64,000 nucleotides of DNA from Sinomicrobium oceani (GTDB lineage Bacteria; Bacteroidota; Bacteroidia; Flavobacteriales; Flavobacteriaceae). Position 1 is the first letter of the stretch. Every line of letters starts with the position of its first letter. Below the pieces are notes generated by a model. It made no database searches. It was not told where the DNA came from and saw nothing but the letters and a program-made list of their open reading frames with translations. The stretch is from NCBI RefSeq assembly GCF_900119185.1, contig NZ_FPJE01000013.1:62001-126000 (forward strand), given 5' to 3'. The position numbers and the translations under genes were made by a program. This document shows, piece after piece, positions 1 through 64,000 of this stretch.

Positions 1-708
1 TTCCCATTCCGCTTCGGTAGGTAACCGTTTACCTGCCCATTTGGCATAAGCCTTTGCGTCGTGCCAGGATATCTGAACTACCGGGTAGTTTTCTTTACCT
101 TCAATCGAACTTTCCGGTCCCTGTGGATGTTTCCAATTTGCACCCCTTTTCCAATCCCACCATTTTGAAGGGTTGTCCAGAGGTACCGGTACCTCTGTTT
201 TTTTGAAAACAAGAGCTGCGGCCAGGAGTAAACTATCTGCTGGTTTAGGTGTTCCTAACGGAAGTTGTTGCTTTATTTCATCCCATGATACATCCCTTTC
301 TGCTGTAGTTATATATCCGGTTGCTTCTACAAATTTTTGAAACTGAGCATTAGTAACTTGTGTTTTATCCATATAAAAGGAAGATATCTTTACCTTATGC
401 ACAGGATATTCGTCTGCTCTTCCTTTATTGTCTCTGGCTCCCATCAAGAAAGTTCCTCCTTCTATGCGAACCATTTCTTTTGACAATTTCCCGAGATCAG
501 GGCTATCATAGACCTCAATACCTTTTTGTTCGGGAAAACCGGAAAACCTATCGGATAGGTTTATGTGACATCCGGTAATCTGCCCAACCTTCTCTGAAAG
601 CCCTGAATCTTCTGTATTTCCTTTATTCGTCTCTTTATACCCAATACTACAGGATTGTATCAGCATTGTAACAAAACACAGCATTAGTACTAATTTTTCT
701 TCCTTCAT
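1..708 (-). CDS. Formylglycine-generating enzyme (SUMF1/FGE)-like lipoprotein, C-terminus beyond window
   Basis: Open reading frame of 236 codons from an ATG at 708 running off the left edge. It begins with a lipoprotein signal (MKEEKLVLMLCFVTMLIQSC, lipobox LIQSC), so it is probably anchored on the periplasmic side of a membrane. The SUMF1 fold is clear: MVRIEGGTFLMGA near residue 90, DEYPVHKVKISSFYMDKTQVTN, and YPVVQISWHDAKAYAKWAG followed by KRLPTEAEWE at the window edge. Enzymes of this family oxidise the Cys or Ser of sulfatase (C/S)xPxR motifs to the catalytic formylglycine. The ATG overlaps the TGA of the upstream sulfatase (ATGA), which implies translational coupling and a maturase role for the two adjacent Cys-type sulfatases. 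The catalytic cysteines lie beyond the window, so a non-catalytic SUMF1 relative cannot be excluded. Confidence 0.85.
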   Translation of the reverse strand, partial: MKEEKLVLMLCFVTMLIQSCSIGYKETNKGNTEDSGLSEKVGQITGCHINLSDRFSGFPEQKGIEVYDSPDLGKLSKEMVRIEGGTFLMGARDNKGRADEYPVHKVKISSFYMDKTQVTNAQFQKFVEATGYITTAERDVSWDEIKQQLPLGTPKPADSLLLAAALVFKKTEVPVPLDNPSKWWDWKRGANWKHPQGPESSIEGKENYPVVQISWHDAKAYAKWAGKRLPTEAEWE

Positions 709-2429
709 TTTAAGTGATATTCTGTTAAAAAGGGAGTATATCCTATACGCATTGCATTAATTTCTAAAATATCTCCTTTATGGAGAAGGATATATTCTCC
801 CTGATACACATTCCAACTCCCGGAAAATTCCTGTTTTACTCCCATCTTTGTATATCCGAAGACCAAGGGCATATCCCAGGAATTTAACCTATGTAATTCC
901 TGTCTTGGTTTTTCTCCGACCTTCACTATTCTATATCCTATTGAAGTTCCTTTAGTGGGGGCCCATAAAAGCACGCCTTTCTCTGTTTCTATTATTTGAA
1001 CAGGTTTTGTTTCCGGAGCTTTGTCCAATCCATTCCACATATAATGACTCACCATCTCTATTTCGGGAATAGAGGACAAATCGCCTATGTGGGCTGTCCA
1101 CTCCCAAAAAGCCTGCCTTAACTCCAATAATTTATCCCTGTATTGCGACACTGCGGCAAGATTTTGCAACTCGTCCTTATCCTCCGTAACATGATACAAT
1201 TCTTCCTTTACTCTCGGTGTTTGGAACCAATCGGAAAGATATGGGTTCTGTAGGATTCCTGCTTTATTCCTATCTAAAATCTCCTTCATCATAGGAATAC
1301 CTTTACGATATTTAAGATCCTGATACTTGGGACGATCTGTATAATAATTATAGACATACCTATACGCGGTATCGCGTACGGATCTTACACGATCCACTTC
1401 GGAATCCATACGATCTCTAGCCGCATAAACATACTTCCGCTTCGGGCTATTGTTGTTCGCTCCCAAAAACGGACGTCCCTGTAGATATTCCGGGAGCTCC
1501 ACACCGGCCAAGGATAATACCGTTGGAGCAAAATCTACAGAACTTACGAGCTCTTCCTCTACCGTACCGGCATTACTGGATTTAGGAAATTTAACAATTA
1601 GTGGTATATGAGTTCCCCTTTCGAGAACCTCCCGCTTCGTCCATGGCAAATTGCCTCCGTGATCGCTGAAGAAAAAGATATACGAGTCTTCATAAACTCC
1701 ATCTTGTTTTAACTGTTCTATGAGCTCACCTACATGTTCATCCAGGGTTTCTACACGAGTAAACAAATTAGCTATGTCCTTACGTACAGTTGGAGTATCT
1801 TCATAATATTTTGGTATATATTGTGCTACTTCCTTAACAAGAAAATGTAAACTATCGGGATAATGCATTAATTGGGATTCATGAGTAATAAAAAAATTAT
1901 AAACACTAAAGAAAGCCTGTCCCGGTCCTCTATTTCGATAGGATGCTGCCGGGCTACTTTCGTCCCAAACGGTTACCGGTGCTTTAAACTGGTAGTCTTC
2001 TTTCATATTATTACTGCTGTAATAACCTTTTCTACGCAGATACTCCGGAAAAGCCTTTACTTCCTCCGGAAGGACAGCATCGTACATTGGAATCCCTTGT
2101 GGCATAAACCTGGCCTTTATGGCACGGGTTCTCATATGCTGTGTTCCTATGGAAACCGGGTGCATACCGGTAATAATTCCGGAGCGGCTGGGCGCGCATA
2201 CCCCAGCAACCGTATAGGCTCTGGTAAATAAAACACCATCTGCTGCCAGTTGGTCTATGTGAGGTGTTTTCACCAGCTCATTTCCGTAAACGGATAGGTG
2301 CTCCGGAGATAAATCCTCAAAAGTTATCCAGATGATATTAGGAAGATCAGAGGTCTGTGCCCCTATACAAATACTGATATTTGTAAGTAGCAAAGCACTA
2401 ATTAATAAAGCCTTCGATATTTGTTTCAT
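705..2429 (-). CDS. Type I sulfatase (S1 family, heparan N-sulfatase-like), exported
   Basis: 574 residues with an N-terminal signal peptide ending near residue 24 (SICIGAQ). The alkaline-phosphatase-fold sulfatase core starts at about residue 29 (LPNIIWITFEDLSPEHLSVYG). The catalytic Cys is about residue 78 in VCAPSRSG, the CxPSR motif converted to formylglycine, and the metal and sulfate site includes FFFSDHGG near residue 255. Cys rather than Ser fits an aerobic FGE, and an FGE-like gene overlaps its 3' end. Domain layout and the IIWITFEDLSPEH variant of the metal motif resemble the N-sulfoglucosamine sulfohydrolase-like branch, but the substrate cannot be read from sequence. Fourth gene of the susC-susD-sulfatase-sulfatase-FGE operon, 51 bp after the first sulfatase; probably periplasmic desulfation of imported oligosaccharides. 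Confidence 0.93.
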   Translation of the reverse strand: MKQISKALLISALLLTNISICIGAQTSDLPNIIWITFEDLSPEHLSVYGNELVKTPHIDQLAADGVLFTRAYTVAGVCAPSRSGIITGMHPVSIGTQHMRTRAIKARFMPQGIPMYDAVLPEEVKAFPEYLRRKGYYSSNNMKEDYQFKAPVTVWDESSPAASYRNRGPGQAFFSVYNFFITHESQLMHYPDSLHFLVKEVAQYIPKYYEDTPTVRKDIANLFTRVETLDEHVGELIEQLKQDGVYEDSYIFFFSDHGGNLPWTKREVLERGTHIPLIVKFPKSSNAGTVEEELVSSVDFAPTVLSLAGVELPEYLQGRPFLGANNNSPKRKYVYAARDRMDSEVDRVRSVRDTAYRYVYNYYTDRPKYQDLKYRKGIPMMKEILDRNKAGILQNPYLSDWFQTPRVKEELYHVTEDKDELQNLAAVSQYRDKLLELRQAFWEWTAHIGDLSSIPEIEMVSHYMWNGLDKAPETKPVQIIETEKGVLLWAPTKGTSIGYRIVKVGEKPRQELHRLNSWDMPLVFGYTKMGVKQEFSGSWNVYQGEYILLHKGDILEINAMRIGYTPFLTEYHLK

Positions 2430-2480
2430 TTTTTATAAGAGTTGGCAGTATCAAAGATCCCAAAACTCCATATTTCGGAT

Positions 2481-3872
2481 CTATTTCTCCAGTTGATTTT
2501 CTACAGGTTTTACAGTTCGCTTATGTTTTTCCAGTAAGCTCTCGAATTCTGCTATAAGTTCAGGATGTTTTGCTGCAACATTAACTCTTTCAGACGGATC
2601 ATGACTGATATTGAACAATAATGGGGGATTGTGTATGGTCTTATCCTTATTACGGGCATACGCTTCTCGGGTAATAAAATGTACTTTATAATCCCCTTTG
2701 CGAACGGCGTACACCTCTTCATCCCTGTAATAGAATGTGACATCTCTCGGACTTTTACCTTTACCGAACAAGGCGCCGGATATATCAAAACCATCGTATA
2801 AACGATCGTCTGGCAACGCTATGCCGGCAAGCGCGGAAAAGGTAGGGAAAAAGTCCAGAGTACTTCCCTGACCCTGTACTACGGAAGGCTGAATTTTTCC
2901 AGGCCACCAGAAGATGGCCGGTTCCCGCATTCCCCCTTCATAGGTTCCGCCTTTACCTCCTTTTAATAATCCGGCGCTTCCCCCCTGTTCTTCAAAAATC
3001 AGCCAGGGGCCGTTATCGGACGTGAAAATAACAAGTGTGTTTTCGTCCAGCCTATTCTTTTTCAAAGACCGTATGACTTCGCCCACACTCCAGTCTATTT
3101 CTTCAACGACATCGCCATATACCCCCCTGCTGCTCTTTCCTTCGAATTCTTCAGAAGGGAAAAGAGGTACATGTGGCATCGAATGTGCGAGATACAGAAA
3201 GAAAGGTTCCTTTTTATGGTTTTCAATAAATTTCACAGCCTCCTCAGTATATCTTTTGGTAATCGTTCTCTGATTCGCAGGGCGTTCAATCTCTTCCGTA
3301 TTCCGGATTAACGGCACATTAAAATATTCCGGTTCCGCCTCCTTGACCGTGGAGAAATACTCTCCATCTTTGATCCTGTCCATATCATTGCTGTATGGGA
3401 TCCCGAAATAATAGTCAAATCCGTGGGCTATAGGTGTATGTTCCGGTAAATGCCCGAGATGCCACTTACCAATGATGCCCGTAGCATAGCCTCCTTTTTT
3501 CAATTGCCGGGCTATGGATATCTCCTCCTGAGGCAATCCTCCGCCGGAGTCGGGGAACAAAACCCTGCGATTTTCACTCGCCATACCACTGCGTACGGCC
3601 AATCTCCCCGTAACAAGTCCGGCCCTGCTGGGTGTACAAACGGGAGCAGAAGCATAAAAACTTGTCCATTTCTGGCCTTCGAAAGCCAACCGGTCCAGAT
3701 TGGGAGTGGCAATGGTCGGATGTCCGTATACCCCGAGGTCTCCGTATCCCAGGTCATCGCAAAATATCAGTACGATATTCGGCTTTTTGCCTTTCTGGGC
3801 AAATCCGGAAATTCCGGAAGCAAGCAGCAGTGCCAACAGGAAATATTTTATATTTTTCATATTGTTTATCAT
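2481..3872 (-). CDS. Type I sulfatase (arylsulfatase A-like), exported
   Basis: 463 residues; signal peptide MKNIKYFLLALLLASGISGFAQ from the second Met. Classic arylsulfatase motifs: PNIVLIFCDDLGYGDLGVYG (paired metal-binding Asp), catalytic Cys about residue 79 in VCTPSRAGLVTG, GIIGKWHLGH near residue 136, and a second metal motif VIFTSDNGPW. The length and the GKWHLG/SDNGPW pattern are those of arylsulfatase A or N-acetylgalactosamine-6-sulfatase-like enzymes. It lies 14 bp downstream of susD in the same operon and shares with its neighbour the need for formylglycine. The two sulfatases are quite different from each other, so they probably remove sulfate from different positions. The start could be Met1 or Met5; Met5 gives the tidier signal peptide. 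Confidence 0.94.
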   Translation of the reverse strand: MINNMKNIKYFLLALLLASGISGFAQKGKKPNIVLIFCDDLGYGDLGVYGHPTIATPNLDRLAFEGQKWTSFYASAPVCTPSRAGLVTGRLAVRSGMASENRRVLFPDSGGGLPQEEISIARQLKKGGYATGIIGKWHLGHLPEHTPIAHGFDYYFGIPYSNDMDRIKDGEYFSTVKEAEPEYFNVPLIRNTEEIERPANQRTITKRYTEEAVKFIENHKKEPFFLYLAHSMPHVPLFPSEEFEGKSSRGVYGDVVEEIDWSVGEVIRSLKKNRLDENTLVIFTSDNGPWLIFEEQGGSAGLLKGGKGGTYEGGMREPAIFWWPGKIQPSVVQGQGSTLDFFPTFSALAGIALPDDRLYDGFDISGALFGKGKSPRDVTFYYRDEEVYAVRKGDYKVHFITREAYARNKDKTIHNPPLLFNISHDPSERVNVAAKHPELIAEFESLLEKHKRTVKPVENQLEK

Positions 3873-3886
3873 TTAGCGTTTATAAT

Positions 3887-5317
3887 TCAGTAACCTTCGT
3901 TTTGTCTTAAATTGGGATTTGCGCTGATCTCTGTCTGAGGGATAGGGAAAACCACGTGATGCGCATCTGCTCTCTTACCCCTGGCCACTGCCTTTGAGAC
4001 AAAAGTTCCCATTCGTATCTGATCTTCCCTTCGTTTGGCTTCGGAAAAAAACTCCCATTCCCGTTCCTGATAGATCCGCGCTCTCAAGGATTCTTTGGTA
4101 AAACCTCCCAGTGTTACGGGGGCGGCCTGATCCTGGTTGGCCCGTTGCCAAACCTGGTTCAACAAATCGACAGATTCCTGGTTGGGACCGTGAAGTTCAT
4201 TGAGAGCTTCCGCCAGTGACAGTAAAATGTCGGAATAACGGATCACGGGAATGTCGTTGCCCATACCGGGCCCTGAAGCCCCGGGGTCGAATTCATATTT
4301 CAGGCTCAGGGTTTTATCACTGCCGAAAAGCTGAATATGCTCTCCGGAAGTATTGGTGTATTCTTTAACAAAAAGATCTTTACGCCTGTCGGTTTCCAGA
4401 TATGAATCCACAAAATCATCAAAAAAATAGGTTCTGGCAGCATACACACTCTGATTGGCAGCCAGCGGATAATCGGTTGGAAAAGAAAGAGCATTAATAA
4501 ACTGCGCACCATTCAGGGCATGACGCGGAAAAGTCCATAACAACTCATTATTTCCTTCGTTATCCAGCCGGAAAACATCGTTGTAATCAGGTAGCAATTC
4601 ATACGGTCTTTCCAACTGAATAATTTCCCTGGCTACCTCAACGGTCTTCTCCCATTGCCTGGTATTGAGATAGAACTTACACAACGCCCCGAGAGCCGCT
4701 CCTCTGGTGGCCCTCCCATAGTCGTCCTGTCTTTCGGGTAACTGACCGGCTGCTGCCCGAAGGTCATTTTCGATAAAAGCTCTTACCGCTTCATCCGTAG
4801 CTCTCCCGGGATAATAATCCCCGGCAGTCTCGGGGGTTACCAGCGGAACGGGTCCGAACCAGTTATACAACAGGGCGTAACTGAACCCGCGAATAAAGGT
4901 AGCTTCTGCAACTATATTTGTTTTCAGACCTTCCTCCAAATCTGTTTCAGGGATACCTGCTATCAGGAGATTGGCATCCCTGATGGCTTCATAGGGAACA
5001 CTCCAGCACTGATTAAAATAATTGAGGTTGGCATCCCAGGTAAAATTCGTCAGGGGATTGAGCTGCGCTTCAACATTACCTCCTTTGTTCCAGGCTTCTC
5101 CCGAGGGCATCGTAGAGGTAAAATAATATCCTACCCCTCCGAGCCCCATGGCCAGTAAAGACCCCTCTCCGTAGGCCGAATGAAGAACAGCATTCGCCCC
5201 TTCTTCCGAATTAAGGGCATCCGAACCGAGCTCCGAATACACTTTTTCATCAAGGGCAGATTCACAACTGACAACAAATAAAACGGCGGTCAAATATGTT
5301 AAACGGATCATTTTCAT
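3887..5317 (-). CDS. susD: SusD/RagB-family glycan-binding outer-membrane lipoprotein
   Basis: 476 residues with a lipoprotein signal (LTAVLFVVSC, lipid-modified Cys about residue 18). SusD features: an N-terminal region with ANAVLHSAYG, the TPR-rich segment around residues 90-230 (IRDANLLIAG, AEATFIRGFSYALLYNWFGPVPLV) and the C-terminal RagB part with NDIPVIRYSDILLSLAEALNE and QEREWEFFSEAKRREDQIRMGTF, ending FPIPQTEISANPNLRQNEGY. It sits on top of the SusC channel and captures glycan at the cell surface. The gene begins 17 bp after susC and ends 14 bp before the first sulfatase, so the four genes are evidently one transcript. Confidence 0.96.
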   Translation of the reverse strand: MKMIRLTYLTAVLFVVSCESALDEKVYSELGSDALNSEEGANAVLHSAYGEGSLLAMGLGGVGYYFTSTMPSGEAWNKGGNVEAQLNPLTNFTWDANLNYFNQCWSVPYEAIRDANLLIAGIPETDLEEGLKTNIVAEATFIRGFSYALLYNWFGPVPLVTPETAGDYYPGRATDEAVRAFIENDLRAAAGQLPERQDDYGRATRGAALGALCKFYLNTRQWEKTVEVAREIIQLERPYELLPDYNDVFRLDNEGNNELLWTFPRHALNGAQFINALSFPTDYPLAANQSVYAARTYFFDDFVDSYLETDRRKDLFVKEYTNTSGEHIQLFGSDKTLSLKYEFDPGASGPGMGNDIPVIRYSDILLSLAEALNELHGPNQESVDLLNQVWQRANQDQAAPVTLGGFTKESLRARIYQEREWEFFSEAKRREDQIRMGTFVSKAVARGKRADAHHVVFPIPQTEISANPNLRQNEGY

Positions 5318-5334
5318 TGCTTGTATTATTATAG

Positions 5335-8300
5335 TTAAAAACTGAGATTAACCCCGAACATCCATGTTCTGGCGAGCGGGTAACTGCTATAGTCTACTCG
5401 TGCGTTGCTCCTTCCGAAAGAATTGGCCTCGGGATCAAACCCGGTGTAATCGGTCCGGGTAAACAAGTTCTGCCCGGCAATATAAAATCTCGCGGAATCA
5501 ACTATTTTTTCAGGACGGAGCGTATAACTCAGCTGAATGTTCTTCAGCCGGAAATAAGTGGCGTCCTGCAACACCAGTGTATTGACTTTACCTCCTCCAT
5601 AAGAAGACGGTTCCACGCCCGAGGGCCATCTGGCGGAAGGGTTTTCCGGTGTCCAGCGGTCCAGCACCTGTCCGGCCAGCCGGTTTCTCCGGAAATTCCC
5701 GGGATACATACTTTCAATGACATTGATATTCAACAGATCTCCTCCATGTTGCCCCTGAAAAAAAACATCCAGCTGAAAGTCTTTGTAATTTAATGAGGAA
5801 TGAATGCCATAGGTGAAATCGGGGTAAGGATCGCCGATAATAGTCTGATCGGCCGTGGTAATGGAACCGTCGCCATTTATGTCCCTGAATACGGGATATC
5901 CGGGTTGCGAATTAGGCTGGGGAGACTGGGCAATATCATCATTTTCCTGGAAGATCCCCGTGACCACATAACCGTAATAAGAGAAAGCCGGATGTCCCTC
6001 TTTCAAAATAGAAGTATTGCCCACATTAGCCACACTTCCCGTATAGATGTCCCCGATCTCTCCCAGATCGGTTACCTTATTTCGTATCCGGGAAAAATTG
6101 ACCGAAGTATTCCAGGTAAAATCATCGCTCTCCACCAATACGGCACTTAGCTGGGCTTCGATCCCGGAGTTCCTTACCTCACCGATATTGGACAGTATGG
6201 TACTATATCCGGTAGACTGTGGCAAAGGCTGGTTTAATAAAACATCCGAGGTGTTTTTTACAAAATAGTCCAGCGCTCCTGTCAGCCTCCCTTTCCACAA
6301 TCCGGCATCGACCCCTATATTATACTGTTCGGTAGTCTCCCACTTCAAATCGGGATTAGCGATGCGGGAAGGCCTTAACGAGGTAACTGCTCCGTCGTTG
6401 ATAATGGCAGTCGTAGAAGACTCGTAAGTAGAAAGCGCCGCATAGTTACTGATCTCCTGATTACCGGTCTGCCCCCAGCTGGCCCTTAATTTCAGATTGC
6501 TGAAGACCTCCGGGACAAATTCTTCTTCGGTGAGTTTCCATGCCAGTGCCAGGGAAGGAAAATAACCGAACTTGTTATTGTCTCCGAAGCGGGAAGAACC
6601 ATCGGCCCTCAGAGTGGCCGTAAAGAGGTACTTGCCGTAAAGCTGGTAATTGATCCGCCCGAGATAGGATATCAGGCTGTTTTCTTCATGATTACTGTAC
6701 AGGTTATCATTATTCGTATCGCCGAGTGAAAGATTATCGGTCCCCAGATCATCCGAAGGAAAACCGGTAATATTCCCGCTGAAAGAACGGGTATTAAACT
6801 TTTGATAGGTAACCCCTCCCAAAGCATCTATACTGTGATTTTCATTGAATGCACGGGTATAACTGACCGTGTATTCAAGTAACACGTTCGATCGCTCCAG
6901 AGTGGAAATATTGGCTATCCCTCCGGCGGCATCTCCCCGAAAAGTGAGTGTCGAATTGTATAAATCCCTTCTGGATGTCTGCCTGTCCGAACCGAAATTG
7001 AGCCTTGTTTTGAGCGCATCCGTAATCTTATATTCGAAAAACACATTACCAAAGGTCCGGTTCGTTTTACTTTTACTGGACACCCCTTTAATAAGGCTTA
7101 CCGGGTTGTTAATGGTAAGATTGGAAGACTGGTTGAACGAACCGTCATCGTTATAAACAGGTGCTGTAGGATCATATAACAATGCGGTATAAATAGGTCC
7201 CGCATCTTCATTCGTACTCATTCCGTCCACACTGTTATTGTCATCCACCAGGCTCGTGGTCAGGTTAATGCCAAAATCAATTTTGTCGTGTAATTTACGG
7301 GTAAGGTTTATTCTGCCTATATATTTTTGTATTCCCGAATTATCGATGATGCCCTGTTGGTCGAAATAATTAAAAGAGGTATAAAAGGTAGTTTTGTCAT
7401 CGCCCCCGCTAACAGAAAGGTTCTGGCTATGTACCGGGGCAGACCGGTATATCTTATCCTGCCAGTCCACTCCATTTCCGATCGCCTCCCTGTCCTCATC
7501 CGTAAATATGATCGTTCCGCCACCATCCTGTGAAATACCGTTAATCCCATGCATATATTGTCCGGCAGAGAGCAGATCCATTTTTTTAGCGACAGATTGT
7601 ACTCCTATATAAGCATCATAGTTTACAGAAATGCGCTGCGCACTTCCCCGTTTTGTGGTGATCAGGATTACACCATTTGCTCCACGGGATCCGTATATTG
7701 CCGTAGCCGAGGCATCCTTCAGGATCTCTATAGACTCTATATCATTAGGATTTAATGAATTAAGAGGATTTCTGGGATTGTTATTTACAGCCGTCCCTGC
7801 AGCCCCGCCACCGGCCAGCATTGGGCTGTTATCTATAGGAAAACCGTCAATCACATACAGCGGCTCATTACCGGCATTTACCGAACTCGCTCCTCTTATT
7901 CTTATCGACATGCCCCCTCCCGGTTCCGAACTCGTCTGCGACACTTGTACCCCTGATACCCGGCCCTGTATCATCTGATCCACGGAAACATTCGACCCGG
8001 GATTAAAATCTTTTGCTTTAAGAGATGATACTGCTCCTGTTAGATCACTTTTTTTCTGGGTACCATACCCCACGACGACCACTTCGCTGAGCTGTTCCAC
8101 ATCTTCCTCCAGGGTTACATCAAGAACAGATTGCCCCGAAACCTCCTTTTCCACCGTCTCAAAACCAAGGCTGGAAAAAACCAGGAAATCCCCCGCCTGT
8201 GCCCTAATGGTGTAGTTACCGTCGAAATCGGTGACCGTCCCTACGCTCTTTCCTTTAATACTTACGTTGACCGCCGGTAAGGGCATACCATCCGAAGCCC

Positions 8301-8406
8301 TTACGGTACCCCTGATCTCCGCAGGGGACTGCGACCAGGCCTGCCCTATGACCGATACACAAAAAATTATGGTGTACAGGGCCTGAAATACTTTTTTAGA
8401 ATACAT
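5335..8406 (-). CDS. susC: SusC/RagA-family TonB-dependent outer-membrane transporter
   Basis: 1023 residues. Signal peptide to about residue 26 (VIGQAWSQ), carboxypeptidase-regulatory-like domain (about 28-105, with VSIKGKSVGTVTDFDGNYTI), TonB box region (EVVVVGYGTQKKSDLTGAV), plug domain (about 115-250, with IRIRGASSVNAGNEPLYVIDGFPID and ATAIYGSRGANGVILITTKRG) and a 22-strand-type barrel ending in an aromatic C-terminus (VNLSF). It has no STN domain, unlike the other two SusC proteins in this window, so it is not expected to signal through a FecR anti-sigma factor. First gene of the sulfatase operon; imports the glycan for periplasmic desulfation. The preceding intergenic region is long and carries inverted repeats. 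Confidence 0.97.
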   Translation of the reverse strand: MYSKKVFQALYTIIFCVSVIGQAWSQSPAEIRGTVRASDGMPLPAVNVSIKGKSVGTVTDFDGNYTIRAQAGDFLVFSSLGFETVEKEVSGQSVLDVTLEEDVEQLSEVVVVGYGTQKKSDLTGAVSSLKAKDFNPGSNVSVDQMIQGRVSGVQVSQTSSEPGGGMSIRIRGASSVNAGNEPLYVIDGFPIDNSPMLAGGGAAGTAVNNNPRNPLNSLNPNDIESIEILKDASATAIYGSRGANGVILITTKRGSAQRISVNYDAYIGVQSVAKKMDLLSAGQYMHGINGISQDGGGTIIFTDEDREAIGNGVDWQDKIYRSAPVHSQNLSVSGGDDKTTFYTSFNYFDQQGIIDNSGIQKYIGRINLTRKLHDKIDFGINLTTSLVDDNNSVDGMSTNEDAGPIYTALLYDPTAPVYNDDGSFNQSSNLTINNPVSLIKGVSSKSKTNRTFGNVFFEYKITDALKTRLNFGSDRQTSRRDLYNSTLTFRGDAAGGIANISTLERSNVLLEYTVSYTRAFNENHSIDALGGVTYQKFNTRSFSGNITGFPSDDLGTDNLSLGDTNNDNLYSNHEENSLISYLGRINYQLYGKYLFTATLRADGSSRFGDNNKFGYFPSLALAWKLTEEEFVPEVFSNLKLRASWGQTGNQEISNYAALSTYESSTTAIINDGAVTSLRPSRIANPDLKWETTEQYNIGVDAGLWKGRLTGALDYFVKNTSDVLLNQPLPQSTGYSTILSNIGEVRNSGIEAQLSAVLVESDDFTWNTSVNFSRIRNKVTDLGEIGDIYTGSVANVGNTSILKEGHPAFSYYGYVVTGIFQENDDIAQSPQPNSQPGYPVFRDINGDGSITTADQTIIGDPYPDFTYGIHSSLNYKDFQLDVFFQGQHGGDLLNINVIESMYPGNFRRNRLAGQVLDRWTPENPSARWPSGVEPSSYGGGKVNTLVLQDATYFRLKNIQLSYTLRPEKIVDSARFYIAGQNLFTRTDYTGFDPEANSFGRSNARVDYSSYPLARTWMFGVNLSF

Positions 8407-8732
8407 TTTGAATATTTTGATTTATGGTTTCCGAATGGGAAAATCCGGACAATAGTTACCCTGAGCGATAAAAAATCACTCTTTAAACATACAGGCACTT
8501 TTTCCGGAACAGTGCCCTTCAGATATTGTGAAAAATGATAAATCCGGATTTCGGCTTCGTTAAAATCCGTAGGAAAATACGATCAACACATCCACATGCC
8601 GTATAACCCTTTTGCGAAGTACATTTTAACAGGTCGGACGAACTTACGGATAAAACCACTGACATAGGTCCTGATACGGAGTAGAGAATCTGTTTTCATA
8701 GCAATTGTTTTCTTGTAAAGAATAGAATGTGT
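8407..8732 (-). other. Long untranslated leader region upstream of susC
   Basis: No gene is seen in these 326 bases. The only TAnnTTTG-type -7 box I find upstream of susC is at 8740-8733 on the minus strand, which would give a leader of roughly 320 nt. Inside it GGCACT (8494-8499) and AGTGCC (8511-8516) can form a six-pair hairpin with an 11-nt loop about 90 nt before the start codon. Its significance is unknown. Confidence 0.3.
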
Positions 8733-8740
8733 CAAATGTA
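8733..8740 (-). promoter_or_regulatory. Candidate -7 box (TACATTTG) of the susC operon
   Basis: On the minus strand the bases read TACATTTG, a match to the TAnnTTTG -7 element of Bacteroidota housekeeping promoters. I found no convincing -33 TTG at the usual spacing, so this is a partial match. It lies just downstream of the inverted repeat at 8764-8786. Confidence 0.3.
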
Positions 8741-8763
8741 CAATATTTTTTAATTATCACATA

Positions 8764-8786
8764 TATCCTATAGAATAAATAGGATA
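8764..8786. promoter_or_regulatory. Inverted repeat TATCCTAT-N7-ATAGGATA, candidate operator
   Basis: Perfect eight-base arms (8764-8771 and 8779-8786) separated by seven bases. It sits about 24 bases upstream of the candidate -7 box of susC, a position where an activator or repressor dimer could act. No regulator is assigned to the operon in this window. Confidence 0.4.
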
Positions 8787-8862
8787 ATTTGATAAACTCT
8801 TTTTGTTATATTTTTAACAGCCAAATAAATGGACCTTTATATACCTGAAAAACTGCAAATTA

Positions 8863-8890
8863 TGTAGTTTAGTATTTTAATTAAACTACA
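8863..8890. promoter_or_regulatory. Inverted repeat TGTAGTTTA-N10-TAAACTACA
   Basis: Perfect nine-base arms (8863-8871 and 8882-8890) with a ten-base AT-rich centre. No T-run follows on either strand, so it is more like a protein-binding site than a terminator. It lies between the susC promoter region and the possible regulator remnant. Confidence 0.35.
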
Positions 8891-9019
8891 CATATCCCTA
8901 TTTTAGCCTGCCGGAATCAGGATCTTTCGGGCGTACCATATCCCTAAAAGACATTTTTTCCATTAGAAGAGCCAGTCTCCCGGAGAAATATCTCTGCGCA
9001 GGCCTGATGAAAATGGACG

Positions 9020-9210
9020 AGACCCGGTCGATCCTGAAAGATTTTAGCCCGGACCGACATGGCTGGATTATAACTTTTAAAGATATGATTAAAAAATCGG
9101 GATTGTTGTAAACCGCAAATATCATGATCAGATGTCAGGTTCCAAGAACTATCTCACGATGATATAATCCCCAAGTAATACAGTTCTCTCAACACTTTTT
9201 CCAATGACAT
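9020..9210 (-). pseudogene. Possible decayed AraC-type regulator remnant
   Basis: On the minus strand from an ATG at 9210 one frame reads MSLEKVLRELYYLGIISS, then a TGA at 9156-9154, then continues in the same frame to ICGLQQSRFFNHIFKSY and NPAMSVRAKI. The second part resembles the last helix-turn-helix of AraC proteins (CGFxxQSxFxRxFKKxxGxSPxxYR) and the first part resembles the helix before their first recognition helix. The middle is missing. The resemblance is short and judged by eye only; the stretch may be non-coding. The rest of 8891-9556 holds nothing I recognise. Confidence 0.22.
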
Positions 9211-9556
9211 GCCATGTGCGGGGTAATGCAAGACTCTATTTTGGGAGGGAAACTGGCATACACCTTCCTGCTGACCGATAGATTTGCTTTCGGAAATTTT
9301 AATTCTTTGGACAGTGTTTTATCAGTAATCCCGGGCACCTCGCGGGAAACGCATCGGCCCGCCGGAAAGTGCAGCACTGTTTTGCTCATGGTCTCTTCAA
9401 CCGTATTTCATATTTCCCGGGATGATACCGCGGATATCGGGATCAATATATTCGTCCTTACCCTGGCAGGTTTTGTAGCCCGCGTAAGATCACCAAACAG
9501 CGGTAAATACTGCGTTTTGAGGCTTACGAAAGAGCATCTGTATTCATCAGGCTACA

Positions 9557-12500
9557 TCACTCCAGTACCAGGCCCACACCTATTTTCTCCAACAAATAAG
9601 GGTTGTGGTCTATTACGATAAGGTCATTCTCCGCACTGAGTTGCTGCAATACCCCGTATAGCAGATCTATATCAGTATAATGCAGTCCTATACTCGGTTC
9701 GTCCAGTATCAGTAACTGATCTTTCGTCCTGTCCTTTAACCACCGGAGCAGCAACAAACGTTGCTTTTCTCCGGACGACAGTGATTTTACCGTCTGGTCG
9801 AGCCGTATATGAGAAAGTCCTATACCGCACAAAGTCTGCAATTGCCGTACTACTGCGGCCGTACCGGGATAAGGAGCCATCCATGCGGACAATTCGGCAA
9901 TATTCATCGCCAGGATAGCTGCAATGTGTTTTCCGTCTATGGTATATTCCAGAACAGCATCCCGATAGCGTTTTCCTTTACATACATCACAGGTTTCCAC
10001 TTGCCTGGCGGCTACATCCAGACTTGTTTCCACGATACCGCTTCCGAGACAATGGGGGCACTGGCTGGTTTTGGTTTTATACGAAAAGTACGCGGCCTTA
10101 CTGCCTGTTTCCTTTGCAAATACTTTGGTGATGACTTTTAGTATATCCAGGTAATCAACCAGTAATGTACTGTTATAGGCTTGTAGTTTTTTAGGTTCAA
10201 AATAATGTACACCCCGGTACGGTTTGGGAAAGTCTATACGCTTGCAGTGTACGGGACGATGCTGTTGCAATCCCGGCATGACGACCTCTTTGAGCAAAGT
10301 AGTCTTCCCGATACCCGACTTTCCCGTCAGGGCTGTAATACCGCCTACGGGGATGTCTATCCGTGCTTTTTGGAGACGGTGACGTGCGATGCCTTCTATA
10401 TGAATATACGCTTTGCCTGGCTGTAAACGTACTGCACTGCTTTTTGTTTTTATATAAGGGTGACATACTTCGGAAGCCAGGTATCCGGCGACACTTCCCT
10501 GAAAAACAATTTCACCTCCCATGCTCCCTGCTTCCGGGCCGATATGCACGAGGTGATCGGCTGCCTTGATAATGGCTTTATGATGCTCGATAACGATAAC
10601 CGTATTCCCTTTGTCCACGAGTGTTTTCAGCAATGCAATAAGGTCCGGGATGTTGTCTTGCGATAAACCTGCCGAAGGTTCGTCCAGCAGATAGGTAATA
10701 CCGTGTAACGGACTGTTCAGCTGTTTGATCAGGGAAACCCGCTGCTGTTCGCCCCCACTTAACGTATCGGACTTCCGACCGAGTTGCAAATGATTGATAT
10801 GCAATTGCCGTGCCCGCTCCAGGATATGTTGCAGGTGTTCCTGTAACTTCGCTGTTAACTCCGCATCTACAGTATCGCCCGGGCGGATATGCAGCCATGC
10901 TTCGAACTCCTGCAGGCTCATCGCCTTGATATCCCGCATAGACCGGCCGCCCAGGGTTATTACCAGACGTTCGGGCTGTAATCCGCTACCCTGGCAGTGA
11001 CTACAGATCTCCGGGGTCAATAAAGCTTGTAAGTGCCGGATGTTTTTGTTCTTACGGGTGAGAACGTACTCATCCGACAAATACGTAAACAAACCTTTCC
11101 ACACCATTTTTACCTGTTGGGTCCCCGATCGTGATTTGGTTTTAAAAGTCCAGTCTGCTTCCCAGGTTTTATCCGGAATTCCGTGAAATATTATCCTGCG
11201 TTGCTCCGGGGTCCAGACCTTAAAAGGCGTGTGCAGACTAAAACCGTATACCTTTCCTATTTCGCTGACGATCGCCATATACTGTCCGCCTGCCTGCCCG
11301 TAGTAATACAGGGCTTTGTTGTGCTCAAAGAGCCCGTCGGCAATGCTCAGGTTTTCATCCCATACTATTTTGGACAAATCGGGAAGCAACTCTTGTCCCA
11401 TGCCGTCACAAACACCACATTTTCCGAGTTCGTGTGCATTGGAAAAATGACTGGCCGACCATGGCTTGCCTTCGTATTGTGCCTTACGCGAAAAAGCGAA
11501 GCGCAAACTCTTATCGATATCTGTCTGCCGGGATACATCCGAACGTCCGGAAAATTGCCGGTCTTTCCGGGTGATACAGATCGTCGGGGTCAGTCCCGAG
11601 ATATGGTCTGCCTCAAACTGATAGTCTACCCCGACACGGTTTTGCTGATAACTCGAAAACTGTTTGCTCATCTCCTGCAATCCGTAACCGTGCAGGGTAT
11701 CGATCACCAAAGAAGATTTCCCCGAGCCCGATATTCCCGTAACCACCGTGAGTCGCTGTTTGGGTAACGAAACATCGATGTCTTTCAGCGCATGGGTCCG
11801 TGCTCCTTCGATATGGATGGTAGCAGTAGCCGAGCGTTCGGGAACACGCTCATCCGACGTTGTTACGGTTTCCGCATTGGGCACCCATATATCACAACCC
11901 GATTGAAACAAGGGATGATTTTCGAAACATACGATGCCTGAAGTTTCCTGTTTTAACTGATGTAAAGCCTTTAGCAGTTGTACCACATTTTGCTGGTGCA
12001 AGCCTACACTGGGCTCTTCCAGTAACAAGATGGTTTGCCGGGCAGGCTTCGCAAAGTGCCTGGTAAGTTTAATACGCTGTGCTTCTCCTCCGCTTAAGGT
12101 ATTGGACGGTTGCCCGAGTTTGATGTATCCCAGTCCCAAACGCTGCATCAAAGCCAGAATGCCGGATAACTTCTTTTCGTGCCGAAAGAAATCATAAGCT
12201 TCTGTGATACTGAGATGATAAATCTCCGCAATATTCTTGTTGTTCCAATGTACCTGAAGCACTTCCGGCTTAAAGCGTTTTCCGTTACATTCCGGACAGG
12301 TCTGGTTGATCGTTCCCATGACGCTCATGGAAAGGGTTATGACACCCGCTCCTTCACAACGGGGGCAGCGTCCTGCCTTGTTGTTAAAGGAAAAGGCACT
12401 TTTCTTCAGCTCCAAGGCCCCGGCTTCGTCCGTTTTGGCCAGCAGATCCCGGATCTTGTCCGCCATACCGGTATAGGTCGCCGGATTACTGCGCGGGGTT

Positions 12501-14044
12501 TTGCCTATGGGCTGATCGGATACGGTGAGTAGCTGCAACGCTTTTTCTTTGCTGTATGCTCGTATGGTCTCTGCTATAGTTGCCGTTTTCCTACTGACTA
12601 CGGATAGCTGCTTTGCTTCGGGGCGAAATGCCGTTTCCGAAAGTTGCTGTCGTTTGCTATGGATACCAGTGGTGGGAGAACGCAATTCGGCCAATGTCGG
12701 GCTTTCTATGTCCTTTGCATTCAGAAAATCTGTTCGCTTGCCGTTAAAGATCACTTCCCCGCCTTCTACCCCGGCTTTTGGGCCCAATTCTACGATCCAG
12801 TCGGCTTTCCGGATGAGATCCAGATCGTGCTCTACGACCATGACGGTATTTCCCCGGCTGATCAGGCGCCGTAAAATACTGTACAAATGCTGCTGATAGG
12901 CGGGTGATAGCCCGATGGAGGGTTCGTCAAACACATAAAGGATGCCTTGCAAGCTACTGTTTACCTGCTTGATGAGCTTAATGCGCTGCCCGTCTCCACT
13001 GGAGATGTCCATACTGGGCGTGCCTAAACAGTAGTGGTCCATCCCTAAACGGATCTGATCGTATAATGACGTACACAATTTGTGGACCAAAACCTGCTCT
13101 CCGGCCTGATGTTGTGCATTGCGGAGCCGATGGTAGAGTGATGGTAAGGGCAACTCCATCCACTCCCGGAAATTCAGTCCTTTCCACCGATATTTAAGAT
13201 GTTCGGCCTTGATACGTGCCCCATGGCAACCGGGACAGGTCTTTGCACTGGTAAACCGGAGAATACTCGGATTTCTATCGAGCCGGAGTATATCGCTCAT
13301 CACGGGTAAGATACCTTTGTAATAACCGACCTCCCGGGGTTTTGCTTTAAAACCTTCCCAACGCAAACGCGATTCCAGGCTGTGTTTGCCATAGTACACC
13401 TGTATGCGCTCGCTTCCGTTCCAGATCACCTCCTGCTGTTCTGGGGTCAGGTCTTTCCACGGAATATCTACATTAAATCCATGTGCTTCACACACCTTGT
13501 TCAACTCTTCTACGGTAACCTGAGAATACACAATATACCCGTTGGGCAAAGTGGTTACCAGGGCTCCTTCCCGCAGCGTTTTGGTTTCGTCTCCTACCAG
13601 TTTACGGGTATCGATATATTCGGCCTCACCGATTCCCCGGCATACTTCACAGGCGCCCCGGGGATGGTTGAACGAAAACAGGGATTTGCTCATACTTTCT
13701 TCCCCGGAATAACGGGCGAATAAAATACGGAAGAGGGGTGTCAGTTCCGACAACGTACCGAATGTAGCATTGATCGACTGAAAACGCCTGGATTGTTCTA
13801 CCTTGATCACCGGGGGTAACCCGGCGATATCATCGACTGACGCTGTGGGTATCGAAATTGCGTTTTGATGATTGTACGCGGGCAGACTCTCTAAAAAATA
13901 CCGATAGCCTTCATTGCCTATCACCCCCATAGCCAGGGAGGATTTTCCCGAACCGGAAAGCCCGGTAACCACGATTAAACGGTTTTCAGGAATGGTTAAG
14001 GAAATGTTTTTAAGGTTGTTCTGATAGGCGTTACGAATGCGCAT
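9557..14044 (-). CDS. Tandem UvrA-like protein with four ABC ATPase modules
   Basis: 1495 residues from ATG at 14044 (MRIRNAYQNNLKNISL, the usual UvrA start); the open frame extends 62 codons further but without family similarity. Two UvrA-type units in tandem. Unit A: P-loop TGLSGSGKSS (27-36), signature SSGDGQR (348-354), Walker B VFDEP (371-375); then a second module with signature LSGGEAQR (650-657) and LLLEEP but no P-loop. Unit B: TGISGSGKSS (769-778), LSGGEQQR (1095-1102), LLDEP; then TGKSGIGKTT (1240-1249), LSSGEKQR (1422-1429), LILDEP. Four paired CxxC zinc sites: 132/135+270/273, 560/563+583/586, 876/879+1014/1017, 1329/1332+1352/1355. Ordinary UvrA is about 940 residues; each unit here is about 750, like UvrA2/DrrC paralogues lacking the UvrB-binding insertion. 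It is probably a DNA-damage or drug-lesion ATPase and not the housekeeping UvrA. No uvrB or uvrC nearby. Confidence 0.93.
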   Translation of the reverse strand: MRIRNAYQNNLKNISLTIPENRLIVVTGLSGSGKSSLAMGVIGNEGYRYFLESLPAYNHQNAISIPTASVDDIAGLPPVIKVEQSRRFQSINATFGTLSELTPLFRILFARYSGEESMSKSLFSFNHPRGACEVCRGIGEAEYIDTRKLVGDETKTLREGALVTTLPNGYIVYSQVTVEELNKVCEAHGFNVDIPWKDLTPEQQEVIWNGSERIQVYYGKHSLESRLRWEGFKAKPREVGYYKGILPVMSDILRLDRNPSILRFTSAKTCPGCHGARIKAEHLKYRWKGLNFREWMELPLPSLYHRLRNAQHQAGEQVLVHKLCTSLYDQIRLGMDHYCLGTPSMDISSGDGQRIKLIKQVNSSLQGILYVFDEPSIGLSPAYQQHLYSILRRLISRGNTVMVVEHDLDLIRKADWIVELGPKAGVEGGEVIFNGKRTDFLNAKDIESPTLAELRSPTTGIHSKRQQLSETAFRPEAKQLSVVSRKTATIAETIRAYSKEKALQLLTVSDQPIGKTPRSNPATYTGMADKIRDLLAKTDEAGALELKKSAFSFNNKAGRCPRCEGAGVITLSMSVMGTINQTCPECNGKRFKPEVLQVHWNNKNIAEIYHLSITEAYDFFRHEKKLSGILALMQRLGLGYIKLGQPSNTLSGGEAQRIKLTRHFAKPARQTILLLEEPSVGLHQQNVVQLLKALHQLKQETSGIVCFENHPLFQSGCDIWVPNAETVTTSDERVPERSATATIHIEGARTHALKDIDVSLPKQRLTVVTGISGSGKSSLVIDTLHGYGLQEMSKQFSSYQQNRVGVDYQFEADHISGLTPTICITRKDRQFSGRSDVSRQTDIDKSLRFAFSRKAQYEGKPWSASHFSNAHELGKCGVCDGMGQELLPDLSKIVWDENLSIADGLFEHNKALYYYGQAGGQYMAIVSEIGKVYGFSLHTPFKVWTPEQRRIIFHGIPDKTWEADWTFKTKSRSGTQQVKMVWKGLFTYLSDEYVLTRKNKNIRHLQALLTPEICSHCQGSGLQPERLVITLGGRSMRDIKAMSLQEFEAWLHIRPGDTVDAELTAKLQEHLQHILERARQLHINHLQLGRKSDTLSGGEQQRVSLIKQLNSPLHGITYLLDEPSAGLSQDNIPDLIALLKTLVDKGNTVIVIEHHKAIIKAADHLVHIGPEAGSMGGEIVFQGSVAGYLASEVCHPYIKTKSSAVRLQPGKAYIHIEGIARHRLQKARIDIPVGGITALTGKSGIGKTTLLKEVVMPGLQQHRPVHCKRIDFPKPYRGVHYFEPKKLQAYNSTLLVDYLDILKVITKVFAKETGSKAAYFSYKTKTSQCPHCLGSGIVETSLDVAARQVETCDVCKGKRYRDAVLEYTIDGKHIAAILAMNIAELSAWMAPYPGTAAVVRQLQTLCGIGLSHIRLDQTVKSLSSGEKQRLLLLRWLKDRTKDQLLILDEPSIGLHYTDIDLLYGVLQQLSAENDLIVIDHNPYLLEKIGVGLVLE

Positions 14045-14267
14045 GTAGAAAGTTCTTTTGCTGTGGAAGTCTACAAAGGTAGTAAGATTTTGAGAGTTGA
14101 AAAGGATATGAACCGGGATCGTAAGGATTGACTTGGAATAAGGCCAGTAAAATCTTTTCAGAATCCTGTATGAAAATCCGGGTATCGCGGAGATGCCGGA
14201 TATGGAGCGTAGCCTTTCTAAACCGGACATTACACAGGCTTACAGTTTTTATACTATCAGGAAGATT

Positions 14268-17200
14268 TTACACTGTTTTTTTATAAACTGTCCGGTATCT
14301 CCAATAACTGATGCCTCCAAGTATCAGTAATCCGAAAACAATATATTTTACATAATCCGGTGTAATCGCGGCAGCACCCGATTGAGCATAGCTATGAAGA
14401 CCAACCAGGTAGAAATTAACACCGAAATAAGTCATCATAATACTGCCATAGGCCGCTACACTCATAAAATTATAAATCCACCTTCCCCTTAAGCCAGGTA
14501 CTAATCGCATGTGTAATATAAAAGCATAAACCATAATGGATACTAATGCCCAGGTTTCTTTGGGGTCCCATCCCCAATAACGCCCCCAACTCTCATTGGC
14601 CCATTGTCCTCCCAAAAAATTACCAATAGTGAGCATTATTAAACCTACCGTCAGGGCCAGTTCATTGATAATGGTCAACTCCTTCAGGTTAATTTCCATT
14701 CGTTTTTTGTTCTTTTTGGTCGTCAGTATAATGAGAATTAATGAAACTACGCCCAGGATCATACTCACGGTAAAGGGACCGTAACTGCCTACTATGATAG
14801 GTACATGGATCATCACCCAATAACTATCCAATACAGGCACCAGATTGGCAATGGAAGGATCCACCCAACTCTGGTGCCCCACCCAAAGCAGCATGGAAGC
14901 CACAAAAGCGCTTGCAGCCAGGGTTAAATCACTTTTTCTGGTAAATAGTAATCCCATCCCCAATGTGGCCCAGGAAACGTACAAAATACTTTCGTAAGCA
15001 TTACTCCAGGGGGCATGGCCCGAAATATACCAGCGTAATACCAGGCCTGCTGTATGCGAAATAAAAAATAAGATGATCAACCCTTTCAGGAGGTAGGTTG
15101 AGCCCCTCCAGATTTTCCCGTCCTTAAAAATCCTGAAAATGAGAATTAAGAACAAAAGCCCCCCAACCATCATGTAGTATTTGTACAGACGGTTGAAGAT
15201 ATCCAACTTGTTGTGAATGATTTCGGCTTTTATCTTTTTCTCAGACAGCATCACTTCTGAACCATGATTTCTTTGATTTTGTTTAATGGATTCCAGCAGT
15301 TTATCAGGTTCCGAATAATCTCCTGTTACAATGGCACTCCGTAAAGTATTTATATAATACGGCAGGCTATTTGTCATAAAACCGGCATACAGGGAATCTT
15401 GCACCGGATATTGACCGGAACGGAATTCTAAAGCAGAAATCCATTTGTTGTTCTCATCATTAACCAATGGAAATATTTTCAATATAGCTCCGCTCAATGC
15501 CATTTCCAACAAGGAGAGGCGTTCATGGACTTTGATAAAGTCCTTTTGGAATTCATTAGGATTTGTCGTAGAACTGGCATCGTCAAGGTAAGGTCCTAAT
15601 TTGTACATGCCTGTAGCATCGAACAAATCAACCGGTTTAATGTATTTTTTCGTTTTCTCTACGCCCAATACCTGGCGAATACTATCATTTTGCCATTGAC
15701 CGACTTTGATAAATTCGGTATGGTACCAAAGGGCCGGATTTATCATCATGGAAAGGAATACCTGATCGGAATTCATATCCCTGAATTTGTCATTACCACT
15801 GAGCTTACGCAACAATTCCGAAGTAAACGTATGCAAAGGCTTCATACGCCCTCCTTCATCCTGGATGACCAGTTCTCCAAATTTATCGGCATGCTCCTTA
15901 GTCACGGTGGTGGCCCGGATAAGCGAATCTATTTGTACCTGAGTGGGTAAGGTGTTATGGTTTTCCTCATGTGCCGGTTGTGCAAATCCCTGAAAACATC
16001 CCATCAGTAATAATATCACTGCTGCCATTTCTGCCTTTTTCTTTTTTACGTTTTCCAATGCTCTGCCCAGGTCCTTGAATCGGGTGTTACCGAAAAACAT
16101 AATTCCCATCAATCCGGCATAAAGTAAAAAGTAACCTATATAAGTAATCCATGTTCCCCAGAAATCGTGATTAACACTCAGGATCGTCCCCTTTTCATCC
16201 GGCATAAAACTGGATTGAAAAAAGCGGTATCCACCATGATCGAGAATGTGGTTCATATAAATATCATAAGCAAAGGAATGCTCATCCTCGATAGTCACTT
16301 TGCTCATAAAGGATTTGTAAGCATTGACCGTCCCCGGATACTTTTCCGCGATAAAGTCATTGAGTTTTACACCAAAAGGTAATTGATACAGTTTAGAACC
16401 GAATCGCAACGAAAATTGCAGATCTCCTAAAGTAAACGGAGCGGCAAAATCTGAAAATCCCTTACTCCCCAGTAATTTCTTTTCTACGGTTTGTCCGTTG
16501 GCCGTTACGGCAACTACCAGCGCATCCTGAGTCTGATCTGTAATTTCATTATCGGCGACTTTCACCACACCATAGTGTCCTTTGCGTAATGGTTCCGGTA
16601 ATACAAATTGCATTCCGGCCATTGTATAGAGCGAACGTAACTGTACTTCCTGAAGGCTGTCCTTTAGCACTTTTCCCTGCCACTGATCAGCCATTCTTAT
16701 AAAATCACCTTCAAAGGGAGATTCTATAAAATATCCTCCCTCCCCGCTGTACAGGTTAATAGCGCCCTTGGTCTTTTTATTAAGAGCAAAAAGCACATTA
16801 TGGATGCTGACGACGGTTCCGTTCTCTAAAAAATGTTCATGTCGTTGCCCGTTTCCTGCCTCGACAATTTTTAGATATTCCTGACCATTTTCGTCGGGAA
16901 TAAGATCTTCCTTAGCACCTTTGATAAAATCGACATATTCAATTCTGAATTCCTTCCCGTTGAAATCATCATTCCAGGGCAAACTTGACCTTTTCCCTTC
17001 CGGGGAAACCAGAATATGGTCTTCTAAAATCTTACGCCTGGGCTGTCCCTCAATCTCGCCTTCGATATAGGCTGTGAGGTATGTTTTATCCGAAAAAAAT
17101 ACATGTTCCGTTTGGCCCTCCCTAATGGGCATCATGCCCTCGTAACTGATATATCGTGTTACAAAAGCTCCCGCAATAATCAGTATCCAGGAAAGGTGTA

Positions 17201-17453
17201 AGATCAAAACAGGCCATTTTTTCCATTGCAGAAGATTGTACCTGTAAATGTTTCCTAAAAAATTAATGACAAAAAACACCATTATGGCCTCGAACCAGGT
17301 CGCATTGTAAATATAAATACGGGCAGTTTCGATGCTGTACCAGGTTTCTATAAAAGTTGCCGTGGCCATTGCAAAAGCAAAAAGAAGAAATAGAACGGCC
17401 ATTAATGTAGTGGAGAACAAGGTTTTCTTAAGTAAATCGCGCATGAGGTCCAT
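14268..17453 (-). CDS. Cytochrome c biogenesis protein, ResB-CcsA (System II) fusion
   Basis: 1061 residues. The N-terminal ResB-like half has membrane segments at about 14-34, 54-64 and 80-97, then a large periplasmic domain (about 100-420) and another membrane span near residue 440. A further predicted membrane segment near 485 precedes a second soluble region (about 500-750). The C-terminal CcsA half is highly hydrophobic and carries the tryptophan-rich haem-handling motif WGRYWGWDPKETWALV near residue 980, preceded by GGQWANESWG. CcsA/ResB proteins export haem and attach it to CxxCH motifs of periplasmic c-type cytochromes. The fused form of about 1000-1080 residues is usual in Bacteroidota. 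The start may be Met1 or Met4 (MRDLLKK). It precedes the UvrA-like gene on the same strand with a 223-bp gap that holds no gene, so co-transcription is uncertain. Confidence 0.93.
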   Translation of the reverse strand: MDLMRDLLKKTLFSTTLMAVLFLLFAFAMATATFIETWYSIETARIYIYNATWFEAIMVFFVINFLGNIYRYNLLQWKKWPVLILHLSWILIIAGAFVTRYISYEGMMPIREGQTEHVFFSDKTYLTAYIEGEIEGQPRRKILEDHILVSPEGKRSSLPWNDDFNGKEFRIEYVDFIKGAKEDLIPDENGQEYLKIVEAGNGQRHEHFLENGTVVSIHNVLFALNKKTKGAINLYSGEGGYFIESPFEGDFIRMADQWQGKVLKDSLQEVQLRSLYTMAGMQFVLPEPLRKGHYGVVKVADNEITDQTQDALVVAVTANGQTVEKKLLGSKGFSDFAAPFTLGDLQFSLRFGSKLYQLPFGVKLNDFIAEKYPGTVNAYKSFMSKVTIEDEHSFAYDIYMNHILDHGGYRFFQSSFMPDEKGTILSVNHDFWGTWITYIGYFLLYAGLMGIMFFGNTRFKDLGRALENVKKKKAEMAAVILLLMGCFQGFAQPAHEENHNTLPTQVQIDSLIRATTVTKEHADKFGELVIQDEGGRMKPLHTFTSELLRKLSGNDKFRDMNSDQVFLSMMINPALWYHTEFIKVGQWQNDSIRQVLGVEKTKKYIKPVDLFDATGMYKLGPYLDDASSTTNPNEFQKDFIKVHERLSLLEMALSGAILKIFPLVNDENNKWISALEFRSGQYPVQDSLYAGFMTNSLPYYINTLRSAIVTGDYSEPDKLLESIKQNQRNHGSEVMLSEKKIKAEIIHNKLDIFNRLYKYYMMVGGLLFLILIFRIFKDGKIWRGSTYLLKGLIILFFISHTAGLVLRWYISGHAPWSNAYESILYVSWATLGMGLLFTRKSDLTLAASAFVASMLLWVGHQSWVDPSIANLVPVLDSYWVMIHVPIIVGSYGPFTVSMILGVVSLILIILTTKKNKKRMEINLKELTIINELALTVGLIMLTIGNFLGGQWANESWGRYWGWDPKETWALVSIMVYAFILHMRLVPGLRGRWIYNFMSVAAYGSIMMTYFGVNFYLVGLHSYAQSGAAAITPDYVKYIVFGLLILGGISYWRYRTVYKKTV

Positions 17454-17937
17454 TTTATCAGATTGTAAAATTACGTCATAGAATGCACTTCTGACAAGAA
17501 TGAGCCTTACAATTTAATCTGTGAAATCCTCCTGAAGTTCCGCCTTATTACCGCCGGACTACTACATTTCACTGCGAATACCCCATAGATTCGGATTAGG
17601 TATTTTCCCGTGGAAAGCTCTAAAACGGCCATTAAAGCAATCCCTTGAACACCGGAAGGATTTCGGTTATCGTATAACCATATTAGGTTGATAGCCAAAG
17701 GAAATAATATTGCCATTTAAGAGAATAGTTTAGCCGCTAACCCATTCCCTTAAATAGCTCTATTCAGGCTTACCCGGACATCCATAATCCCGTAGTTTCC
17801 TTCATCGTTCCGAGAAATACCGATAGGCTAATACTTGCGGATTATCGCACCAGTGCTAACCCGGTCGAAGGGTAATCTATCCGAAATATGCTTGTACAAA
17901 ACGTTTGCAGTGATTACACAAAAAACTATAATCCTGA
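17454..17937. other. Intergenic region, no gene recognised
   Basis: Divergent spacer between the ResB-CcsA gene and the SDR gene. A 69-codon minus-strand frame (17716-17507) has no recognisable features. The part close to the SDR gene carries an inverted repeat and a -7-like box described separately. Confidence 0.5.
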
Positions 17938-17966
17938 ATTCAAATACGTTTACCCTCGATTTGAAT
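17938..17966. promoter_or_regulatory. Inverted repeat ATTCAAAT-N13-ATTTGAAT upstream of SDR/AraC operon
   Basis: Perfect eight-base arms (17938-17945 and 17959-17966), centred about 60 bases before the SDR start codon. A plausible binding site for the AraC regulator encoded second in the operon, though AraC proteins more often use direct repeats. Confidence 0.4.
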
Positions 17967-17989
17967 ACTTTATAATGGGGTACGCCCGG

Positions 17990-17997
17990 TAATTTTG
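17990..17997 (+). promoter_or_regulatory. Candidate -7 box TAATTTTG
   Basis: Matches TAnnTTTG on the plus strand 15 bases before the ATG of the SDR gene. The nearest upstream TTTG (17960-17963) is 26 bases away, longer than the usual spacing, so the promoter is only tentative; it would give a very short leader. Confidence 0.3.
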
Positions 17998-18012
17998 TAA
18001 AAAACAAATAAT

Positions 18013-18852
18013 ATGAATACTCAGAAAGAGAACGTATGGTTTATCACAGGAGCTTCCCAAGGAATGGGGCTTGCAATAACAAGAGCAGCTTTAGAAAGCG
18101 GGGGGAAAGTCATTGCAACTTCCCGGAATACCGATGCGCTTTTGGAAAAAATCGTAAATCACCGGGATAATATACTTCCCCTAACGTTAGATATTACCAA
18201 TGAAAAAGATGTGCAAAAGGCCATTTCCAAAGGTGTAGAACATTTCGGACGAATAGATATAGTGATAAATAACGCAGGTTATAATCTATTAGGAAATATC
18301 GAAGAGCTGAATGATTTTGAATTCCGGAAAACCATGGATGTAAATCTTTTTGCTGTGACCCATATCATTCGAAATGTTCTCCCGGTTATGTGCAAACAAA
18401 AGTCGGGACATATCATTAATACAGCATCAATTATGGGCTATATGAGTTATCCCGGAAACGGAAGTTATAGTGCTTCCAAATATGCGGTTATCGGATTGTC
18501 TGAGGCACTTGCGCAGGAGGTCTCGCCTTTCGGTATAAAAGTGACGATCCTGGCACCAGGAACATTTCGCACAAATTTTATGAGTGAGGACTCCCTCAAC
18601 GTTGCGAAAAATAAAATCGATGTCTATAATTTAGAGGAACAGACAGCACAGTTTACACGTTTTGACGGTAAACAATTAGGTGATCCTGAAAAATTAGCGG
18701 AAGTCGTACTTAAAATTACTGAAATGGCTATTCCTCCTTTACACCTTCCATTAGGTTCGGATAGTTACCATGCCATCTTAGAAATACGTAAAAATGAAAA
18801 AAAAGAAATGGAAAAATGGAAATCCTTATCTTTATCTACCGATTTTAAATAA
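18013..18852 (+). CDS. Short-chain dehydrogenase/reductase (SDR, classical type)
   Basis: 279 residues with a Rossmann fold. Cofactor motif TGASQGMG (12-19), NNAG (86-89), catalytic Ser139 (INTASIMG), Tyr152 and Lys156 (YSASK). Arg after the second strand (TSRN) suggests NADP(H). The closest general type is the oxidoreductase group acting on small carbonyls or alcohols; substrate unknown. Seven bases separate it from the downstream AraC gene, so the two are an operon and the regulator probably controls this enzyme. The C-terminus is rich in Lys and Glu (KNEKKEMEKWKS). Confidence 0.93.
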   Translation: MNTQKENVWFITGASQGMGLAITRAALESGGKVIATSRNTDALLEKIVNHRDNILPLTLDITNEKDVQKAISKGVEHFGRIDIVINNAGYNLLGNIEELNDFEFRKTMDVNLFAVTHIIRNVLPVMCKQKSGHIINTASIMGYMSYPGNGSYSASKYAVIGLSEALAQEVSPFGIKVTILAPGTFRTNFMSEDSLNVAKNKIDVYNLEEQTAQFTRFDGKQLGDPEKLAEVVLKITEMAIPPLHLPLGSDSYHAILEIRKNEKKEMEKWKSLSLSTDFK

Positions 18853-18859
18853 TTAAAGT

Positions 18860-19771
18860 GTGAAGAAAGCTGCTCCATATAGAATTGAGTCTATTTCAAA
18901 ACTTCACCGTTTATTCGGTTTACCTAAGCCTGATCATCCCCTGATCAGTGTAATTGACTTTGAGCTTCTGAAATTTGATGACAATAAGATCTGGAGCAGC
19001 TTTTATTATGATTTTTATTGTGTAGCCATTAAAAAAGGAACTTCGGGAAAATTCAGGTATGGGCAAAGTTCTTATGATTTCGATGAGGGCGTAATGAGTT
19101 TTACCAAACCAGGTCAGATTTTTTCCGTTACCAATCCTACGGATGATCCGGTATCAGGGTATATGATGATTTTTAAAGCCGACCTGATCAGGCATTACAC
19201 TTTGGGAAAAGTAATCGGAGATTATGGTTTCTTCTCCTATTCCACCACCGAAGCCCTGCACCTTTCTGAAAAAGAAGATAACATCATAATATCCCTGCTT
19301 CATCAAATGCAGGATGAACTCAAAAACAACATCGACCATTACAGCCAGGACTTAATTGTTTCTCATATTGACCTGCTCCTTCATTATGCAAAGCGCTTTC
19401 ACAACAGGCAGTTTATCACACGAAGTACCGTCCATAACGATCTTGTAGTAAAAATGGAAGAATTGATTGATGCCTACTTAAAAAACGATACCACACTCTC
19501 GGGCCTGCCGACGGTGAACTTTTTCGCTGAAAAGTTAAACGTTTCCCCAAGTTATTTGAGTGATTTATTAAAAAATGCCACAGGTAAAAGCGCTCAAACA
19601 CACATTCAGGAATCCATTATTGACAGAGCCAAAGAACTACTTTCCACGACCCGGTTAAGCGTCAGGGAAATCGCTTATGAACTCGGGTTTGAATATCCCC
19701 AGTCATTCAGTACCATGTTCAAGAAAAAAACGCAACAAACTCCCCTGGAATTCCGAGCACTGTTTACTTGA
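18860..19771 (+). CDS. AraC-family transcriptional regulator
   Basis: 303 residues starting at GTG (18860). N-terminal cupin-like sensing region (about 40-160), C-terminal double helix-turn-helix from about 205: VNFFAEKLNVSPSYLSDLLKNATGKSAQTHIQ, then the second HTH with VREIAYELGFEYPQSFSTMFKKKTQQTPLEFR, the family signature. It follows the SDR gene by seven bases and likely regulates it. A hairpin with a T-run (19851-19870) lies about 80 bp downstream. Confidence 0.93.
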   Translation: MKKAAPYRIESISKLHRLFGLPKPDHPLISVIDFELLKFDDNKIWSSFYYDFYCVAIKKGTSGKFRYGQSSYDFDEGVMSFTKPGQIFSVTNPTDDPVSGYMMIFKADLIRHYTLGKVIGDYGFFSYSTTEALHLSEKEDNIIISLLHQMQDELKNNIDHYSQDLIVSHIDLLLHYAKRFHNRQFITRSTVHNDLVVKMEELIDAYLKNDTTLSGLPTVNFFAEKLNVSPSYLSDLLKNATGKSAQTHIQESIIDRAKELLSTTRLSVREIAYELGFEYPQSFSTMFKKKTQQTPLEFRALFT

Positions 19772-19850
19772 GCAAAGTACTACTTTTAACATCAGATGGT
19801 GTTTAAAAGCTTAATCTGTCTTAGAGATGTTCCAGGATCGGATGCTTATT

Positions 19851-19870
19851 GTCCGGAACCGGGCTTTTTT
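19851..19870 (+). terminator. Probable intrinsic terminator after the SDR/AraC operon
   Basis: GTCCG-GAAC-CGGGC (with one G-T pair) followed directly by TTTTTT. The stem is only five pairs, so moderate support. Confidence 0.45.
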
Positions 19871-19949
19871 GGTATCGGAAGCTTATAGTACAAGACCTTC
19901 CCGGATTTATACCTGTCGGATTACTCCCGGTACATCGGTATCCTTCGGT

Positions 19950-20825
19950 TCATTCCAGGAAATCTGAGATTGCCTTCGCTATTTGTACGGGTTTTTCTTC
20001 GTGAAGAAAATGTCCGGTTCCTTCTACTTCCATCATTTGATATGATAAAAAATAGTGAGACAGAAAATCGTCCAGTATCCCGAAATTGGATGATGATGCA
20101 ATCCCCAGGGTCGGATTCGCGATTTTCGGATAGGTTTTCTGATCGGAAATATCCTGACCAAAGGCCTGATACCAGGCATTGGATGCCCTTATGTTTTCTT
20201 TGCGGTTATAATGTTGCATATACACCGCACGGTCAAAATCACCGATAGCTTCCGGGTTAATGAGTAACTTATCGAGAAGGTGATCCAGCAACAATCCGAA
20301 ACGGCCTTCCAGCAATTGTTCAGGCAGGTCTTTTACCTGGTTAAAGGCTACCCACCAGGGATATACCGGGGTTCCTACGGGTAGCATGGGAAGCCTGTAC
20401 ATGTTTTCATCGGGCGGTGGCGTATCCAGAAGAATCAGTTTGCCTGTCCTTTCCGGATAATTGGCCGCAAAGGCATAGGCTACATTGGCCCCGATATCAT
20501 GTCCGGCTATATGAACCCTATCATATCCTAAAGCTATGACTAACTCCTTGATATCGCCCGCCATATCCTTCTTGGAATATCCTCCCGGGGGCTTATCGCT
20601 ATCTCCCATCCCACGCAGGTCTACAGCAATTACCGTATATTTTTCAGCCAGGACAGGCATTATATGACGGAAAGACCACCAGGTCTGAGGCCAGCCCGGT
20701 AACAAAACCAATGGCGCTCCGTTTCCTCCGATGACACCGTGAAGGTTTACACCATTCACTTTTTGAGTATGGCTGTAAAAACCCGGCATTTTTTTGATCA
20801 GATGTGCTGTGGTATATAGATTCAT
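19950..20825 (-). CDS. Alpha/beta hydrolase, epoxide hydrolase-like
   Basis: 291 residues, no signal peptide, cytoplasmic. Oxyanion-hole motif LLPGWPQTW (41-49), nucleophile elbow GHDIG with Asp110 as probable nucleophile (an Asp nucleophile with a PGWP motif is typical of epoxide hydrolases and haloalkane dehalogenases), and the catalytic His in EGTGHFLHEEKP near residue 272. Cap domain between about 140 and 210. It follows the TetR gene by 10 bp on the same strand, suggesting an inducible detoxification unit. Epoxide hydrolysis is the best guess; substrate unknown. Confidence 0.9.
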   Translation of the reverse strand: MNLYTTAHLIKKMPGFYSHTQKVNGVNLHGVIGGNGAPLVLLPGWPQTWWSFRHIMPVLAEKYTVIAVDLRGMGDSDKPPGGYSKKDMAGDIKELVIALGYDRVHIAGHDIGANVAYAFAANYPERTGKLILLDTPPPDENMYRLPMLPVGTPVYPWWVAFNQVKDLPEQLLEGRFGLLLDHLLDKLLINPEAIGDFDRAVYMQHYNRKENIRASNAWYQAFGQDISDQKTYPKIANPTLGIASSSNFGILDDFLSHYFLSYQMMEVEGTGHFLHEEKPVQIAKAISDFLE

Positions 20826-20835
20826 AGGAATATGT

Positions 20836-21393
20836 TTATTCTTTTAATCCGATAGCTCCTTTAAAGGATATCCAGGCAAACTTTTTACAATCATTTCTGG
20901 CCACATCTCCGGCCTCTACAGCATAAATTGCAGTTTCGATAATAGCCCCGAACAAATTAAAAATCCAGGGGATCGTCAATGCATTCGTCACGCGTTGTTC
21001 CTCCCGGAGTTCTGCAATGATTTTTAACCATTTTGCTTTAACGTCATCGGATTCAAATTCCTTTTGGCGCTCCAACTCCGAAAAGTTACTGCGTTCATAG
21101 CTCCTTTTTATAAAAGCATAATGGATTCCCTGCTCTATCGCAGCAAAAAGCATATTTCTCACTTTCTTCACGGGGTCCTTATCACTTTCATAAGCTTCCG
21201 TCATAGCCTTATTGCAATTATCAAGCATCTCCTTTTTGCAGCATGCCATCAAATCCTGGCGGTTTTTAAAATACCGATGCAGCGTTCTCCGGGAAACACC
21301 GGCTACTTGGGCCACTTTCTCCAGATTTTCCGACCCGTTGTTCAGAAAGCACTTTACTGCCGCAGCTATAATTTTTGTTTTCGTATCTGGCAT
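20836..21393 (-). CDS. TetR-family transcriptional regulator
   Basis: 185 residues. N-terminal TetR helix-turn-helix at about 8-52 (IIAAAVKCFLNNGSENLEKVAQVAG, then VSRRTLHRYFKNRQDLMACC). The C-terminal ligand domain is diverse, as usual. It is the first gene of a two-gene operon with the epoxide-hydrolase-like enzyme and probably autoregulates through the inverted repeat at 21413-21430, which lies 20 bases upstream of its start codon. Confidence 0.92.
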   Translation of the reverse strand: MPDTKTKIIAAAVKCFLNNGSENLEKVAQVAGVSRRTLHRYFKNRQDLMACCKKEMLDNCNKAMTEAYESDKDPVKKVRNMLFAAIEQGIHYAFIKRSYERSNFSELERQKEFESDDVKAKWLKIIAELREEQRVTNALTIPWIFNLFGAIIETAIYAVEAGDVARNDCKKFAWISFKGAIGLKE

Positions 21394-21412
21394 GGCGCAA
21401 ATATATGTAATA

Positions 21413-21430
21413 TGTCACAAAAATGTGATA
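21413..21430. promoter_or_regulatory. Imperfect inverted repeat TGTCACA-AAAA-TGTGATA, probable TetR operator
   Basis: Arms at 21413-21419 and 21424-21430 match at six of seven positions. Located directly upstream of the tetR start, the usual position of a TetR autoregulatory operator. Confidence 0.5.
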
Positions 21431-21548
21431 TTTAATGTTAGAAATAAATTATTGATAGCAATAACTGACTTAATATGCCTTAAGAGAAACGTAGTAAAAG
21501 AATTTAAAATTGCGGCCAAAGCCCCCCTATACCGACAAAACAGCCGTG

Positions 21549-22169
21549 TTACACGGTCTTCAGCGTAAGCCCCGTATTTAAATTTCCGGTATGGAGTAAA
21601 AACATAAAAATATGATGTACCGTATTTCCGAGAGCCTTTCTCAATATGGAAAATGCCTTGGTGATATGTCCTTCTACAGACTTGATAGAAATATTGAGGT
21701 ATTCCGCTATTTCCATATTGGTCAACCCCTCCTGTTTACTCAACAAGAAGGCTTCCCTACACTTCGGGGGCAGGTTATCTATTTCTCTTTTCACTATGGC
21801 AATCAGTGCTTCCATCGCATTATCCGGCTCTTCGTGGATGTAATCCCGCAGAGAATCGATATGTATTTTTTCCAGGGCGAATGCAGGCCTCATTTTACGG
21901 TAGTGATCTATAAAGTTGTTGTAAACACTTTTGTATAAATAATTTTTCAGGTCGAGATCATCTTTCAGTTCTTTTCTCTTCTTCCAGACCCTGATCAGTA
22001 CATTCTGCACAATATCTTCCGCGGAGTCATGATCTCCTACCAGGGTAAAAGCATAGGTACACAGGGTATGATGATACTTGTTCACTAAAAACGAATAGGC
22101 TTCGGACGTGCCGTTTTTCAGCCCCCGTACCAGGTGTTCCGTATTGTTAAGATCATGTTCCATTGACAA
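21549..22169 (-). CDS. ECF RNA polymerase sigma factor (Bacteroidota FecI-like)
   Basis: 206 residues. Region 2 (about 28-95) has YHHTLCTYAFTLVGDHDSAEDIVQNVLIRVW; region 4 (about 130-185) has IDNLPPKCREAFLLSKQEGLTNMEIAEYLNISIKSVEGHI. It is divergent from a FecR anti-sigma gene 107 bp away, followed by susC with an STN domain. In the Fec-type pathway of this phylum, ligand binding to the STN-bearing SusC releases the sigma factor through FecR to activate the locus. The stop codon lies inside a small hairpin (CCGTG-TTA-CACGG, 21544-21556). Confidence 0.93.
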   Translation of the reverse strand: MSMEHDLNNTEHLVRGLKNGTSEAYSFLVNKYHHTLCTYAFTLVGDHDSAEDIVQNVLIRVWKKRKELKDDLDLKNYLYKSVYNNFIDHYRKMRPAFALEKIHIDSLRDYIHEEPDNAMEALIAIVKREIDNLPPKCREAFLLSKQEGLTNMEIAEYLNISIKSVEGHITKAFSILRKALGNTVHHIFMFLLHTGNLNTGLTLKTV

Positions 22170-22276
22170 AAAATTACATATCTGCCTGCAAATATTATAA
22201 AAATATCAAAAAAAAATATCAAAAAAGCAAGGGTTCTTCCGAAATGATACGTTTCACTAATGAAATCTGATACGAT

Positions 22277-23440
22277 ATGGCTATTCAGGCACTGAGATTA
22301 ATAGTAAAATACTTTACCCGTCAGGCCTCCCTTTCCGAACTTGACAAACTTTCGGAAAAAATGAAGGACCCGCATACCCGGGAGGAATTTGAGAATTATG
22401 CAAAAATCAATTTTATCATTGACTATAATATCAAAAAATTTAATACTGCGAAATCCAGGGAGCAGCTCCTGGCATTTATAGACCGTGAAAAGCAGGCATC
22501 CCGATTGCGCCGCGCTGTTCACCTTATGAAATATGCGGCAGTTTTGCTTCTCTTCTGCGGGGGAGCTTACCTCGTATACGAAGGTTTTTACGAAAAAACT
22601 TCCGGGAGCATTACGACAACGACCATCGAAGTCAGCAACATTAAACCCGGCTCAGACAAAGCCATCCTTACCCTGCAGGACGGATCGCATGTGGACCTGA
22701 CAACAGAAAACATAACCACAGCAACGCTTAAAAACAACGGTAAAACCCTTTCGTATAACGATAGATACGCAGACGATACTACCCCTGTCTATAATTATAT
22801 CACTATTCCCCGGGGAGGACAGTTTCAGATAAAACTCTCCGACGGTACCAGGGTATGGCTGAATTCGGAGACCAAACTGAAATATCCGGAGGCTTTTATC
22901 AAAGGCGAAACAAGAAGCGTTGAATTGCTCTACGGAGAAGCCTATTTTGATGTGGCTCCTGCGTCGCGGCACACGGGAACAAAATTCAGGGTAATCCACC
23001 CATCACAGGAGATCGAGGTACTGGGTACGGAATTTAACGTAAGGGCCTACCGGGACGAATCTCATATCGCTACTACCCTGGTAGCGGGTAAAGTAGCCAT
23101 CAGTACGGGAGACATCCATTATATCCTCAGCCCGAACGAAAAGGCCAGTCTTGACCTCAGGGACCATAAAATGGATATTTCAGTCACCGACGTTTCCGAT
23201 GAAATATCCTGGAAGAAAGGGATATTCAGTTTTACGGGCATGTCCCTCGAAGCTATAGCGAAAGTGCTGAACCGGTGGTATGACATTCAAATTATTTTCA
23301 CCAATCCCGAACTCAGGAACGTAAAGTTTAACGGGATGATCAGTAAAAAAGAAAACATCGAGGAAATTCTCAATCTAATCGTATCAACCAATTCCATCAA
23401 TGCCTATGAGATAAAGAACAAACACGTGTACATTAAATAA
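22277..23440 (+). CDS. FecR-family anti-sigma factor
   Basis: 387 residues. Cytoplasmic N-terminal part (1-80) without a conserved zinc site, one membrane span at about 84-104 (LMKYAAVLLLFCGGAYLVYEGF), then the periplasmic FecR domain (about 175-275: YNYITIPRGGQFQIKLSDGTRVWLNSETKLKYP, ELLYGEAYFDV, IEVLGTEFNVRAY) and a C-terminal DUF4974 domain (ISWKKGIFSFTGMSLEAIAKVLNRWY). It transmits the signal from the STN domain of the downstream SusC to the divergent ECF sigma factor. The gene lies 104 bp before susC. Confidence 0.94.
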   Translation: MAIQALRLIVKYFTRQASLSELDKLSEKMKDPHTREEFENYAKINFIIDYNIKKFNTAKSREQLLAFIDREKQASRLRRAVHLMKYAAVLLLFCGGAYLVYEGFYEKTSGSITTTTIEVSNIKPGSDKAILTLQDGSHVDLTTENITTATLKNNGKTLSYNDRYADDTTPVYNYITIPRGGQFQIKLSDGTRVWLNSETKLKYPEAFIKGETRSVELLYGEAYFDVAPASRHTGTKFRVIHPSQEIEVLGTEFNVRAYRDESHIATTLVAGKVAISTGDIHYILSPNEKASLDLRDHKMDISVTDVSDEISWKKGIFSFTGMSLEAIAKVLNRWYDIQIIFTNPELRNVKFNGMISKKENIEEILNLIVSTNSINAYEIKNKHVYIK

Positions 23441-23544
23441 GCAGAGGGAACAAAGTCTATACCTGGACAGTAGTGCGCTTTGGTTCCCCCCGTTGCTTCA
23501 ATCGGTCAAAATAATATTAACCCATCAAAAACATAGTCAAATTT

Positions 23545-26500
23545 ATGAAAAATAGGTTAACTATAATCCTTATTCCCTATGGGAAAAGATTACTTACATG
23601 CGTAATGAGAACACTAATACTTCTCCTGTGCTGTTCTGTATTCGGCTTTACACCAGGCAAATCGTTATCACAGCACAAATTCATACACATACAAAACGAC
23701 CAGGTCGTCGCTATCGATGTGGTATTTGATATGCTGAAGGACCAGACGGACCTTACGTTTATATACCCGGAAGATTTCTTTAAAAATGTTCCGGAGGTAC
23801 ATTTGAAAAAAGGAAAGATACGTGTCCATAAGCTTCTTGAAGATCTTTTTCTGAACTCCGGTTTTGAACTTCGTTTCAAAGGAAACAAAATTATAATTAC
23901 GGCCGGAAACATTCCCGGCGCACAGCAAAATCACCCGGTCAGCGGAACCGTCCTGGATACCGGGGGGATACCGCTGGCCGGGGCCAACATCCTGGAAAAA
24001 GGGACAACCAACGGGACCCAGGCCGATTTTGACGGTAATTTTTCACTGGACGTATCCGGCAAAAATGCCATACTTGTCGTGTCCTATATAGGGTTTACCT
24101 CCCGGGAAATCAACGTAAACGACAGATCCGTCATTACCATAACCCTATCCGAGAGTGTAGCCAGCCTGGACGAGGTACTGGTCGTGGGCTATGGTACACA
24201 GACCAAACGGAAAGTGACAAACGCCATTTCCTCCATCACCGCAGAAGAGCTGGGAGAAACATCGAACGATGCTTTTTCGAGGGCACTCACCGGGAAAATG
24301 CCTGGGGTACAGGTACAGCAGACCACCGGGGCACCGGGAGGAAATATTGTGGTTCGTGTCAGGGGCGGCGGTTCTTTATCGGCAAGTAACGACCCACTTT
24401 ATGTCATCGACGGATTTCCGGTAGAACAGACCAACATCGGAGGGTCCGATCAGGGTTTTAACCCGCTCTCTTCCATTAACCCCAATGATATCGAATCCAT
24501 ACAGGTACTCAAAGATGCTTCGGCATCGGCCATCTACGGATCACGGGGAGCCAATGGGGTGGTCATTATTACGACCAAGAGAGGAAAATCGGGAAAAAAC
24601 AGTTTGGATTTCAGTGTCACCACCGGCGTACAATCGGTTATTAACAAAATGGACCTGCTCAATGGCGACCAGCTTCTGGACCTGGTTCGGGAGGCCTATG
24701 TGAATGCCGATACTTCAACCTCTCCCGGAATACCATTTCCCCGGTTCCTCGATAACGAAAGTCAATACCGGGGGATCAATACCGACTGGCAGGACCAGAT
24801 CTTCAGAAATGCGATCGTCCAGGATTATCAACTCTCCGCTTCCGGAGGAAGTGAGGATTTTAAATATTTTGTCTCCGGGGCCTATCACGATGAAGACGGC
24901 GTCGTATTGTCTTCCGGCTTCAAACGCTTCACCCTGCGAACCAATTTTGACGTCAACATTACCGATCGTCTGAGACTCGGAACGAGCATTACCCCGAGTT
25001 ATTCCATCATGGACGAAGTGAATGCCGAAGGACACTGGGCAGACAACGCGGTCATCAACGAAGCCGTCATTTATTACCCCTTTCTCAAACCTGACGAAAG
25101 CGCCGAAGAGTTTGTAAATAACGATCCTAATTTTACCTGTTGCGGCACGCCAAATCCCGTGCTTACGGCCAAAGAATACGATGCCGAAAGCAGTCAGTTG
25201 AGACTTTTGGCCAACACCTATCTCGAAGTAGACCTTGCAGACGGACTAAAAGCTAAAACAAGCTTCGGGGTAGACTTTTTCGACTTTGAAAGAAACGAGT
25301 TCAACCCGGCCATCATTAAGCGAAATAATGATGATAACTCTGCAAATTCACGGAAATTATCCCAGCGGAACTGGCTTACGGAAAACACCTTGACCTATGC
25401 CAAATCCTTTGGCAAACACAGTTTTGATGTCCTCGGCGGGTTTACATACCAGGAAGAAAGGGAACAGAACAATTATATTGCGGCAAACGGTATCCTCGGA
25501 GATGCCATACGGACCATCAACGATTTCAATACGGTAACGGAAGCTTCGTCTTTTGTTCAGAAATGGAGCCTTGTGTCTTTGTTGGGGCGGATGAATTACG
25601 CGTATAACGACAGGTATTTTGTCTCTGCCGCCATACGACGTGACGGCTCTTCGAGGTTCGGTGCCAACAGGAAATATGCGACTTTCCCCTCCGTATCTTT
25701 GGGATGGCTGATTTCCGAGGAAAATTTCCTTGCAGATTCCCAAACCCTGAATATGCTCAAATTACGGGCGAGTTACGGACAAACAGGAAATAACCGGATA
25801 GGAAACTATTCTTCTTTCGGCCTGGTGAGCAGTTCCAATTACGTCCTGGGTGCCGGTAACGGCGTCGGGGTAACCGGGCTGAACCTGTCGACGATCAACA
25901 ACCCTAACCTCACCTGGGAAACCACGGAGCAATACGATATCGGGGCGGAAATCGGGCTCTTTCAAAACCGGATCTTTGTCGTGGCAGATTATTTCAACAG
26001 CGAAACATCGGCCCTGTTGCTCAATGTGCCCATACCGAGGATCACCGGCTTTGGCTCTGCGCTTCAGAACCTGGGAAGGGTTAAAAATACAGGATGGGAA
26101 TTTGGCGTGAACACCAGGAACTTCGTAGATACGTTTACGTGGAGTACCGATTTTAATATTTCCTTCAGCGATAACAAAGTCCTGGAACTGGGCCCCGAAG
26201 GCGATCCCATACGCTCGGGCAGCGGCGCAGGCAGTATCTACATTACGGAAGTAGGCGGACAGATCGCCTCGTTTTCCGTATATGAACAGATCGGTATCTT
26301 CCAGACCCGGGAAGAAATAGAAAACAGTGCCACCTGGGCCACGGGTAACGGCACTTACCCCGGCGACGTCAAGTACAAGGACCAGAATGGCGACGGGGTG
26401 ATCAACAGTGACGACCGGGTAGTCATCGGCAGCAATAACCCGGATTTCGTATGGGGGCTTACCAATAGCTTCTCCTATAAGAATTTCGATTTGCGGGTCG

Positions 26501-26949
26501 TGATCAATGGCGTATCGGGGAACCTCGTACACAATGTGGCGAGAAGGTTCTACAACAACCTCGAAGGAAACCAGAACCAGACCGTCGAAGCCCTGAACCG
26601 ATGGAAATCCCCGAGCGAACCGGGAGACGGTACCACCCCGCGGGCAAACCGTTCCACCAGTGGTAACAACAACGTAGCTGAATCTTCCCGATGGGTGGAA
26701 GACGGGTCCTTTACGCGGATACAGAACGTAACACTCGGCTATACTTTTCCGGGCAGCTTTACGCAAAAAATACATATAAGTTCTCTACGGATTTTTGCCG
26801 ACATCGCCAACCTGGCTTATTTCACCAAGTATACCGGGTATAACCCCGAAGTCAGCCTCAGCGGGGGAAATCCGCTGAACATGGGTTCCGATTACGGTAC
26901 CTATCCCCTGTCCCGAAGAGTCAGCATCGGCGTAAAAATCGGACTATAA
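23545..26949 (+). CDS. susC: SusC/RagA-family TonB-dependent transporter with STN signalling domain
   Basis: 1134 residues. Signal region to about residue 43, STN domain (about 50-120: VVFDMLKDQTDLTFIYPEDFF), carboxypeptidase-like domain (about 130-215, GTTNGTQADFDGNFSLDV), TonB box (DEVLVVGYGTQTKRKVT), plug (about 225-365, VRVRGGGSLSASNDPLYVIDGFPVE, ASAIYGSRGANGVVIITTKRG) and barrel ending SRRVSIGVKIGL. The STN domain marks it as the surface sensor of the FecR/ECF sigma pair upstream. It precedes susD by 16 bp. No degradative enzyme is inside the same transcript, which ends at the strong terminator after susD, so the ligand is not evident. Confidence 0.97.
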   Translation: MKNRLTIILIPYGKRLLTCVMRTLILLLCCSVFGFTPGKSLSQHKFIHIQNDQVVAIDVVFDMLKDQTDLTFIYPEDFFKNVPEVHLKKGKIRVHKLLEDLFLNSGFELRFKGNKIIITAGNIPGAQQNHPVSGTVLDTGGIPLAGANILEKGTTNGTQADFDGNFSLDVSGKNAILVVSYIGFTSREINVNDRSVITITLSESVASLDEVLVVGYGTQTKRKVTNAISSITAEELGETSNDAFSRALTGKMPGVQVQQTTGAPGGNIVVRVRGGGSLSASNDPLYVIDGFPVEQTNIGGSDQGFNPLSSINPNDIESIQVLKDASASAIYGSRGANGVVIITTKRGKSGKNSLDFSVTTGVQSVINKMDLLNGDQLLDLVREAYVNADTSTSPGIPFPRFLDNESQYRGINTDWQDQIFRNAIVQDYQLSASGGSEDFKYFVSGAYHDEDGVVLSSGFKRFTLRTNFDVNITDRLRLGTSITPSYSIMDEVNAEGHWADNAVINEAVIYYPFLKPDESAEEFVNNDPNFTCCGTPNPVLTAKEYDAESSQLRLLANTYLEVDLADGLKAKTSFGVDFFDFERNEFNPAIIKRNNDDNSANSRKLSQRNWLTENTLTYAKSFGKHSFDVLGGFTYQEEREQNNYIAANGILGDAIRTINDFNTVTEASSFVQKWSLVSLLGRMNYAYNDRYFVSAAIRRDGSSRFGANRKYATFPSVSLGWLISEENFLADSQTLNMLKLRASYGQTGNNRIGNYSSFGLVSSSNYVLGAGNGVGVTGLNLSTINNPNLTWETTEQYDIGAEIGLFQNRIFVVADYFNSETSALLLNVPIPRITGFGSALQNLGRVKNTGWEFGVNTRNFVDTFTWSTDFNISFSDNKVLELGPEGDPIRSGSGAGSIYITEVGGQIASFSVYEQIGIFQTREEIENSATWATGNGTYPGDVKYKDQNGDGVINSDDRVVIGSNNPDFVWGLTNSFSYKNFDLRVVINGVSGNLVHNVARRFYNNLEGNQNQTVEALNRWKSPSEPGDGTTPRANRSTSGNNNVAESSRWVEDGSFTRIQNVTLGYTFPGSFTQKIHISSLRIFADIANLAYFTKYTGYNPEVSLSGGNPLNMGSDYGTYPLSRRVSIGVKIGL

Positions 26950-26965
26950 CCATAAAAACACCAAA

Positions 26966-28348
26966 ATGAAAACAATAAAGATACTAATAGTGTTTGCCAT
27001 GTCCGTGTCTATTGCCGGATGTGATGACAAGCTGGATCTGGCCCCGGAGTCACAACGCAGTTCCGGGAATTTTTACCAGACCCCTACAGATTTCGAACAG
27101 GCCATATTAGGGGCCTATAGCAGCCTGCGCGGAGAATTCGGAGATATCGTGCTTTACGGAGATATTCGGTCGGATAATACCAAACCTTTTATCTCGGGTT
27201 CCGTAACCACCAGAGCTGATTTTGACAATTTCTCCATTTTACCTGCCAACGGCGCTATCGAAAGCAGGTGGAATAACAGTTATAATGCCATCAGCAGGGT
27301 CAATGCCATCCTCGACAGGATTGATGCCATTGAAATGGAAGAGCCAACCAAAAACAGGATCAAAGGGGAAGCCCTGTTTATACGGGCACTGGTATATTTT
27401 AACCTCGTGAGGATCTATGGTAATGTTCCGCTTGTTTTACACGAAATACAAGGCCCTGAAGCCCTTGAGTTTCCACAGAGCAATCCTGCGGAAATATATA
27501 TACAGATTGTGGAAGACCTGGACCGGGCGGTGGAGTTTCTCCCGGTGGAATTACAGGGAGCCGATGTCGGCAGAACGACCAGCACGGCTGCCAATGCACT
27601 TCTGGGTAGGGTCTACCTGACTACCGGTAATTTTGAAGAAGCGGAAACCGCCCTCAGAAAAGTAACTGCCCTCGAAGGAAGTGTCGTAGATTTGCTGGAA
27701 CACTACGCCGATGTCTTTGACATTACCAACGAATATAACAAAGAAATCATTTTTGCCGTCCGCTGGACAAACGACGGCGTCAACGGGAATGGGTTTAATT
27801 TCGCCTATACCTACATCAACGAACCGGATAACAGAGCCACTACAGACCTCTATAACGCTTATGAGGCTGACGATGTACGCAGAGAACAGACCATCAATGC
27901 CACGGTCTCCCTGACCGATACCCTGATCTATAAATACGGGCCCGCACCCAGCGGACTGGGAGAAAGCGACTGGCCCGTCATCCGCTATTCCGATGTGCTT
28001 CTGATGTTGTCGGAGTCCCTGAACGAGCAGGGTTATGTGCCCGACGGTGAAGCCTTCTCCCTGCTGAACAGGACCAGGAAACGTGCGGGACTGGACGAAC
28101 TGACTACCGAAGAAGTTCCGGGTCAGACGGAATTCCGCCTGGCCATAGCGCAGGAACGCCGGGTAGAGTTTGCCTCCGAGGGCCTGAGATGGTTCGACCT
28201 GGTGAGAACAAACAGGTATGTTACGGTAATGACAGCCAAGGGATTTAAGGTAGAAGAACACCACAATCTCTTTCCTATACCCGAAACGGAAATACTCAAG
28301 GTAAACAATGAAAATATCCTGAAACAGAATCCCGGGTATCAGCAATAG
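26966..28348 (+). CDS. susD: SusD/RagB-family glycan-binding lipoprotein
   Basis: 460 residues, lipoprotein signal with lipobox SIAGC (Cys about residue 19). SusD core: TDFEQAILGAYSSLRG, RVNAILDRIDAI, KGEALFIRALVYFNLVRIYGNVPLV, and RagB C-terminal motifs WPVIRYSDVLLMLSESLNE, AQERRVEFASEGLRWFDLVRT, FPIPETEIL and KQNPGYQQ at the end. Partner of the STN-bearing SusC immediately upstream. Followed after 25 bp by a long-stem terminator that closes the operon. Confidence 0.96.
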   Translation: MKTIKILIVFAMSVSIAGCDDKLDLAPESQRSSGNFYQTPTDFEQAILGAYSSLRGEFGDIVLYGDIRSDNTKPFISGSVTTRADFDNFSILPANGAIESRWNNSYNAISRVNAILDRIDAIEMEEPTKNRIKGEALFIRALVYFNLVRIYGNVPLVLHEIQGPEALEFPQSNPAEIYIQIVEDLDRAVEFLPVELQGADVGRTTSTAANALLGRVYLTTGNFEEAETALRKVTALEGSVVDLLEHYADVFDITNEYNKEIIFAVRWTNDGVNGNGFNFAYTYINEPDNRATTDLYNAYEADDVRREQTINATVSLTDTLIYKYGPAPSGLGESDWPVIRYSDVLLMLSESLNEQGYVPDGEAFSLLNRTRKRAGLDELTTEEVPGQTEFRLAIAQERRVEFASEGLRWFDLVRTNRYVTVMTAKGFKVEEHHNLFPIPETEILKVNNENILKQNPGYQQ

Positions 28349-28373
28349 TTTGCCGAAATGACCTCGGATTTAT

Positions 28374-28421
28374 AAAAAAGGATAGGGACCGGGAAATTTA
28401 TCTTCCCCCTATCCTTTTTTT
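28374..28421 (+). terminator. Strong intrinsic terminator after susD
   Basis: Perfect 14-base inverted repeat (28374-28387 AAAAAAGGATAGGG and 28407-28420 its complement) with a 19-nt loop, the right arm ending in a T-run of seven. It separates the sigma/FecR/SusCD operon from the glycoside hydrolase gene. The remainder of 28422-28641 holds no gene I can see. Confidence 0.85.
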
Positions 28422-28641
28422 GTTCGGCAAATACGTTCATTTTTCGACCAGGCGTGTCATATCCTTATTGATGCGTAAGATCCCCGTAAAAAACGTATGC
28501 CAATAAACAGAAAAACATATATTTTGCGAAAAAACAGGAAAAACAGATGTCGGGGACTTGTCCTGAAATCTGTTTTTTTACGGTGACCCAAACCGGATAT
28601 CAGCACGGGAATCCGAAACTCTTAAACTACGATCACCTCCT

Positions 28642-31419
28642 ATGAAAACCACACCACTACTCCTTGTAACCGTTATATTACTGCTTGCCCCCGTCCTCTT
28701 ACACGCACAATCCGGAGGAGAGACCGCAATACCGGCATTCTCCCGGCAGCACGATCTGAACCTTCCTCCATGGGGACCTTATACCAAAAACTACATCGGC
28801 CTTTCCCATATTCCCGATGCGGATCGGGGAGTACGTTTTGACCTGAGTGTTTTTCCGGGCTTTTACCGGCGTAAGGTAGAAGTGCCCAATGTGATGTTCG
28901 AGACCAACTACCACCCGTGGGAAGCCACGGCAGCCCTGGATTTTTTCTCGTTCCGTCATGAACTGGAATGGAAAGACAGGGTCTACGCGGATATCTCATA
29001 CCTGAAAATTTCCGATGACAGTTCCAGGCTGGTCCGGATGGAATTGGTCAATAATACCGATATAGATCAGAATCTTACCATGAATTTTATGGCTTCGGTT
29101 CATTTTCCTTCTTTGCGGGAATACCAGCCCGATACCCCGCTGTACCATGCGGAGGTTGTCCTCCCTCCTGCGGGAGTATGGATCGATGCTACCGACTACA
29201 GCCAGATACATTTTACCCGGAAGACACCACAGGACAACCTGGTTTATAACGGTATGCTTAAAGGTGAGATCAGGGCCAACAGACTGGTCTCCGGAAGCGG
29301 TATAGGCCACGGTTTTGGAAAGGCAAAAGGCGATAAAATACGATTTGAAATCGCGGATCTAAAAGTACCGGACAACGACGTAGTGTTCAGGTACCGCATC
29401 GGGAAAGATGAAAAAGTACGTGTCGTATTATCGGGAGTATTAAACGATACCATAGCGATGACAGGTACCGGAGCATTTGAATTGCTATCCGTGCCCCTAC
29501 ACCAAAAGGGGGTTAAAAACACTTCTTTGACGATCACATCCCTGGGAGGGGCAGAAATTCAGTGGGACGGCATTGCTATCGTCCCCAAGGGAAGTAGGGC
29601 ACAATTAAAATTCAGGGACCACCAATGGAACAGCACCCCGGAAATTATAATACCCTCCGTAAAAAATACCGTTATACTCAAATATAAAGACATCGATCAG
29701 TATTACGGGATACACTGGACGTATGACGATTATGTCCTTCGGGAAGTATTGGACAATGATCTCGATGTGTATTTCCGGAGAGCGACGAACAATCATGTCG
29801 CCACCAAACTTCGCGGGGATAATAAAGGACATTACACCAACGTATTTATGAAGCCTGTCTTGCTTAAACCCCGCTCCGGGAAGATCCTCTACGGGCGGGT
29901 GTATACCGGAAATCTGCAGGAGGTGACGAATGCGCTCCGGGCCGGGCAGTGGGATAAGGACCGTCTGGAACAACATTACCGGGAATTAAAGTCGAAAACC
30001 CGGAGCGCAAATTTGCTACCGGATGGAAAACCTTACCTGTTCGGCGATCAGCTCATGCGGGCTACTATCGCCACCAATGTCGTTTACCCCGTGTACACCC
30101 AAAAAAGTTACATCAGGCACCGTACCCCGGGACGGTGGTGGGACAGCCTGTACACCTGGGATTCCGGTTTTATAGGGCTGGGACTCCTGGACATGGATAC
30201 CGGACAGGCTATAGATAACCTCAGGGCCTACCTGATGGATACGGACAATCCGTCTGCTTTTTTACACCACGGAACCCCACTTCCGGTACAGCATTATCTG
30301 TACCGGGAAATCTGGAACCGGACGCAATCCCTGGAATTTCTCAAAACCTTCTATCCTCAGTTAAAAAGATATCACGACTTCCTGGCCGGACATGAAGGTA
30401 GTTCTACAACAGATATACTGCATTCCGGATTGCTGAAAACATGGGACTACTTTTACAATTCCGGAGGCTGGGACGATTATCCCCCGCAAGCGTTTGTGCA
30501 TAAGAATAAATTGCAAAGCTCCACATCTCCTGTGATCAATACGGCCCATGCCATACGTACAGCCAAAATCATGAAACAGGCTGCTATACTCCTGGGGCTG
30601 GATAAAGACGTTAAAGCATACGACAGGGATATACAACGGTTTTCCCGGGCCCTGCAATCTTTTTCATGGGACGAAACTTCCGGCTATTTCGGTTATGTAA
30701 CCCATACGGAGCACCATACACCTGCCGGAATATTAAAAACAGCAGAAGGCGAGAACCTCAATATGGGATTGGGTGGGGCTTCTCCCCTCATCTCCGGGAT
30801 TTGTACGGAAAAACAGCAAGAACAGTTACTTCAAAAACTCCGCAGCGATCAACACCTGTGGAGTAAGGCCGGGCTGTCCGCGGTAGACCAATCCGCTTCT
30901 TATTACCGTAACGACGGCTACTGGAACGGTACCGTATGGATGCCCCACCAATGGTTTTTCTTTAAAGCAATGCTCGATATGGGAGAAGCAGATTTTGCTT
31001 ACCGGATAGCAAAAACCGCACTGGAGACCTGGAAACGCGAAACCGAAGCTACCTATAATTGTATGGAGCACTTTATCATCGATACGGGCAGAGGAGCCGG
31101 ATGGCATCAGTTCGGTGCACTCTCCAGCCCGGTGGTCAACTGGTTTTCGGCCTATTATAAAAAAGGGATCATTACTACGGGTTATGACTTCTGGATCAGG
31201 GAAAAAAAGTTTGCCCCCGATCATTCGTCCCTGCATGCCAAACTGATACGGGCCGAAAAAAAAGACGGGTATTCTGCGGTTATAGTAACCATGCAGGAAG
31301 ATAGAAAATACCAGGTAAAGGTGAATGGCAAGGTGGTCTCTTATGACATGCCCCATAACGGATGCCTGGTCATCCGGGTTCCCAACAGATCAAAAGAAGT
31401 ATCCCTGGAAATATTATAG
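28642..31419 (+). CDS. Exported MGH1/GH63-GH37-like glycoside hydrolase
   Basis: 925 residues with signal peptide to about residue 23 (VLLHAQ). N-terminal beta-rich region (about 30-440) followed by an (alpha/alpha)6-barrel domain (about 470-870) typical of GH63/trehalase-like enzymes: RWWDSLYTWDSGFIGLGLL, GLLKTWDYFYNSGGWDDYPPQ (probable acidic catalytic and binding residues) and RNDGYWNGTVWMPHQWFFFKAML. A short beta C-terminal part ends the protein. Such enzymes hydrolyse alpha-glucosides or related alpha-glycosides; specificity cannot be set from sequence. It lies 293 bp after the susD gene, beyond a strong terminator, so it probably has its own promoter. It converges with the PL8 lyase gene. 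Confidence 0.85.
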   Translation: MKTTPLLLVTVILLLAPVLLHAQSGGETAIPAFSRQHDLNLPPWGPYTKNYIGLSHIPDADRGVRFDLSVFPGFYRRKVEVPNVMFETNYHPWEATAALDFFSFRHELEWKDRVYADISYLKISDDSSRLVRMELVNNTDIDQNLTMNFMASVHFPSLREYQPDTPLYHAEVVLPPAGVWIDATDYSQIHFTRKTPQDNLVYNGMLKGEIRANRLVSGSGIGHGFGKAKGDKIRFEIADLKVPDNDVVFRYRIGKDEKVRVVLSGVLNDTIAMTGTGAFELLSVPLHQKGVKNTSLTITSLGGAEIQWDGIAIVPKGSRAQLKFRDHQWNSTPEIIIPSVKNTVILKYKDIDQYYGIHWTYDDYVLREVLDNDLDVYFRRATNNHVATKLRGDNKGHYTNVFMKPVLLKPRSGKILYGRVYTGNLQEVTNALRAGQWDKDRLEQHYRELKSKTRSANLLPDGKPYLFGDQLMRATIATNVVYPVYTQKSYIRHRTPGRWWDSLYTWDSGFIGLGLLDMDTGQAIDNLRAYLMDTDNPSAFLHHGTPLPVQHYLYREIWNRTQSLEFLKTFYPQLKRYHDFLAGHEGSSTTDILHSGLLKTWDYFYNSGGWDDYPPQAFVHKNKLQSSTSPVINTAHAIRTAKIMKQAAILLGLDKDVKAYDRDIQRFSRALQSFSWDETSGYFGYVTHTEHHTPAGILKTAEGENLNMGLGGASPLISGICTEKQQEQLLQKLRSDQHLWSKAGLSAVDQSASYYRNDGYWNGTVWMPHQWFFFKAMLDMGEADFAYRIAKTALETWKRETEATYNCMEHFIIDTGRGAGWHQFGALSSPVVNWFSAYYKKGIITTGYDFWIREKKFAPDHSSLHAKLIRAEKKDGYSAVIVTMQEDRKYQVKVNGKVVSYDMPHNGCLVIRVPNRSKEVSLEIL

Positions 31420-31509
31420 AAGAGGGCGTTCGGTTTTAATTTTTAATGTAGGGGCGAATACACGAGGATTTTTGTTACCGGGAACACCGGATCTTCCCGG
31501 TTGATCAGG

Positions 31510-31558
31510 AAAAACGAAGACCGTACATCTCCTGTAAAAGTACGATGCACGGTCTTCG
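31510..31558 (-). terminator. Probable terminator of the PL8 lyase gene
   Basis: Perfect ten-base inverted repeat CGAAGACCGT (31515-31524) and ACGGTCTTCG (31549-31558); on the minus strand the hairpin is followed by GTTTTTCC. It lies 10 bp past the lyase stop codon, between two convergent genes. Confidence 0.6.
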
Positions 31559-31567
31559 GATACTTCT

Positions 31568-34500
31568 TTAAGGCTTTACGACCTTCTTTGTGACTTCGGT
31601 CGTATCTCCCGATATTACCACGAAATAGAATCCCGGGGCGAAACCGGTCAGATCCAGCTCATATCCGGTCGTATTCAGCCGATCCGTCTGCTGAACGAGC
31701 CGACCGTCCTTGCTGTAGACCTTAACAGACCGGATAATCACATCCGAACTGATCGTGCCTTTTCCGAAAGACAGCGGATTCGGGAAGAGTACGGTGTTTT
31801 CTTCCGTCGTCTGCAGCTCCTGCACCTCCGGCAGCATAGAAACCCTGGCAGAAGTATCCGGAAGACTTTCATAAGTACAGATAATCTCCGGATGTTGCGC
31901 GGCAGACAGTGCTTCGGAGGAAACAAAACCGGCATCTGTAGTTTGCCCACCAACGGTCGATACCAGTACCAGCGACAGCAATCCGCCCGACGACAGGCTA
32001 TTCACCGCCGTGGTGATATCCCAATCCGTATACCCCGGGGTCGCCGTACCCGGACGGGTATCCAGTACGGTCGTTCCGGCCGGCTTGTTGTTCCAGGTAA
32101 TACCGCTCTCCGTCCAACTGTTATCCGGGACGAGACTCAGCTGCCATTGCGAACTCTCGGCAGTAGTGTTACCGTAACTGCAATACAAACGGAGCACTGC
32201 ATTACTTACGGGGAGTTGTGCACTGTCCAGATCGAATTGCAGGTACACTTCTCTCGAATATCCCGTACCGTCCTTTTTAAGTATAAGGCTTGTATTTCCC
32301 CCGTAATTGGTATCTGCATAGCTCCCGTCTCTCACAAAAGCATCGCCTACAGCTCCGTAAGTTGCCGTCGCCATATCCATGTACCCGAAGATATCCACCT
32401 CGGTAATACTGTTCCAGTCGTTGGAGGAATTGCCATGCCCGATAATACGCACATACCTTCCGGAAGTATCCGGAAGGTCATAATTTTCCTGTGCAGTCGT
32501 ATTTCCTGCCGATGTTCCGCTATAGATATCCGTCCAGCCGGTGCCATCTGCCGAGACCTCCACATCAAAAGAAGACGATCGCTGGTCTCCGAGATACCAG
32601 CCGACCCCCAGCCCGGTTATGGTGTGTACAGTGCCGAGATCGAAACGTATCCACTGGCCGTCGCCTTCTGCGGACCAACGGGTTCCCAGGTTATCATCGA
32701 TGGTATTCGCGGGAACATTCCCGTCGTCTGCACTGGCCGTAACCTGTATGATGGGCAGCCCGGTAAGGATCTCCCCGGCTTCGGGCGTGTTTTCATCTAT
32801 GACAACGTATGCGGTTGCACCGCTGTGGGGGGCAGCCGGAAGGGGACATTCCAGTTGCCGGGTTCCTGGTATACCCGGTACGTCTGCAAAAAGGGTTACG
32901 GTACTCTGCTGCTGAGCCGGATCGGCTATATACACCTTTACCTCTTCTTCTTCCAATCCCTTCAGCATCACCGTACAGGGACGGTCGACAGTGAGGGAGA
33001 CATCGCCGTCCGAAAGCGTTCCTGCCTGGTAAAAAACGACCTGCATCATATCGGCATCTTCATATTTCACCGCCTGCACTGCCGGTGTGTTCTCCACGAT
33101 ACGGATACGCGAGAGGTCGTACGACTGCATATCTGCCCCGGAAGCCATCCCCGGAACAACGATATAAGCATACGTAGCATCGGAAGGTGCCGTGCCGTGA
33201 TCTACCCACATCTTAAACACATCTCCAGATACCATATCGTCCGGATAGCTATGGTTGATGCCATACCAGCTCCCGCTTTGTTCACGGTTACTGACCCGTA
33301 CGTTCCCACCCTCCGGTATGAAATAGCCGATGCTATCGTGCAGTATCCATTGCGGATCGGTATAAAACACCTCGGTCTGCGAGGTTTGTACCCCGGGGCT
33401 TCCCCCCGTGCCGGAGACCAGGACATCGCCGCTGAGCCAGCACTGATTGATCGTCGTGGTAATATCGGCAGTGCCGGAACCGTTGATTCCCGCTCCGAGA
33501 CACACTACGGCATCATCGAGAAAAAACCAGGCCTTTCTTGCTGTGGTATTCTTAAAGTTCAGATGATAAGCCGTGATGCCATACACACTGTCCGTGACAC
33601 CCCCTGCAAAAGCCGTACTTCCCGCTTCTCCCCAGGTAGCCGTAGGCGGTACCTCGGTATAAGCTGCCGAAGTCGTACCCGGAATCTTATCCCATTCCCA
33701 GACAGGCATAATATTGTAGTACTCTCCGCCTCTGCGCTGAATATTGGTAGCGCCATCCGGCAGAAAAACACCTTTGAGATTTTCCTCATTACCGCTCTCC
33801 GTCCTGATGGTCCGGGATGATACCGTACGGACATTAAAGAGATAGCCCGGTCTTTGATGTACGGTGTAATCGCCCCTGTAAAAATGTTTATGCCAGGGGA
33901 CTACCATATAACCGGGGGCCGCGGCTCCGGATGTTCTGGCAATAGCGGCATTCCAGGCGGCATTATTCGCAGGATCGACTTTTTTAGCCCTCTCCAGACG
34001 GCCTTTTTCGCCACTTTTCCGAAGTATGTTCGGCCGACTTATCCCCCGGCCTTCCGTACTGAAGTCGATATAACTTCCGCGGATAGTGCGCAGATACGTG
34101 TCCTTGTAATACCCGGAGAGCAATTGTTTCTTTTGGGGGGACAACGCATAGGGCGTATCCCGTACCCAGTCGGCTATACGGTATTCCCCGTCGAGAAAGA
34201 CCGAACCGTAACTGGATATCATGAGCTGGGCACCATGCTGCATATAGGAATTATCGTGCTGAAGCCCTTCTCCGGTGGTCAGCACAATCGGGTAAAATGC
34301 TTCATCTATGGCTACCTGCATGATGTCATCATCTTCGAGCAGACAGGCACGGTAGAGGTAATGTATCGCAATATCCAATTTGTTTGCTCCGGTCCAGGAA
34401 GCCGGGTTACCCCGGTTCATCTGTGCTATAAGACCGGCTTCCAACGCAGAAGGAACGGGCGTGCTCCCGGCTCTTAACAAGAGTAATATTTGTCCCAGAC

Positions 34501-34915
34501 CCTGCGGACTCGAAATCTGGTTATACCACCAGTTATCGCTCTGCGGATCGGTGGTATCCCAAAAATCCAGAGCATTGACGATAGCGGTATGCAAAGTACC
34601 GCTTCCGTAATGACTACTCGCCGGAATGGTATAGGCCCTCGCCATATCCTTTAACCGGACAAGATGCACATTCGCGGGCCACATGGTCCGTGCGTCGCTC
34701 TGATAATCGATATCCGTCCAGGAACCATCGGCCTGAACCGTATTCAGGTAGTCGCTGACAGTGGCATCCAGCGAACTCACAGCCCCTGTAAGCAGTAACT
34801 CGCTCCGGATGCGGCCGGAAATACTGTCATAAACCGCTTGTGAAAATGCCTCTTCGTGAATTCCGTACCACAACAAAAATGTAAAGAATACTTTTAGCGT
34901 AATTGTTTTTCTCAT
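31568..34915 (-). CDS. PL8-family polysaccharide lyase (chondroitin AC lyase type) with F5/8C, DNRLRE and T9SS domains
   Basis: 1115 residues. Signal peptide to about residue 26 (EEAFSQ). The alpha/alpha-toroid PL8 domain has the spacing of chondroitin AC lyase catalytic residues: Asn178 (TGANKLD), His227 and Tyr236 (SYMQHGAQLMISSYG), Arg290 (TEGRGISR); also NWWYNQISSP at 128-137. The central beta-sandwich domains run to about residue 690. Then a discoidin/F5-8C carbohydrate-binding domain (about 720-845), a DNRLRE domain (about 850-1010, FVRDGSYADTNYGGN) and a C-terminal T9SS type A sorting domain (LFPNPLSFGKG ... GFYFVVISGDTTEVTKKVVKP). It should be secreted and surface-attached, cleaving uronic-acid glycans such as chondroitin or hyaluronan by beta-elimination. 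Convergent with the GH63-like gene and not within a SusCD operon. Confidence 0.93.
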   Translation of the reverse strand: MRKTITLKVFFTFLLWYGIHEEAFSQAVYDSISGRIRSELLLTGAVSSLDATVSDYLNTVQADGSWTDIDYQSDARTMWPANVHLVRLKDMARAYTIPASSHYGSGTLHTAIVNALDFWDTTDPQSDNWWYNQISSPQGLGQILLLLRAGSTPVPSALEAGLIAQMNRGNPASWTGANKLDIAIHYLYRACLLEDDDIMQVAIDEAFYPIVLTTGEGLQHDNSYMQHGAQLMISSYGSVFLDGEYRIADWVRDTPYALSPQKKQLLSGYYKDTYLRTIRGSYIDFSTEGRGISRPNILRKSGEKGRLERAKKVDPANNAAWNAAIARTSGAAAPGYMVVPWHKHFYRGDYTVHQRPGYLFNVRTVSSRTIRTESGNEENLKGVFLPDGATNIQRRGGEYYNIMPVWEWDKIPGTTSAAYTEVPPTATWGEAGSTAFAGGVTDSVYGITAYHLNFKNTTARKAWFFLDDAVVCLGAGINGSGTADITTTINQCWLSGDVLVSGTGGSPGVQTSQTEVFYTDPQWILHDSIGYFIPEGGNVRVSNREQSGSWYGINHSYPDDMVSGDVFKMWVDHGTAPSDATYAYIVVPGMASGADMQSYDLSRIRIVENTPAVQAVKYEDADMMQVVFYQAGTLSDGDVSLTVDRPCTVMLKGLEEEEVKVYIADPAQQQSTVTLFADVPGIPGTRQLECPLPAAPHSGATAYVVIDENTPEAGEILTGLPIIQVTASADDGNVPANTIDDNLGTRWSAEGDGQWIRFDLGTVHTITGLGVGWYLGDQRSSSFDVEVSADGTGWTDIYSGTSAGNTTAQENYDLPDTSGRYVRIIGHGNSSNDWNSITEVDIFGYMDMATATYGAVGDAFVRDGSYADTNYGGNTSLILKKDGTGYSREVYLQFDLDSAQLPVSNAVLRLYCSYGNTTAESSQWQLSLVPDNSWTESGITWNNKPAGTTVLDTRPGTATPGYTDWDITTAVNSLSSGGLLSLVLVSTVGGQTTDAGFVSSEALSAAQHPEIICTYESLPDTSARVSMLPEVQELQTTEENTVLFPNPLSFGKGTISSDVIIRSVKVYSKDGRLVQQTDRLNTTGYELDLTGFAPGFYFVVISGDTTEVTKKVVKP

Positions 34916-35244
34916 AGTAAAAGTTTTGGTTATCGGTTATAATTTCAGGTAAATGAATACCCCTGGTGTTTGTACCATTTCCGGGCTTGAACGCCGTAGC
35001 AGAGCCCGATATGTTATCGAGCACATTTTTAAAGGTTATCAACGCCTGATAAATGATTTTATAAATATATCAATTTTTTTGCTAACAAAGTGTCTTATAC
35101 TTTCCGATATCCCTGACTACGGGAAACCCGGTATTTTTGATACTGTTTCAGGTCCCCTGATACTTTTTCGGTTACTTTGGCACTGTAAAATAAAGTACAG
35201 GGCTGTAAAAGTTTTCGTAAGTGTCCTGCCTTACCTCTGTTTTT
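34916..35244. other. Divergent intergenic region, no gene recognised
   Basis: Separates the lyase gene from the split membrane protein. It is AT-rich in the middle (35060-35090). I found no clear -7 box with proper spacing on either strand and no RNA gene. Confidence 0.4.
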
Positions 35245-35851
35245 ATGCAAAAGACTGCTTATGAACAACGTTTTCTCGTAATACTCATCGCGGCACTGTG
35301 TATAGGAGCTGCTACGGGTATCTATGTATTGCTGTCGGATGATTTCGGGAATATGGAATTGAAGATCACGTTAACCACCCTGGCACTCATCGGGTACAGC
35401 CTGTCCGGGCTCTGCGTTTCCTCCTTATATGAAAAAGAAAGGTACCGCGTTTTTGCACTTGCCGGCATCGCAACAGCGGTAAGCGGCTACCTGCTCAACC
35501 TGTTGGCCGTGTGGGAAACGATCGACATAGACCACACAAGGGAGTACTGATTATGATGGTTTGGCTACCGTCTTTGCTCATATCGCATTGCTCCTGCACC
35601 TGAAACCCGTGAACAATGTTGTGATGTCCCTTCTCTTCATTACTATAGTCTTTATTATCCTCGTAGGTATCATGCTGATTCTTCCCATTACAGATAACTT
35701 CGGACGCATAGACGAATACTACCGGTTCCTCGGTGTTTTCGGGATCCTTGATGTATTGGGCACCATCATCACGCCTGTGGTCAATACAATAGTTGCAAAG
35801 CCGGAAACCAGAAAAACGGACTATCCATCCGGAAAAGACATGGCTTCCTAA
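35245..35851 (+). pseudogene. Six-span membrane protein split by a +1 frameshift
   Basis: The first frame, ATG at 35245 to TGA at 35548-35550 (about 101 residues), has three hydrophobic spans (FLVILIAALCIGAATGIYVLL, ITLTTLALIGYSLSGLCVSS, VFALAGIATAVSGYLLNLLAV). The second frame, open from 35531 to TAA at 35849-35851, continues with DYDGLATVFAHIALLLHL, an NVVMSLLFITIVFIILVGI span and an FLGVFGILDVLGTIIT span. Joined by skipping one base near the TGA they make a single protein of about 200 residues with six spans. Either the gene is broken, the sequence has an indel, or the downstream part starts at TTG 35561. The protein is not recognised beyond being a membrane protein. Its stop overlaps the convergent lipid kinase stop by three bases. 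Confidence 0.65.
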
Positions 35852-36738
35852 ACCGATCCGCTAATCACAGACAGAGCGGCGTGCAGTAATTCTATGGTAA
35901 TAACCCCGGTGGGCAATATTTTGTATTCTCCGTCCATCTGTAAACCGAAAAAGCTGTGATCATTTCGATTCAGCCTCAGTTGCCGGGTCTGATAATTGAC
36001 AACACCTTTCAGGCTTACATGTTTTTTGAACAACATCAATATGCCAAACAATAAAAACCTGATCTTATTCATATTGGGAACTATAAGAACATCGAGAAGA
36101 CCATCCTGTAACGAGGCTCCCGGGGTAAGGCTGAAACTATATCCCATTTCGTTGGAGTTGGATATAAAGATGAGATAAGGGTCCTTGTAATACTTGCCGC
36201 CGTCTACGGAAACTTCGAGAGGACACGCTTTCTCACGGCCGAAAAAAGCCTTGATGCAGGCTTTGGTATAGGCTGTTAATTTACGGCTACCGGCTCCTTC
36301 ATAATTCCGTATGACCTCTGCATCAAAACCCACTCCTGTATTACTGAAAAAATAGGCGCCGTTACAACATCCCACATCGATCCGTGCGGACAGTTGCTTT
36401 TTTATAATGTCCAGGGCCAGGGCCTGGTCGGCCGGGATCCTCAAATGAGAAGCGAGTCCGTTTCCCGACCCCAAGGGGATTATTCCGAGGGGGATATCAG
36501 TATTTACGAGTACCGAAGCCACCTCATTTACTGTTCCGTCTCCACCGCAGGCCACAATAACCGAGGCCCCTTCTTTGAGGGAAGCTATTGCCAGGGCTAT
36601 CGCATGTTTTTTACGTTCCGAATACTTCACCACCACGAGATATGCATCCCCCGGAAAATAGGTATCCAGCAAGGCATTGTCCAGGCCGTTGTTTCCCCGG
36701 CCCGCTATCGGGTTGACTATAAAATGGATGTTTTTCAT
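35848..36738 (-). CDS. Diacylglycerol kinase-family lipid kinase (DagK/YegS-like)
   Basis: 296 residues from ATG at 36738 (MKNIHFIVNPIAGRGNNG); the open frame extends further upstream but inside the preceding gene. Catalytic domain motifs: nucleotide-binding ACGGDGTVNEVASVLVN near residue 60, IPLGSGNGLASHL, and the C-terminal domain with QDGLLDVLIVPN and QMDGEY near the end. The family phosphorylates diacylglycerol, sphingoid bases or related lipids at the inner membrane. The start codon shares one base with the stop of the membrane transferase gene (TAATG), implying translational coupling: a transferase that leaves diacylglycerol behind and a kinase that returns it to phosphatidic acid. Confidence 0.93.
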   Translation of the reverse strand: MKNIHFIVNPIAGRGNNGLDNALLDTYFPGDAYLVVVKYSERKKHAIALAIASLKEGASVIVACGGDGTVNEVASVLVNTDIPLGIIPLGSGNGLASHLRIPADQALALDIIKKQLSARIDVGCCNGAYFFSNTGVGFDAEVIRNYEGAGSRKLTAYTKACIKAFFGREKACPLEVSVDGGKYYKDPYLIFISNSNEMGYSFSLTPGASLQDGLLDVLIVPNMNKIRFLLFGILMLFKKHVSLKGVVNYQTRQLRLNRNDHSFFGLQMDGEYKILPTGVITIELLHAALSVISGSV

Positions 36739-38717
36739 TATTCCTGATTTTTCATATCGAGTTTTCCTCCGGTATAGAGCGACTCGGCAACCTGATAGAA
36801 CGAAATGGTCTCCAGTAGAAAATCCGGGTCCGGCTCCTGTTTCAGCAGGGCATCGGTATGCGGGTCCCACCGATAAAAATTAGCCGTTTTCCGGTCGCCC
36901 AATACCATAATCCGGTCGCCTTTGAGCAATCCCAGTTTTCTGTAATTTCCCACAAAAGCACGCTCCTGTCCCGAAGGTACAGTATGTATATCCTCCCCGA
37001 AAAATGACGAGGTGTACGACCAGTTGAGGTATCCGAACAAGGTCGGGAACAGATCGATCTGCGAACACAAGCCCGACTGTCTGGCGGGCGTACTTCCCGG
37101 AAGGTTGTAAATAAGTGCCGGAATATGATAATTGTCCACATCCAGTTCCCAACGCCCTGCACTGCTTGCACAATGGTCGCTCATAATCACCAGGACCGTA
37201 TGTTCGAACCAGGGTTTCTTCCGGGCCTCTCTGACGAATTCTCCTATGGCATAATCGGTATATTTCACGGCCCCTTCTCTGCCCGTCCCGGAAGGGATAT
37301 CTATTTTTCCTTCGGGATAGGTATAAGGTTTATGGTTGGAAGTCGTCATGATAAAATCGAAAAAAGGCTTTCCCTGTGCCTCCTGTATATCGGCTTGCCG
37401 TATCACTTTCCTGAAAATATCCTCATCACAAACCCCCCAGGCATTTTCGAAAGTTACTTCTTCATCGTTTATATTGGTGCGGTTTGTACGGATGCCGTCC
37501 CCCATCAGAAACCCGCGTCCCCGGTCTACGATATCAAATCCGTTTCCGCTGAAAAAAGCATTCATATTATCGAAATACCCGTCACCTCCATAGAAAAAAT
37601 GCCTGGTATATCCCTGCTGCCTGAAGACCTCTCCTATGGTAAACATATCCGTATGATGTGCCCTCTTTACAATACTCCTTCCGGGTGTCGGCGGGATGGA
37701 GAGCGTTATGGCTTCCATGCCTCTTACGGTTCTCGTTCCCGTGGCGTACAGGTTTGTAAAAAGTATACCCTCGGCTGCGAGTGTATCCAGATTTGGGGTC
37801 AGGTTTTTCCGGTTTCCGAAACTCCCCAGAAACCGGGCACTGAGACTTTCCACGCAAATAAAAATAACATTGGGTTTTAGTGGGGCCTTGGCGCTATCGG
37901 GACGGTTGATATAACGGTAAACCGGGTTACTCCCGGCGTCTGTAATACGGTCCCGGTCTTTATATCGGTTTGCTACTTCTTCAAAAGCCTGTTTTTCGGG
38001 GAGCGTCCGGTAAAATTCCGGGTAAGAGAGTTCGTTGTTACGAAAGGCAGCAAAGAACGAAAAGATACCCGCTTTGGACAACTCGTTATCGTACCTGTTC
38101 GAAGACCATTCGGCATCTTCGTTAGAAACAAATATGCCAAAAAGCAACAGCAATACCAACCATGGCGCCCCGTTCATAGCTCTTTTCCCGAGGGTATCGG
38201 CCGATAAAAACACCTGATGGAAAACAGAAAAGCGATATACCGTAAACAGCGTGGAGGCCATAAGAATGAGCATAGCGCATATCAGTACCGGTATGGGATA
38301 AGATTCGTTAATATTCTTTACCACCTCGTAGGTGTAAATGAGGTAATCTACCGCGATAAAATTAAACCTCCTGTGAAATTCGTCCCAAAAGGTAAATTCG
38401 GCAAAAAAAGAAAAGTAAAGCAGTAATACGCCCAGGCCGAATCCCGTATAGGTCATGATCCGGTCCGGCAGACTTCCCGTCCATTTTGCAGGCATCAGGA
38501 TAAGGTACAACGCGTAGGGTACGGCGAAAAAAGAAACCGTGCCGAGATCAAAAAACAGACCGGTACCGAATATTCTGAACAGATCGATGATCCCGGTATC
38601 GGTCTCCCGGAAGTCCCATATCAGAAGACTACATCGTACGATAAAGGAAAGTAACAGGAAGAATACGACAAAGACACGCAACAGTGCAAAGCGGCCCGTA
38701 AAAAAATAGTGTTTCAT
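36738..38717 (-). CDS. LtaS/MdoB-type sulfatase-fold membrane transferase
   Basis: 659 residues. Five predicted membrane spans in the first 200 residues (about 12-30, 48-75, 90-108, 142-162, 185-200), then a periplasmic alkaline-phosphatase-fold domain from about residue 280: NVIFICVESLSARFLGSFG (metal ligand Glu290), probable nucleophile Thr330 in ATGTRTVRGMEAITLS, and VLVIMSDHCASS near residue 540. Relatives transfer phosphoglycerol or phosphoethanolamine from phospholipids to glycans or lipid A, leaving diacylglycerol. It is not a sulfatase: no CxPxR motif. It is 54 bp downstream of a histidine kinase and overlaps the lipid kinase gene. The acceptor is unknown; a Gram-negative cell makes no lipoteichoic acid, so an osmoregulated glycan, lipopolysaccharide or capsule are candidates. 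Confidence 0.92.
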   Translation of the reverse strand: MKHYFFTGRFALLRVFVVFFLLLSFIVRCSLLIWDFRETDTGIIDLFRIFGTGLFFDLGTVSFFAVPYALYLILMPAKWTGSLPDRIMTYTGFGLGVLLLYFSFFAEFTFWDEFHRRFNFIAVDYLIYTYEVVKNINESYPIPVLICAMLILMASTLFTVYRFSVFHQVFLSADTLGKRAMNGAPWLVLLLLFGIFVSNEDAEWSSNRYDNELSKAGIFSFFAAFRNNELSYPEFYRTLPEKQAFEEVANRYKDRDRITDAGSNPVYRYINRPDSAKAPLKPNVIFICVESLSARFLGSFGNRKNLTPNLDTLAAEGILFTNLYATGTRTVRGMEAITLSIPPTPGRSIVKRAHHTDMFTIGEVFRQQGYTRHFFYGGDGYFDNMNAFFSGNGFDIVDRGRGFLMGDGIRTNRTNINDEEVTFENAWGVCDEDIFRKVIRQADIQEAQGKPFFDFIMTTSNHKPYTYPEGKIDIPSGTGREGAVKYTDYAIGEFVREARKKPWFEHTVLVIMSDHCASSAGRWELDVDNYHIPALIYNLPGSTPARQSGLCSQIDLFPTLFGYLNWSYTSSFFGEDIHTVPSGQERAFVGNYRKLGLLKGDRIMVLGDRKTANFYRWDPHTDALLKQEPDPDFLLETISFYQVAESLYTGGKLDMKNQE

Positions 38718-38771
38718 ACTTTACAAACTCAGAATTCGGTTGTAAAAGTAGAAGAGGAATCTAAAGAAAAA

Positions 38772-40073
38772 TTAAAGTTTTGCCTTCGGGGTTTTCACAC
38801 TTAGGAGTACCGGATCTCCCGGGACCGTGACGGTGAAGACATGCATATTTTTTACAAATGCATATGCAATATCAAATTGATATAGGTCGCATATTTTCTT
38901 TACGATAGCCAGCCCCAGCCCGGTAGACCTGACACTGTTATTCTCCCGGTAAAACCGCTCGAATACCTGATCGGCATGCACTATGGCCCGATCTCCGGGA
39001 TTGATCACCGTTAAAGTTAAAAACGTTGTTTCCACACGAATGTTCCCGGTATCCGAGCAATGTTTGATAGCGTTGGATATAAGGTTATTACACAATATTT
39101 CAGCGAGATGATAATCCATCTTCACCACGAGCGTGTCCCTGCAGACCAGCTCAATCTTATCGTTAGAAAGGCCTTCGAAATCCGCAATTTTATCGCGTAT
39201 CATTTCGGAAAGATCGATCTCTCTTACAAGGTTAAACTGATTATTCTCTATTTTGGTGAGTAAGGTGAGCCCTTTATTCATCTGGGTAACCCGCTTGATG
39301 TCTTTCTGTATGGAGGTGAGTTGTTTATACTGTTCGTCACTTAACGGGGCCGAATTAATGATATTGTCCACCTTCATCTGTATAATGCTCAGCGGGGTCT
39401 GTAATTCGTGCGATACGTCTTCCGTAAATTGCTTCAGGTTGCGGTAATCGTCCCGTACTTTCTCGGTGAGTGTTTTAACCTGTTTGTTGAGCTGACTGAA
39501 TTCGCGTATATCCGGATCTTGCAGTTTCAGCGGTTCTTTATCAATAAGTGAAAAATTCCCGATCTTTTCCAGAGTCTCAAAAAAAGGCCGCCAAAGGTAA
39601 GCGTTCCCTGCCCTGTTCAGGTAAAACAAGAGTATAAATACCAGGGCAATAATCAATACATACGAAAAAATTATAGCTGCCAGTATCTTTTGGGACTCCA
39701 GTACGTAATCCCGTACGGTGATCCGGTAGGTCCTGTTTCCTGCGGTCCTGAAACTCACAAGCTCGCGAAACAGTTCCATTTTGCCCTGGGTATCGTCGTA
39801 AAGCAAGGTATCCCGGAGTATTTTTTGTCCGGTTGCGGCAGCTTCGACTACTTCGATCACCGGAGGCATGGAATAAGGAGCTTCTCCTTGCTGTAGCGAA
39901 GTTTCAATACGGTCGGTAATCGCATATAACTCTTCTTCGATCTCCTGCTGCAATATATGCCGTACGTAAAAGTAAAGCACTACTGTACTGCAACACATCA
40001 GTAAAAAACTGAGCATGACGAAAATTCGCGATGTTTTTTGAAGAAGTCCTGTTTTTTTCCTGGCTTTATCCAT
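38772..40073 (-). CDS. Sensor histidine kinase
   Basis: 433 residues. Two membrane spans (about 14-35 and 135-158) flanking a periplasmic sensor of about 100 residues; then the DHp helix with phospho-acceptor His in EDVSHELQTPLSIIQ near residue 246, N-box NNLISNAIKHC and G2 box RSTGLGLAIVKKICDLY. The usual DxGxG G1 motif is reduced to INPGD, a variant I believe is common in Bacteroidota kinases with LFERFYR-like F-boxes (here VFERFYR). It starts immediately after the response regulator stop (TAGATG) and is followed by the membrane transferase and lipid kinase genes, so it may sense envelope state. Confidence 0.93.
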   Translation of the reverse strand: MDKARKKTGLLQKTSRIFVMLSFLLMCCSTVVLYFYVRHILQQEIEEELYAITDRIETSLQQGEAPYSMPPVIEVVEAAATGQKILRDTLLYDDTQGKMELFRELVSFRTAGNRTYRITVRDYVLESQKILAAIIFSYVLIIALVFILLFYLNRAGNAYLWRPFFETLEKIGNFSLIDKEPLKLQDPDIREFSQLNKQVKTLTEKVRDDYRNLKQFTEDVSHELQTPLSIIQMKVDNIINSAPLSDEQYKQLTSIQKDIKRVTQMNKGLTLLTKIENNQFNLVREIDLSEMIRDKIADFEGLSNDKIELVCRDTLVVKMDYHLAEILCNNLISNAIKHCSDTGNIRVETTFLTLTVINPGDRAIVHADQVFERFYRENNSVRSTGLGLAIVKKICDLYQFDIAYAFVKNMHVFTVTVPGDPVLLSVKTPKAKL

Positions 40074-40751
40074 CTAATCGTCCATAAATTTATATCCGCT
40101 GCCATAAGCCGTCCTGATATATTTTGCCCCGGCCCCGGTCATTTTTTTTCTCAGGTTATTGACGTGTACATAAATGAAATCGAAATTATCGGCCAGGTCA
40201 CTGTTATCCCCCCATAGGTGTTCGGCGATGATTTCTTTGGAAAGCACCCTGTTCTTATTGGTCATAAAAAAGAGCAGCAGGTCATATTCTTTCCTGGTGA
40301 GGATAATTTCTTTTGCCTCCACCCAAACCTGCCTGGCTGCCGTATCTACCGAAATTTCATTAAAATTAAGGACATGTCCACCGTCAAATTTCCGTCGCCG
40401 GAGTACAGCCCTCATCCGGGAATTCAGTTCGGCCAGGTGAAAGGGTTTGGTCAGGTAATCATCGGCACCGAGGTCCAGCCCTTCCAGCTTATCGTCGAGA
40501 GCATTGTTTGCCGAGATGATGACAACCGCTGTACCGTGTTCTCCGCTTGCTTTCAAAGCTTTCAGCACATCGATCCCACTGCCTGTTACCAGATTGATAT
40601 CGAGGACGACAATATCGTATGTGTACAGGGAAAGCCTGTAAGACGCTTCGTCGTAATCTGCTGCAACCTCACATACATACCCTTCTTTACGCAAGTATGC
40701 AGCAACCGACTCCCGAAGCGACAATTCATCTTCTGCTATGAGTACTTTCAT
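40074..40751 (-). CDS. OmpR/PhoB-family response regulator
   Basis: 225 residues. Receiver domain 1-118 with phospho-acceptor Asp51 (IVVLDINL), acidic pocket EDE at 7-9 and Lys102 (YLTKPF). C-terminal winged helix (about 130-225) with ILTRKEYDLLLFFMTNKNRVLSKEIIAEHLWG and FIYVHVNNLRKKM. It is paired with the downstream histidine kinase without any gap. The PAP2 phosphatase gene ends 78 bp upstream on the same strand. Confidence 0.95.
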   Translation of the reverse strand: MKVLIAEDELSLRESVAAYLRKEGYVCEVAADYDEASYRLSLYTYDIVVLDINLVTGSGIDVLKALKASGEHGTAVVIISANNALDDKLEGLDLGADDYLTKPFHLAELNSRMRAVLRRRKFDGGHVLNFNEISVDTAARQVWVEAKEIILTRKEYDLLLFFMTNKNRVLSKEIIAEHLWGDNSDLADNFDFIYVHVNNLRKKMTGAGAKYIRTAYGSGYKFMDD

Positions 40752-40829
40752 ATCACTAAAATTACTATTTCTTTTTGATACAAGGACCGGGACCGCAAAC
40801 CCGGACCGGAAAAACTGCTCCCTGTTGCG

Positions 40830-41627
40830 CTAAAACCGAATGACAATTCCCACTCCGGCTTCCCTGCCATTATAAAAAGGGAAAAAGGTAGAGTCGTACC
40901 TCTTTTCTTCCGCTACCTCCTTACCTGCTTTTTTTTGGAATAACGGATGTATCCAATACGCTATTTTTGTGCTTAGTATGCCTATGCCCGCCCCCGCTAC
41001 AACATCGCTGAACCAGTGTCGGTCATTGTAAATCCGGAAGAAACCGGTACCCGCAGCCACGGCATACCCGGCAATACCATACCATACCGACCTGTACTTA
41101 TACTCCTGCCACAAAAACTCCGCTCCCATAAAGGCCGTCGCCGTATGCCCGGACGGAAACGAATTACGCGTCGTGCCATCGGGTCTCTTAACACGCATTA
41201 CTGTCTTCAGACCAAACACGGAAGCCCCCATAATGGCATAGGCTGTAGCGAGTATTACGGTCCTGTCTTTAAAATCATGCCTTCCGTGAATTCCGGAAAG
41301 ATTGAGTCCGTAAACGGCAAGGGCCGGGGAATACTGGGAAATATCGTCTATGGTAAACTTCTCATCGATATGTTCATTGATCTCTTCCTTGATCCCTCCG
41401 TTGATAGTCATGAGTGTATGACTCTCGGTAGCAACGAGTCCGTAACCTATCATAACCGCCGGGACTACAACTGCCTTATACTTAAATTTTAGTGCTGTGC
41501 TGTCCCTGTCTATAGCCCCGGAAACCGATAAAACATTACCCTGGGCCCGGGTTTGTACATACATCATCCCCATACAGATCGTAAGAAACCAAAGGAAATT
41601 CCCGGTACCGTATTTTAATCCTTTCAT
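40830..41627 (-). CDS. PAP2-superfamily phosphatase (lipid phosphate phosphatase), exported or membrane-anchored
   Basis: 265 residues from ATG at 41627; the open frame starts seven codons earlier, but this Met gives a regular signal sequence (MKGLKYGTGNFLWFLTICMG ending near TRAQG). Three-part PAP2 signature: KTVMRVKRPDG, SFPSGHTATAFMG (catalytic His of C2) and RIYNDRHWFSDVVAG (catalytic His and Asp of C3). Such enzymes remove phosphate from phosphatidic acid, phosphatidylglycerophosphate, undecaprenyl pyrophosphate or lipid A. First gene of the apparent lipid operon with a two-component system, membrane transferase and lipid kinase. Confidence 0.9.
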   Translation of the reverse strand: MKGLKYGTGNFLWFLTICMGMMYVQTRAQGNVLSVSGAIDRDSTALKFKYKAVVVPAVMIGYGLVATESHTLMTINGGIKEEINEHIDEKFTIDDISQYSPALAVYGLNLSGIHGRHDFKDRTVILATAYAIMGASVFGLKTVMRVKRPDGTTRNSFPSGHTATAFMGAEFLWQEYKYRSVWYGIAGYAVAAGTGFFRIYNDRHWFSDVVAGAGIGILSTKIAYWIHPLFQKKAGKEVAEEKRYDSTFFPFYNGREAGVGIVIRF

Positions 41628-41771
41628 ATTTGTTTTTTTCGGTCGCACCCCGCACCACCCGTTTATAAAGATCGCCGTGTAAATGTAACCGTGAATTCTA
41701 AAGAGAATATAAAGCGGGACTTTAGGAAGCAGACTTTTTTATAAATTGGCCCTTAAAAATACACTACCGGA

Positions 41772-42167
41772 GTGCACATCAAAAACATAGATATACAAGG
41801 GCGGCATATACACGACATTCCTTCTTTTTACGAGGAGATAAACCGGGTATTTATGGCCGGGGAAGACTGGAAGATCGGCGAAAGTCTCGATGCGCTCGAT
41901 GACATCCTCTACGGAGGTACGGGGAAGATATCGGGGAACGAACCCGTAAAACTGACCTGGTATGATTTCGACAAAAGCAGGTTGGCGCTGGGTATGGACA
42001 CTACCGTTACCTGGTACAGGGAAAAACTCAGATATCCGGAAAAATTCAACTCCACCCTGATCCGGGAAAGACTCACAGCCCTCGAAAACGGACAGGGTCA
42101 AACCTTTTTCGATATCGTTATGGAAATCATCGCGTTGCATACCAACATCACGCTCCACAAACATTAA
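41772..42167 (+). CDS. Barstar-family (ribonuclease inhibitor-like) protein
   Basis: 131 residues, start at GTG (41772); the frame is open only from 41757 and has no ATG. N-terminal barstar pattern: IKNIDIQGRHIHDIPSFYEEINRVF, then WKIGESLDALDDILYGG, where barstars bind ribonuclease with an acidic helix (LDALDD). It is longer than classical barstar (about 90) at the C-terminus. No barnase-like nuclease is seen in the window, so it is an orphan immunity-type protein or has taken another role. The next gene is a small membrane protein 101 bp away. Confidence 0.72.
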   Translation: MHIKNIDIQGRHIHDIPSFYEEINRVFMAGEDWKIGESLDALDDILYGGTGKISGNEPVKLTWYDFDKSRLALGMDTTVTWYREKLRYPEKFNSTLIRERLTALENGQGQTFFDIVMEIIALHTNITLHKH

Positions 42168-42268
42168 TCTCCCTGAAAACCGTTATTTTAGACGCTATAC
42201 CCTGCAAATCCGTGAAAAGATCATGGTTTTCTCCCCCGGGAGTTCTATTTTTACCCGAAAATCAGCGT

Positions 42269-42544
42269 ATGATTATCTTCAGAGGATGGGGTATATTAGC
42301 CCTTCTTATTCCTGTTTTTTCCATAATCGCAGGCCTGCTTCTTTTTAGCAATGACGGTAATGCCTCCCGGAAACTTCTGATGGGCAGTATTATTTTTTCG
42401 GGGATATTGACCCTGATCTCCGGGATACTGCTGAAGCAAAAAACGAACAGGAAGCACGACCTCTATTACATCCCGCTGAATATATGGGGGATCATCTGGC
42501 TTGTGCTGGGCGTTGTCGGAATGATATATACCTACATGGCATAA
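42269..42544 (+). CDS. Small membrane protein of unknown function
   Basis: 91 residues from ATG at 42269 (MIIFRGWGILALLIPV); an in-frame GTG at 42212 would add 19 residues without hydrophobic character. Three hydrophobic segments (about 9-27, 36-54, 73-90) separated by a charged loop (KQKTNRKHD). I do not recognise a family. It sits between the barstar-like gene and the rhamnosidase, all on the plus strand. Confidence 0.65.
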   Translation: MIIFRGWGILALLIPVFSIIAGLLLFSNDGNASRKLLMGSIIFSGILTLISGILLKQKTNRKHDLYYIPLNIWGIIWLVLGVVGMIYTYMA

Positions 42545-42662
42545 ACCTCGCCTGTGCTATAGAAAAAGATCTTCCGTCTTTACCATATTCCGCCCCCGTG
42601 TTTTTGTGTATATTTACAGGGTGTGCCTCCGGGCAGTATATAACACTGTTAAACCCGATCTC

Positions 42663-45347
42663 ATGAATCTCCGTAGGAATATCCTCTTTTTTCTTTTTGT
42701 ACCGGTATTACTGTCCTGTAACCATAAGGAGCCTGCCCGCCCGGTGAACCTTCGTACCGAACATCTCAGTACTCCCCTGGGTATAGACAATCCGAACCCG
42801 CGTTTTACCTGGCAAATAGCACAGGGAGCGCGTTCCGTATTACAGGAATCCTATACTATTTATGTAGGTACAGACTCGGCCGATGTAGCCCGGCGTAAGG
42901 GAAATTACTGGAAAACCTCAAGTCGGGACGGGGTATGCCATACGGTGTATGACGGCAAGCCCCTGCAACCTTTTACCAAATATTACTGGGGAGTGGAAAT
43001 CACCGATAATCACGGTGTCCCCGGAGTGTTATCCGTGTCCGGTTTTGAAACGGGAATGATGGACACTTCCGGCTGGAAAGGACAGTGGATCACGGATACC
43101 ACGGATATTTCGCTCAAACCGGCTCCTTATTTCCGCAAAGCATACAGGCTGCCCAAAAAAGTAAAAAAAGCACGCGCCTATATCGCAGCCGGAGGGCTTT
43201 ATGAATTGTACATCAACGGCCAAAAAACAGGTGATCACCTGCTCGACCCGGTCTATACCAGGTTCGACAAGAGAAACCTATATGTCACTTACGATGTTAC
43301 GTCCTCGTTCCGGGATGAAGATATAGTCATCGGTGTCTTACTCGGAAACGGATGGTACAATCACCAGTCTACTGCCGTATGGGATTTTGACAAGGCCGGT
43401 TGGCGGGCCAGACCGAGGTTTTGCCTGAATATCCGTCTGACCTATGAGGACGGCAGTACGGAGACCCTCACTACCGATACTTCCTGGAAAACATCACTCA
43501 GCCCTGTAGTATTTAATAGTATTTATACCGCAGAACACTACGATGCCCGTAAAGAACAACCCGGCTGGGACCGCCCCGGATTTGACGATGCTTCTTGGGA
43601 TGCGGCCATAGCCGTAGCCGCGCCGTCAGACAAGATCACGGCACAGGCTCTTCCCCCGGTAAGAAATATTTTGGAAATAACCCCGGTACGTATGGATAAG
43701 CGGGACGATAAAACCTATATTTTCGACCTGGGCCGGAATATTTCAGGGATTACCAGGGTCAGGGTACGGGGAGAGAAAGGCACACGGGTATGGGTAACCC
43801 ATGCGGAGCAACTGGACAGCACGGGCCATATCGACCTGTCCAATATCGATGTCCACTACAGGCCCAAAGATACTCTCGACCCTTTTCAGACCGATATCTA
43901 TACACTCCGTGGTAACGGAGAGGAGGTTTTTACGCCGCGTTTCAATTACAAAGGCTTTCAATATGTAGCGGTAAAGAGCGACCATCCCATAGTACTGGAA
44001 CCGGGCAGCCTTACAGGTATTTTTATGCATACCGATGTGGCCCCCGCAGGAGAGATCAGAACTTCCGATACCCTCGTTCGCAAAATATGGGAAGCCACCA
44101 ATGCCTCTTACCTCTCCAATCTCTTCGGTTATCCTACCGATTGTCCGCAACGCGAAAAAAACGGCTGGACCGGTGATGCCCATATCAATATACAGACCGG
44201 CCTTTATAACTTCGATGCCATAACCGTCTATGAAAAGTGGATGGCAGATCATCGCGATGAACAACAACCCGACGGGGTGCTCCCCGCTATCATCCCCACC
44301 TGGGGCGGATGGGGTTACGACTGGGGTAACGGCCCCGACTGGACCAGTACCATAGCTATTATCCCCTGGGAACTCTATCGTTTTTACGGTGATGACCATA
44401 TCTTGCGCGACATGTACGAACCGATAAAAAAATACGTAGACCATATCACTGCGATCAGCGATAAGAACGGCCTGACAGACTGGGGACTCGGAGACTGGGT
44501 GCCTGTAAAATCCGTAACCCCCAAAGAACTGACTTCCTCGATCTACTACTACATCGATGCGCACATTCTTGCCATGGCGGCCAAACATTTTAAAAACGAT
44601 AGAGACCACCAGAAATATTCTGCGCTCGCCGAGCGTATTAAAAATGCGATTAACGACAAATATCTCGACCCCGAAACGGGTATCTACGGAAGTGGTTATC
44701 AGACCGAACTCAGTGCCCCGCTGTACTGGGGTGTCGTACCCGATGCACTACGGCAGAAGGTAGCAGACAGGCTGGCGGAAGCGGTGCACCGGGCTGACGA
44801 TCATATCGATGTGGGGCTGCTCGGAACCCGTACCATACTCGGAGCCCTCAGCCAGAACGGTTATGCCGATCTGGCCTTTACGGTAGCCACACAGGAGACA
44901 TTCCCTTCCTGGGGATGGTGGATAAGAAACGGGGCTACTACCCTCTATGAAAACTGGGATATCCACGCGGCTTCGGACCTTTCCCGGAACCATATCATGT
45001 TCGGGGCCATCAGCGGCTGGTTTTATACCGGACTGGGTGGGATTTTCCCGGATGAGGAAGAACCGGGGTTCCGGAATATCATACTGTCACCCCATTTCGT
45101 AAAAGACCTTCCGGACTTCGAAGCCCGGCATGAAAGTCCTTACGGAACCATTATTTCCTCGTGGAAAAGAGAAGGAAATACGATACGATATACCTGTAGT
45201 ATTCCTAATGGAAGTACGGCCCGGGTAACACTGAACGGCCGAAAGGTAACCCTTGACGGAAACAGGATCGCCCCCGATCCAAATTCGGAGTCGTCATGCT
45301 CTATGTCCCTAAGGCCCGGTACGTATACGTTCGTTATAAAAGAATAG
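42663..45347 (+). CDS. GH78 alpha-L-rhamnosidase lipoprotein
   Basis: 894 residues from ATG at 42663; an in-frame ATG at 42606 would add 19 residues that spoil the lipoprotein signal (FFLFVPVLLSC, Cys about residue 18). Domain order: rhamnosidase N-terminal domain (about 25-130, LGIDNPNPRFTWQI), jelly-roll domain with QWITD and FRKAYRLP (about 145-330), concanavalin-like region, (alpha/alpha)6 catalytic domain from about 470 with TDCPQREKNGWTGDAHI, which holds the general acid region, and GWGYDWGNGPDW, and a C-terminal beta domain. It releases alpha-L-rhamnose from plant or algal glycans (pectin, ulvan) or glycosides, probably at the periplasmic face. Not part of a SusCD operon here. Ends 24 bp from the convergent DUF486 gene. 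Confidence 0.93.
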   Translation: MNLRRNILFFLFVPVLLSCNHKEPARPVNLRTEHLSTPLGIDNPNPRFTWQIAQGARSVLQESYTIYVGTDSADVARRKGNYWKTSSRDGVCHTVYDGKPLQPFTKYYWGVEITDNHGVPGVLSVSGFETGMMDTSGWKGQWITDTTDISLKPAPYFRKAYRLPKKVKKARAYIAAGGLYELYINGQKTGDHLLDPVYTRFDKRNLYVTYDVTSSFRDEDIVIGVLLGNGWYNHQSTAVWDFDKAGWRARPRFCLNIRLTYEDGSTETLTTDTSWKTSLSPVVFNSIYTAEHYDARKEQPGWDRPGFDDASWDAAIAVAAPSDKITAQALPPVRNILEITPVRMDKRDDKTYIFDLGRNISGITRVRVRGEKGTRVWVTHAEQLDSTGHIDLSNIDVHYRPKDTLDPFQTDIYTLRGNGEEVFTPRFNYKGFQYVAVKSDHPIVLEPGSLTGIFMHTDVAPAGEIRTSDTLVRKIWEATNASYLSNLFGYPTDCPQREKNGWTGDAHINIQTGLYNFDAITVYEKWMADHRDEQQPDGVLPAIIPTWGGWGYDWGNGPDWTSTIAIIPWELYRFYGDDHILRDMYEPIKKYVDHITAISDKNGLTDWGLGDWVPVKSVTPKELTSSIYYYIDAHILAMAAKHFKNDRDHQKYSALAERIKNAINDKYLDPETGIYGSGYQTELSAPLYWGVVPDALRQKVADRLAEAVHRADDHIDVGLLGTRTILGALSQNGYADLAFTVATQETFPSWGWWIRNGATTLYENWDIHAASDLSRNHIMFGAISGWFYTGLGGIFPDEEEPGFRNIILSPHFVKDLPDFEARHESPYGTIISSWKREGNTIRYTCSIPNGSTARVTLNGRKVTLDGNRIAPDPNSESSCSMSLRPGTYTFVIKE

Positions 45348-45371
45348 CGAAGATACCGAGGCAACGGGCTT

Positions 45372-45743
45372 TTATTTTTTGAAGATAAAATATACGGCCA
45401 GTACCAGGAAAACGCCACCTATAAAATGGTTCCAGCGCAGGGTTTCGCCTTTAAACGCAATGACGGAAAAAACGGCAAAAACCACCAGCGTAATAACTTC
45501 CTGCATTACCTTGAGTTGCCATAAGCTGTATGGCCCGCCGTTTTCGGAAAATCCCATCTTATTGGCCGGTACCTGGAAACAATACTCAAAAAAGGCCAGG
45601 CCCCAGCTGATAACGATTATACTGAACATCCCCAGTTTGGAAAACCACTTCCACTCCGAAAACTTCAGATGTCCGTACCAGGCTATGATCATAAAGATAT
45701 TGGAGACAATAAGCAGAAGTGCAGGTAAAAGATATCTCTTCAT
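45372..45743 (-). CDS. DUF486 family small membrane protein (DMT-like)
   Basis: 123 residues with four hydrophobic segments. Family motifs ISWGLAFFEYCFQVPANKMGF and GGPYSLWQLKVMQEVITLVVFAVFSV are those of DUF486, a short drug/metabolite-transporter-like protein of unknown function. Single gene, convergent with the rhamnosidase. Confidence 0.9.
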   Translation of the reverse strand: MKRYLLPALLLIVSNIFMIIAWYGHLKFSEWKWFSKLGMFSIIVISWGLAFFEYCFQVPANKMGFSENGGPYSLWQLKVMQEVITLVVFAVFSVIAFKGETLRWNHFIGGVFLVLAVYFIFKK

Positions 45744-45884
45744 TTTTAAAAATTTATTCGAAAGTACATTTTAGTTTTATATCACGTTACGCTTTTTTTC
45801 AACCGCATAAAAAAAATCAGGAAGATCAGCCTTATTTACAGCTCCTGTAAAGTATGCGCTCCGGATTCCTACCCGGTGCTAATG

Positions 45885-45918
45885 AAAAAGAGGCTGTCTA
45901 AAAAGTCAAGGCAGCCTC
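45885..45918 (-). terminator. Probable terminator of the metal efflux operon
   Basis: On the minus strand GAGGCTG (45918-45912) pairs with CAGCCTC (45896-45890) and is followed by TTTTT. It is about 110 bp beyond the adaptor stop codon and forms part of the repeat element at 45890-45998. Confidence 0.55.
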
Positions 45919-45998
45919 ATTTTTATTCGGGTAGGTATCCGAGAAAAATCTCAAATACGCAAATCTCAGGGGGTTGAAAAAACTTTTTAGACGCCCTC
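45890..45998. mobile_element. MITE-like or IS-end remnant with inverted terminal repeats
   Basis: A 109-bp segment bounded by 17-base inverted repeats: GAGGCTGTCTAAAAAGT at 45890-45906 and ACTTTTTAGACGCCCTC at 45982-45998, 15 of 17 positions matching. The GAGGCTGTCTAAAAAGT sequence resembles the ends of Bacteroidota insertion sequences. No transposase and no obvious target duplication. The left end also makes the terminator hairpin. Confidence 0.5.
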
Positions 45999-46028
45999 GC
46001 TGTGTAAACCTTTTTTTGACGGCCTGTT

Positions 46029-47174
46029 TTATTCTTCTTCGCTGTTCATCGCTTTCATCAGCAATGTATACGCATTTTTTACCACGAGCTTCGAAGTGAG
46101 TGATAACCGTTCCGAACGGATCTCCCGCAGACCGTTATGTTCTATACCGGTTTCTACAGGGATCATTTCATACTGGTCGTTACCCTTTGACTCAAAGACA
46201 TAACTTTTTCCCTGCCAGTTAACCACTCCCTCCACGGATAACACCATGGCTTTCTTATTATCGATACTGATCTCGGCATTCAGGAATAGTCCCGGAAGCA
46301 AGGCATCATCATAGTTCTCGGGTTTACAGATCACCTCGGCTGCCCGGTCGTTGTCCAGACTCTGATTGAGGTACAGGACCTTAGCCGCATATTTCTTATC
46401 GGGACTACTGTTGGAGAACACTTCGACTTGCTGTCCGGCTTTTATAAACGGTACATCTTTTTCGAAAGCATTAAGCGAAAAAACGACATCCTTCATATCG
46501 ATCACTTCAAACAGCATTTCCGTGGAAGACACATATTTCCCTACATTGACATTGACCTTGGACACCAGTCCCGTCACCGGAGACCGTATCGGCAGGGAAC
46601 TAATGATCCCACCGGCGGTCAGCCTTCCGGGGTTTATACCGAGCAGTTCGAGTTTTCGCCCCAGTGAGGCCATGGATATCCTTTGTGTTTCCCGTTCTGT
46701 ACTTACCTGCTCAAAAAGCTTGTCACTACTCGCCTTCTTGGCATTGAGTTCTTTCTGTCTTGTATATGCTTTATCGGCCAGGTAAAACTGCTCTTTTGCG
46801 GTCAGGTAATCCTGTTGTAACTGGATATACTGCATGTCCTCTATAACCGCAAGTACGTGCCCTTTTTGCACCTGCATTCCTGACATGACATTCGTTTTTC
46901 TGATGTAGCCTCCGAGTGGTACGGTAACATTCACCTTACTCTGGGGAGGGACAACCACCGTACCGTGCAGGTCTACAATGCCACTGACCTCCTTCTCTTC
47001 GGGAGTATCAACCTCTATACCGGCATTTCCGGCCTGCTCCGGGGTGAGTTCCAATATTCCCTCGGCAACAGGTGAGCGTTCGGGTGCTTTCGCTGTCTTG
47101 TTCTTTTCACTGCACGAGACCATAACCGATATGGCCACTGCTAAAATTGCTATGTATTTTTTCATCTGTTCCAT
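46029..47174 (-). CDS. CusB/CzcB-type RND efflux periplasmic adaptor, lipoprotein
   Basis: About 381 residues from ATG at 47174 (MEQMKKY; a Met three codons later is also possible; the longer frame from 47240 adds residues unlike a signal). Lipoprotein signal AVAISVMVSC. Adaptor features: biotinyl-lipoyl-like hairpin with VTVPLGGYIRKTNVMSGMQVQKGHVLAVIED, a helical hairpin (about 125-185), IRSPVTGLVSKVNVNVGKYV and a beta-barrel part (DVVFSLNAFEKDVPFIKAGQQVEVF). It joins the inner-membrane pump to the outer-membrane channel and may pass metal ions to the pump. It follows the pump gene by 66 bp on the same strand. Confidence 0.93.
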   Translation of the reverse strand: MEQMKKYIAILAVAISVMVSCSEKNKTAKAPERSPVAEGILELTPEQAGNAGIEVDTPEEKEVSGIVDLHGTVVVPPQSKVNVTVPLGGYIRKTNVMSGMQVQKGHVLAVIEDMQYIQLQQDYLTAKEQFYLADKAYTRQKELNAKKASSDKLFEQVSTERETQRISMASLGRKLELLGINPGRLTAGGIISSLPIRSPVTGLVSKVNVNVGKYVSSTEMLFEVIDMKDVVFSLNAFEKDVPFIKAGQQVEVFSNSSPDKKYAAKVLYLNQSLDNDRAAEVICKPENYDDALLPGLFLNAEISIDNKKAMVLSVEGVVNWQGKSYVFESKGNDQYEMIPVETGIEHNGLREIRSERLSLTSKLVVKNAYTLLMKAMNSEEE

Positions 47175-47240
47175 TTTTTTACCTGCAGAAAAATCTGCGA
47201 AAAATTGAGGTCTCTCCAAAGACTTTATACGTATGCGCAA

Positions 47241-50200
47241 TTACAAATTATTCCAGGTTAATACGGCAATTACAGCCTTGTTATAATTATTTACGGTATC
47301 CAGGTACTCGTTCTTTATGGTAATTGCCTGGTTTACCACAAGTACCCAGCGCAGGTAATCGATATCGCCGTTCTCGAGCTGACTGTTAGCTGCATCTATA
47401 ATAGTCTGGGCGTTGGCAAGCCCTTCGCTTTCGTAATAATCAAGGCTTTCTTCATATTTCTGTAATTCTTTGTAGGCATTGGATACTTGTGCGGAAATCT
47501 CGGCTTCCGTAGCACGGGCACTGGCTGCATAGTGTTCCCATTCGGCCCGTGCCGCTTTGTTTTTGGCCGTCTGGCTCCCAAAGAAAAGCGGAATACTCAG
47601 ACCGGCAGTAACATAGCCGAAACGGTCACTGCTGTTAAAGAAGACTTCTTCACCGGCTTTATTGGTCTGTGCCCCCATAATACTGATATTGTTATACCCT
47701 AAGGTAATATCCGGAAGCATACGTGCCCTTTCCGTCTTCCAGTTCCATTTTGCCGCTTCTGCCCTGCTCTGCGATAACCGTACTGCCGGGAGGTTCGCTG
47801 CATCGTGTTGTTCCGGCAGACTGCCTGTATCTATCTTTAAAGCTGCAGATGCCGGAATGTGCTCTACACTGTCCTGCAATACGGTATTAAAAGATTTACG
47901 GGTTATTTCAATATCCCGGGCCACCATATTGAGCTGGTTGGTATAATACTGGCGTGCAGATCGCGAAGCACTTTTTTCGATGATATTGGTTTCTCCGACC
48001 TCAAACCGAAGCTCCGACTTGTCCTCCATCAGGTGATAAATACTATCGGCATAATGCAACAGTCGGCGCTTCTCTTCGAGCCATAACAATTCGTAAAATA
48101 ATGTACGTACATCGGCCCTGACCTGCTGATCGGTAAGTCTGGCCTGGGCCCTGGCTACTTCGTATTCGCCCTGCAACGCCTTTTTCTTTCGGGTATACAC
48201 CGTCGGAAAGCTGAAGGTCTGGCTTACACCGAAACGGGTATCGTTGTAGACACTGTTGAATTTACCGTAGTCCATATCTATTTCGGTTTTCGCAATATCA
48301 AAAGCGGATTTGCCGAGCATAGCCCTGGAAGTCTCGTAATAGGTCGCTGCCTTTACACGATGGTTATTCTTCATAGCTACTTCTATAGATTGCGACAGGG
48401 ACAATACAGGTGCTTCCTGGGCATATAAACTCCCCGAACCGGAAAGCAGACCGATGAGCAGTACAGCAAACCCTTTTCCTTTTTGCTTCTTCATTTTCAT
48501 GAACTTACCGGTATGATATGTCATCAGATAGATTGCCGGCAATACGAAAAGTGTCAGCAGCGTAGCTGTAATAAGTCCGCCTATGACCACCGTAGCCAGG
48601 GGACGTTGTACTTCGGCCCCTGCCCCGTTACTGAGCGCCATGGGCAAAAACCCGAGTGAAGCCACCGCAGCGGTCATCAATACCGGGCGCAGTCTGTTTC
48701 GCGTACCCTGCATGATGATGTCCATCGGTGAGGTGACCTCTCCCTTTTTACGGATACGGTTGAATTCGGAAATCAGAACGATCCCGTTGAGTACCGCAAC
48801 CCCGAAGAGCGCGATAAACCCTACCCCTGCGGATATACTAAAAGGCATACCCCGCGAGGCCAGAGCAAATACCCCGCCTATGGCAGACAACGGAATGGCC
48901 GTGAAAATGATAATTCCTTCCTTGAGCGATTTAAAGGCAAAGTACAACAGGATAAAGATGAGCAATAAGGCTACCGGAACAGCTATGGAAAGCCTGCTCT
49001 TGGCCTGTTGCAGGTTTTCGAATGCTCCGCCGTAAGTGATGTAATATCCGGGATCGAGTTTCATCTGTTCTTTTACTTTTTGTTCGAGTTCGTTCACTAT
49101 ACTCTGCACATCCCTTCCGCGGACATTAAAACCGACAATAATACGACGTTTGGCATTTTCCCGCTGTATCTGGTTCGGCCCTTCCACTTCTTCTACGGAT
49201 GCTACCTGATAAAGCGGAATATGTGCCCCGGTGGGTGTAGAGATCAGCAACCGGCGGACATCATCTATACTCTTACGCCTTTTGTTCTCTACCCGAACCA
49301 CAAGGTCAAACCGCTTTTCGCCTTCGTAGATATTACCGGCCACGGCTCCTGCAAAAGCAGCGTTCACCGTCTGGTTTATATCCTGTACATACAAACCGTA
49401 CTTCGCCATTTCAGCCCAGTTGTAGTCGATGATGATCTGTGGCATCCCGGTCACTTTTTCCACATACAGATCGGCTGTACCGCCTACCGTCCGGCTGATA
49501 TTTCCGAGTTGTTCTGCATATTCGGCAAGTTTGTCCAGGTCTTCTCCATAGATCTTACACACCACGTCCTGCTTAGCCCCGGTCATCAACTCATTAAACC
49601 GCATCTGCACCGGGAACTGGAAGCCCGTAGTTACCCCCGGAGCTACTTCCTGTACCGTCTTTGACATCTTTTCTGCCAGTTCCGGGAAAGAAGAGGCACT
49701 GGTCCATTCGGACTTATCCTTTAACACGATGATCATATCCCCACCCTCTATCGGCATCGGATCGGTCGGGATTTCGGCACTCCCGATCCGGGAAACGACC
49801 TGCTCGACCTCCGGATATTTTTTGCGGAGTTCTGCCGAAATTTTCTGTATAGTCTCGGTAGTAGTTGTGAGGTTTGTTCCGAGAAGCAAACGGGTCTCCA
49901 CGGCAAAATCCCCTTCTTCCAGCTGCGGAATAAACTCGCCTCCCATGTTGCTGAATATAAAAACGGCAATTGCAAATAAAGCCAGGGCAACGACCAAAAC
50001 CGCTTTCCGTACTTTTAATGCTCTTTTCAGCCACTTTTCATAGAAAGACTCCAATACGGCCATAGCCTTATCTGAAAAGTTAGGTTTATAACTTATTTTT
50101 TTACTGATAAACAGGGAACTGACCATGGGTATATATGTCAGCGACAGGATAAAGGCCCCTAAAATTGCAAAGGCCACCGTTTGCGCCATAGGCTTGAACA

Positions 50201-51620
50201 TTTTCCCTTCGATACCCTGCAGCGAAAGAATAGGCAGATACACGATAAGAATGATAATCTGCCCGAACACCGCAGCATTCATCATACGCGAAGCCGAACC
50301 GGATACATCCTTGTCCATCTCCTCCTGAGCGATCACTGTAGCCCCCTTATACTTTTTGGAGGTATGCAAATGGTGAAGAATAGCTTCGACTATAATCACG
50401 GCACCATCAACGATAAGACCGAAATCCAGGGCCCCGAGACTCATCAGGTTTCCGCTGACACCGAAAAAATTCATCATAATTATGGCAAAGAGCATGGAAA
50501 GCGGGATCACGGAAGCCACGATAAACCCAGCCCTGAGGTTCCCGAGAAACAGCACCAGGACCAACACTACGATAAGTGCGCCTTCGATAAGGTTTTTTTC
50601 CACGGTTCCGATAGCGTTATCCACCATCTTGGTACGATCCAGAAATGGAATAATACGCAGGCCTTCCGGGAGAATCTCCTGAATTTCGGCTACCCGTTGT
50701 TTTACATGATCCACAACATCATTGGCATTCTCTCCTTTGAGCATCATCACGATCCCCCCGACAGCCTCTCCTGTATCGTCTGTGGTCAGCGCGCCGTAGC
50801 GTATAGCTGAAGAGATGTTTACATCGGCAACATTCTTTATGAGTATGGGTGTCCCGGACTGCGTATTACGGATTACGATATTACCGATGTCTTCGAGGCT
50901 CTGTGCCAGCCCGATACTTCGGATATACAATACCGTAGGCCCTTTTTCTATGTAAGCTCCCCCGGTGTTCTGGTTACTTCTGTTAAGTGCGGTAAAAACA
51001 TCGCTTATGGTAAGCTCATGAGCTTCGAGCCGAGCCGGGTTTACCGCTACTTCATATTGTTTAAGCTTTCCTCCGAAAGTAGAAACATCCGCCACCCCGG
51101 CAGTACCGAGTAATTGTCTCCGTACCATCCAATCCTGGATCGTCCGTAACTCTGTCAGCGAGTACTTATTTTCAAAACCGGGTTCCGGTTTGAGCACATA
51201 CTGATATATTTCTCCGAGACCGGTAGTTACCGGGGTCATTTCGGGAGTATTCGCATTTTCATCGATCTCGACTTTTTGCAGGCGTTCCGCTACCTGTTGC
51301 CTGGCCCAGTACACATCTGCTTTCTCATTGAAAACAATGGTCACTACAGACAAACCAAAGCGCGAAATACTACGGCTTTCCTGGAGCTCCGGAATATTGC
51401 TCATAGCCTGCTCTATGGGAAAAGTAATCAGCCGCTCTACATCTTCTCCTCCCAGAGAAGGGGCTGTCGTGATGATCTGTACCTGGTTGTTCGTTATATC
51501 CGGTACGGCATCGATAGGCAGTTGGGTTACTTCATACACCCCGTAGATGATCCACAATAGTGTAAATATCCCGACAGCCAGTTTATTCTTTACAGAAAAC
51601 TGAATTATTTTATCAAGCAT
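47241..51620 (-). CDS. CusA/CzcA heavy-metal RND permease fused to a TolC-type outer-membrane channel
   Basis: 1459 residues. Residues 1-1040 are a complete RND pump: N-terminal membrane span (14-32), periplasmic porter domains with WARQQVAERLQKVEIDENANTPEM, membrane helix 4 with LGALDFGLIVDGAVIIVEAIL (proton-relay acids), and the second half ending with GLITATLLTLFVLPAIYLM. Residues 1041-1459 begin MKMKKQKGKGFAVLLIGLLS, which looks exactly like a signal peptide, followed by a TolC/CusC-type alpha-barrel protein (SLSQSIEVAMKNNHRVKAA, two coiled helical repeats, NGDIDYLRWVLVVNQA). A Met codon at 48500-48498 could serve as an internal start. Exports heavy metals such as Cu, Ag, Zn, Co or Cd; the ion cannot be fixed from sequence. 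Confidence 0.95.
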   Translation of the reverse strand: MLDKIIQFSVKNKLAVGIFTLLWIIYGVYEVTQLPIDAVPDITNNQVQIITTAPSLGGEDVERLITFPIEQAMSNIPELQESRSISRFGLSVVTIVFNEKADVYWARQQVAERLQKVEIDENANTPEMTPVTTGLGEIYQYVLKPEPGFENKYSLTELRTIQDWMVRRQLLGTAGVADVSTFGGKLKQYEVAVNPARLEAHELTISDVFTALNRSNQNTGGAYIEKGPTVLYIRSIGLAQSLEDIGNIVIRNTQSGTPILIKNVADVNISSAIRYGALTTDDTGEAVGGIVMMLKGENANDVVDHVKQRVAEIQEILPEGLRIIPFLDRTKMVDNAIGTVEKNLIEGALIVVLVLVLFLGNLRAGFIVASVIPLSMLFAIIMMNFFGVSGNLMSLGALDFGLIVDGAVIIVEAILHHLHTSKKYKGATVIAQEEMDKDVSGSASRMMNAAVFGQIIILIVYLPILSLQGIEGKMFKPMAQTVAFAILGAFILSLTYIPMVSSLFISKKISYKPNFSDKAMAVLESFYEKWLKRALKVRKAVLVVALALFAIAVFIFSNMGGEFIPQLEEGDFAVETRLLLGTNLTTTTETIQKISAELRKKYPEVEQVVSRIGSAEIPTDPMPIEGGDMIIVLKDKSEWTSASSFPELAEKMSKTVQEVAPGVTTGFQFPVQMRFNELMTGAKQDVVCKIYGEDLDKLAEYAEQLGNISRTVGGTADLYVEKVTGMPQIIIDYNWAEMAKYGLYVQDINQTVNAAFAGAVAGNIYEGEKRFDLVVRVENKRRKSIDDVRRLLISTPTGAHIPLYQVASVEEVEGPNQIQRENAKRRIIVGFNVRGRDVQSIVNELEQKVKEQMKLDPGYYITYGGAFENLQQAKSRLSIAVPVALLLIFILLYFAFKSLKEGIIIFTAIPLSAIGGVFALASRGMPFSISAGVGFIALFGVAVLNGIVLISEFNRIRKKGEVTSPMDIIMQGTRNRLRPVLMTAAVASLGFLPMALSNGAGAEVQRPLATVVIGGLITATLLTLFVLPAIYLMTYHTGKFMKMKKQKGKGFAVLLIGLLSGSGSLYAQEAPVLSLSQSIEVAMKNNHRVKAATYYETSRAMLGKSAFDIAKTEIDMDYGKFNSVYNDTRFGVSQTFSFPTVYTRKKKALQGEYEVARAQARLTDQQVRADVRTLFYELLWLEEKRRLLHYADSIYHLMEDKSELRFEVGETNIIEKSASRSARQYYTNQLNMVARDIEITRKSFNTVLQDSVEHIPASAALKIDTGSLPEQHDAANLPAVRLSQSRAEAAKWNWKTERARMLPDITLGYNNISIMGAQTNKAGEEVFFNSSDRFGYVTAGLSIPLFFGSQTAKNKAARAEWEHYAASARATEAEISAQVSNAYKELQKYEESLDYYESEGLANAQTIIDAANSQLENGDIDYLRWVLVVNQAITIKNEYLDTVNNYNKAVIAVLTWNNL

Positions 51621-51709
51621 AATTTCTTAAGATTGGATACATAAGAGAATATGGTTCCGGCATATCGTATTATCCCGAACCATTTTCAAAAAAATAAACC
51701 GATATGAAA

Positions 51710-52111
51710 TTATGCCATAGGAGGCTTGATGAGATCTCCCAAATGGGGATTGGACTGAAGTATTTTTTTGTAATTGATCTTTCCTACGGAAAAGAAGGAT
51801 ATCAGTGTAAAAGGACTGCTATAAGCACGAACAGACACATAGACGTGATGCCCTGACCCATGATCCATTTTTTTAAAAGGAAGCTGCATATCGCGGTCGT
51901 CATCGTCGTCATCGATATCCTGACCCCAGTAGTGCATGGTGAGAAAGTCGAAAAAGTCCAGTTTGTCATGCGCACCTTCCTGATGTTCCGCATAATGCTG
52001 GAGAAGCACGGGAATTTTGGTCAACTGGTGAAAAAAACAACAGTTGGCATGCATTAACAACACGAGTATGTATATGGAAAGGCTTCTCACTCCGGCAAAA
52101 ATAATGGCCAA
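51710..52111 (-). CDS. Small exported protein at the head of the metal efflux operon
   Basis: Up to 133 residues with TTG at 52111; a GTG at 52090 (VRSLSIYILVLLMHANCC) gives a cleaner signal-peptide-like start. Mature part: KIPVLLQHYAEHQEG, LDFFDFLTMHYWGQD, a run of acidic residues (DIDDDDDDRDMQLPFKK) and His-rich spots (HGSGHH). Proteins of this type commonly precede CusA operons in flavobacteria; their function is not established, and the His and Asp clusters would allow metal binding. It lies 89 bp upstream of the pump gene, same strand, with a possible -7 box TAATTTTG at 52130-52123. Confidence 0.72.
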   Translation of the reverse strand: MAIIFAGVRSLSIYILVLLMHANCCFFHQLTKIPVLLQHYAEHQEGAHDKLDFFDFLTMHYWGQDIDDDDDDRDMQLPFKKMDHGSGHHVYVSVRAYSSPFTLISFFSVGKINYKKILQSNPHLGDLIKPPMA

Positions 52112-52122
52112 CGGTTTATAAA

Positions 52123-52130
52123 CAAAATTA
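52123..52130 (-). promoter_or_regulatory. Candidate -7 box TAATTTTG of the metal efflux operon
   Basis: TAnnTTTG match on the minus strand just upstream of the first gene of the operon. The nearest CAA (minus-strand TTG) at suitable side lies 26 bases away, so the promoter is tentative. Confidence 0.3.
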
Positions 52131-52242
52131 AATAAGCCAACTTTACGTTATTTTTCCAAATTGAAAAAAAAGGGATTGAAAATAAGAAAGATATAAAATA
52201 TCCAGGCCCGTTTACACCATACTTTATTTCTCAGAATACATT

Positions 52243-52274
52243 AAAAAAGGGAAAAGACATGATTTCTTTTCCCT
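52243..52274 (-). terminator. Intrinsic terminator of the DUF3857 gene
   Basis: Perfect ten-base stem AGGGAAAAGA (minus strand 52274-52265) with TCTTTTCCCT (52257-52248), seven-base loop, followed by TTTTT on the minus strand; 34 bp past the stop codon. Confidence 0.75.
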
Positions 52275-52307
52275 GATATGTACATCGATCCCGACACGAT
52301 CTTTCGG

Positions 52308-54329
52308 TTATCTAAAATTCTTTTTCAAATTGAATTTCAGCAAATTGATCAGACCGGGTTCGATAATGTCGATCCCAAGTCCGAAATTGCTGTCTGCCAC
52401 AACCTGGTGAGCATACCTGAAATCTTCGAAATCTTCGAACGGGATTTCCTGGTTTACTACAGGATCATAGGTGATAAAAACACTTGCCCCGTTCTTTTCG
52501 ATCTTTTTTCGGCTTTCATAGGTAAAGAACTTATTGTTTATAGTACTTTCCTGTATAGTGTACCGCTCCTTCATATCTATCTTCTGGTCGGTATAAAGAT
52601 GTATTTCATAACGTTCGCTATCAAAATTATGCCAGAAGGTCATATCCTTATGAATAAAATCACGAGCCGTATTTTTGAGTACGCTCCTGTCAAAATACAT
52701 CAGGAAACGGTTTCCCTTGGCATCGGTATAATACGGATTGTCTATCGTGGCCGAATACTGTACCGTAAGTTCGTTCAGGTCTTTATCGTCTTTGATGATC
52801 CCGATAGCGGCATCCCGGAAAATCACCCTCGGATCGGTATTATTCCTGTCGTTGTTGTAATTGAGGTTGTGAAACATAATATTGTTCCAACTATCTATAA
52901 TTTCCCGCTTATTGGTATTCTTAAAATATCGCCTCATGTTATTGGCCCGGTTATACCGGAAGACGGTGGTAAGCTGTAACGTTCCTATGTCCTTTTCCAC
53001 ACGAAACTCCACGTTTTCGTCGATGCAGTATTTCGGGAACCTGAAGGGTTCCCGCGATTGTAACTCCTGCCCCGGTTTTATTTCGAGATAGTGTAAAAAG
53101 TTTATGAAATTGCGGTTTTCGATAAAGCCGGAATCATCTCTTGTCGTCGCATCCACAAAATAGGCCTTTCCTTTATAATCGACCTTGACCACTACGTGAT
53201 TAAACGACAATAAAGACGGCAGATAGTATTTGAAATAAAAATCGGTATTATAATTCACCAATACTACCGAAGAGGCTATTCCGAGGTGATCCAGGATTAC
53301 TTTTAGCAAAACGGTCTTTGCTTTGCAGTCTCCCTGTTTGTTGGTGTAGGTTACCGAAGGCCATTGTGGCTTGTGCCCGTTCATTTCATGTGCATTGTAG
53401 ACATAGTATATATGATTCTGCACAAAATCGAGGGCATATTTGAGTTTTTCATCCGCATCTCCGATAGCTGCGAGTTGTTGTACCAGTTCGGGAGCAAATT
53501 GATCGAGAGATTCGCGCCGATAGGCCTCTTCATAAAACGGGGCTATATAATCGGAAAGGTCTTTCCAGTTGCGCTCTGTTGCAAAATCTATAAACGGTGA
53601 GATCTCCCTTGCCGTGTCGGTATCGTTGATATACTCCTGCTGGCGGAATTCAAACGTCTCTCCGCTTTTCAGGTATCCGGTTTCGGGCTCCTGTACATGG
53701 CCTTCCTTATTCCGGAAAAATGCCTTTTTATAGGCTATCGTTTTATCTCTATTATTGATAAAGCTAAAATTGTATTCTCCGTAGGCCCAGTAGCTGTGGG
53801 AGCCCACCCAAACATATTTGAAGAATTCCTTACGCATAAAATCGCGGTCGGTAAACACCTTTTCCCGGGAATCTTCCAGGATCAGTACATCATACAGCCG
53901 CAGGTCGCGGATCGATACGTTGATCTTCTTCGTACTGTTGAGTATTCCGCCACCACTCCGGTTTTCATCGTCGAGCACCTTGATACCGGTATCCGGGATC
54001 TTGTCGATAAGCTGCCCGTCGCGTAAAACACTGATACGGTGTATCCGGTAACGCTCATTTTCTTCCAGTACCATATCGTAAGCCGAAGCATACTCCAGGT
54101 TCGCAGGTTCGTTGAGCGTATAGGCCATACAGACGTAATCTGATTCCCTCTCATTTTCGGTATAGAAGATCTTATTCAGAAAATAGCAGTAGTCACGTCC
54201 TTCTTCGGCTTGTTTTCCGGAAAAAGCAGATTCCTTTATTTTGGATTTCAATTGTTCGTCATCCATTTGCTCTATCCAGCTTCCGGGCTTCCCGAAGGCG
54301 AATTTCTCATCGTTCCGTATAGGTTCCAT
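52308..54329 (-). CDS. DUF3857 and transglutaminase-like domain protein without signal peptide
   Basis: 673 residues from ATG at 54329 (MEPIRNDEKFAFG); a TTG five codons earlier is the only other start, and a TAA lies in frame at 54353-54351. DUF3857 domain at about 50-235 (ENERYRIHRISVLRDGQLIDKIPD, SIRDLRLYDVLILEDS). Transglutaminase-like core at about 290-400 with Cys in KQGDCKAKTVLLKVIL, His in SFNHVVVKV and Asp in YFVDATTRD: an intact Cys-His-Asp triad. Remaining C-terminal part is beta-rich. Relatives in this phylum usually carry a signal peptide; this one has none, so it seems cytoplasmic. Function unknown. Stands alone between a terminator and a divergent AraC gene. Confidence 0.85.
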   Translation of the reverse strand: MEPIRNDEKFAFGKPGSWIEQMDDEQLKSKIKESAFSGKQAEEGRDYCYFLNKIFYTENERESDYVCMAYTLNEPANLEYASAYDMVLEENERYRIHRISVLRDGQLIDKIPDTGIKVLDDENRSGGGILNSTKKINVSIRDLRLYDVLILEDSREKVFTDRDFMRKEFFKYVWVGSHSYWAYGEYNFSFINNRDKTIAYKKAFFRNKEGHVQEPETGYLKSGETFEFRQQEYINDTDTAREISPFIDFATERNWKDLSDYIAPFYEEAYRRESLDQFAPELVQQLAAIGDADEKLKYALDFVQNHIYYVYNAHEMNGHKPQWPSVTYTNKQGDCKAKTVLLKVILDHLGIASSVVLVNYNTDFYFKYYLPSLLSFNHVVVKVDYKGKAYFVDATTRDDSGFIENRNFINFLHYLEIKPGQELQSREPFRFPKYCIDENVEFRVEKDIGTLQLTTVFRYNRANNMRRYFKNTNKREIIDSWNNIMFHNLNYNNDRNNTDPRVIFRDAAIGIIKDDKDLNELTVQYSATIDNPYYTDAKGNRFLMYFDRSVLKNTARDFIHKDMTFWHNFDSERYEIHLYTDQKIDMKERYTIQESTINNKFFTYESRKKIEKNGASVFITYDPVVNQEIPFEDFEDFRYAHQVVADSNFGLGIDIIEPGLINLLKFNLKKNFR

Positions 54330-54344
54330 AAATTGTACAGACAA

Positions 54345-54663
54345 GTTTAATTATAAAAAGGTCGTTTCGGAAAACCAGATCTTACCGGACTAAATTCCTT
54401 AAAAAAACATTAGCGGTATTCCGGGCGGGCCTGACCTCGACAAAAATAGTAAACTTCATCCTACGGGGACCTCTTACTTTCTTTACAAAACGTTAAAACA
54501 TGGCAATTATACCGGAAATCAGGGATGAAATACAGCAAGTCATTACCGGTACATTTCCTTTCTTTTTGTGGTAACAACAAATCGCCGGCAGTAAAACCAT
54601 AAAAGATCTTTGTCCCCTGTATACCACTCCGTCTTTTGGCTATGCATCGCTAAACAAATAATA
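54345..54663. other. Divergent intergenic region, no gene recognised
   Basis: Between the DUF3857 gene and the AraC gene. Apart from the inverted repeat and -7 box next to the AraC start, I see no gene, RNA or repeat. Confidence 0.4.
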
Positions 54664-54684
54664 TTGTATATTTGATTTATACAA
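54664..54684. promoter_or_regulatory. Perfect inverted repeat TTGTATA-N7-TATACAA overlapping a -7 box
   Basis: Seven-base arms at 54664-54670 and 54678-54684. TATATTTG (54667-54674, plus strand), a TAnnTTTG -7 match, lies inside the repeat, and the AraC start codon follows seven bases later. A protein bound here would block transcription, so this is a likely autoregulatory operator. Confidence 0.5.
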
Positions 54685-54690
54685 AAAAAT

Positions 54691-55623
54691 ATGAAAGAAA
54701 AACACACCTCACTGGACGAGTTTTACAAACAGGCTGAAGCCTTTACCGGAAAACCCCTGGAAAGCCTGCTACCCAACGGTATACAGCAGGATGTGGGGCA
54801 TTTTAATATTTTTGATATCGCCGAGACCATACGTTCTGTAAAACGCAGACATACCATGCCTTACAACCGAAGAGCCTACTACAAGATAAGCCTGATCCGG
54901 GGAAAAAACCGGGCGGAATATGCAGACAAAGTAATCCACGTCCGCCGGAATGCTCTGTTGTTCGGGTCTCCCAAAATACCGTATCACTGGGTACCTGAGG
55001 ACGATGAGCAACAAGGAGCCTTCTGTATTTTTACCGAAGCGTTTATGGTAAAAAACAAGACAGGAATTATCCTGGACGAACTCCCCATTTTCCGGTCGGG
55101 CGGCTACCCGGTTTTTGAGATTACGGAGCAACAGACCGGGGAAATCGGACAGATTTTTGAGAAGATCAAAGGAGAAATGATCTCGGATTACGAATACAAA
55201 TACGACCTGCTTCGCAATTACGTCATGGAACTCATCCATTACGGACAGAAACTTCAGCCTGCAGCTACTTTGTATTCGGGTAAGAATGCTTCGGCACGTA
55301 TTCTTTCACTGTTTGTTGAGTTACTGGAGCGCCAGTTTCCTATAGAGTCGACAGGACAGCGATTAAAACTGCGGACTGCCAAGGATTATGCAGACCGCCT
55401 GGCCATCCACGTCAATCACCTCAATAAGGCCCTGAAAGAAAATACGGGGCAAACCACCTCGGGGATCATACGAAGCCGGATCGTACAGGAAGCCAAAATA
55501 CTCCTCAGACAAACCGAATGGAACATCTCGGAAATCGCTTACAGTCTCGGGTTTGAAGAAGTCGCTCATTTTTCCAATTTCTTCAAAAAACAAACCGGCG
55601 TATCCCCCTTGCAGTTCCGGTAA
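54691..55623 (+). CDS. AraC-family transcriptional regulator
   Basis: 310 residues. N-terminal cupin-like ligand domain (about 40-180, YYKISLIRGKNRAEYADKVIHVRRNALLFGSPKIPYHW), C-terminal DNA-binding domain from about 215: AKDYADRLAIHVNHLNKALKENTGQTTSGIIRSRI and WNISEIAYSLGFEEVAHFSNFFKKQTGVSPLQFR, ending exactly at the family's C-terminus. The SDR gene follows after 98 bp on the same strand and is the probable target. Confidence 0.94.
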   Translation: MKEKHTSLDEFYKQAEAFTGKPLESLLPNGIQQDVGHFNIFDIAETIRSVKRRHTMPYNRRAYYKISLIRGKNRAEYADKVIHVRRNALLFGSPKIPYHWVPEDDEQQGAFCIFTEAFMVKNKTGIILDELPIFRSGGYPVFEITEQQTGEIGQIFEKIKGEMISDYEYKYDLLRNYVMELIHYGQKLQPAATLYSGKNASARILSLFVELLERQFPIESTGQRLKLRTAKDYADRLAIHVNHLNKALKENTGQTTSGIIRSRIVQEAKILLRQTEWNISEIAYSLGFEEVAHFSNFFKKQTGVSPLQFR

Positions 55624-55721
55624 GGTCTTTTTATTTGATTTTTGCAAATATCAGATCGATCCTGACAACACCGCTCCCTGCCAAATGTATGAACTTTGTT
55701 CTATCAAAATTAAAAACAGAT

Positions 55722-56483
55722 ATGAACACTCAAAAGATTGCCCTGATTACAGGAGGCAGCCGTGGACTGGGAAAAGACATGGCGCTCCGTCTCGCCCAAA
55801 ACGGTGTAGATATTATCCTCACCTATAACAGTAACCGTGAAAAAGCAGAAGAGGTCGCCGACGAAATACGTAAGCTCGGACAAAAAGCCGCTATCTTTCC
55901 TCTGAATACGGCCGATACCGGCACGTTTAACAAATTCTTTGGCCAGGTGTCCGATCACCTCGAAAAAGAAACGGGCCGTCCCAATTTTGACTTCCTGATC
56001 AACAATGCCGGTACGGCACTGTACGCACCCTTCTCCGAAACCACGGAAGAGCAACTGGACGATATGATCAATATTCATTTCAAAGGCGTTTTTCTTCTCA
56101 CTCAAAAAGCATTACCGTTTTTAAATGACGGCGGAAGAGTTATTAATATTTCATCGGGGCTCGCGCGCTTTTCACTTAACGGTTCGTCGGCCTATGCCTC
56201 CATGAAAGGCGCTATAGAGGTTTTGACGAGATATCTCGCCAAAGAACTCGGACCGCGAAAAATAACGGCCAATGTCGTGGCTCCCGGTGCTATCGAAACA
56301 GATTTCGGAGGCGGACATGTCAGGGATAACAAAGAAGTAAACGACAATGTGGCCGGAGCTACTGCTCTCGGACGGGTAGGTCTCCCGGAAGACATCGGGG
56401 GTGTCGTAGCATTTTTATGCTCCCCGGAAGCACGGTGGATCAATGCACAACGCATCGAAATATCGGGAGGAATGTATATTTAA
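55722..56483 (+). CDS. Short-chain dehydrogenase/reductase (FabG-like)
   Basis: 253 residues from ATG at 55722 (MNTQKIALITGGSRGLG); the open frame begins 29 codons earlier without a plausible start. Cofactor loop TGGSRGLG (10-17), NNAG (94-97), catalytic Ser145 region (INISSG), Tyr158 and Lys162 (YASMK), and PGAIETDF. This is the 3-oxoacyl-ACP-reductase-like SDR subgroup, usually NADP(H)-dependent. Downstream of an AraC regulator; followed by a good terminator. Confidence 0.93.
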   Translation: MNTQKIALITGGSRGLGKDMALRLAQNGVDIILTYNSNREKAEEVADEIRKLGQKAAIFPLNTADTGTFNKFFGQVSDHLEKETGRPNFDFLINNAGTALYAPFSETTEEQLDDMINIHFKGVFLLTQKALPFLNDGGRVINISSGLARFSLNGSSAYASMKGAIEVLTRYLAKELGPRKITANVVAPGAIETDFGGGHVRDNKEVNDNVAGATALGRVGLPEDIGGVVAFLCSPEARWINAQRIEISGGMYI

Positions 56484-56518
56484 AATTACGTGTACGGCAA
56501 CATTTATAAGCCTGAGTA

Positions 56519-56544
56519 AGCCCGGTCCCGCACCGGGCTTTTTT
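56519..56544 (+). terminator. Intrinsic terminator after the AraC/SDR pair
   Basis: Perfect eight-base stem AGCCCGGT (56519-56526) and ACCGGGCT (56532-56539) with a five-base loop, followed by TTTTT. Confidence 0.82.
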
Positions 56545-56675
56545 CGTGGATGCGCTCGCGGGACCTCCAGGAGTTTTTTTTAACCGGAAACTATATTATT
56601 TTTTATTTTTTTTCCCGAAATTGTCCAATTCCGGGAGGTGTTATTGTCTTTAGGGTATAACAAATCTATACAACA

Positions 56676-57023
56676 ATGAAAAAATTTCTTTTGTTATTAC
56701 ACGAAAATGCAGGGACCCTGCAGCACTTATCTCCGGCGGAGATGGAAGCACTGGCCAAAGCACATTACGAATGGGCAGCGAAGCTCGAAGAAGGCGGGCA
56801 CTTTATTTCGGGAGACGGACTCGAAGAGGGCGGGGTACGGATCACCGGGAAGAAACCGGTAGTACAGGACGGCCCCTATATGGAAAGTAAGGAAATCGTA
56901 GGGGGGTATTACCTCTTACAGGCCCGTGACCTTGACACTGTAATCCGGATTGCAAAGGAGTGCCCGACCCACCTTTGGGGCGGCACTACCGAAATAAGAC
57001 CGATCATGGAATATGAGCTCTGA
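56676..57023 (+). CDS. YCII/DGPF-family protein linked to an ECF sigma factor
   Basis: 115 residues, cytoplasmic. YCII-related fold with KKFLLLLHENAG at the start and the DGPF-type motif VVQDGPYMESKEIVGGYYLLQA around residues 68-90. The function of DGPF proteins is not known. The last 11 bases overlap the start of the downstream sigma factor gene, so expression is coupled; the pairing is the hallmark of ECF42 loci. Two copies of ATTGTC (56620-56625 and 56643-56648) lie upstream and could be part of the promoter. Confidence 0.9.
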   Translation: MKKFLLLLHENAGTLQHLSPAEMEALAKAHYEWAAKLEEGGHFISGDGLEEGGVRITGKKPVVQDGPYMESKEIVGGYYLLQARDLDTVIRIAKECPTHLWGGTTEIRPIMEYEL

Positions 57024-58239
57024 TCCTCACCCGGCAATAGCTACTGATTACCGCATGCTTTACGGAAAATTGTATGCCGCTTTTCTGCAACAGTTCGGGT
57101 CGGCATATTCGGCCTGTATCGAGGATGCCATACAGCATGCGTTTTACAGGAGTATTAAAACCTGGGGGACAGAAAATATTCCGGAAAACCGGGAAAACTG
57201 GCTCTATATCGTAGCCCGGAACGACCTCCTTAATCAGATGCGGCATCAGGGCAGGTTTGTAAAAAACACTACCGTTATAGCAGAAACTGTGCACGAAGAT
57301 CTCCCGGCGGGGGATCTTCGCCTGCAGACACTACTGTTCCTGGCAGGCCGGCGGAATATTAATACAAAAGCAAAAGTACTGTTTGTACTGAAAAACATTT
57401 TCGGTCTCAGTGTCAGCGAAATAGCGCAAAATACGCTACACGCTTCCGAAGCTGTTTACAAGAGTATCAACAGGAGCAGAAAGCTACTGTACAACAGTTC
57501 GGGCCCGGGCGAAGTACAGGAAGCAGCAAACCGTGCTTCCGACCGGGAAATAGCCCTGGTAGAAGAGATCCTCTACGGGGTATTCAATATAGGTTTCGAT
57601 TCTTTCCGTGAAAAATCAGAAATGATTATTAATCCCGACCTGTGTGCGGAAGCTCTGGCCCTGGCAGGGATATTACACCGGAAATACCGGAGAACCCCGA
57701 CATCCAACCTCATCGCACTTTTTTGCTTTCATATTTCCAGGATTCCGGCAAAGACCGGAAACCATCGTTTTGTCCCGTTTTTTCAGCAGGACAGAACACA
57801 ATGGGACCGGGACTTTATGGCTATGGGTTTCCGCTATCTTAAAAAGCCGGACGAATTACAACAGTACTATATCGAAGCCCTGATTGCCGGGAAGTATATG
57901 ACGACATCGTCGTATGGCAAAGATTTCTGGCAGGAGATCATCCGGCTGTACAATATGCTGCTTCAATGTACCGATTCTCCCATAGTACGGCTCAATGTAT
58001 CGTATTGTTACTACCGTGCCGGAAACGATGCGGAGGCTATACGCCTCCTGAACCTCGTTGCCGGCGTTCTGCCCGAAAACCATACGTACCTCACGCTCGT
58101 CCGGGCCGCCATTTATAAAAATAAAGACCCCGAATATGCGAAAAGCCATCTACGGGAGATCAGGGAAAAAACACGACAAAAAGTACGCCGGGAGCACCTC
58201 TCCGATTTCCCGGGTTTTGATACCTTTGATACCATCTGA
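57013..58239 (+). CDS. ECF42-type RNA polymerase sigma factor with long C-terminal extension
   Basis: 408 residues. Sigma region 2 (about 20-90: ACIEDAIQHAFYRSIKTWG, ENWLYIVARNDLLNQMR) and region 4 (about 110-160: LLFLAGRRNINTKAKVLFVLKNIFGLSVSEIAQNTLHASEAVYKSINRSRKLL). Residues 170-408 form the helical extension of this group (DUF6596, then TPR-like repeats with RLNVSYCYYRAGNDAEAIRLLNLVAG). ECF42 factors have no anti-sigma factor and the extension is thought to control activity. It overlaps the YCII/DGPF gene by 11 bp, the conserved context of the group. Confidence 0.92.
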   Translation: MSSDPHPAIATDYRMLYGKLYAAFLQQFGSAYSACIEDAIQHAFYRSIKTWGTENIPENRENWLYIVARNDLLNQMRHQGRFVKNTTVIAETVHEDLPAGDLRLQTLLFLAGRRNINTKAKVLFVLKNIFGLSVSEIAQNTLHASEAVYKSINRSRKLLYNSSGPGEVQEAANRASDREIALVEEILYGVFNIGFDSFREKSEMIINPDLCAEALALAGILHRKYRRTPTSNLIALFCFHISRIPAKTGNHRFVPFFQQDRTQWDRDFMAMGFRYLKKPDELQQYYIEALIAGKYMTTSSYGKDFWQEIIRLYNMLLQCTDSPIVRLNVSYCYYRAGNDAEAIRLLNLVAGVLPENHTYLTLVRAAIYKNKDPEYAKSHLREIREKTRQKVRREHLSDFPGFDTFDTI

Positions 58240-58284
58240 GCTCACCGCAATTAAGGATATACACGCTAATATATTTTAAGACTT

Positions 58285-58629
58285 ATGAAAATAACCCTTG
58301 ACAATGCCATACATTACACCTGGGGCGACGGTTGTGACGGATGGTTCCTGTTGAAGTCTCCGGGCCTCACGGTCATACAGGAAAAAATGCCTCCCGGTAC
58401 CGAGGAGAAATTGCATTATCACAACAAAACCCAGCAATTGTTCTATATTCTCAGTGGTATGGCCACCATAATCATCGACGATAACGAATATCGGGTTGCA
58501 CCCGGGGAAGGTTTTCATATCCCACCCGGAAAAAAACACCGTATCCGAAACCGGGAAGAGAGCGATCTTCATTTTATCGTCATTTCCGAACCGGAATCGC
58601 ACGGAGACAGAATAAATGCGGAAGACTGA
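58285..58629 (+). CDS. Cupin-domain protein
   Basis: 114 residues, single conserved beta-barrel. Metal-binding motif 1 EEKLHYHNKTQQLFYILSGMATIII (His residues and Glu/Gln) and motif 2 VAPGEGFHIPPGKKHRIRN. Small cupins of this type include isomerases, dioxygenases and sensors; the activity cannot be assigned. It lies 45 bp after the ECF42 gene on the same strand and may share its transcript. Confidence 0.88.
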   Translation: MKITLDNAIHYTWGDGCDGWFLLKSPGLTVIQEKMPPGTEEKLHYHNKTQQLFYILSGMATIIIDDNEYRVAPGEGFHIPPGKKHRIRNREESDLHFIVISEPESHGDRINAED

Positions 58630-58676
58630 TAAATTATCCGCAGCACATATAACGTGATGATCCCCGAAAAGGTCTG

Positions 58677-59243
58677 CTACAGCCTTTTATTCAGAATCAG
58701 GGCCATGACAAGGGGGTAATCTTTCAGGCGTTCCCTGAGTTTTATAAGCGCTATCCGCATCTGCGATTCTACTGTTTTTACCGATATATTCAACTGTCGG
58801 GCGACTTCTTTATAGGTGAGCCCTTCTTTTTTGTTCAACAGGAAGATACGGCGGCATTTCGCAGGAAGCTCATCAATGGCTTTTTCCAGGACCTCCAGTT
58901 GTTGGATCAGGTCGGCCTCGCTTAACTGTGTCACCTCTTCAAGCGCTTCTTCCCGGAGTTGCTCTGCATAGTTGAGCGTTTTTTTATGTTGCCAGTAACG
59001 GTCTACAAATAGATTATAGGCTGTACTGTACAGGTAACTTTTCAGGGATGTTTTTATCTGAAGCTCTCCCCTTTTTTCCCACAACTTTACAAAACTGTTT
59101 TGTGCAATATCCTCGGCCTCACTCCTGTCTCCCGTGTATTGCATGATATAAGCTACCAGCGGAATATAAAACGTATTAAAGATTTCCGTAAATCCTTTAC
59201 TGTCGCCATATTCCAAAAAAGATGCTGATGCTTTTTTATCCAT
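58677..59243 (-). CDS. ECF RNA polymerase sigma factor (Bacteroidota FecI-like)
   Basis: 188 residues. Region 2 at about 22-90 (FYIPLVAYIMQYTGDRSEAEDIAQNSFVKLWEKRGEL) and region 4 at about 118-170 (IDELPAKCRRIFLLNKKEGLTYKEVARQLNISVKTVESQM). Divergent from a FecR gene 219 bp away and, through it, linked to an STN-bearing SusC. A minus-strand TATTTTTG at 59327-59320 is a possible -7 box, giving a leader of about 70 nt. Confidence 0.94.
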   Translation of the reverse strand: MDKKASASFLEYGDSKGFTEIFNTFYIPLVAYIMQYTGDRSEAEDIAQNSFVKLWEKRGELQIKTSLKSYLYSTAYNLFVDRYWQHKKTLNYAEQLREEALEEVTQLSEADLIQQLEVLEKAIDELPAKCRRIFLLNKKEGLTYKEVARQLNISVKTVESQMRIALIKLRERLKDYPLVMALILNKRL

Positions 59244-59319
59244 ATATCCTGAAACTGCTTTGCACTGTCATAACCGGGTGATATTCCGGGCGCACATTAT
59301 TTGATCCTGATAAAAATAT

Positions 59320-59327
59320 CAAAAATA
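59320..59327 (-). promoter_or_regulatory. Candidate -7 box TATTTTTG of the ECF sigma gene
   Basis: TAnnTTTG match on the minus strand, within ATAAAAATATCAAAAA (59310-59325), a string almost repeated upstream of the other ECF sigma gene near 22200. Confidence 0.3.
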
Positions 59328-59346
59328 AACTGAGAGGGGGTAGTTT

Positions 59347-59360
59347 GTGAAATATTTCAC
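59347..59360. promoter_or_regulatory. Perfect palindrome GTGAAATATTTCAC between sigma and FecR genes
   Basis: A 14-base perfect palindrome in the middle of the divergent intergenic region, suitable for binding a symmetric regulator. The protein is not known. The corresponding region of the other sigma/FecR pair has TTTCA-CTAA-TGAAA close to its FecR start. Confidence 0.4.
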
Positions 59361-59462
59361 CATTCCACTTTCGCAAAGATTAAAAAAAAATAAAAATTTT
59401 TTAAGGGTTTATTATGTTTTTCCGGTCTAACCTTAAAATAGTCTTTTGAATTGACATAATTT

Positions 59463-60605
59463 ATGGAAGATATCATAATCAAATATTTAAATCATACCAT
59501 TGCAGACCGTGAATTGGAAAGTCTTGAGGAATGGCTGTCCCGGGACAAAAAAAATGAGTTGTATTTCAAGGCATTCATCAAAGACCACTACCTCATAGAT
59601 ACCTGGTCCGGTGAACTCCCGGATGCCACATTACCGGAGACCATTCGCAATAAGGCAGGGAAAAAGAAAAAGAGACCTAAAGTCATTTCCCTGATAAAAC
59701 CGATGCTGAAATATGCAGCCATCGTGGTTGCGGGACTTGGTGTATACTATATGCTGTTTATAAAGCAGCAGGAGGGAAAGCTGGATTACAGCCCCGATCT
59801 CGTTACGCTAAAACTCAGTGACGGTACGGTCAGGGAGCTCCGTAACAATGACCACGCCGAAATCACGGACAAGCAGGGGCACACGATAATCAATCAGCAG
59901 GAAGACCGCCTGGATTACCTGCATGAAAAGTCCGATGCCGGAGACCCGCTCGTTTACAACGAACTTACGGTACCCCGCGGGAGACGTTTTAACGTACTGT
60001 TGTCGGACAGTACGGAAGTTTTTCTCAATTCCGGATCAACCTTGCGCTTCCCGGTTTCCTTTCGGGGTGAAAAACAACGACAGGTGTACCTGAAAGGGGA
60101 AGGCTTCTTTGCCGTATCCAAAAACCCGGACAAACCTTTTTTCGTTCGTACGAAAAACATCGTAGTCCAGGTACTCGGCACGAGATTTAATGTTAAAGCT
60201 TATGACGAAGAAAACGTAACGAAAACATCCCTCCAGGAAGGATCGGTGCTGGTAAACCCTGTGAACACCCCGGAAAAACCGGTGATTATCGTCCCCGGCG
60301 AAGCTGCATCTTATCATAGCAGTGATAAGAGAGTCACCGTTGAAAATATCAGTATAGAAAATGATATCGCATGGACCAACAACCGACTCGTATTTATCAG
60401 CGAGCCTTTTTCGGAAGTCATCAAAAAAATAGAACGCAGTTACGGAGTACGGATCGTCAACGAAAATAAAAACTTAGAGAACGTACGCTTTTACGGTGAT
60501 TTTAATGTCGATAAAGAAAGTGTCGAAGATGTTCTCAAAGCATTTACGACCATAAAAATCTTTGAGTATACGCTAAAAGGCGACCTGGTAACCATTAAAA
60601 AATAG
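59463..60605 (+). CDS. FecR-family anti-sigma factor
   Basis: 380 residues. Cytoplasmic N-terminus with EDIIIKYLNHTIADRELESLEEWL, a membrane span at about 80-98 (YAAIVVAGLGVYYMLFI), FecR domain about 165-265 (YNELTVPRGRRFNVLLSDSTEVFLNSGSTLRFP, VYLKGEGFFAVSKNPDKPFFVRT, VQVLGTRFNVKAY) and DUF4974 C-terminal domain (NRLVFISEPFSEVIKKIERSYGVRI). Acts between the divergent sigma factor and the downstream SusC; 176 bp separate it from susC. Confidence 0.95.
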   Translation: MEDIIIKYLNHTIADRELESLEEWLSRDKKNELYFKAFIKDHYLIDTWSGELPDATLPETIRNKAGKKKKRPKVISLIKPMLKYAAIVVAGLGVYYMLFIKQQEGKLDYSPDLVTLKLSDGTVRELRNNDHAEITDKQGHTIINQQEDRLDYLHEKSDAGDPLVYNELTVPRGRRFNVLLSDSTEVFLNSGSTLRFPVSFRGEKQRQVYLKGEGFFAVSKNPDKPFFVRTKNIVVQVLGTRFNVKAYDEENVTKTSLQEGSVLVNPVNTPEKPVIIVPGEAASYHSSDKRVTVENISIENDIAWTNNRLVFISEPFSEVIKKIERSYGVRIVNENKNLENVRFYGDFNVDKESVEDVLKAFTTIKIFEYTLKGDLVTIKK

Positions 60606-60781
60606 CCTCCCTCCTTATGCAACCGTCTCTATCCGAACAACCTTATCATTTAAAAACAGTTGCCTATGATATAAACCGATACTAACGAAAAAAGGGAAAA
60701 TGCGCCAACATTTCCCCTTGTACACTTCATTAATGATTTACTTATTCCACACGAAACCATTAAAAAAAGCTTATCAAAGTT

Positions 60782-63700
60782 ATGAAAATAAAACATTTAA
60801 AAGTGAAGCTATCACTCTTTTTCATCTTGTTTTCTATCTTCCATATTACGGCCTATTCGGGATACGGGCAGAAGAAAATAGACCTCGACCTGGAAAATGT
60901 TCCGGTCAAAGAGGCCCTGGAGGAAGTAAAAAAGCAAACAGGCTACAGCTTCTTCTACCGGGAAGATATACTCGATCCGGAACAACAGGTGTCCCTGCAT
61001 GTAAAACAGGTTGTGCTCAATGAGGCCCTTTTCCTGATACTCCGGGGAATGCCGATCTCCTTTACGATCCGGGACGAAAGGGTTTTTCTCATGGAAAAAG
61101 AAAACGGGAATTCTGTATTCTCCGGCACTCCGGCACCGTTATCGCAATTTCAGGTATCGGGAGTCGTAACGGATACCGAGGGCGTCCCCTTACCCGGTGT
61201 CACCGTTATCGTGGAAGGTACCGCAAACGGTGTTACTACCGATTTTGACGGGAATTATACCATAAGCGCCAAAGAAGGGGATATATTGATCTTCCGCTAC
61301 CTCGGCATGCGTTCTCAAAAAGTCACCGTATCGAAAGATACGATAGACGTAGCATTAGAGCAGGACATTTCCGAACTTCAGGGTGTGGTCGTTACCGGTT
61401 ATCAGGATATCGACAAAAAAGTATTTACCGGGGCATCGCAGACCATCAAGGCCGAAGAGATGAAAATTGACGGTATTGTCGATGTAGGCCGTATGCTCGA
61501 AGGGCGTGCCGCCGGGGTGAACGTACAAAACGTCACAGGAACATTCGGAGCCGCACCGAAAATTACCATACGCGGAGGGTCGTCTATCTTCGGAGATACC
61601 AAACCGCTCTGGGTCGTGGACGGGGCCGTACAGGAGGAGATCGTCAACCTGTCTTTTGATCAGTTGGTTTCGGGGGATGCGACCACATTGGTAAGTTCTG
61701 CTATTGCCGGACTCAACGCCAATGACATCGAATCTATCGAAATCCTAAAAGACGCTTCTGCCCTTTCGCTGTACGGGGCACGTGCGCTCAACGGTGCCGT
61801 GATTATTACCACGAAAAGCGGTAAACGAAATGCAAAAAGTACCGTGTCTTATCAGGCAGAATTTACCATACGGAGCATCCCGGTATACAGCGATTACAAT
61901 TTGCTGAACTCCCAGCAAACGATGGGTGTGTATCAGGAAATGGAAAGAAAAGGTTTTCTCAACCTTTCTTCCTCTACACAGGGAAGGTACGGAGGTGTTT
62001 ACAATATTATGTACAGGGCCATAAATAATCCCGATCCGGTAACCGGTGAATTTAATGTGGTCAATACCCCGGAAAGCAGGAACCAGTTTCTCCGACAGTA
62101 TGAAATGGCTAACACCGATTGGTTTAAGACGCTGTTCCGATCGACGCCTACGCAAAACCATACGCTCAGTTTTTCGGGAGGGGGAGAAACATCTTCGCAA
62201 TACGCTTCTATAGGATACTTTACCGACCCCGGATGGAGCATTGCAGACCGCATCCGAAGGATTACCGGAAACCTCAGAAACACCTATCATTTTTCCGATG
62301 TCATAACTGCCGGAGTTTTGGTACAGGGATCGATACGGGATCAAAAGGCTCCGGGTACGTACAACCGTCAAACCAATACGGTGGATGGCGAATACACCAG
62401 AGATTTTGATATCAATCCGTTTAGTTATGCATTGAATACCTCGAGAACCCTGAGACCCCGGGACAATAACGGCAACCTGGAATATTACCGGTTCAACTGG
62501 GCCCCTTTTAATGTACTCAACGAAATGCAGAACAATGCTATAGATCTCAAGGTGCTGGATTTAAAGCTACAGGGACAACTGGAAATCAAGTTCAATAAAG
62601 ACCTGAAATATAACTTCCTCGGCTCGGTACGCTACGTAAAAAGCACCAAGGAACATAATATTTCCGAAAATTCCAATGTAGCAGCAGCCTACAGGGCCAA
62701 CGAAACCAAGGTGGTGGCAGACCAGAATATATTTCTTTACAGGGACCCCGACAATCCCCTGGCCCTTCCCCAGGTAGCGCTACCCAACGGTGGTATCTAT
62801 AATCTTGCCGAAGACAACCTGCAAAGCTTTTATTTCAGAAATGCTCTTGATTACTCGAAAACGCTAAATAACAAACACGATATCAAGCTATATCTCGGAC
62901 AGGAATACCGCTACACGGACAGGGGCAATAACTTCTTCACCGGGTTCGGTTATCAATACAGTCGGGGGGGAATCCCATTTACCGATTACAGGATATTGCA
63001 AAAAAACCTGCTGGAATCTAATGACTATTTCGGAAAAACGGAAACCAGGGAAAGAGGTGTTGCCTTTTTTGCACAAGGCACCTATGCCTTTGATAATCGA
63101 TATATCATCAGTGCCACCGGGAACTATGAAGGATCCAATCAACTGGGAAAATCCTCCAATAGTTCCAGATGGTTACCCACATGGAATATCAGTGGTAAAT
63201 GGAATGTGAGCAATGAAGATTTTTTAAATGACAACCGCATCATTTCCAATTTGTCTGTCCGGGCTGGGTACGGCTTAGTCGCCGGATTGGGAACTGCCAG
63301 TAATGCCCTGGCCATATTCAGGAACGGCATAAGCAACAGGTTTAATCCGAATGACCGGGAAAACATTATCCTCCTGGACCAATTGGAAAACAGCGAACTC
63401 ACCTGGGAAAAACTACATGAAGCCAATATAGGTATCGATCTCGGACTATTCAATAACCGCATTTCGCTAAGTACCGATATCTATCAGAAAAAATCGTATG
63501 ACCTTATCGATTTCGTCAAAACCTCCGGGATTGGCGGAGAGTATATCAAGCTCGCCAATAATGCGGATATGACGACCAAAGGGATAGAGGTCGTCTTGTC
63601 TGCCAGGAATATCGTAACACAGGATTTTTCCTGGAATTCCACATTGAATTTTGCCTGGTTTGATCAGAAGATCACCAAAATACAAAGTCAGCCCAACACA

Positions 63701-64000
63701 TTTAACCTGGTACGGGATGTTGGAGGAAATGTTGTAGGATATCAACGGAACTCCATTTTTTCTTTCGATTTTGCCGGTCTTAACGACGAGGGGATCCCCA
63801 CTTATAATTTTGCAGACGACCGCAATTCCGTAACAGGTATCGATTTTCAGGAAATAGAAGGTATTATGGATTACCTGAAATATGAAGGTCCTGTAGAGCC
63901 TAATATGACAGGGGGACTCTCCAACATTTTCAGATACAAAAACTGGGAACTGAGCACGCTTATCACCATGCAGGCCGGAAATAAAATAAGGCTCACTCCC
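60782..64000 (+). CDS. susC: SusC/RagA-family TonB-dependent transporter with STN domain, 3' end beyond window
   Basis: 1073 codons from ATG at 60782, open to the window edge. Signal peptide to about residue 30 (ITAYSGYGQ), STN domain (about 32-100: IDLDLENVPVKEALEEVKKQTGYSFFYREDIL), carboxypeptidase-like domain (about 120-205, VIVEGTANGVTTDFDGNYTI), TonB box (QGVVVTGYQDIDKKVFTGA), plug (about 215-345: ITIRGGSSIFGDTKPLWVVDG, ASALSLYGARALNGAVIITTKSG) and most of the barrel. The variant ALSLYGARALNGA in place of AxAIYGSRGANGV sets it apart from the other two SusC proteins here. Sensor of the third system (sigma 58677-59243, FecR 59463-60605). A susD gene is expected just past the window. Confidence 0.96.
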   Translation, partial: MKIKHLKVKLSLFFILFSIFHITAYSGYGQKKIDLDLENVPVKEALEEVKKQTGYSFFYREDILDPEQQVSLHVKQVVLNEALFLILRGMPISFTIRDERVFLMEKENGNSVFSGTPAPLSQFQVSGVVTDTEGVPLPGVTVIVEGTANGVTTDFDGNYTISAKEGDILIFRYLGMRSQKVTVSKDTIDVALEQDISELQGVVVTGYQDIDKKVFTGASQTIKAEEMKIDGIVDVGRMLEGRAAGVNVQNVTGTFGAAPKITIRGGSSIFGDTKPLWVVDGAVQEEIVNLSFDQLVSGDATTLVSSAIAGLNANDIESIEILKDASALSLYGARALNGAVIITTKSGKRNAKSTVSYQAEFTIRSIPVYSDYNLLNSQQTMGVYQEMERKGFLNLSSSTQGRYGGVYNIMYRAINNPDPVTGEFNVVNTPESRNQFLRQYEMANTDWFKTLFRSTPTQNHTLSFSGGGETSSQYASIGYFTDPGWSIADRIRRITGNLRNTYHFSDVITAGVLVQGSIRDQKAPGTYNRQTNTVDGEYTRDFDINPFSYALNTSRTLRPRDNNGNLEYYRFNWAPFNVLNEMQNNAIDLKVLDLKLQGQLEIKFNKDLKYNFLGSVRYVKSTKEHNISENSNVAAAYRANETKVVADQNIFLYRDPDNPLALPQVALPNGGIYNLAEDNLQSFYFRNALDYSKTLNNKHDIKLYLGQEYRYTDRGNNFFTGFGYQYSRGGIPFTDYRILQKNLLESNDYFGKTETRERGVAFFAQGTYAFDNRYIISATGNYEGSNQLGKSSNSSRWLPTWNISGKWNVSNEDFLNDNRIISNLSVRAGYGLVAGLGTASNALAIFRNGISNRFNPNDRENIILLDQLENSELTWEKLHEANIGIDLGLFNNRISLSTDIYQKKSYDLIDFVKTSGIGGEYIKLANNADMTTKGIEVVLSARNIVTQDFSWNSTLNFAWFDQKITKIQSQPNTFNLVRDVGGNVVGYQRNSIFSFDFAGLNDEGIPTYNFADDRNSVTGIDFQEIEGIMDYLKYEGPVEPNMTGGLSNIFRYKNWELSTLITMQAGNKIRLTP

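Follow-up and report, generated by a model that had tools for sequence, protein, structure and literature searches.

Several described gene sets join a head-group transferase of the envelope to lipid-processing and regulatory partners. The linkage of mcr to pap2 and to dgkA, and of eptA to pmrAB, is established (PMC10285318, PMC7559476), and the ColRS/RaxRH systems place eptA and lpxE under metal-responsive control (PMC8306577). In Capnocytophaga canimorsus, the genes for LpxE and EptA share an operon, and the two enzymes each raise resistance to polymyxin; the operon is described as two genes, without a two-component system or a diacylglycerol (DAG) kinase, and its transferase was recognized from its resemblance to classical EptA (PMC4730577). 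For the related fold of LtaS, the active-site residues, including Trp354 and Arg356, have been listed (PMC7576196). Proteins annotated as “LTA synthase family” are also found in many Gram-negatives without lipoteichoic acid.

We analyzed a 64,000-nucleotide stretch of the Sinomicrobium oceani genome (hereafter, the window; the source genome comprises 5.02 Mb in 57 contigs and is 99.98% complete). Five genes on its minus strand encode, from 5' to 3', a PAP2-family phosphatase (40830..41627; 265 aa with an N-terminal signal-like segment; PF01569, 58.5 bits), an OmpR/PhoB-type response regulator (40074..40751; 225 aa; Pfam Response_reg and Trans_reg_C), a sensor histidine kinase (38772..40073; 433 aa, two transmembrane segments; Pfam HisKA and HATPase_c), an LtaS-fold membrane transferase that we assign to the subfamily of VP1736 (36738..38717; 659 aa; Pfam Sulfatase, 151 bits), and a YegS/DagK-type lipid (diacylglycerol) kinase (35848..36738; 296 aa; DAGK_cat PF00781, 89.1 bits). 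The gaps are 78 bp between PAP2 and regulator, 0 between regulator and sensor kinase, and 54 bp between sensor kinase and transferase, and the transferase stop codon TAA (36740-36738) overlaps the kinase ATG (36738-36736) as TAATG. An earlier note on this DNA had reported the five reading frames, the gaps, and the overlap; all were exact when the coordinates were rechecked, and Pfam agrees with the class of all five genes. An Rfam scan of the window returned no RNA element. Divergent from the PAP2 gene lies a gene for a Barstar-like immunity protein (41772-42167, plus strand), with no barnase-like partner noticed.

In composition, the set resembles the EptA/MCR modules that carry pap2, dgkA, and PmrAB- or ColRS-type systems, as each combines an alkaline-phosphatase-superfamily transferase, a PAP2 enzyme, a DAG kinase, an OmpR-type regulator, and a sensor. 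It also recalls the C. canimorsus operon, which comes from the same family and holds a PAP2 phosphatase and a head-group transferase in one unit (PMC4730577). Unlike the EptA/MCR modules, however, the window set has a transferase of the VP1736 subfamily without the EptA_B_N domain, a soluble YegS/DagK-type DAG kinase in place of the membrane enzyme DgkA, and a distinct operator, an 11-bp CTTTA direct repeat. EptA_B_N (PF08019) had no match in the transferase or in the whole genome and was present in 4 of 99 relatives. Because this defining domain is missing, we place the set outside the EptA/MCR family, although it would work alike.

The label LtaS/MdoB-type, given to the transferase in the earlier note, holds for the fold and gives way to VP1736 at the level of the subfamily. 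In a profile search, VP1736 of Vibrio parahaemolyticus (PDB 3LXQ) scored 308 bits, versus 66 for LtaP and 46 for LtaS. Comparison of an AlphaFold model (pLDDT 82.3) with solved structures gave a Z of 47.8 for 3LXQ over 402 residues at 34% identity, compared with 31-34 for LtaP/LtaS and around 30 for YejM. VP1736, which shares the GTR[ST]VRG and FDNM motifs, is thus the closest solved structure; it is itself uncharacterized and therefore gives no function for the window protein. Helices 8-34, 43-74, 83-116, 142-162, and 176-196 of the model precede an alpha/beta domain, giving a membrane domain of five N-terminal helices and a C-terminal periplasmic catalytic domain, as in head-group transferases. 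The predicted nucleophile T330, the metal site E290/D514/H515, and H462 are invariant in 44/44 homologues, and the catalytic threonine, Glu, Asp, and His align with those of LtaS and 3LXQ. Fold, Thr nucleophile, metal ligands, and the order of membrane and catalytic domains are all shared with LtaS/LtaP and OpgB. In contrast to LtaS, the positions of Trp354 and Arg356 are taken by Asp383 and Met385 (the profile alignment sets FDNM opposite FWNR), which are likewise invariant in 44/44 homologues, and the host genome has no recognizable phosphatidylglycerol (PG) synthase. The best NCBIfam matches are OpgB-type models, at 62-70 bits against cut-offs of 572-574, well below an OpgB assignment. On sequence grounds, then, we assign the transferase to the VP1736 subfamily, as neither an EptA nor an LtaS. 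Our literature search, which covered open sources, returned no demonstrated substrate for any VP1736-subfamily member, no paper on the VP1736 lineage, and none in which a protein resembling LTA synthase is tied to PAP2 and a DAG kinase.

The earlier note had proposed examining the gene order in relatives, and the genes do travel together in Flavobacteriaceae, the family to which the closest named relatives belong when ranked on the transferase (Galbibacter pacificus leads, at 67%). We compared 80 loci from named relatives, of which 78 could be scored for the kinase and 66 for the sensor-regulator pair; the genomes are related, and the counts should not be read as independent events. The lipid kinase lies directly 3' of the transferase in 59/78 loci and is absent from that position in 19/78, and it is the most constant partner of the transferase. 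The sensor-regulator pair lies upstream in 24/66 loci, and these 24 also carry the kinase (23), a TonB-dependent-receptor gene (21), and PAP2 (20). The commonest order in relatives is regulator, sensor kinase, receptor, (PepSY-like gene), transferase, lipid kinase, PAP2; the window is without the receptor gene and has PAP2 upstream of the regulator. Three Flavobacterium loci share this upstream placement of PAP2, regulator, and sensor kinase and retain the receptor. Other families of the order have the transferase-kinase pair too, at ~25-34% identity. Such recurrence of the same genes across other Flavobacteriaceae indicates an arrangement beyond chance. The distribution is patchy, with a transferase ortholog (at least about 48% identity) in 8/99 relatives and none in the five other species of the same genus. 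Together with the loci that have no adjacent kinase and the many without the sensor-regulator pair, this absence from congeners points to an accessory function.

Comparing upstream regions by eye, we spotted a tandem repeat, CTTTA-N6-CTTTAGAWT, of the kind that the earlier note had suggested seeking upstream of the PAP2 gene. A scan in which the tandem repeat was the sole criterion gave 36 copies across 1.53 Mb of sequence from relatives, every one on the transferase strand and mostly just 5' of receptor, transferase, PAP2, or PepSY-like genes. The window itself has two copies, one 5' of PAP2 (41714) and one 5' of the transferase (38777), and third-order Markov simulated sequence never contained the repeat. 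At a constant distance, the 38 sites share a TANNTTT element that the selection had not used (T 38/38, A 36/38, then T 35/38 and T 38/38) and that we take to be the known -7 element of Bacteroidota promoters. The putative operator thus consists of a pair of CTTTA repeats spaced 11 bp apart, with a constant distance to the -7 element, and by this match the repeat occupies the position from which an OmpR-type activator would be expected to contact polymerase.

The full pattern used for genome scans, CTTTA-N6-CTTTAGAWT-N7-TANNTTT, has exactly two perfect matches in the 5.02-Mb genome, both at the module. The first predicted promoter/operator lies 5' of PAP2 (41681..41714, minus strand; CTTTATATTCT-CTTTAGAATTC-ACGGT-TACATTT) and the second 5' of the transferase (38744..38777, minus strand; CTTTAATTTTT-CTTTAGATTC-CTCTTC-TACTTTT), its first bases overlapping the sensor-kinase stop codon. 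When three mismatches were allowed, the matches in the genome equaled those of a reversed control. In a search of 397 genomes of the family, 37 matches in 24 genomes were obtained with the real pattern and 1 with the reversed control. Of 29 family loci examined, 19 have the site 5' of a gene for a transferase, a PAP2 enzyme, a receptor, or a PepSY-like or TolC-like protein (the TolC-like identity is backed by Pfam OEP for two). Operator-like sites are also kept 5' of gyrB in two genomes of one genus, apart from the module; we took these, and matches 5' of other unrelated genes, as chance or unrelated sites.

The single five-gene operon that had been proposed is not borne out, since a second operator precedes the transferase. 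Because the same operator stands before PAP2 and before the transferase, the cluster reads as at least two transcription units under common control, that is, a PAP2-regulator-sensor kinase unit and a transferase-lipid kinase unit, rather than one plain operon. The linkage of operator and regulator makes it highly likely that the adjacent regulator recognizes this site, and we are nearly certain, from gene order and predicted operators, that the five genes form a conserved, co-regulated module.

The identity of the donor lipid can be approached through the lipids that the genome is equipped to make. It encodes a single CDP-alcohol phosphatidyltransferase, which is PssA-like at 96.6 bits (narrowly missing the pssA cut-off of 107 bits) versus 30.9 for pgsA, and one phosphatidylserine decarboxylase; no PG synthase (PgsA) is recognizable in the genome. 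The pgsA search likewise gave only a partial, PssA-type match in five genomes that host an ortholog of the transferase. With one PssA-like enzyme and a decarboxylase, the genome would make phosphatidylethanolamine (PE) and, by known routes, not PG. The absence of a PG synthase makes PE the probable donor and phosphoethanolamine the parsimonious cargo. Phosphoglycerol transfer was considered and is unlikely, as no PgsA was found. SAM-dependent methyltransferase genes adjoin LTA-synthase-family genes on two plasmids, and PmtA lies near on a third; N-methylated head groups as cargo are speculative.

The lipid kinase adds PF19279 (52.9 bits) and a GGDGT motif to its DAGK_cat match, as in the YegS/DagK type. 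In other bacteria, DgkA, which is non-homologous to this type, partners the same transferase family, and this supports DAG release. We consider it very likely, from the intact catalytic residues and the partner genes, that the transferase carries out a DAG-releasing head-group transfer. The idea put forward in the earlier note, of a regulated unit dedicated to head-group transfer in which DAG is recycled, gains support from the co-occurrence of the genes, the constancy of the lipid kinase, and the common operator.

No acceptor is visible in the window, where no gene is itself LPS-specific, and our reading of it draws on relatives of the transferase on annotated plasmids. The Pseudomonas aeruginosa plasmid CP137941 carries a transferase with 44% identity and, directly after it, a PAP2 gene that NCBIfam matches best, though below the cut-off, to a lipid A phosphatase. 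Divergent from it lie genes for a two-component pair, a methyltransferase, an InaA-type LPS kinase, DgkA, and a second LTA-synthase-family gene. Methylophaga thalassica carries EptA, PAP2, DgkA, and an LTA-synthase-family gene on one strand; since it has both enzymes in one neighborhood, EptA and the LtaS-like protein may each use an acceptor of their own. In Pseudoalteromonas a DgkA-transferase pair adjoins EptA, and in Methylophaga pinxianii such a pair adjoins heavy-metal efflux genes. The Pasteurella and Cetobacterium relatives of the transferase have no adjacent DAG kinase or PAP2, which shows that the linkage does not extend to all of the wider family. A Bacteroides finegoldii LtaS-like gene followed by a PAP2 gene beside leuB was examined as a possible LpxF locus and set aside, the PAP2 best matching undecaprenyl-diphosphatase models and not LpxF. 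On two Pseudomonas plasmids, CP137941 among them, the 44%-identical transferase and PAP2 adjoin Tn3-family transposon genes, which suggests mobilization of the pair. By analogy with these relatives, we favor LPS or lipid A as the acceptor, with some confidence.

The role of the PAP2 enzyme is closely tied to this question. Its KX6RP, PSGH, and RX5HX3D motifs are all intact, as in the PAP2 superfamily, and its best NCBIfam match is LpxE, at 28.3 bits against a cut-off of 177, far too low for an LpxE assignment. It had been suggested that the enzyme resets phosphatidic acid; the evidence does not favor this, since it would undo the work of the lipid kinase in a futile cycle and the best match, however far below cut-off, is to a lipid A phosphatase. 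A role as lipid A phosphatase fits the LpxE-EptA precedent in the same family, and we adopt action on lipid A as a working assignment at roughly even odds. The enzyme may alternatively have an undecaprenyl-diphosphate role.

Transfer to an envelope glycan other than LPS (capsule, periplasmic glucan, or glycoprotein), as by OpgB, GacH, and BcsG, comes next after LPS. The fold is common to LtaS, the phosphoglycerol transferase GacH, and the cellulose phosphoethanolamine transferase BcsG, OpgB-type models are the best NCBIfam matches of the transferase, and polysaccharide-degradation genes flank the locus. However, those flanking genes lie outside the conserved module, the OpgB models score far below cut-offs near 570, and the relatives of the transferase sit with LPS enzymes, so that we regard a glycan acceptor as unlikely and LPS as likelier than the new envelope glycan that had been envisaged. 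The polysaccharide-degradation genes of the window (31568-34915, minus strand; 42606-45347, plus strand; 705-2429, minus strand) encode a chondroitinase-AC-like PL8 lyase with F5/8, CBM96, and T9SS sorting domains, an alpha-L-rhamnosidase, and a sulfatase.

Were the acceptor a lipid, for instance ceramide or another glycolipid, the products would be a phosphoethanolamine lipid and DAG, and a DAG kinase would be needed here too. Some Bacteroidota do make phosphoethanolamine ceramides. No sphingolipid gene was seen in the conserved neighborhoods, however, and the proteobacterial parallels point to LPS, which makes a lipid acceptor improbable. It is more doubtful still that the LtaS-fold protein is a phosphatase or a regulator that senses LPS without transfer, in the manner of YejM/PbgA. 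YejM/PbgA has phosphatase activity (PMC7576196) and is among the closest full-length folds, but the nucleophile and metal ligands of a transferase are intact in all 44 homologues and the frequent partnership with a DAG kinase implies DAG release.

The sensor kinase passes the PorY-family model NF052314 (406.3 bits, cut-off 350), which could be read as control of type IX secretion; this reading is very improbable, and we rejected it, because two further PorY-family kinases in the genome are above the cut-off and one scores higher (492.6 bits), the adjacent OmpR/PhoB regulator carries a Trans_reg_C DNA-binding domain and is not PorX-like, and kinases next to the transferase in Pseudomonas and Marinobacter, to which type IX secretion does not extend, likewise match this kinase family best.

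We return, then, to head-group transfer to LPS under a dedicated two-component system. The best NCBIfam match of the regulator is PmrA, below its cut-off, and the neighboring OmpR-type system, by linkage and common operator, has the transferase and the phosphatase under its predicted control, as in PmrAB and ColRS systems. An ExxE-type motif, of the kind discussed for PmrB/ColS (PMC8306577), follows the first membrane segment of the window sensor and of most orthologous sensors. Genes for RND/TolC efflux lie near or inside the regulon of relatives. About 4.4 kb from the module, the window encodes a CusB-like adaptor and a heavy-metal RND pump of the CusA/CzcA type with a fused TolC-like domain (together 46029-51620, minus strand); the CusA-type pump gene spans 47241-51620 (1459 aa, 1167 bits), and the pair is without the operator. 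The ExxE motif, the efflux genes in relatives, and this CusA-type neighbor hint at a metal or cationic-peptide signal, for which we would put the chance at slightly under even.

Taken together, the locus is best read, with reasonable though limited confidence and with the acceptor taken from relatives, as a two-component regulon for phosphoethanolamine decoration of LPS (lipid A or inner core) with DAG recycling. In the proposed mechanism, the sensor kinase would detect envelope or metal stress and phosphorylate the regulator, which would bind the 11-bp direct repeat just 5' of the -7 element and activate both the PAP2-regulator-sensor kinase unit, by autoregulation, and the transferase-kinase unit. 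Thr330 of the transferase would attack periplasmic PE, releasing diacylglycerol, and the enzyme would then transfer phosphoethanolamine to LPS, at a phosphate or at the hydroxyl of a sugar. PAP2 would trim a phosphate, most likely on lipid A, opening a site or cutting negative charge. In the cytoplasm, the lipid kinase would convert diacylglycerol to phosphatidic acid, which would re-enter PE synthesis via CDP-DAG and PssA/Psd. As a net result, the surface would be less negatively charged and the cell would resist cationic peptides or metals, with membrane lipid conserved.

More tentatively, the VP1736 subfamily may be a third head-group transferase lineage beside LtaS/OpgB and EptA/MCR, one that has spread over Bacteroidota and Proteobacteria, also on plasmids, with exchangeable DAG kinase and PAP2 partners, and that decorates an LPS site or another envelope acceptor beyond the reach of EptA; we consider this possible, at about one chance in three. 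For the LTA-synthase-family proteins of Gram-negatives, the locus yields a testable prediction, in which PE is the donor, LPS the acceptor, DAG is recycled by the partner kinase, and the regulator has a defined operator. If true, a second transferase lineage would stand among the envelope-charge defenses relevant to polymyxin and metal tolerance, and surveys built on EptA/MCR models would miss transferases of the VP1736 type.
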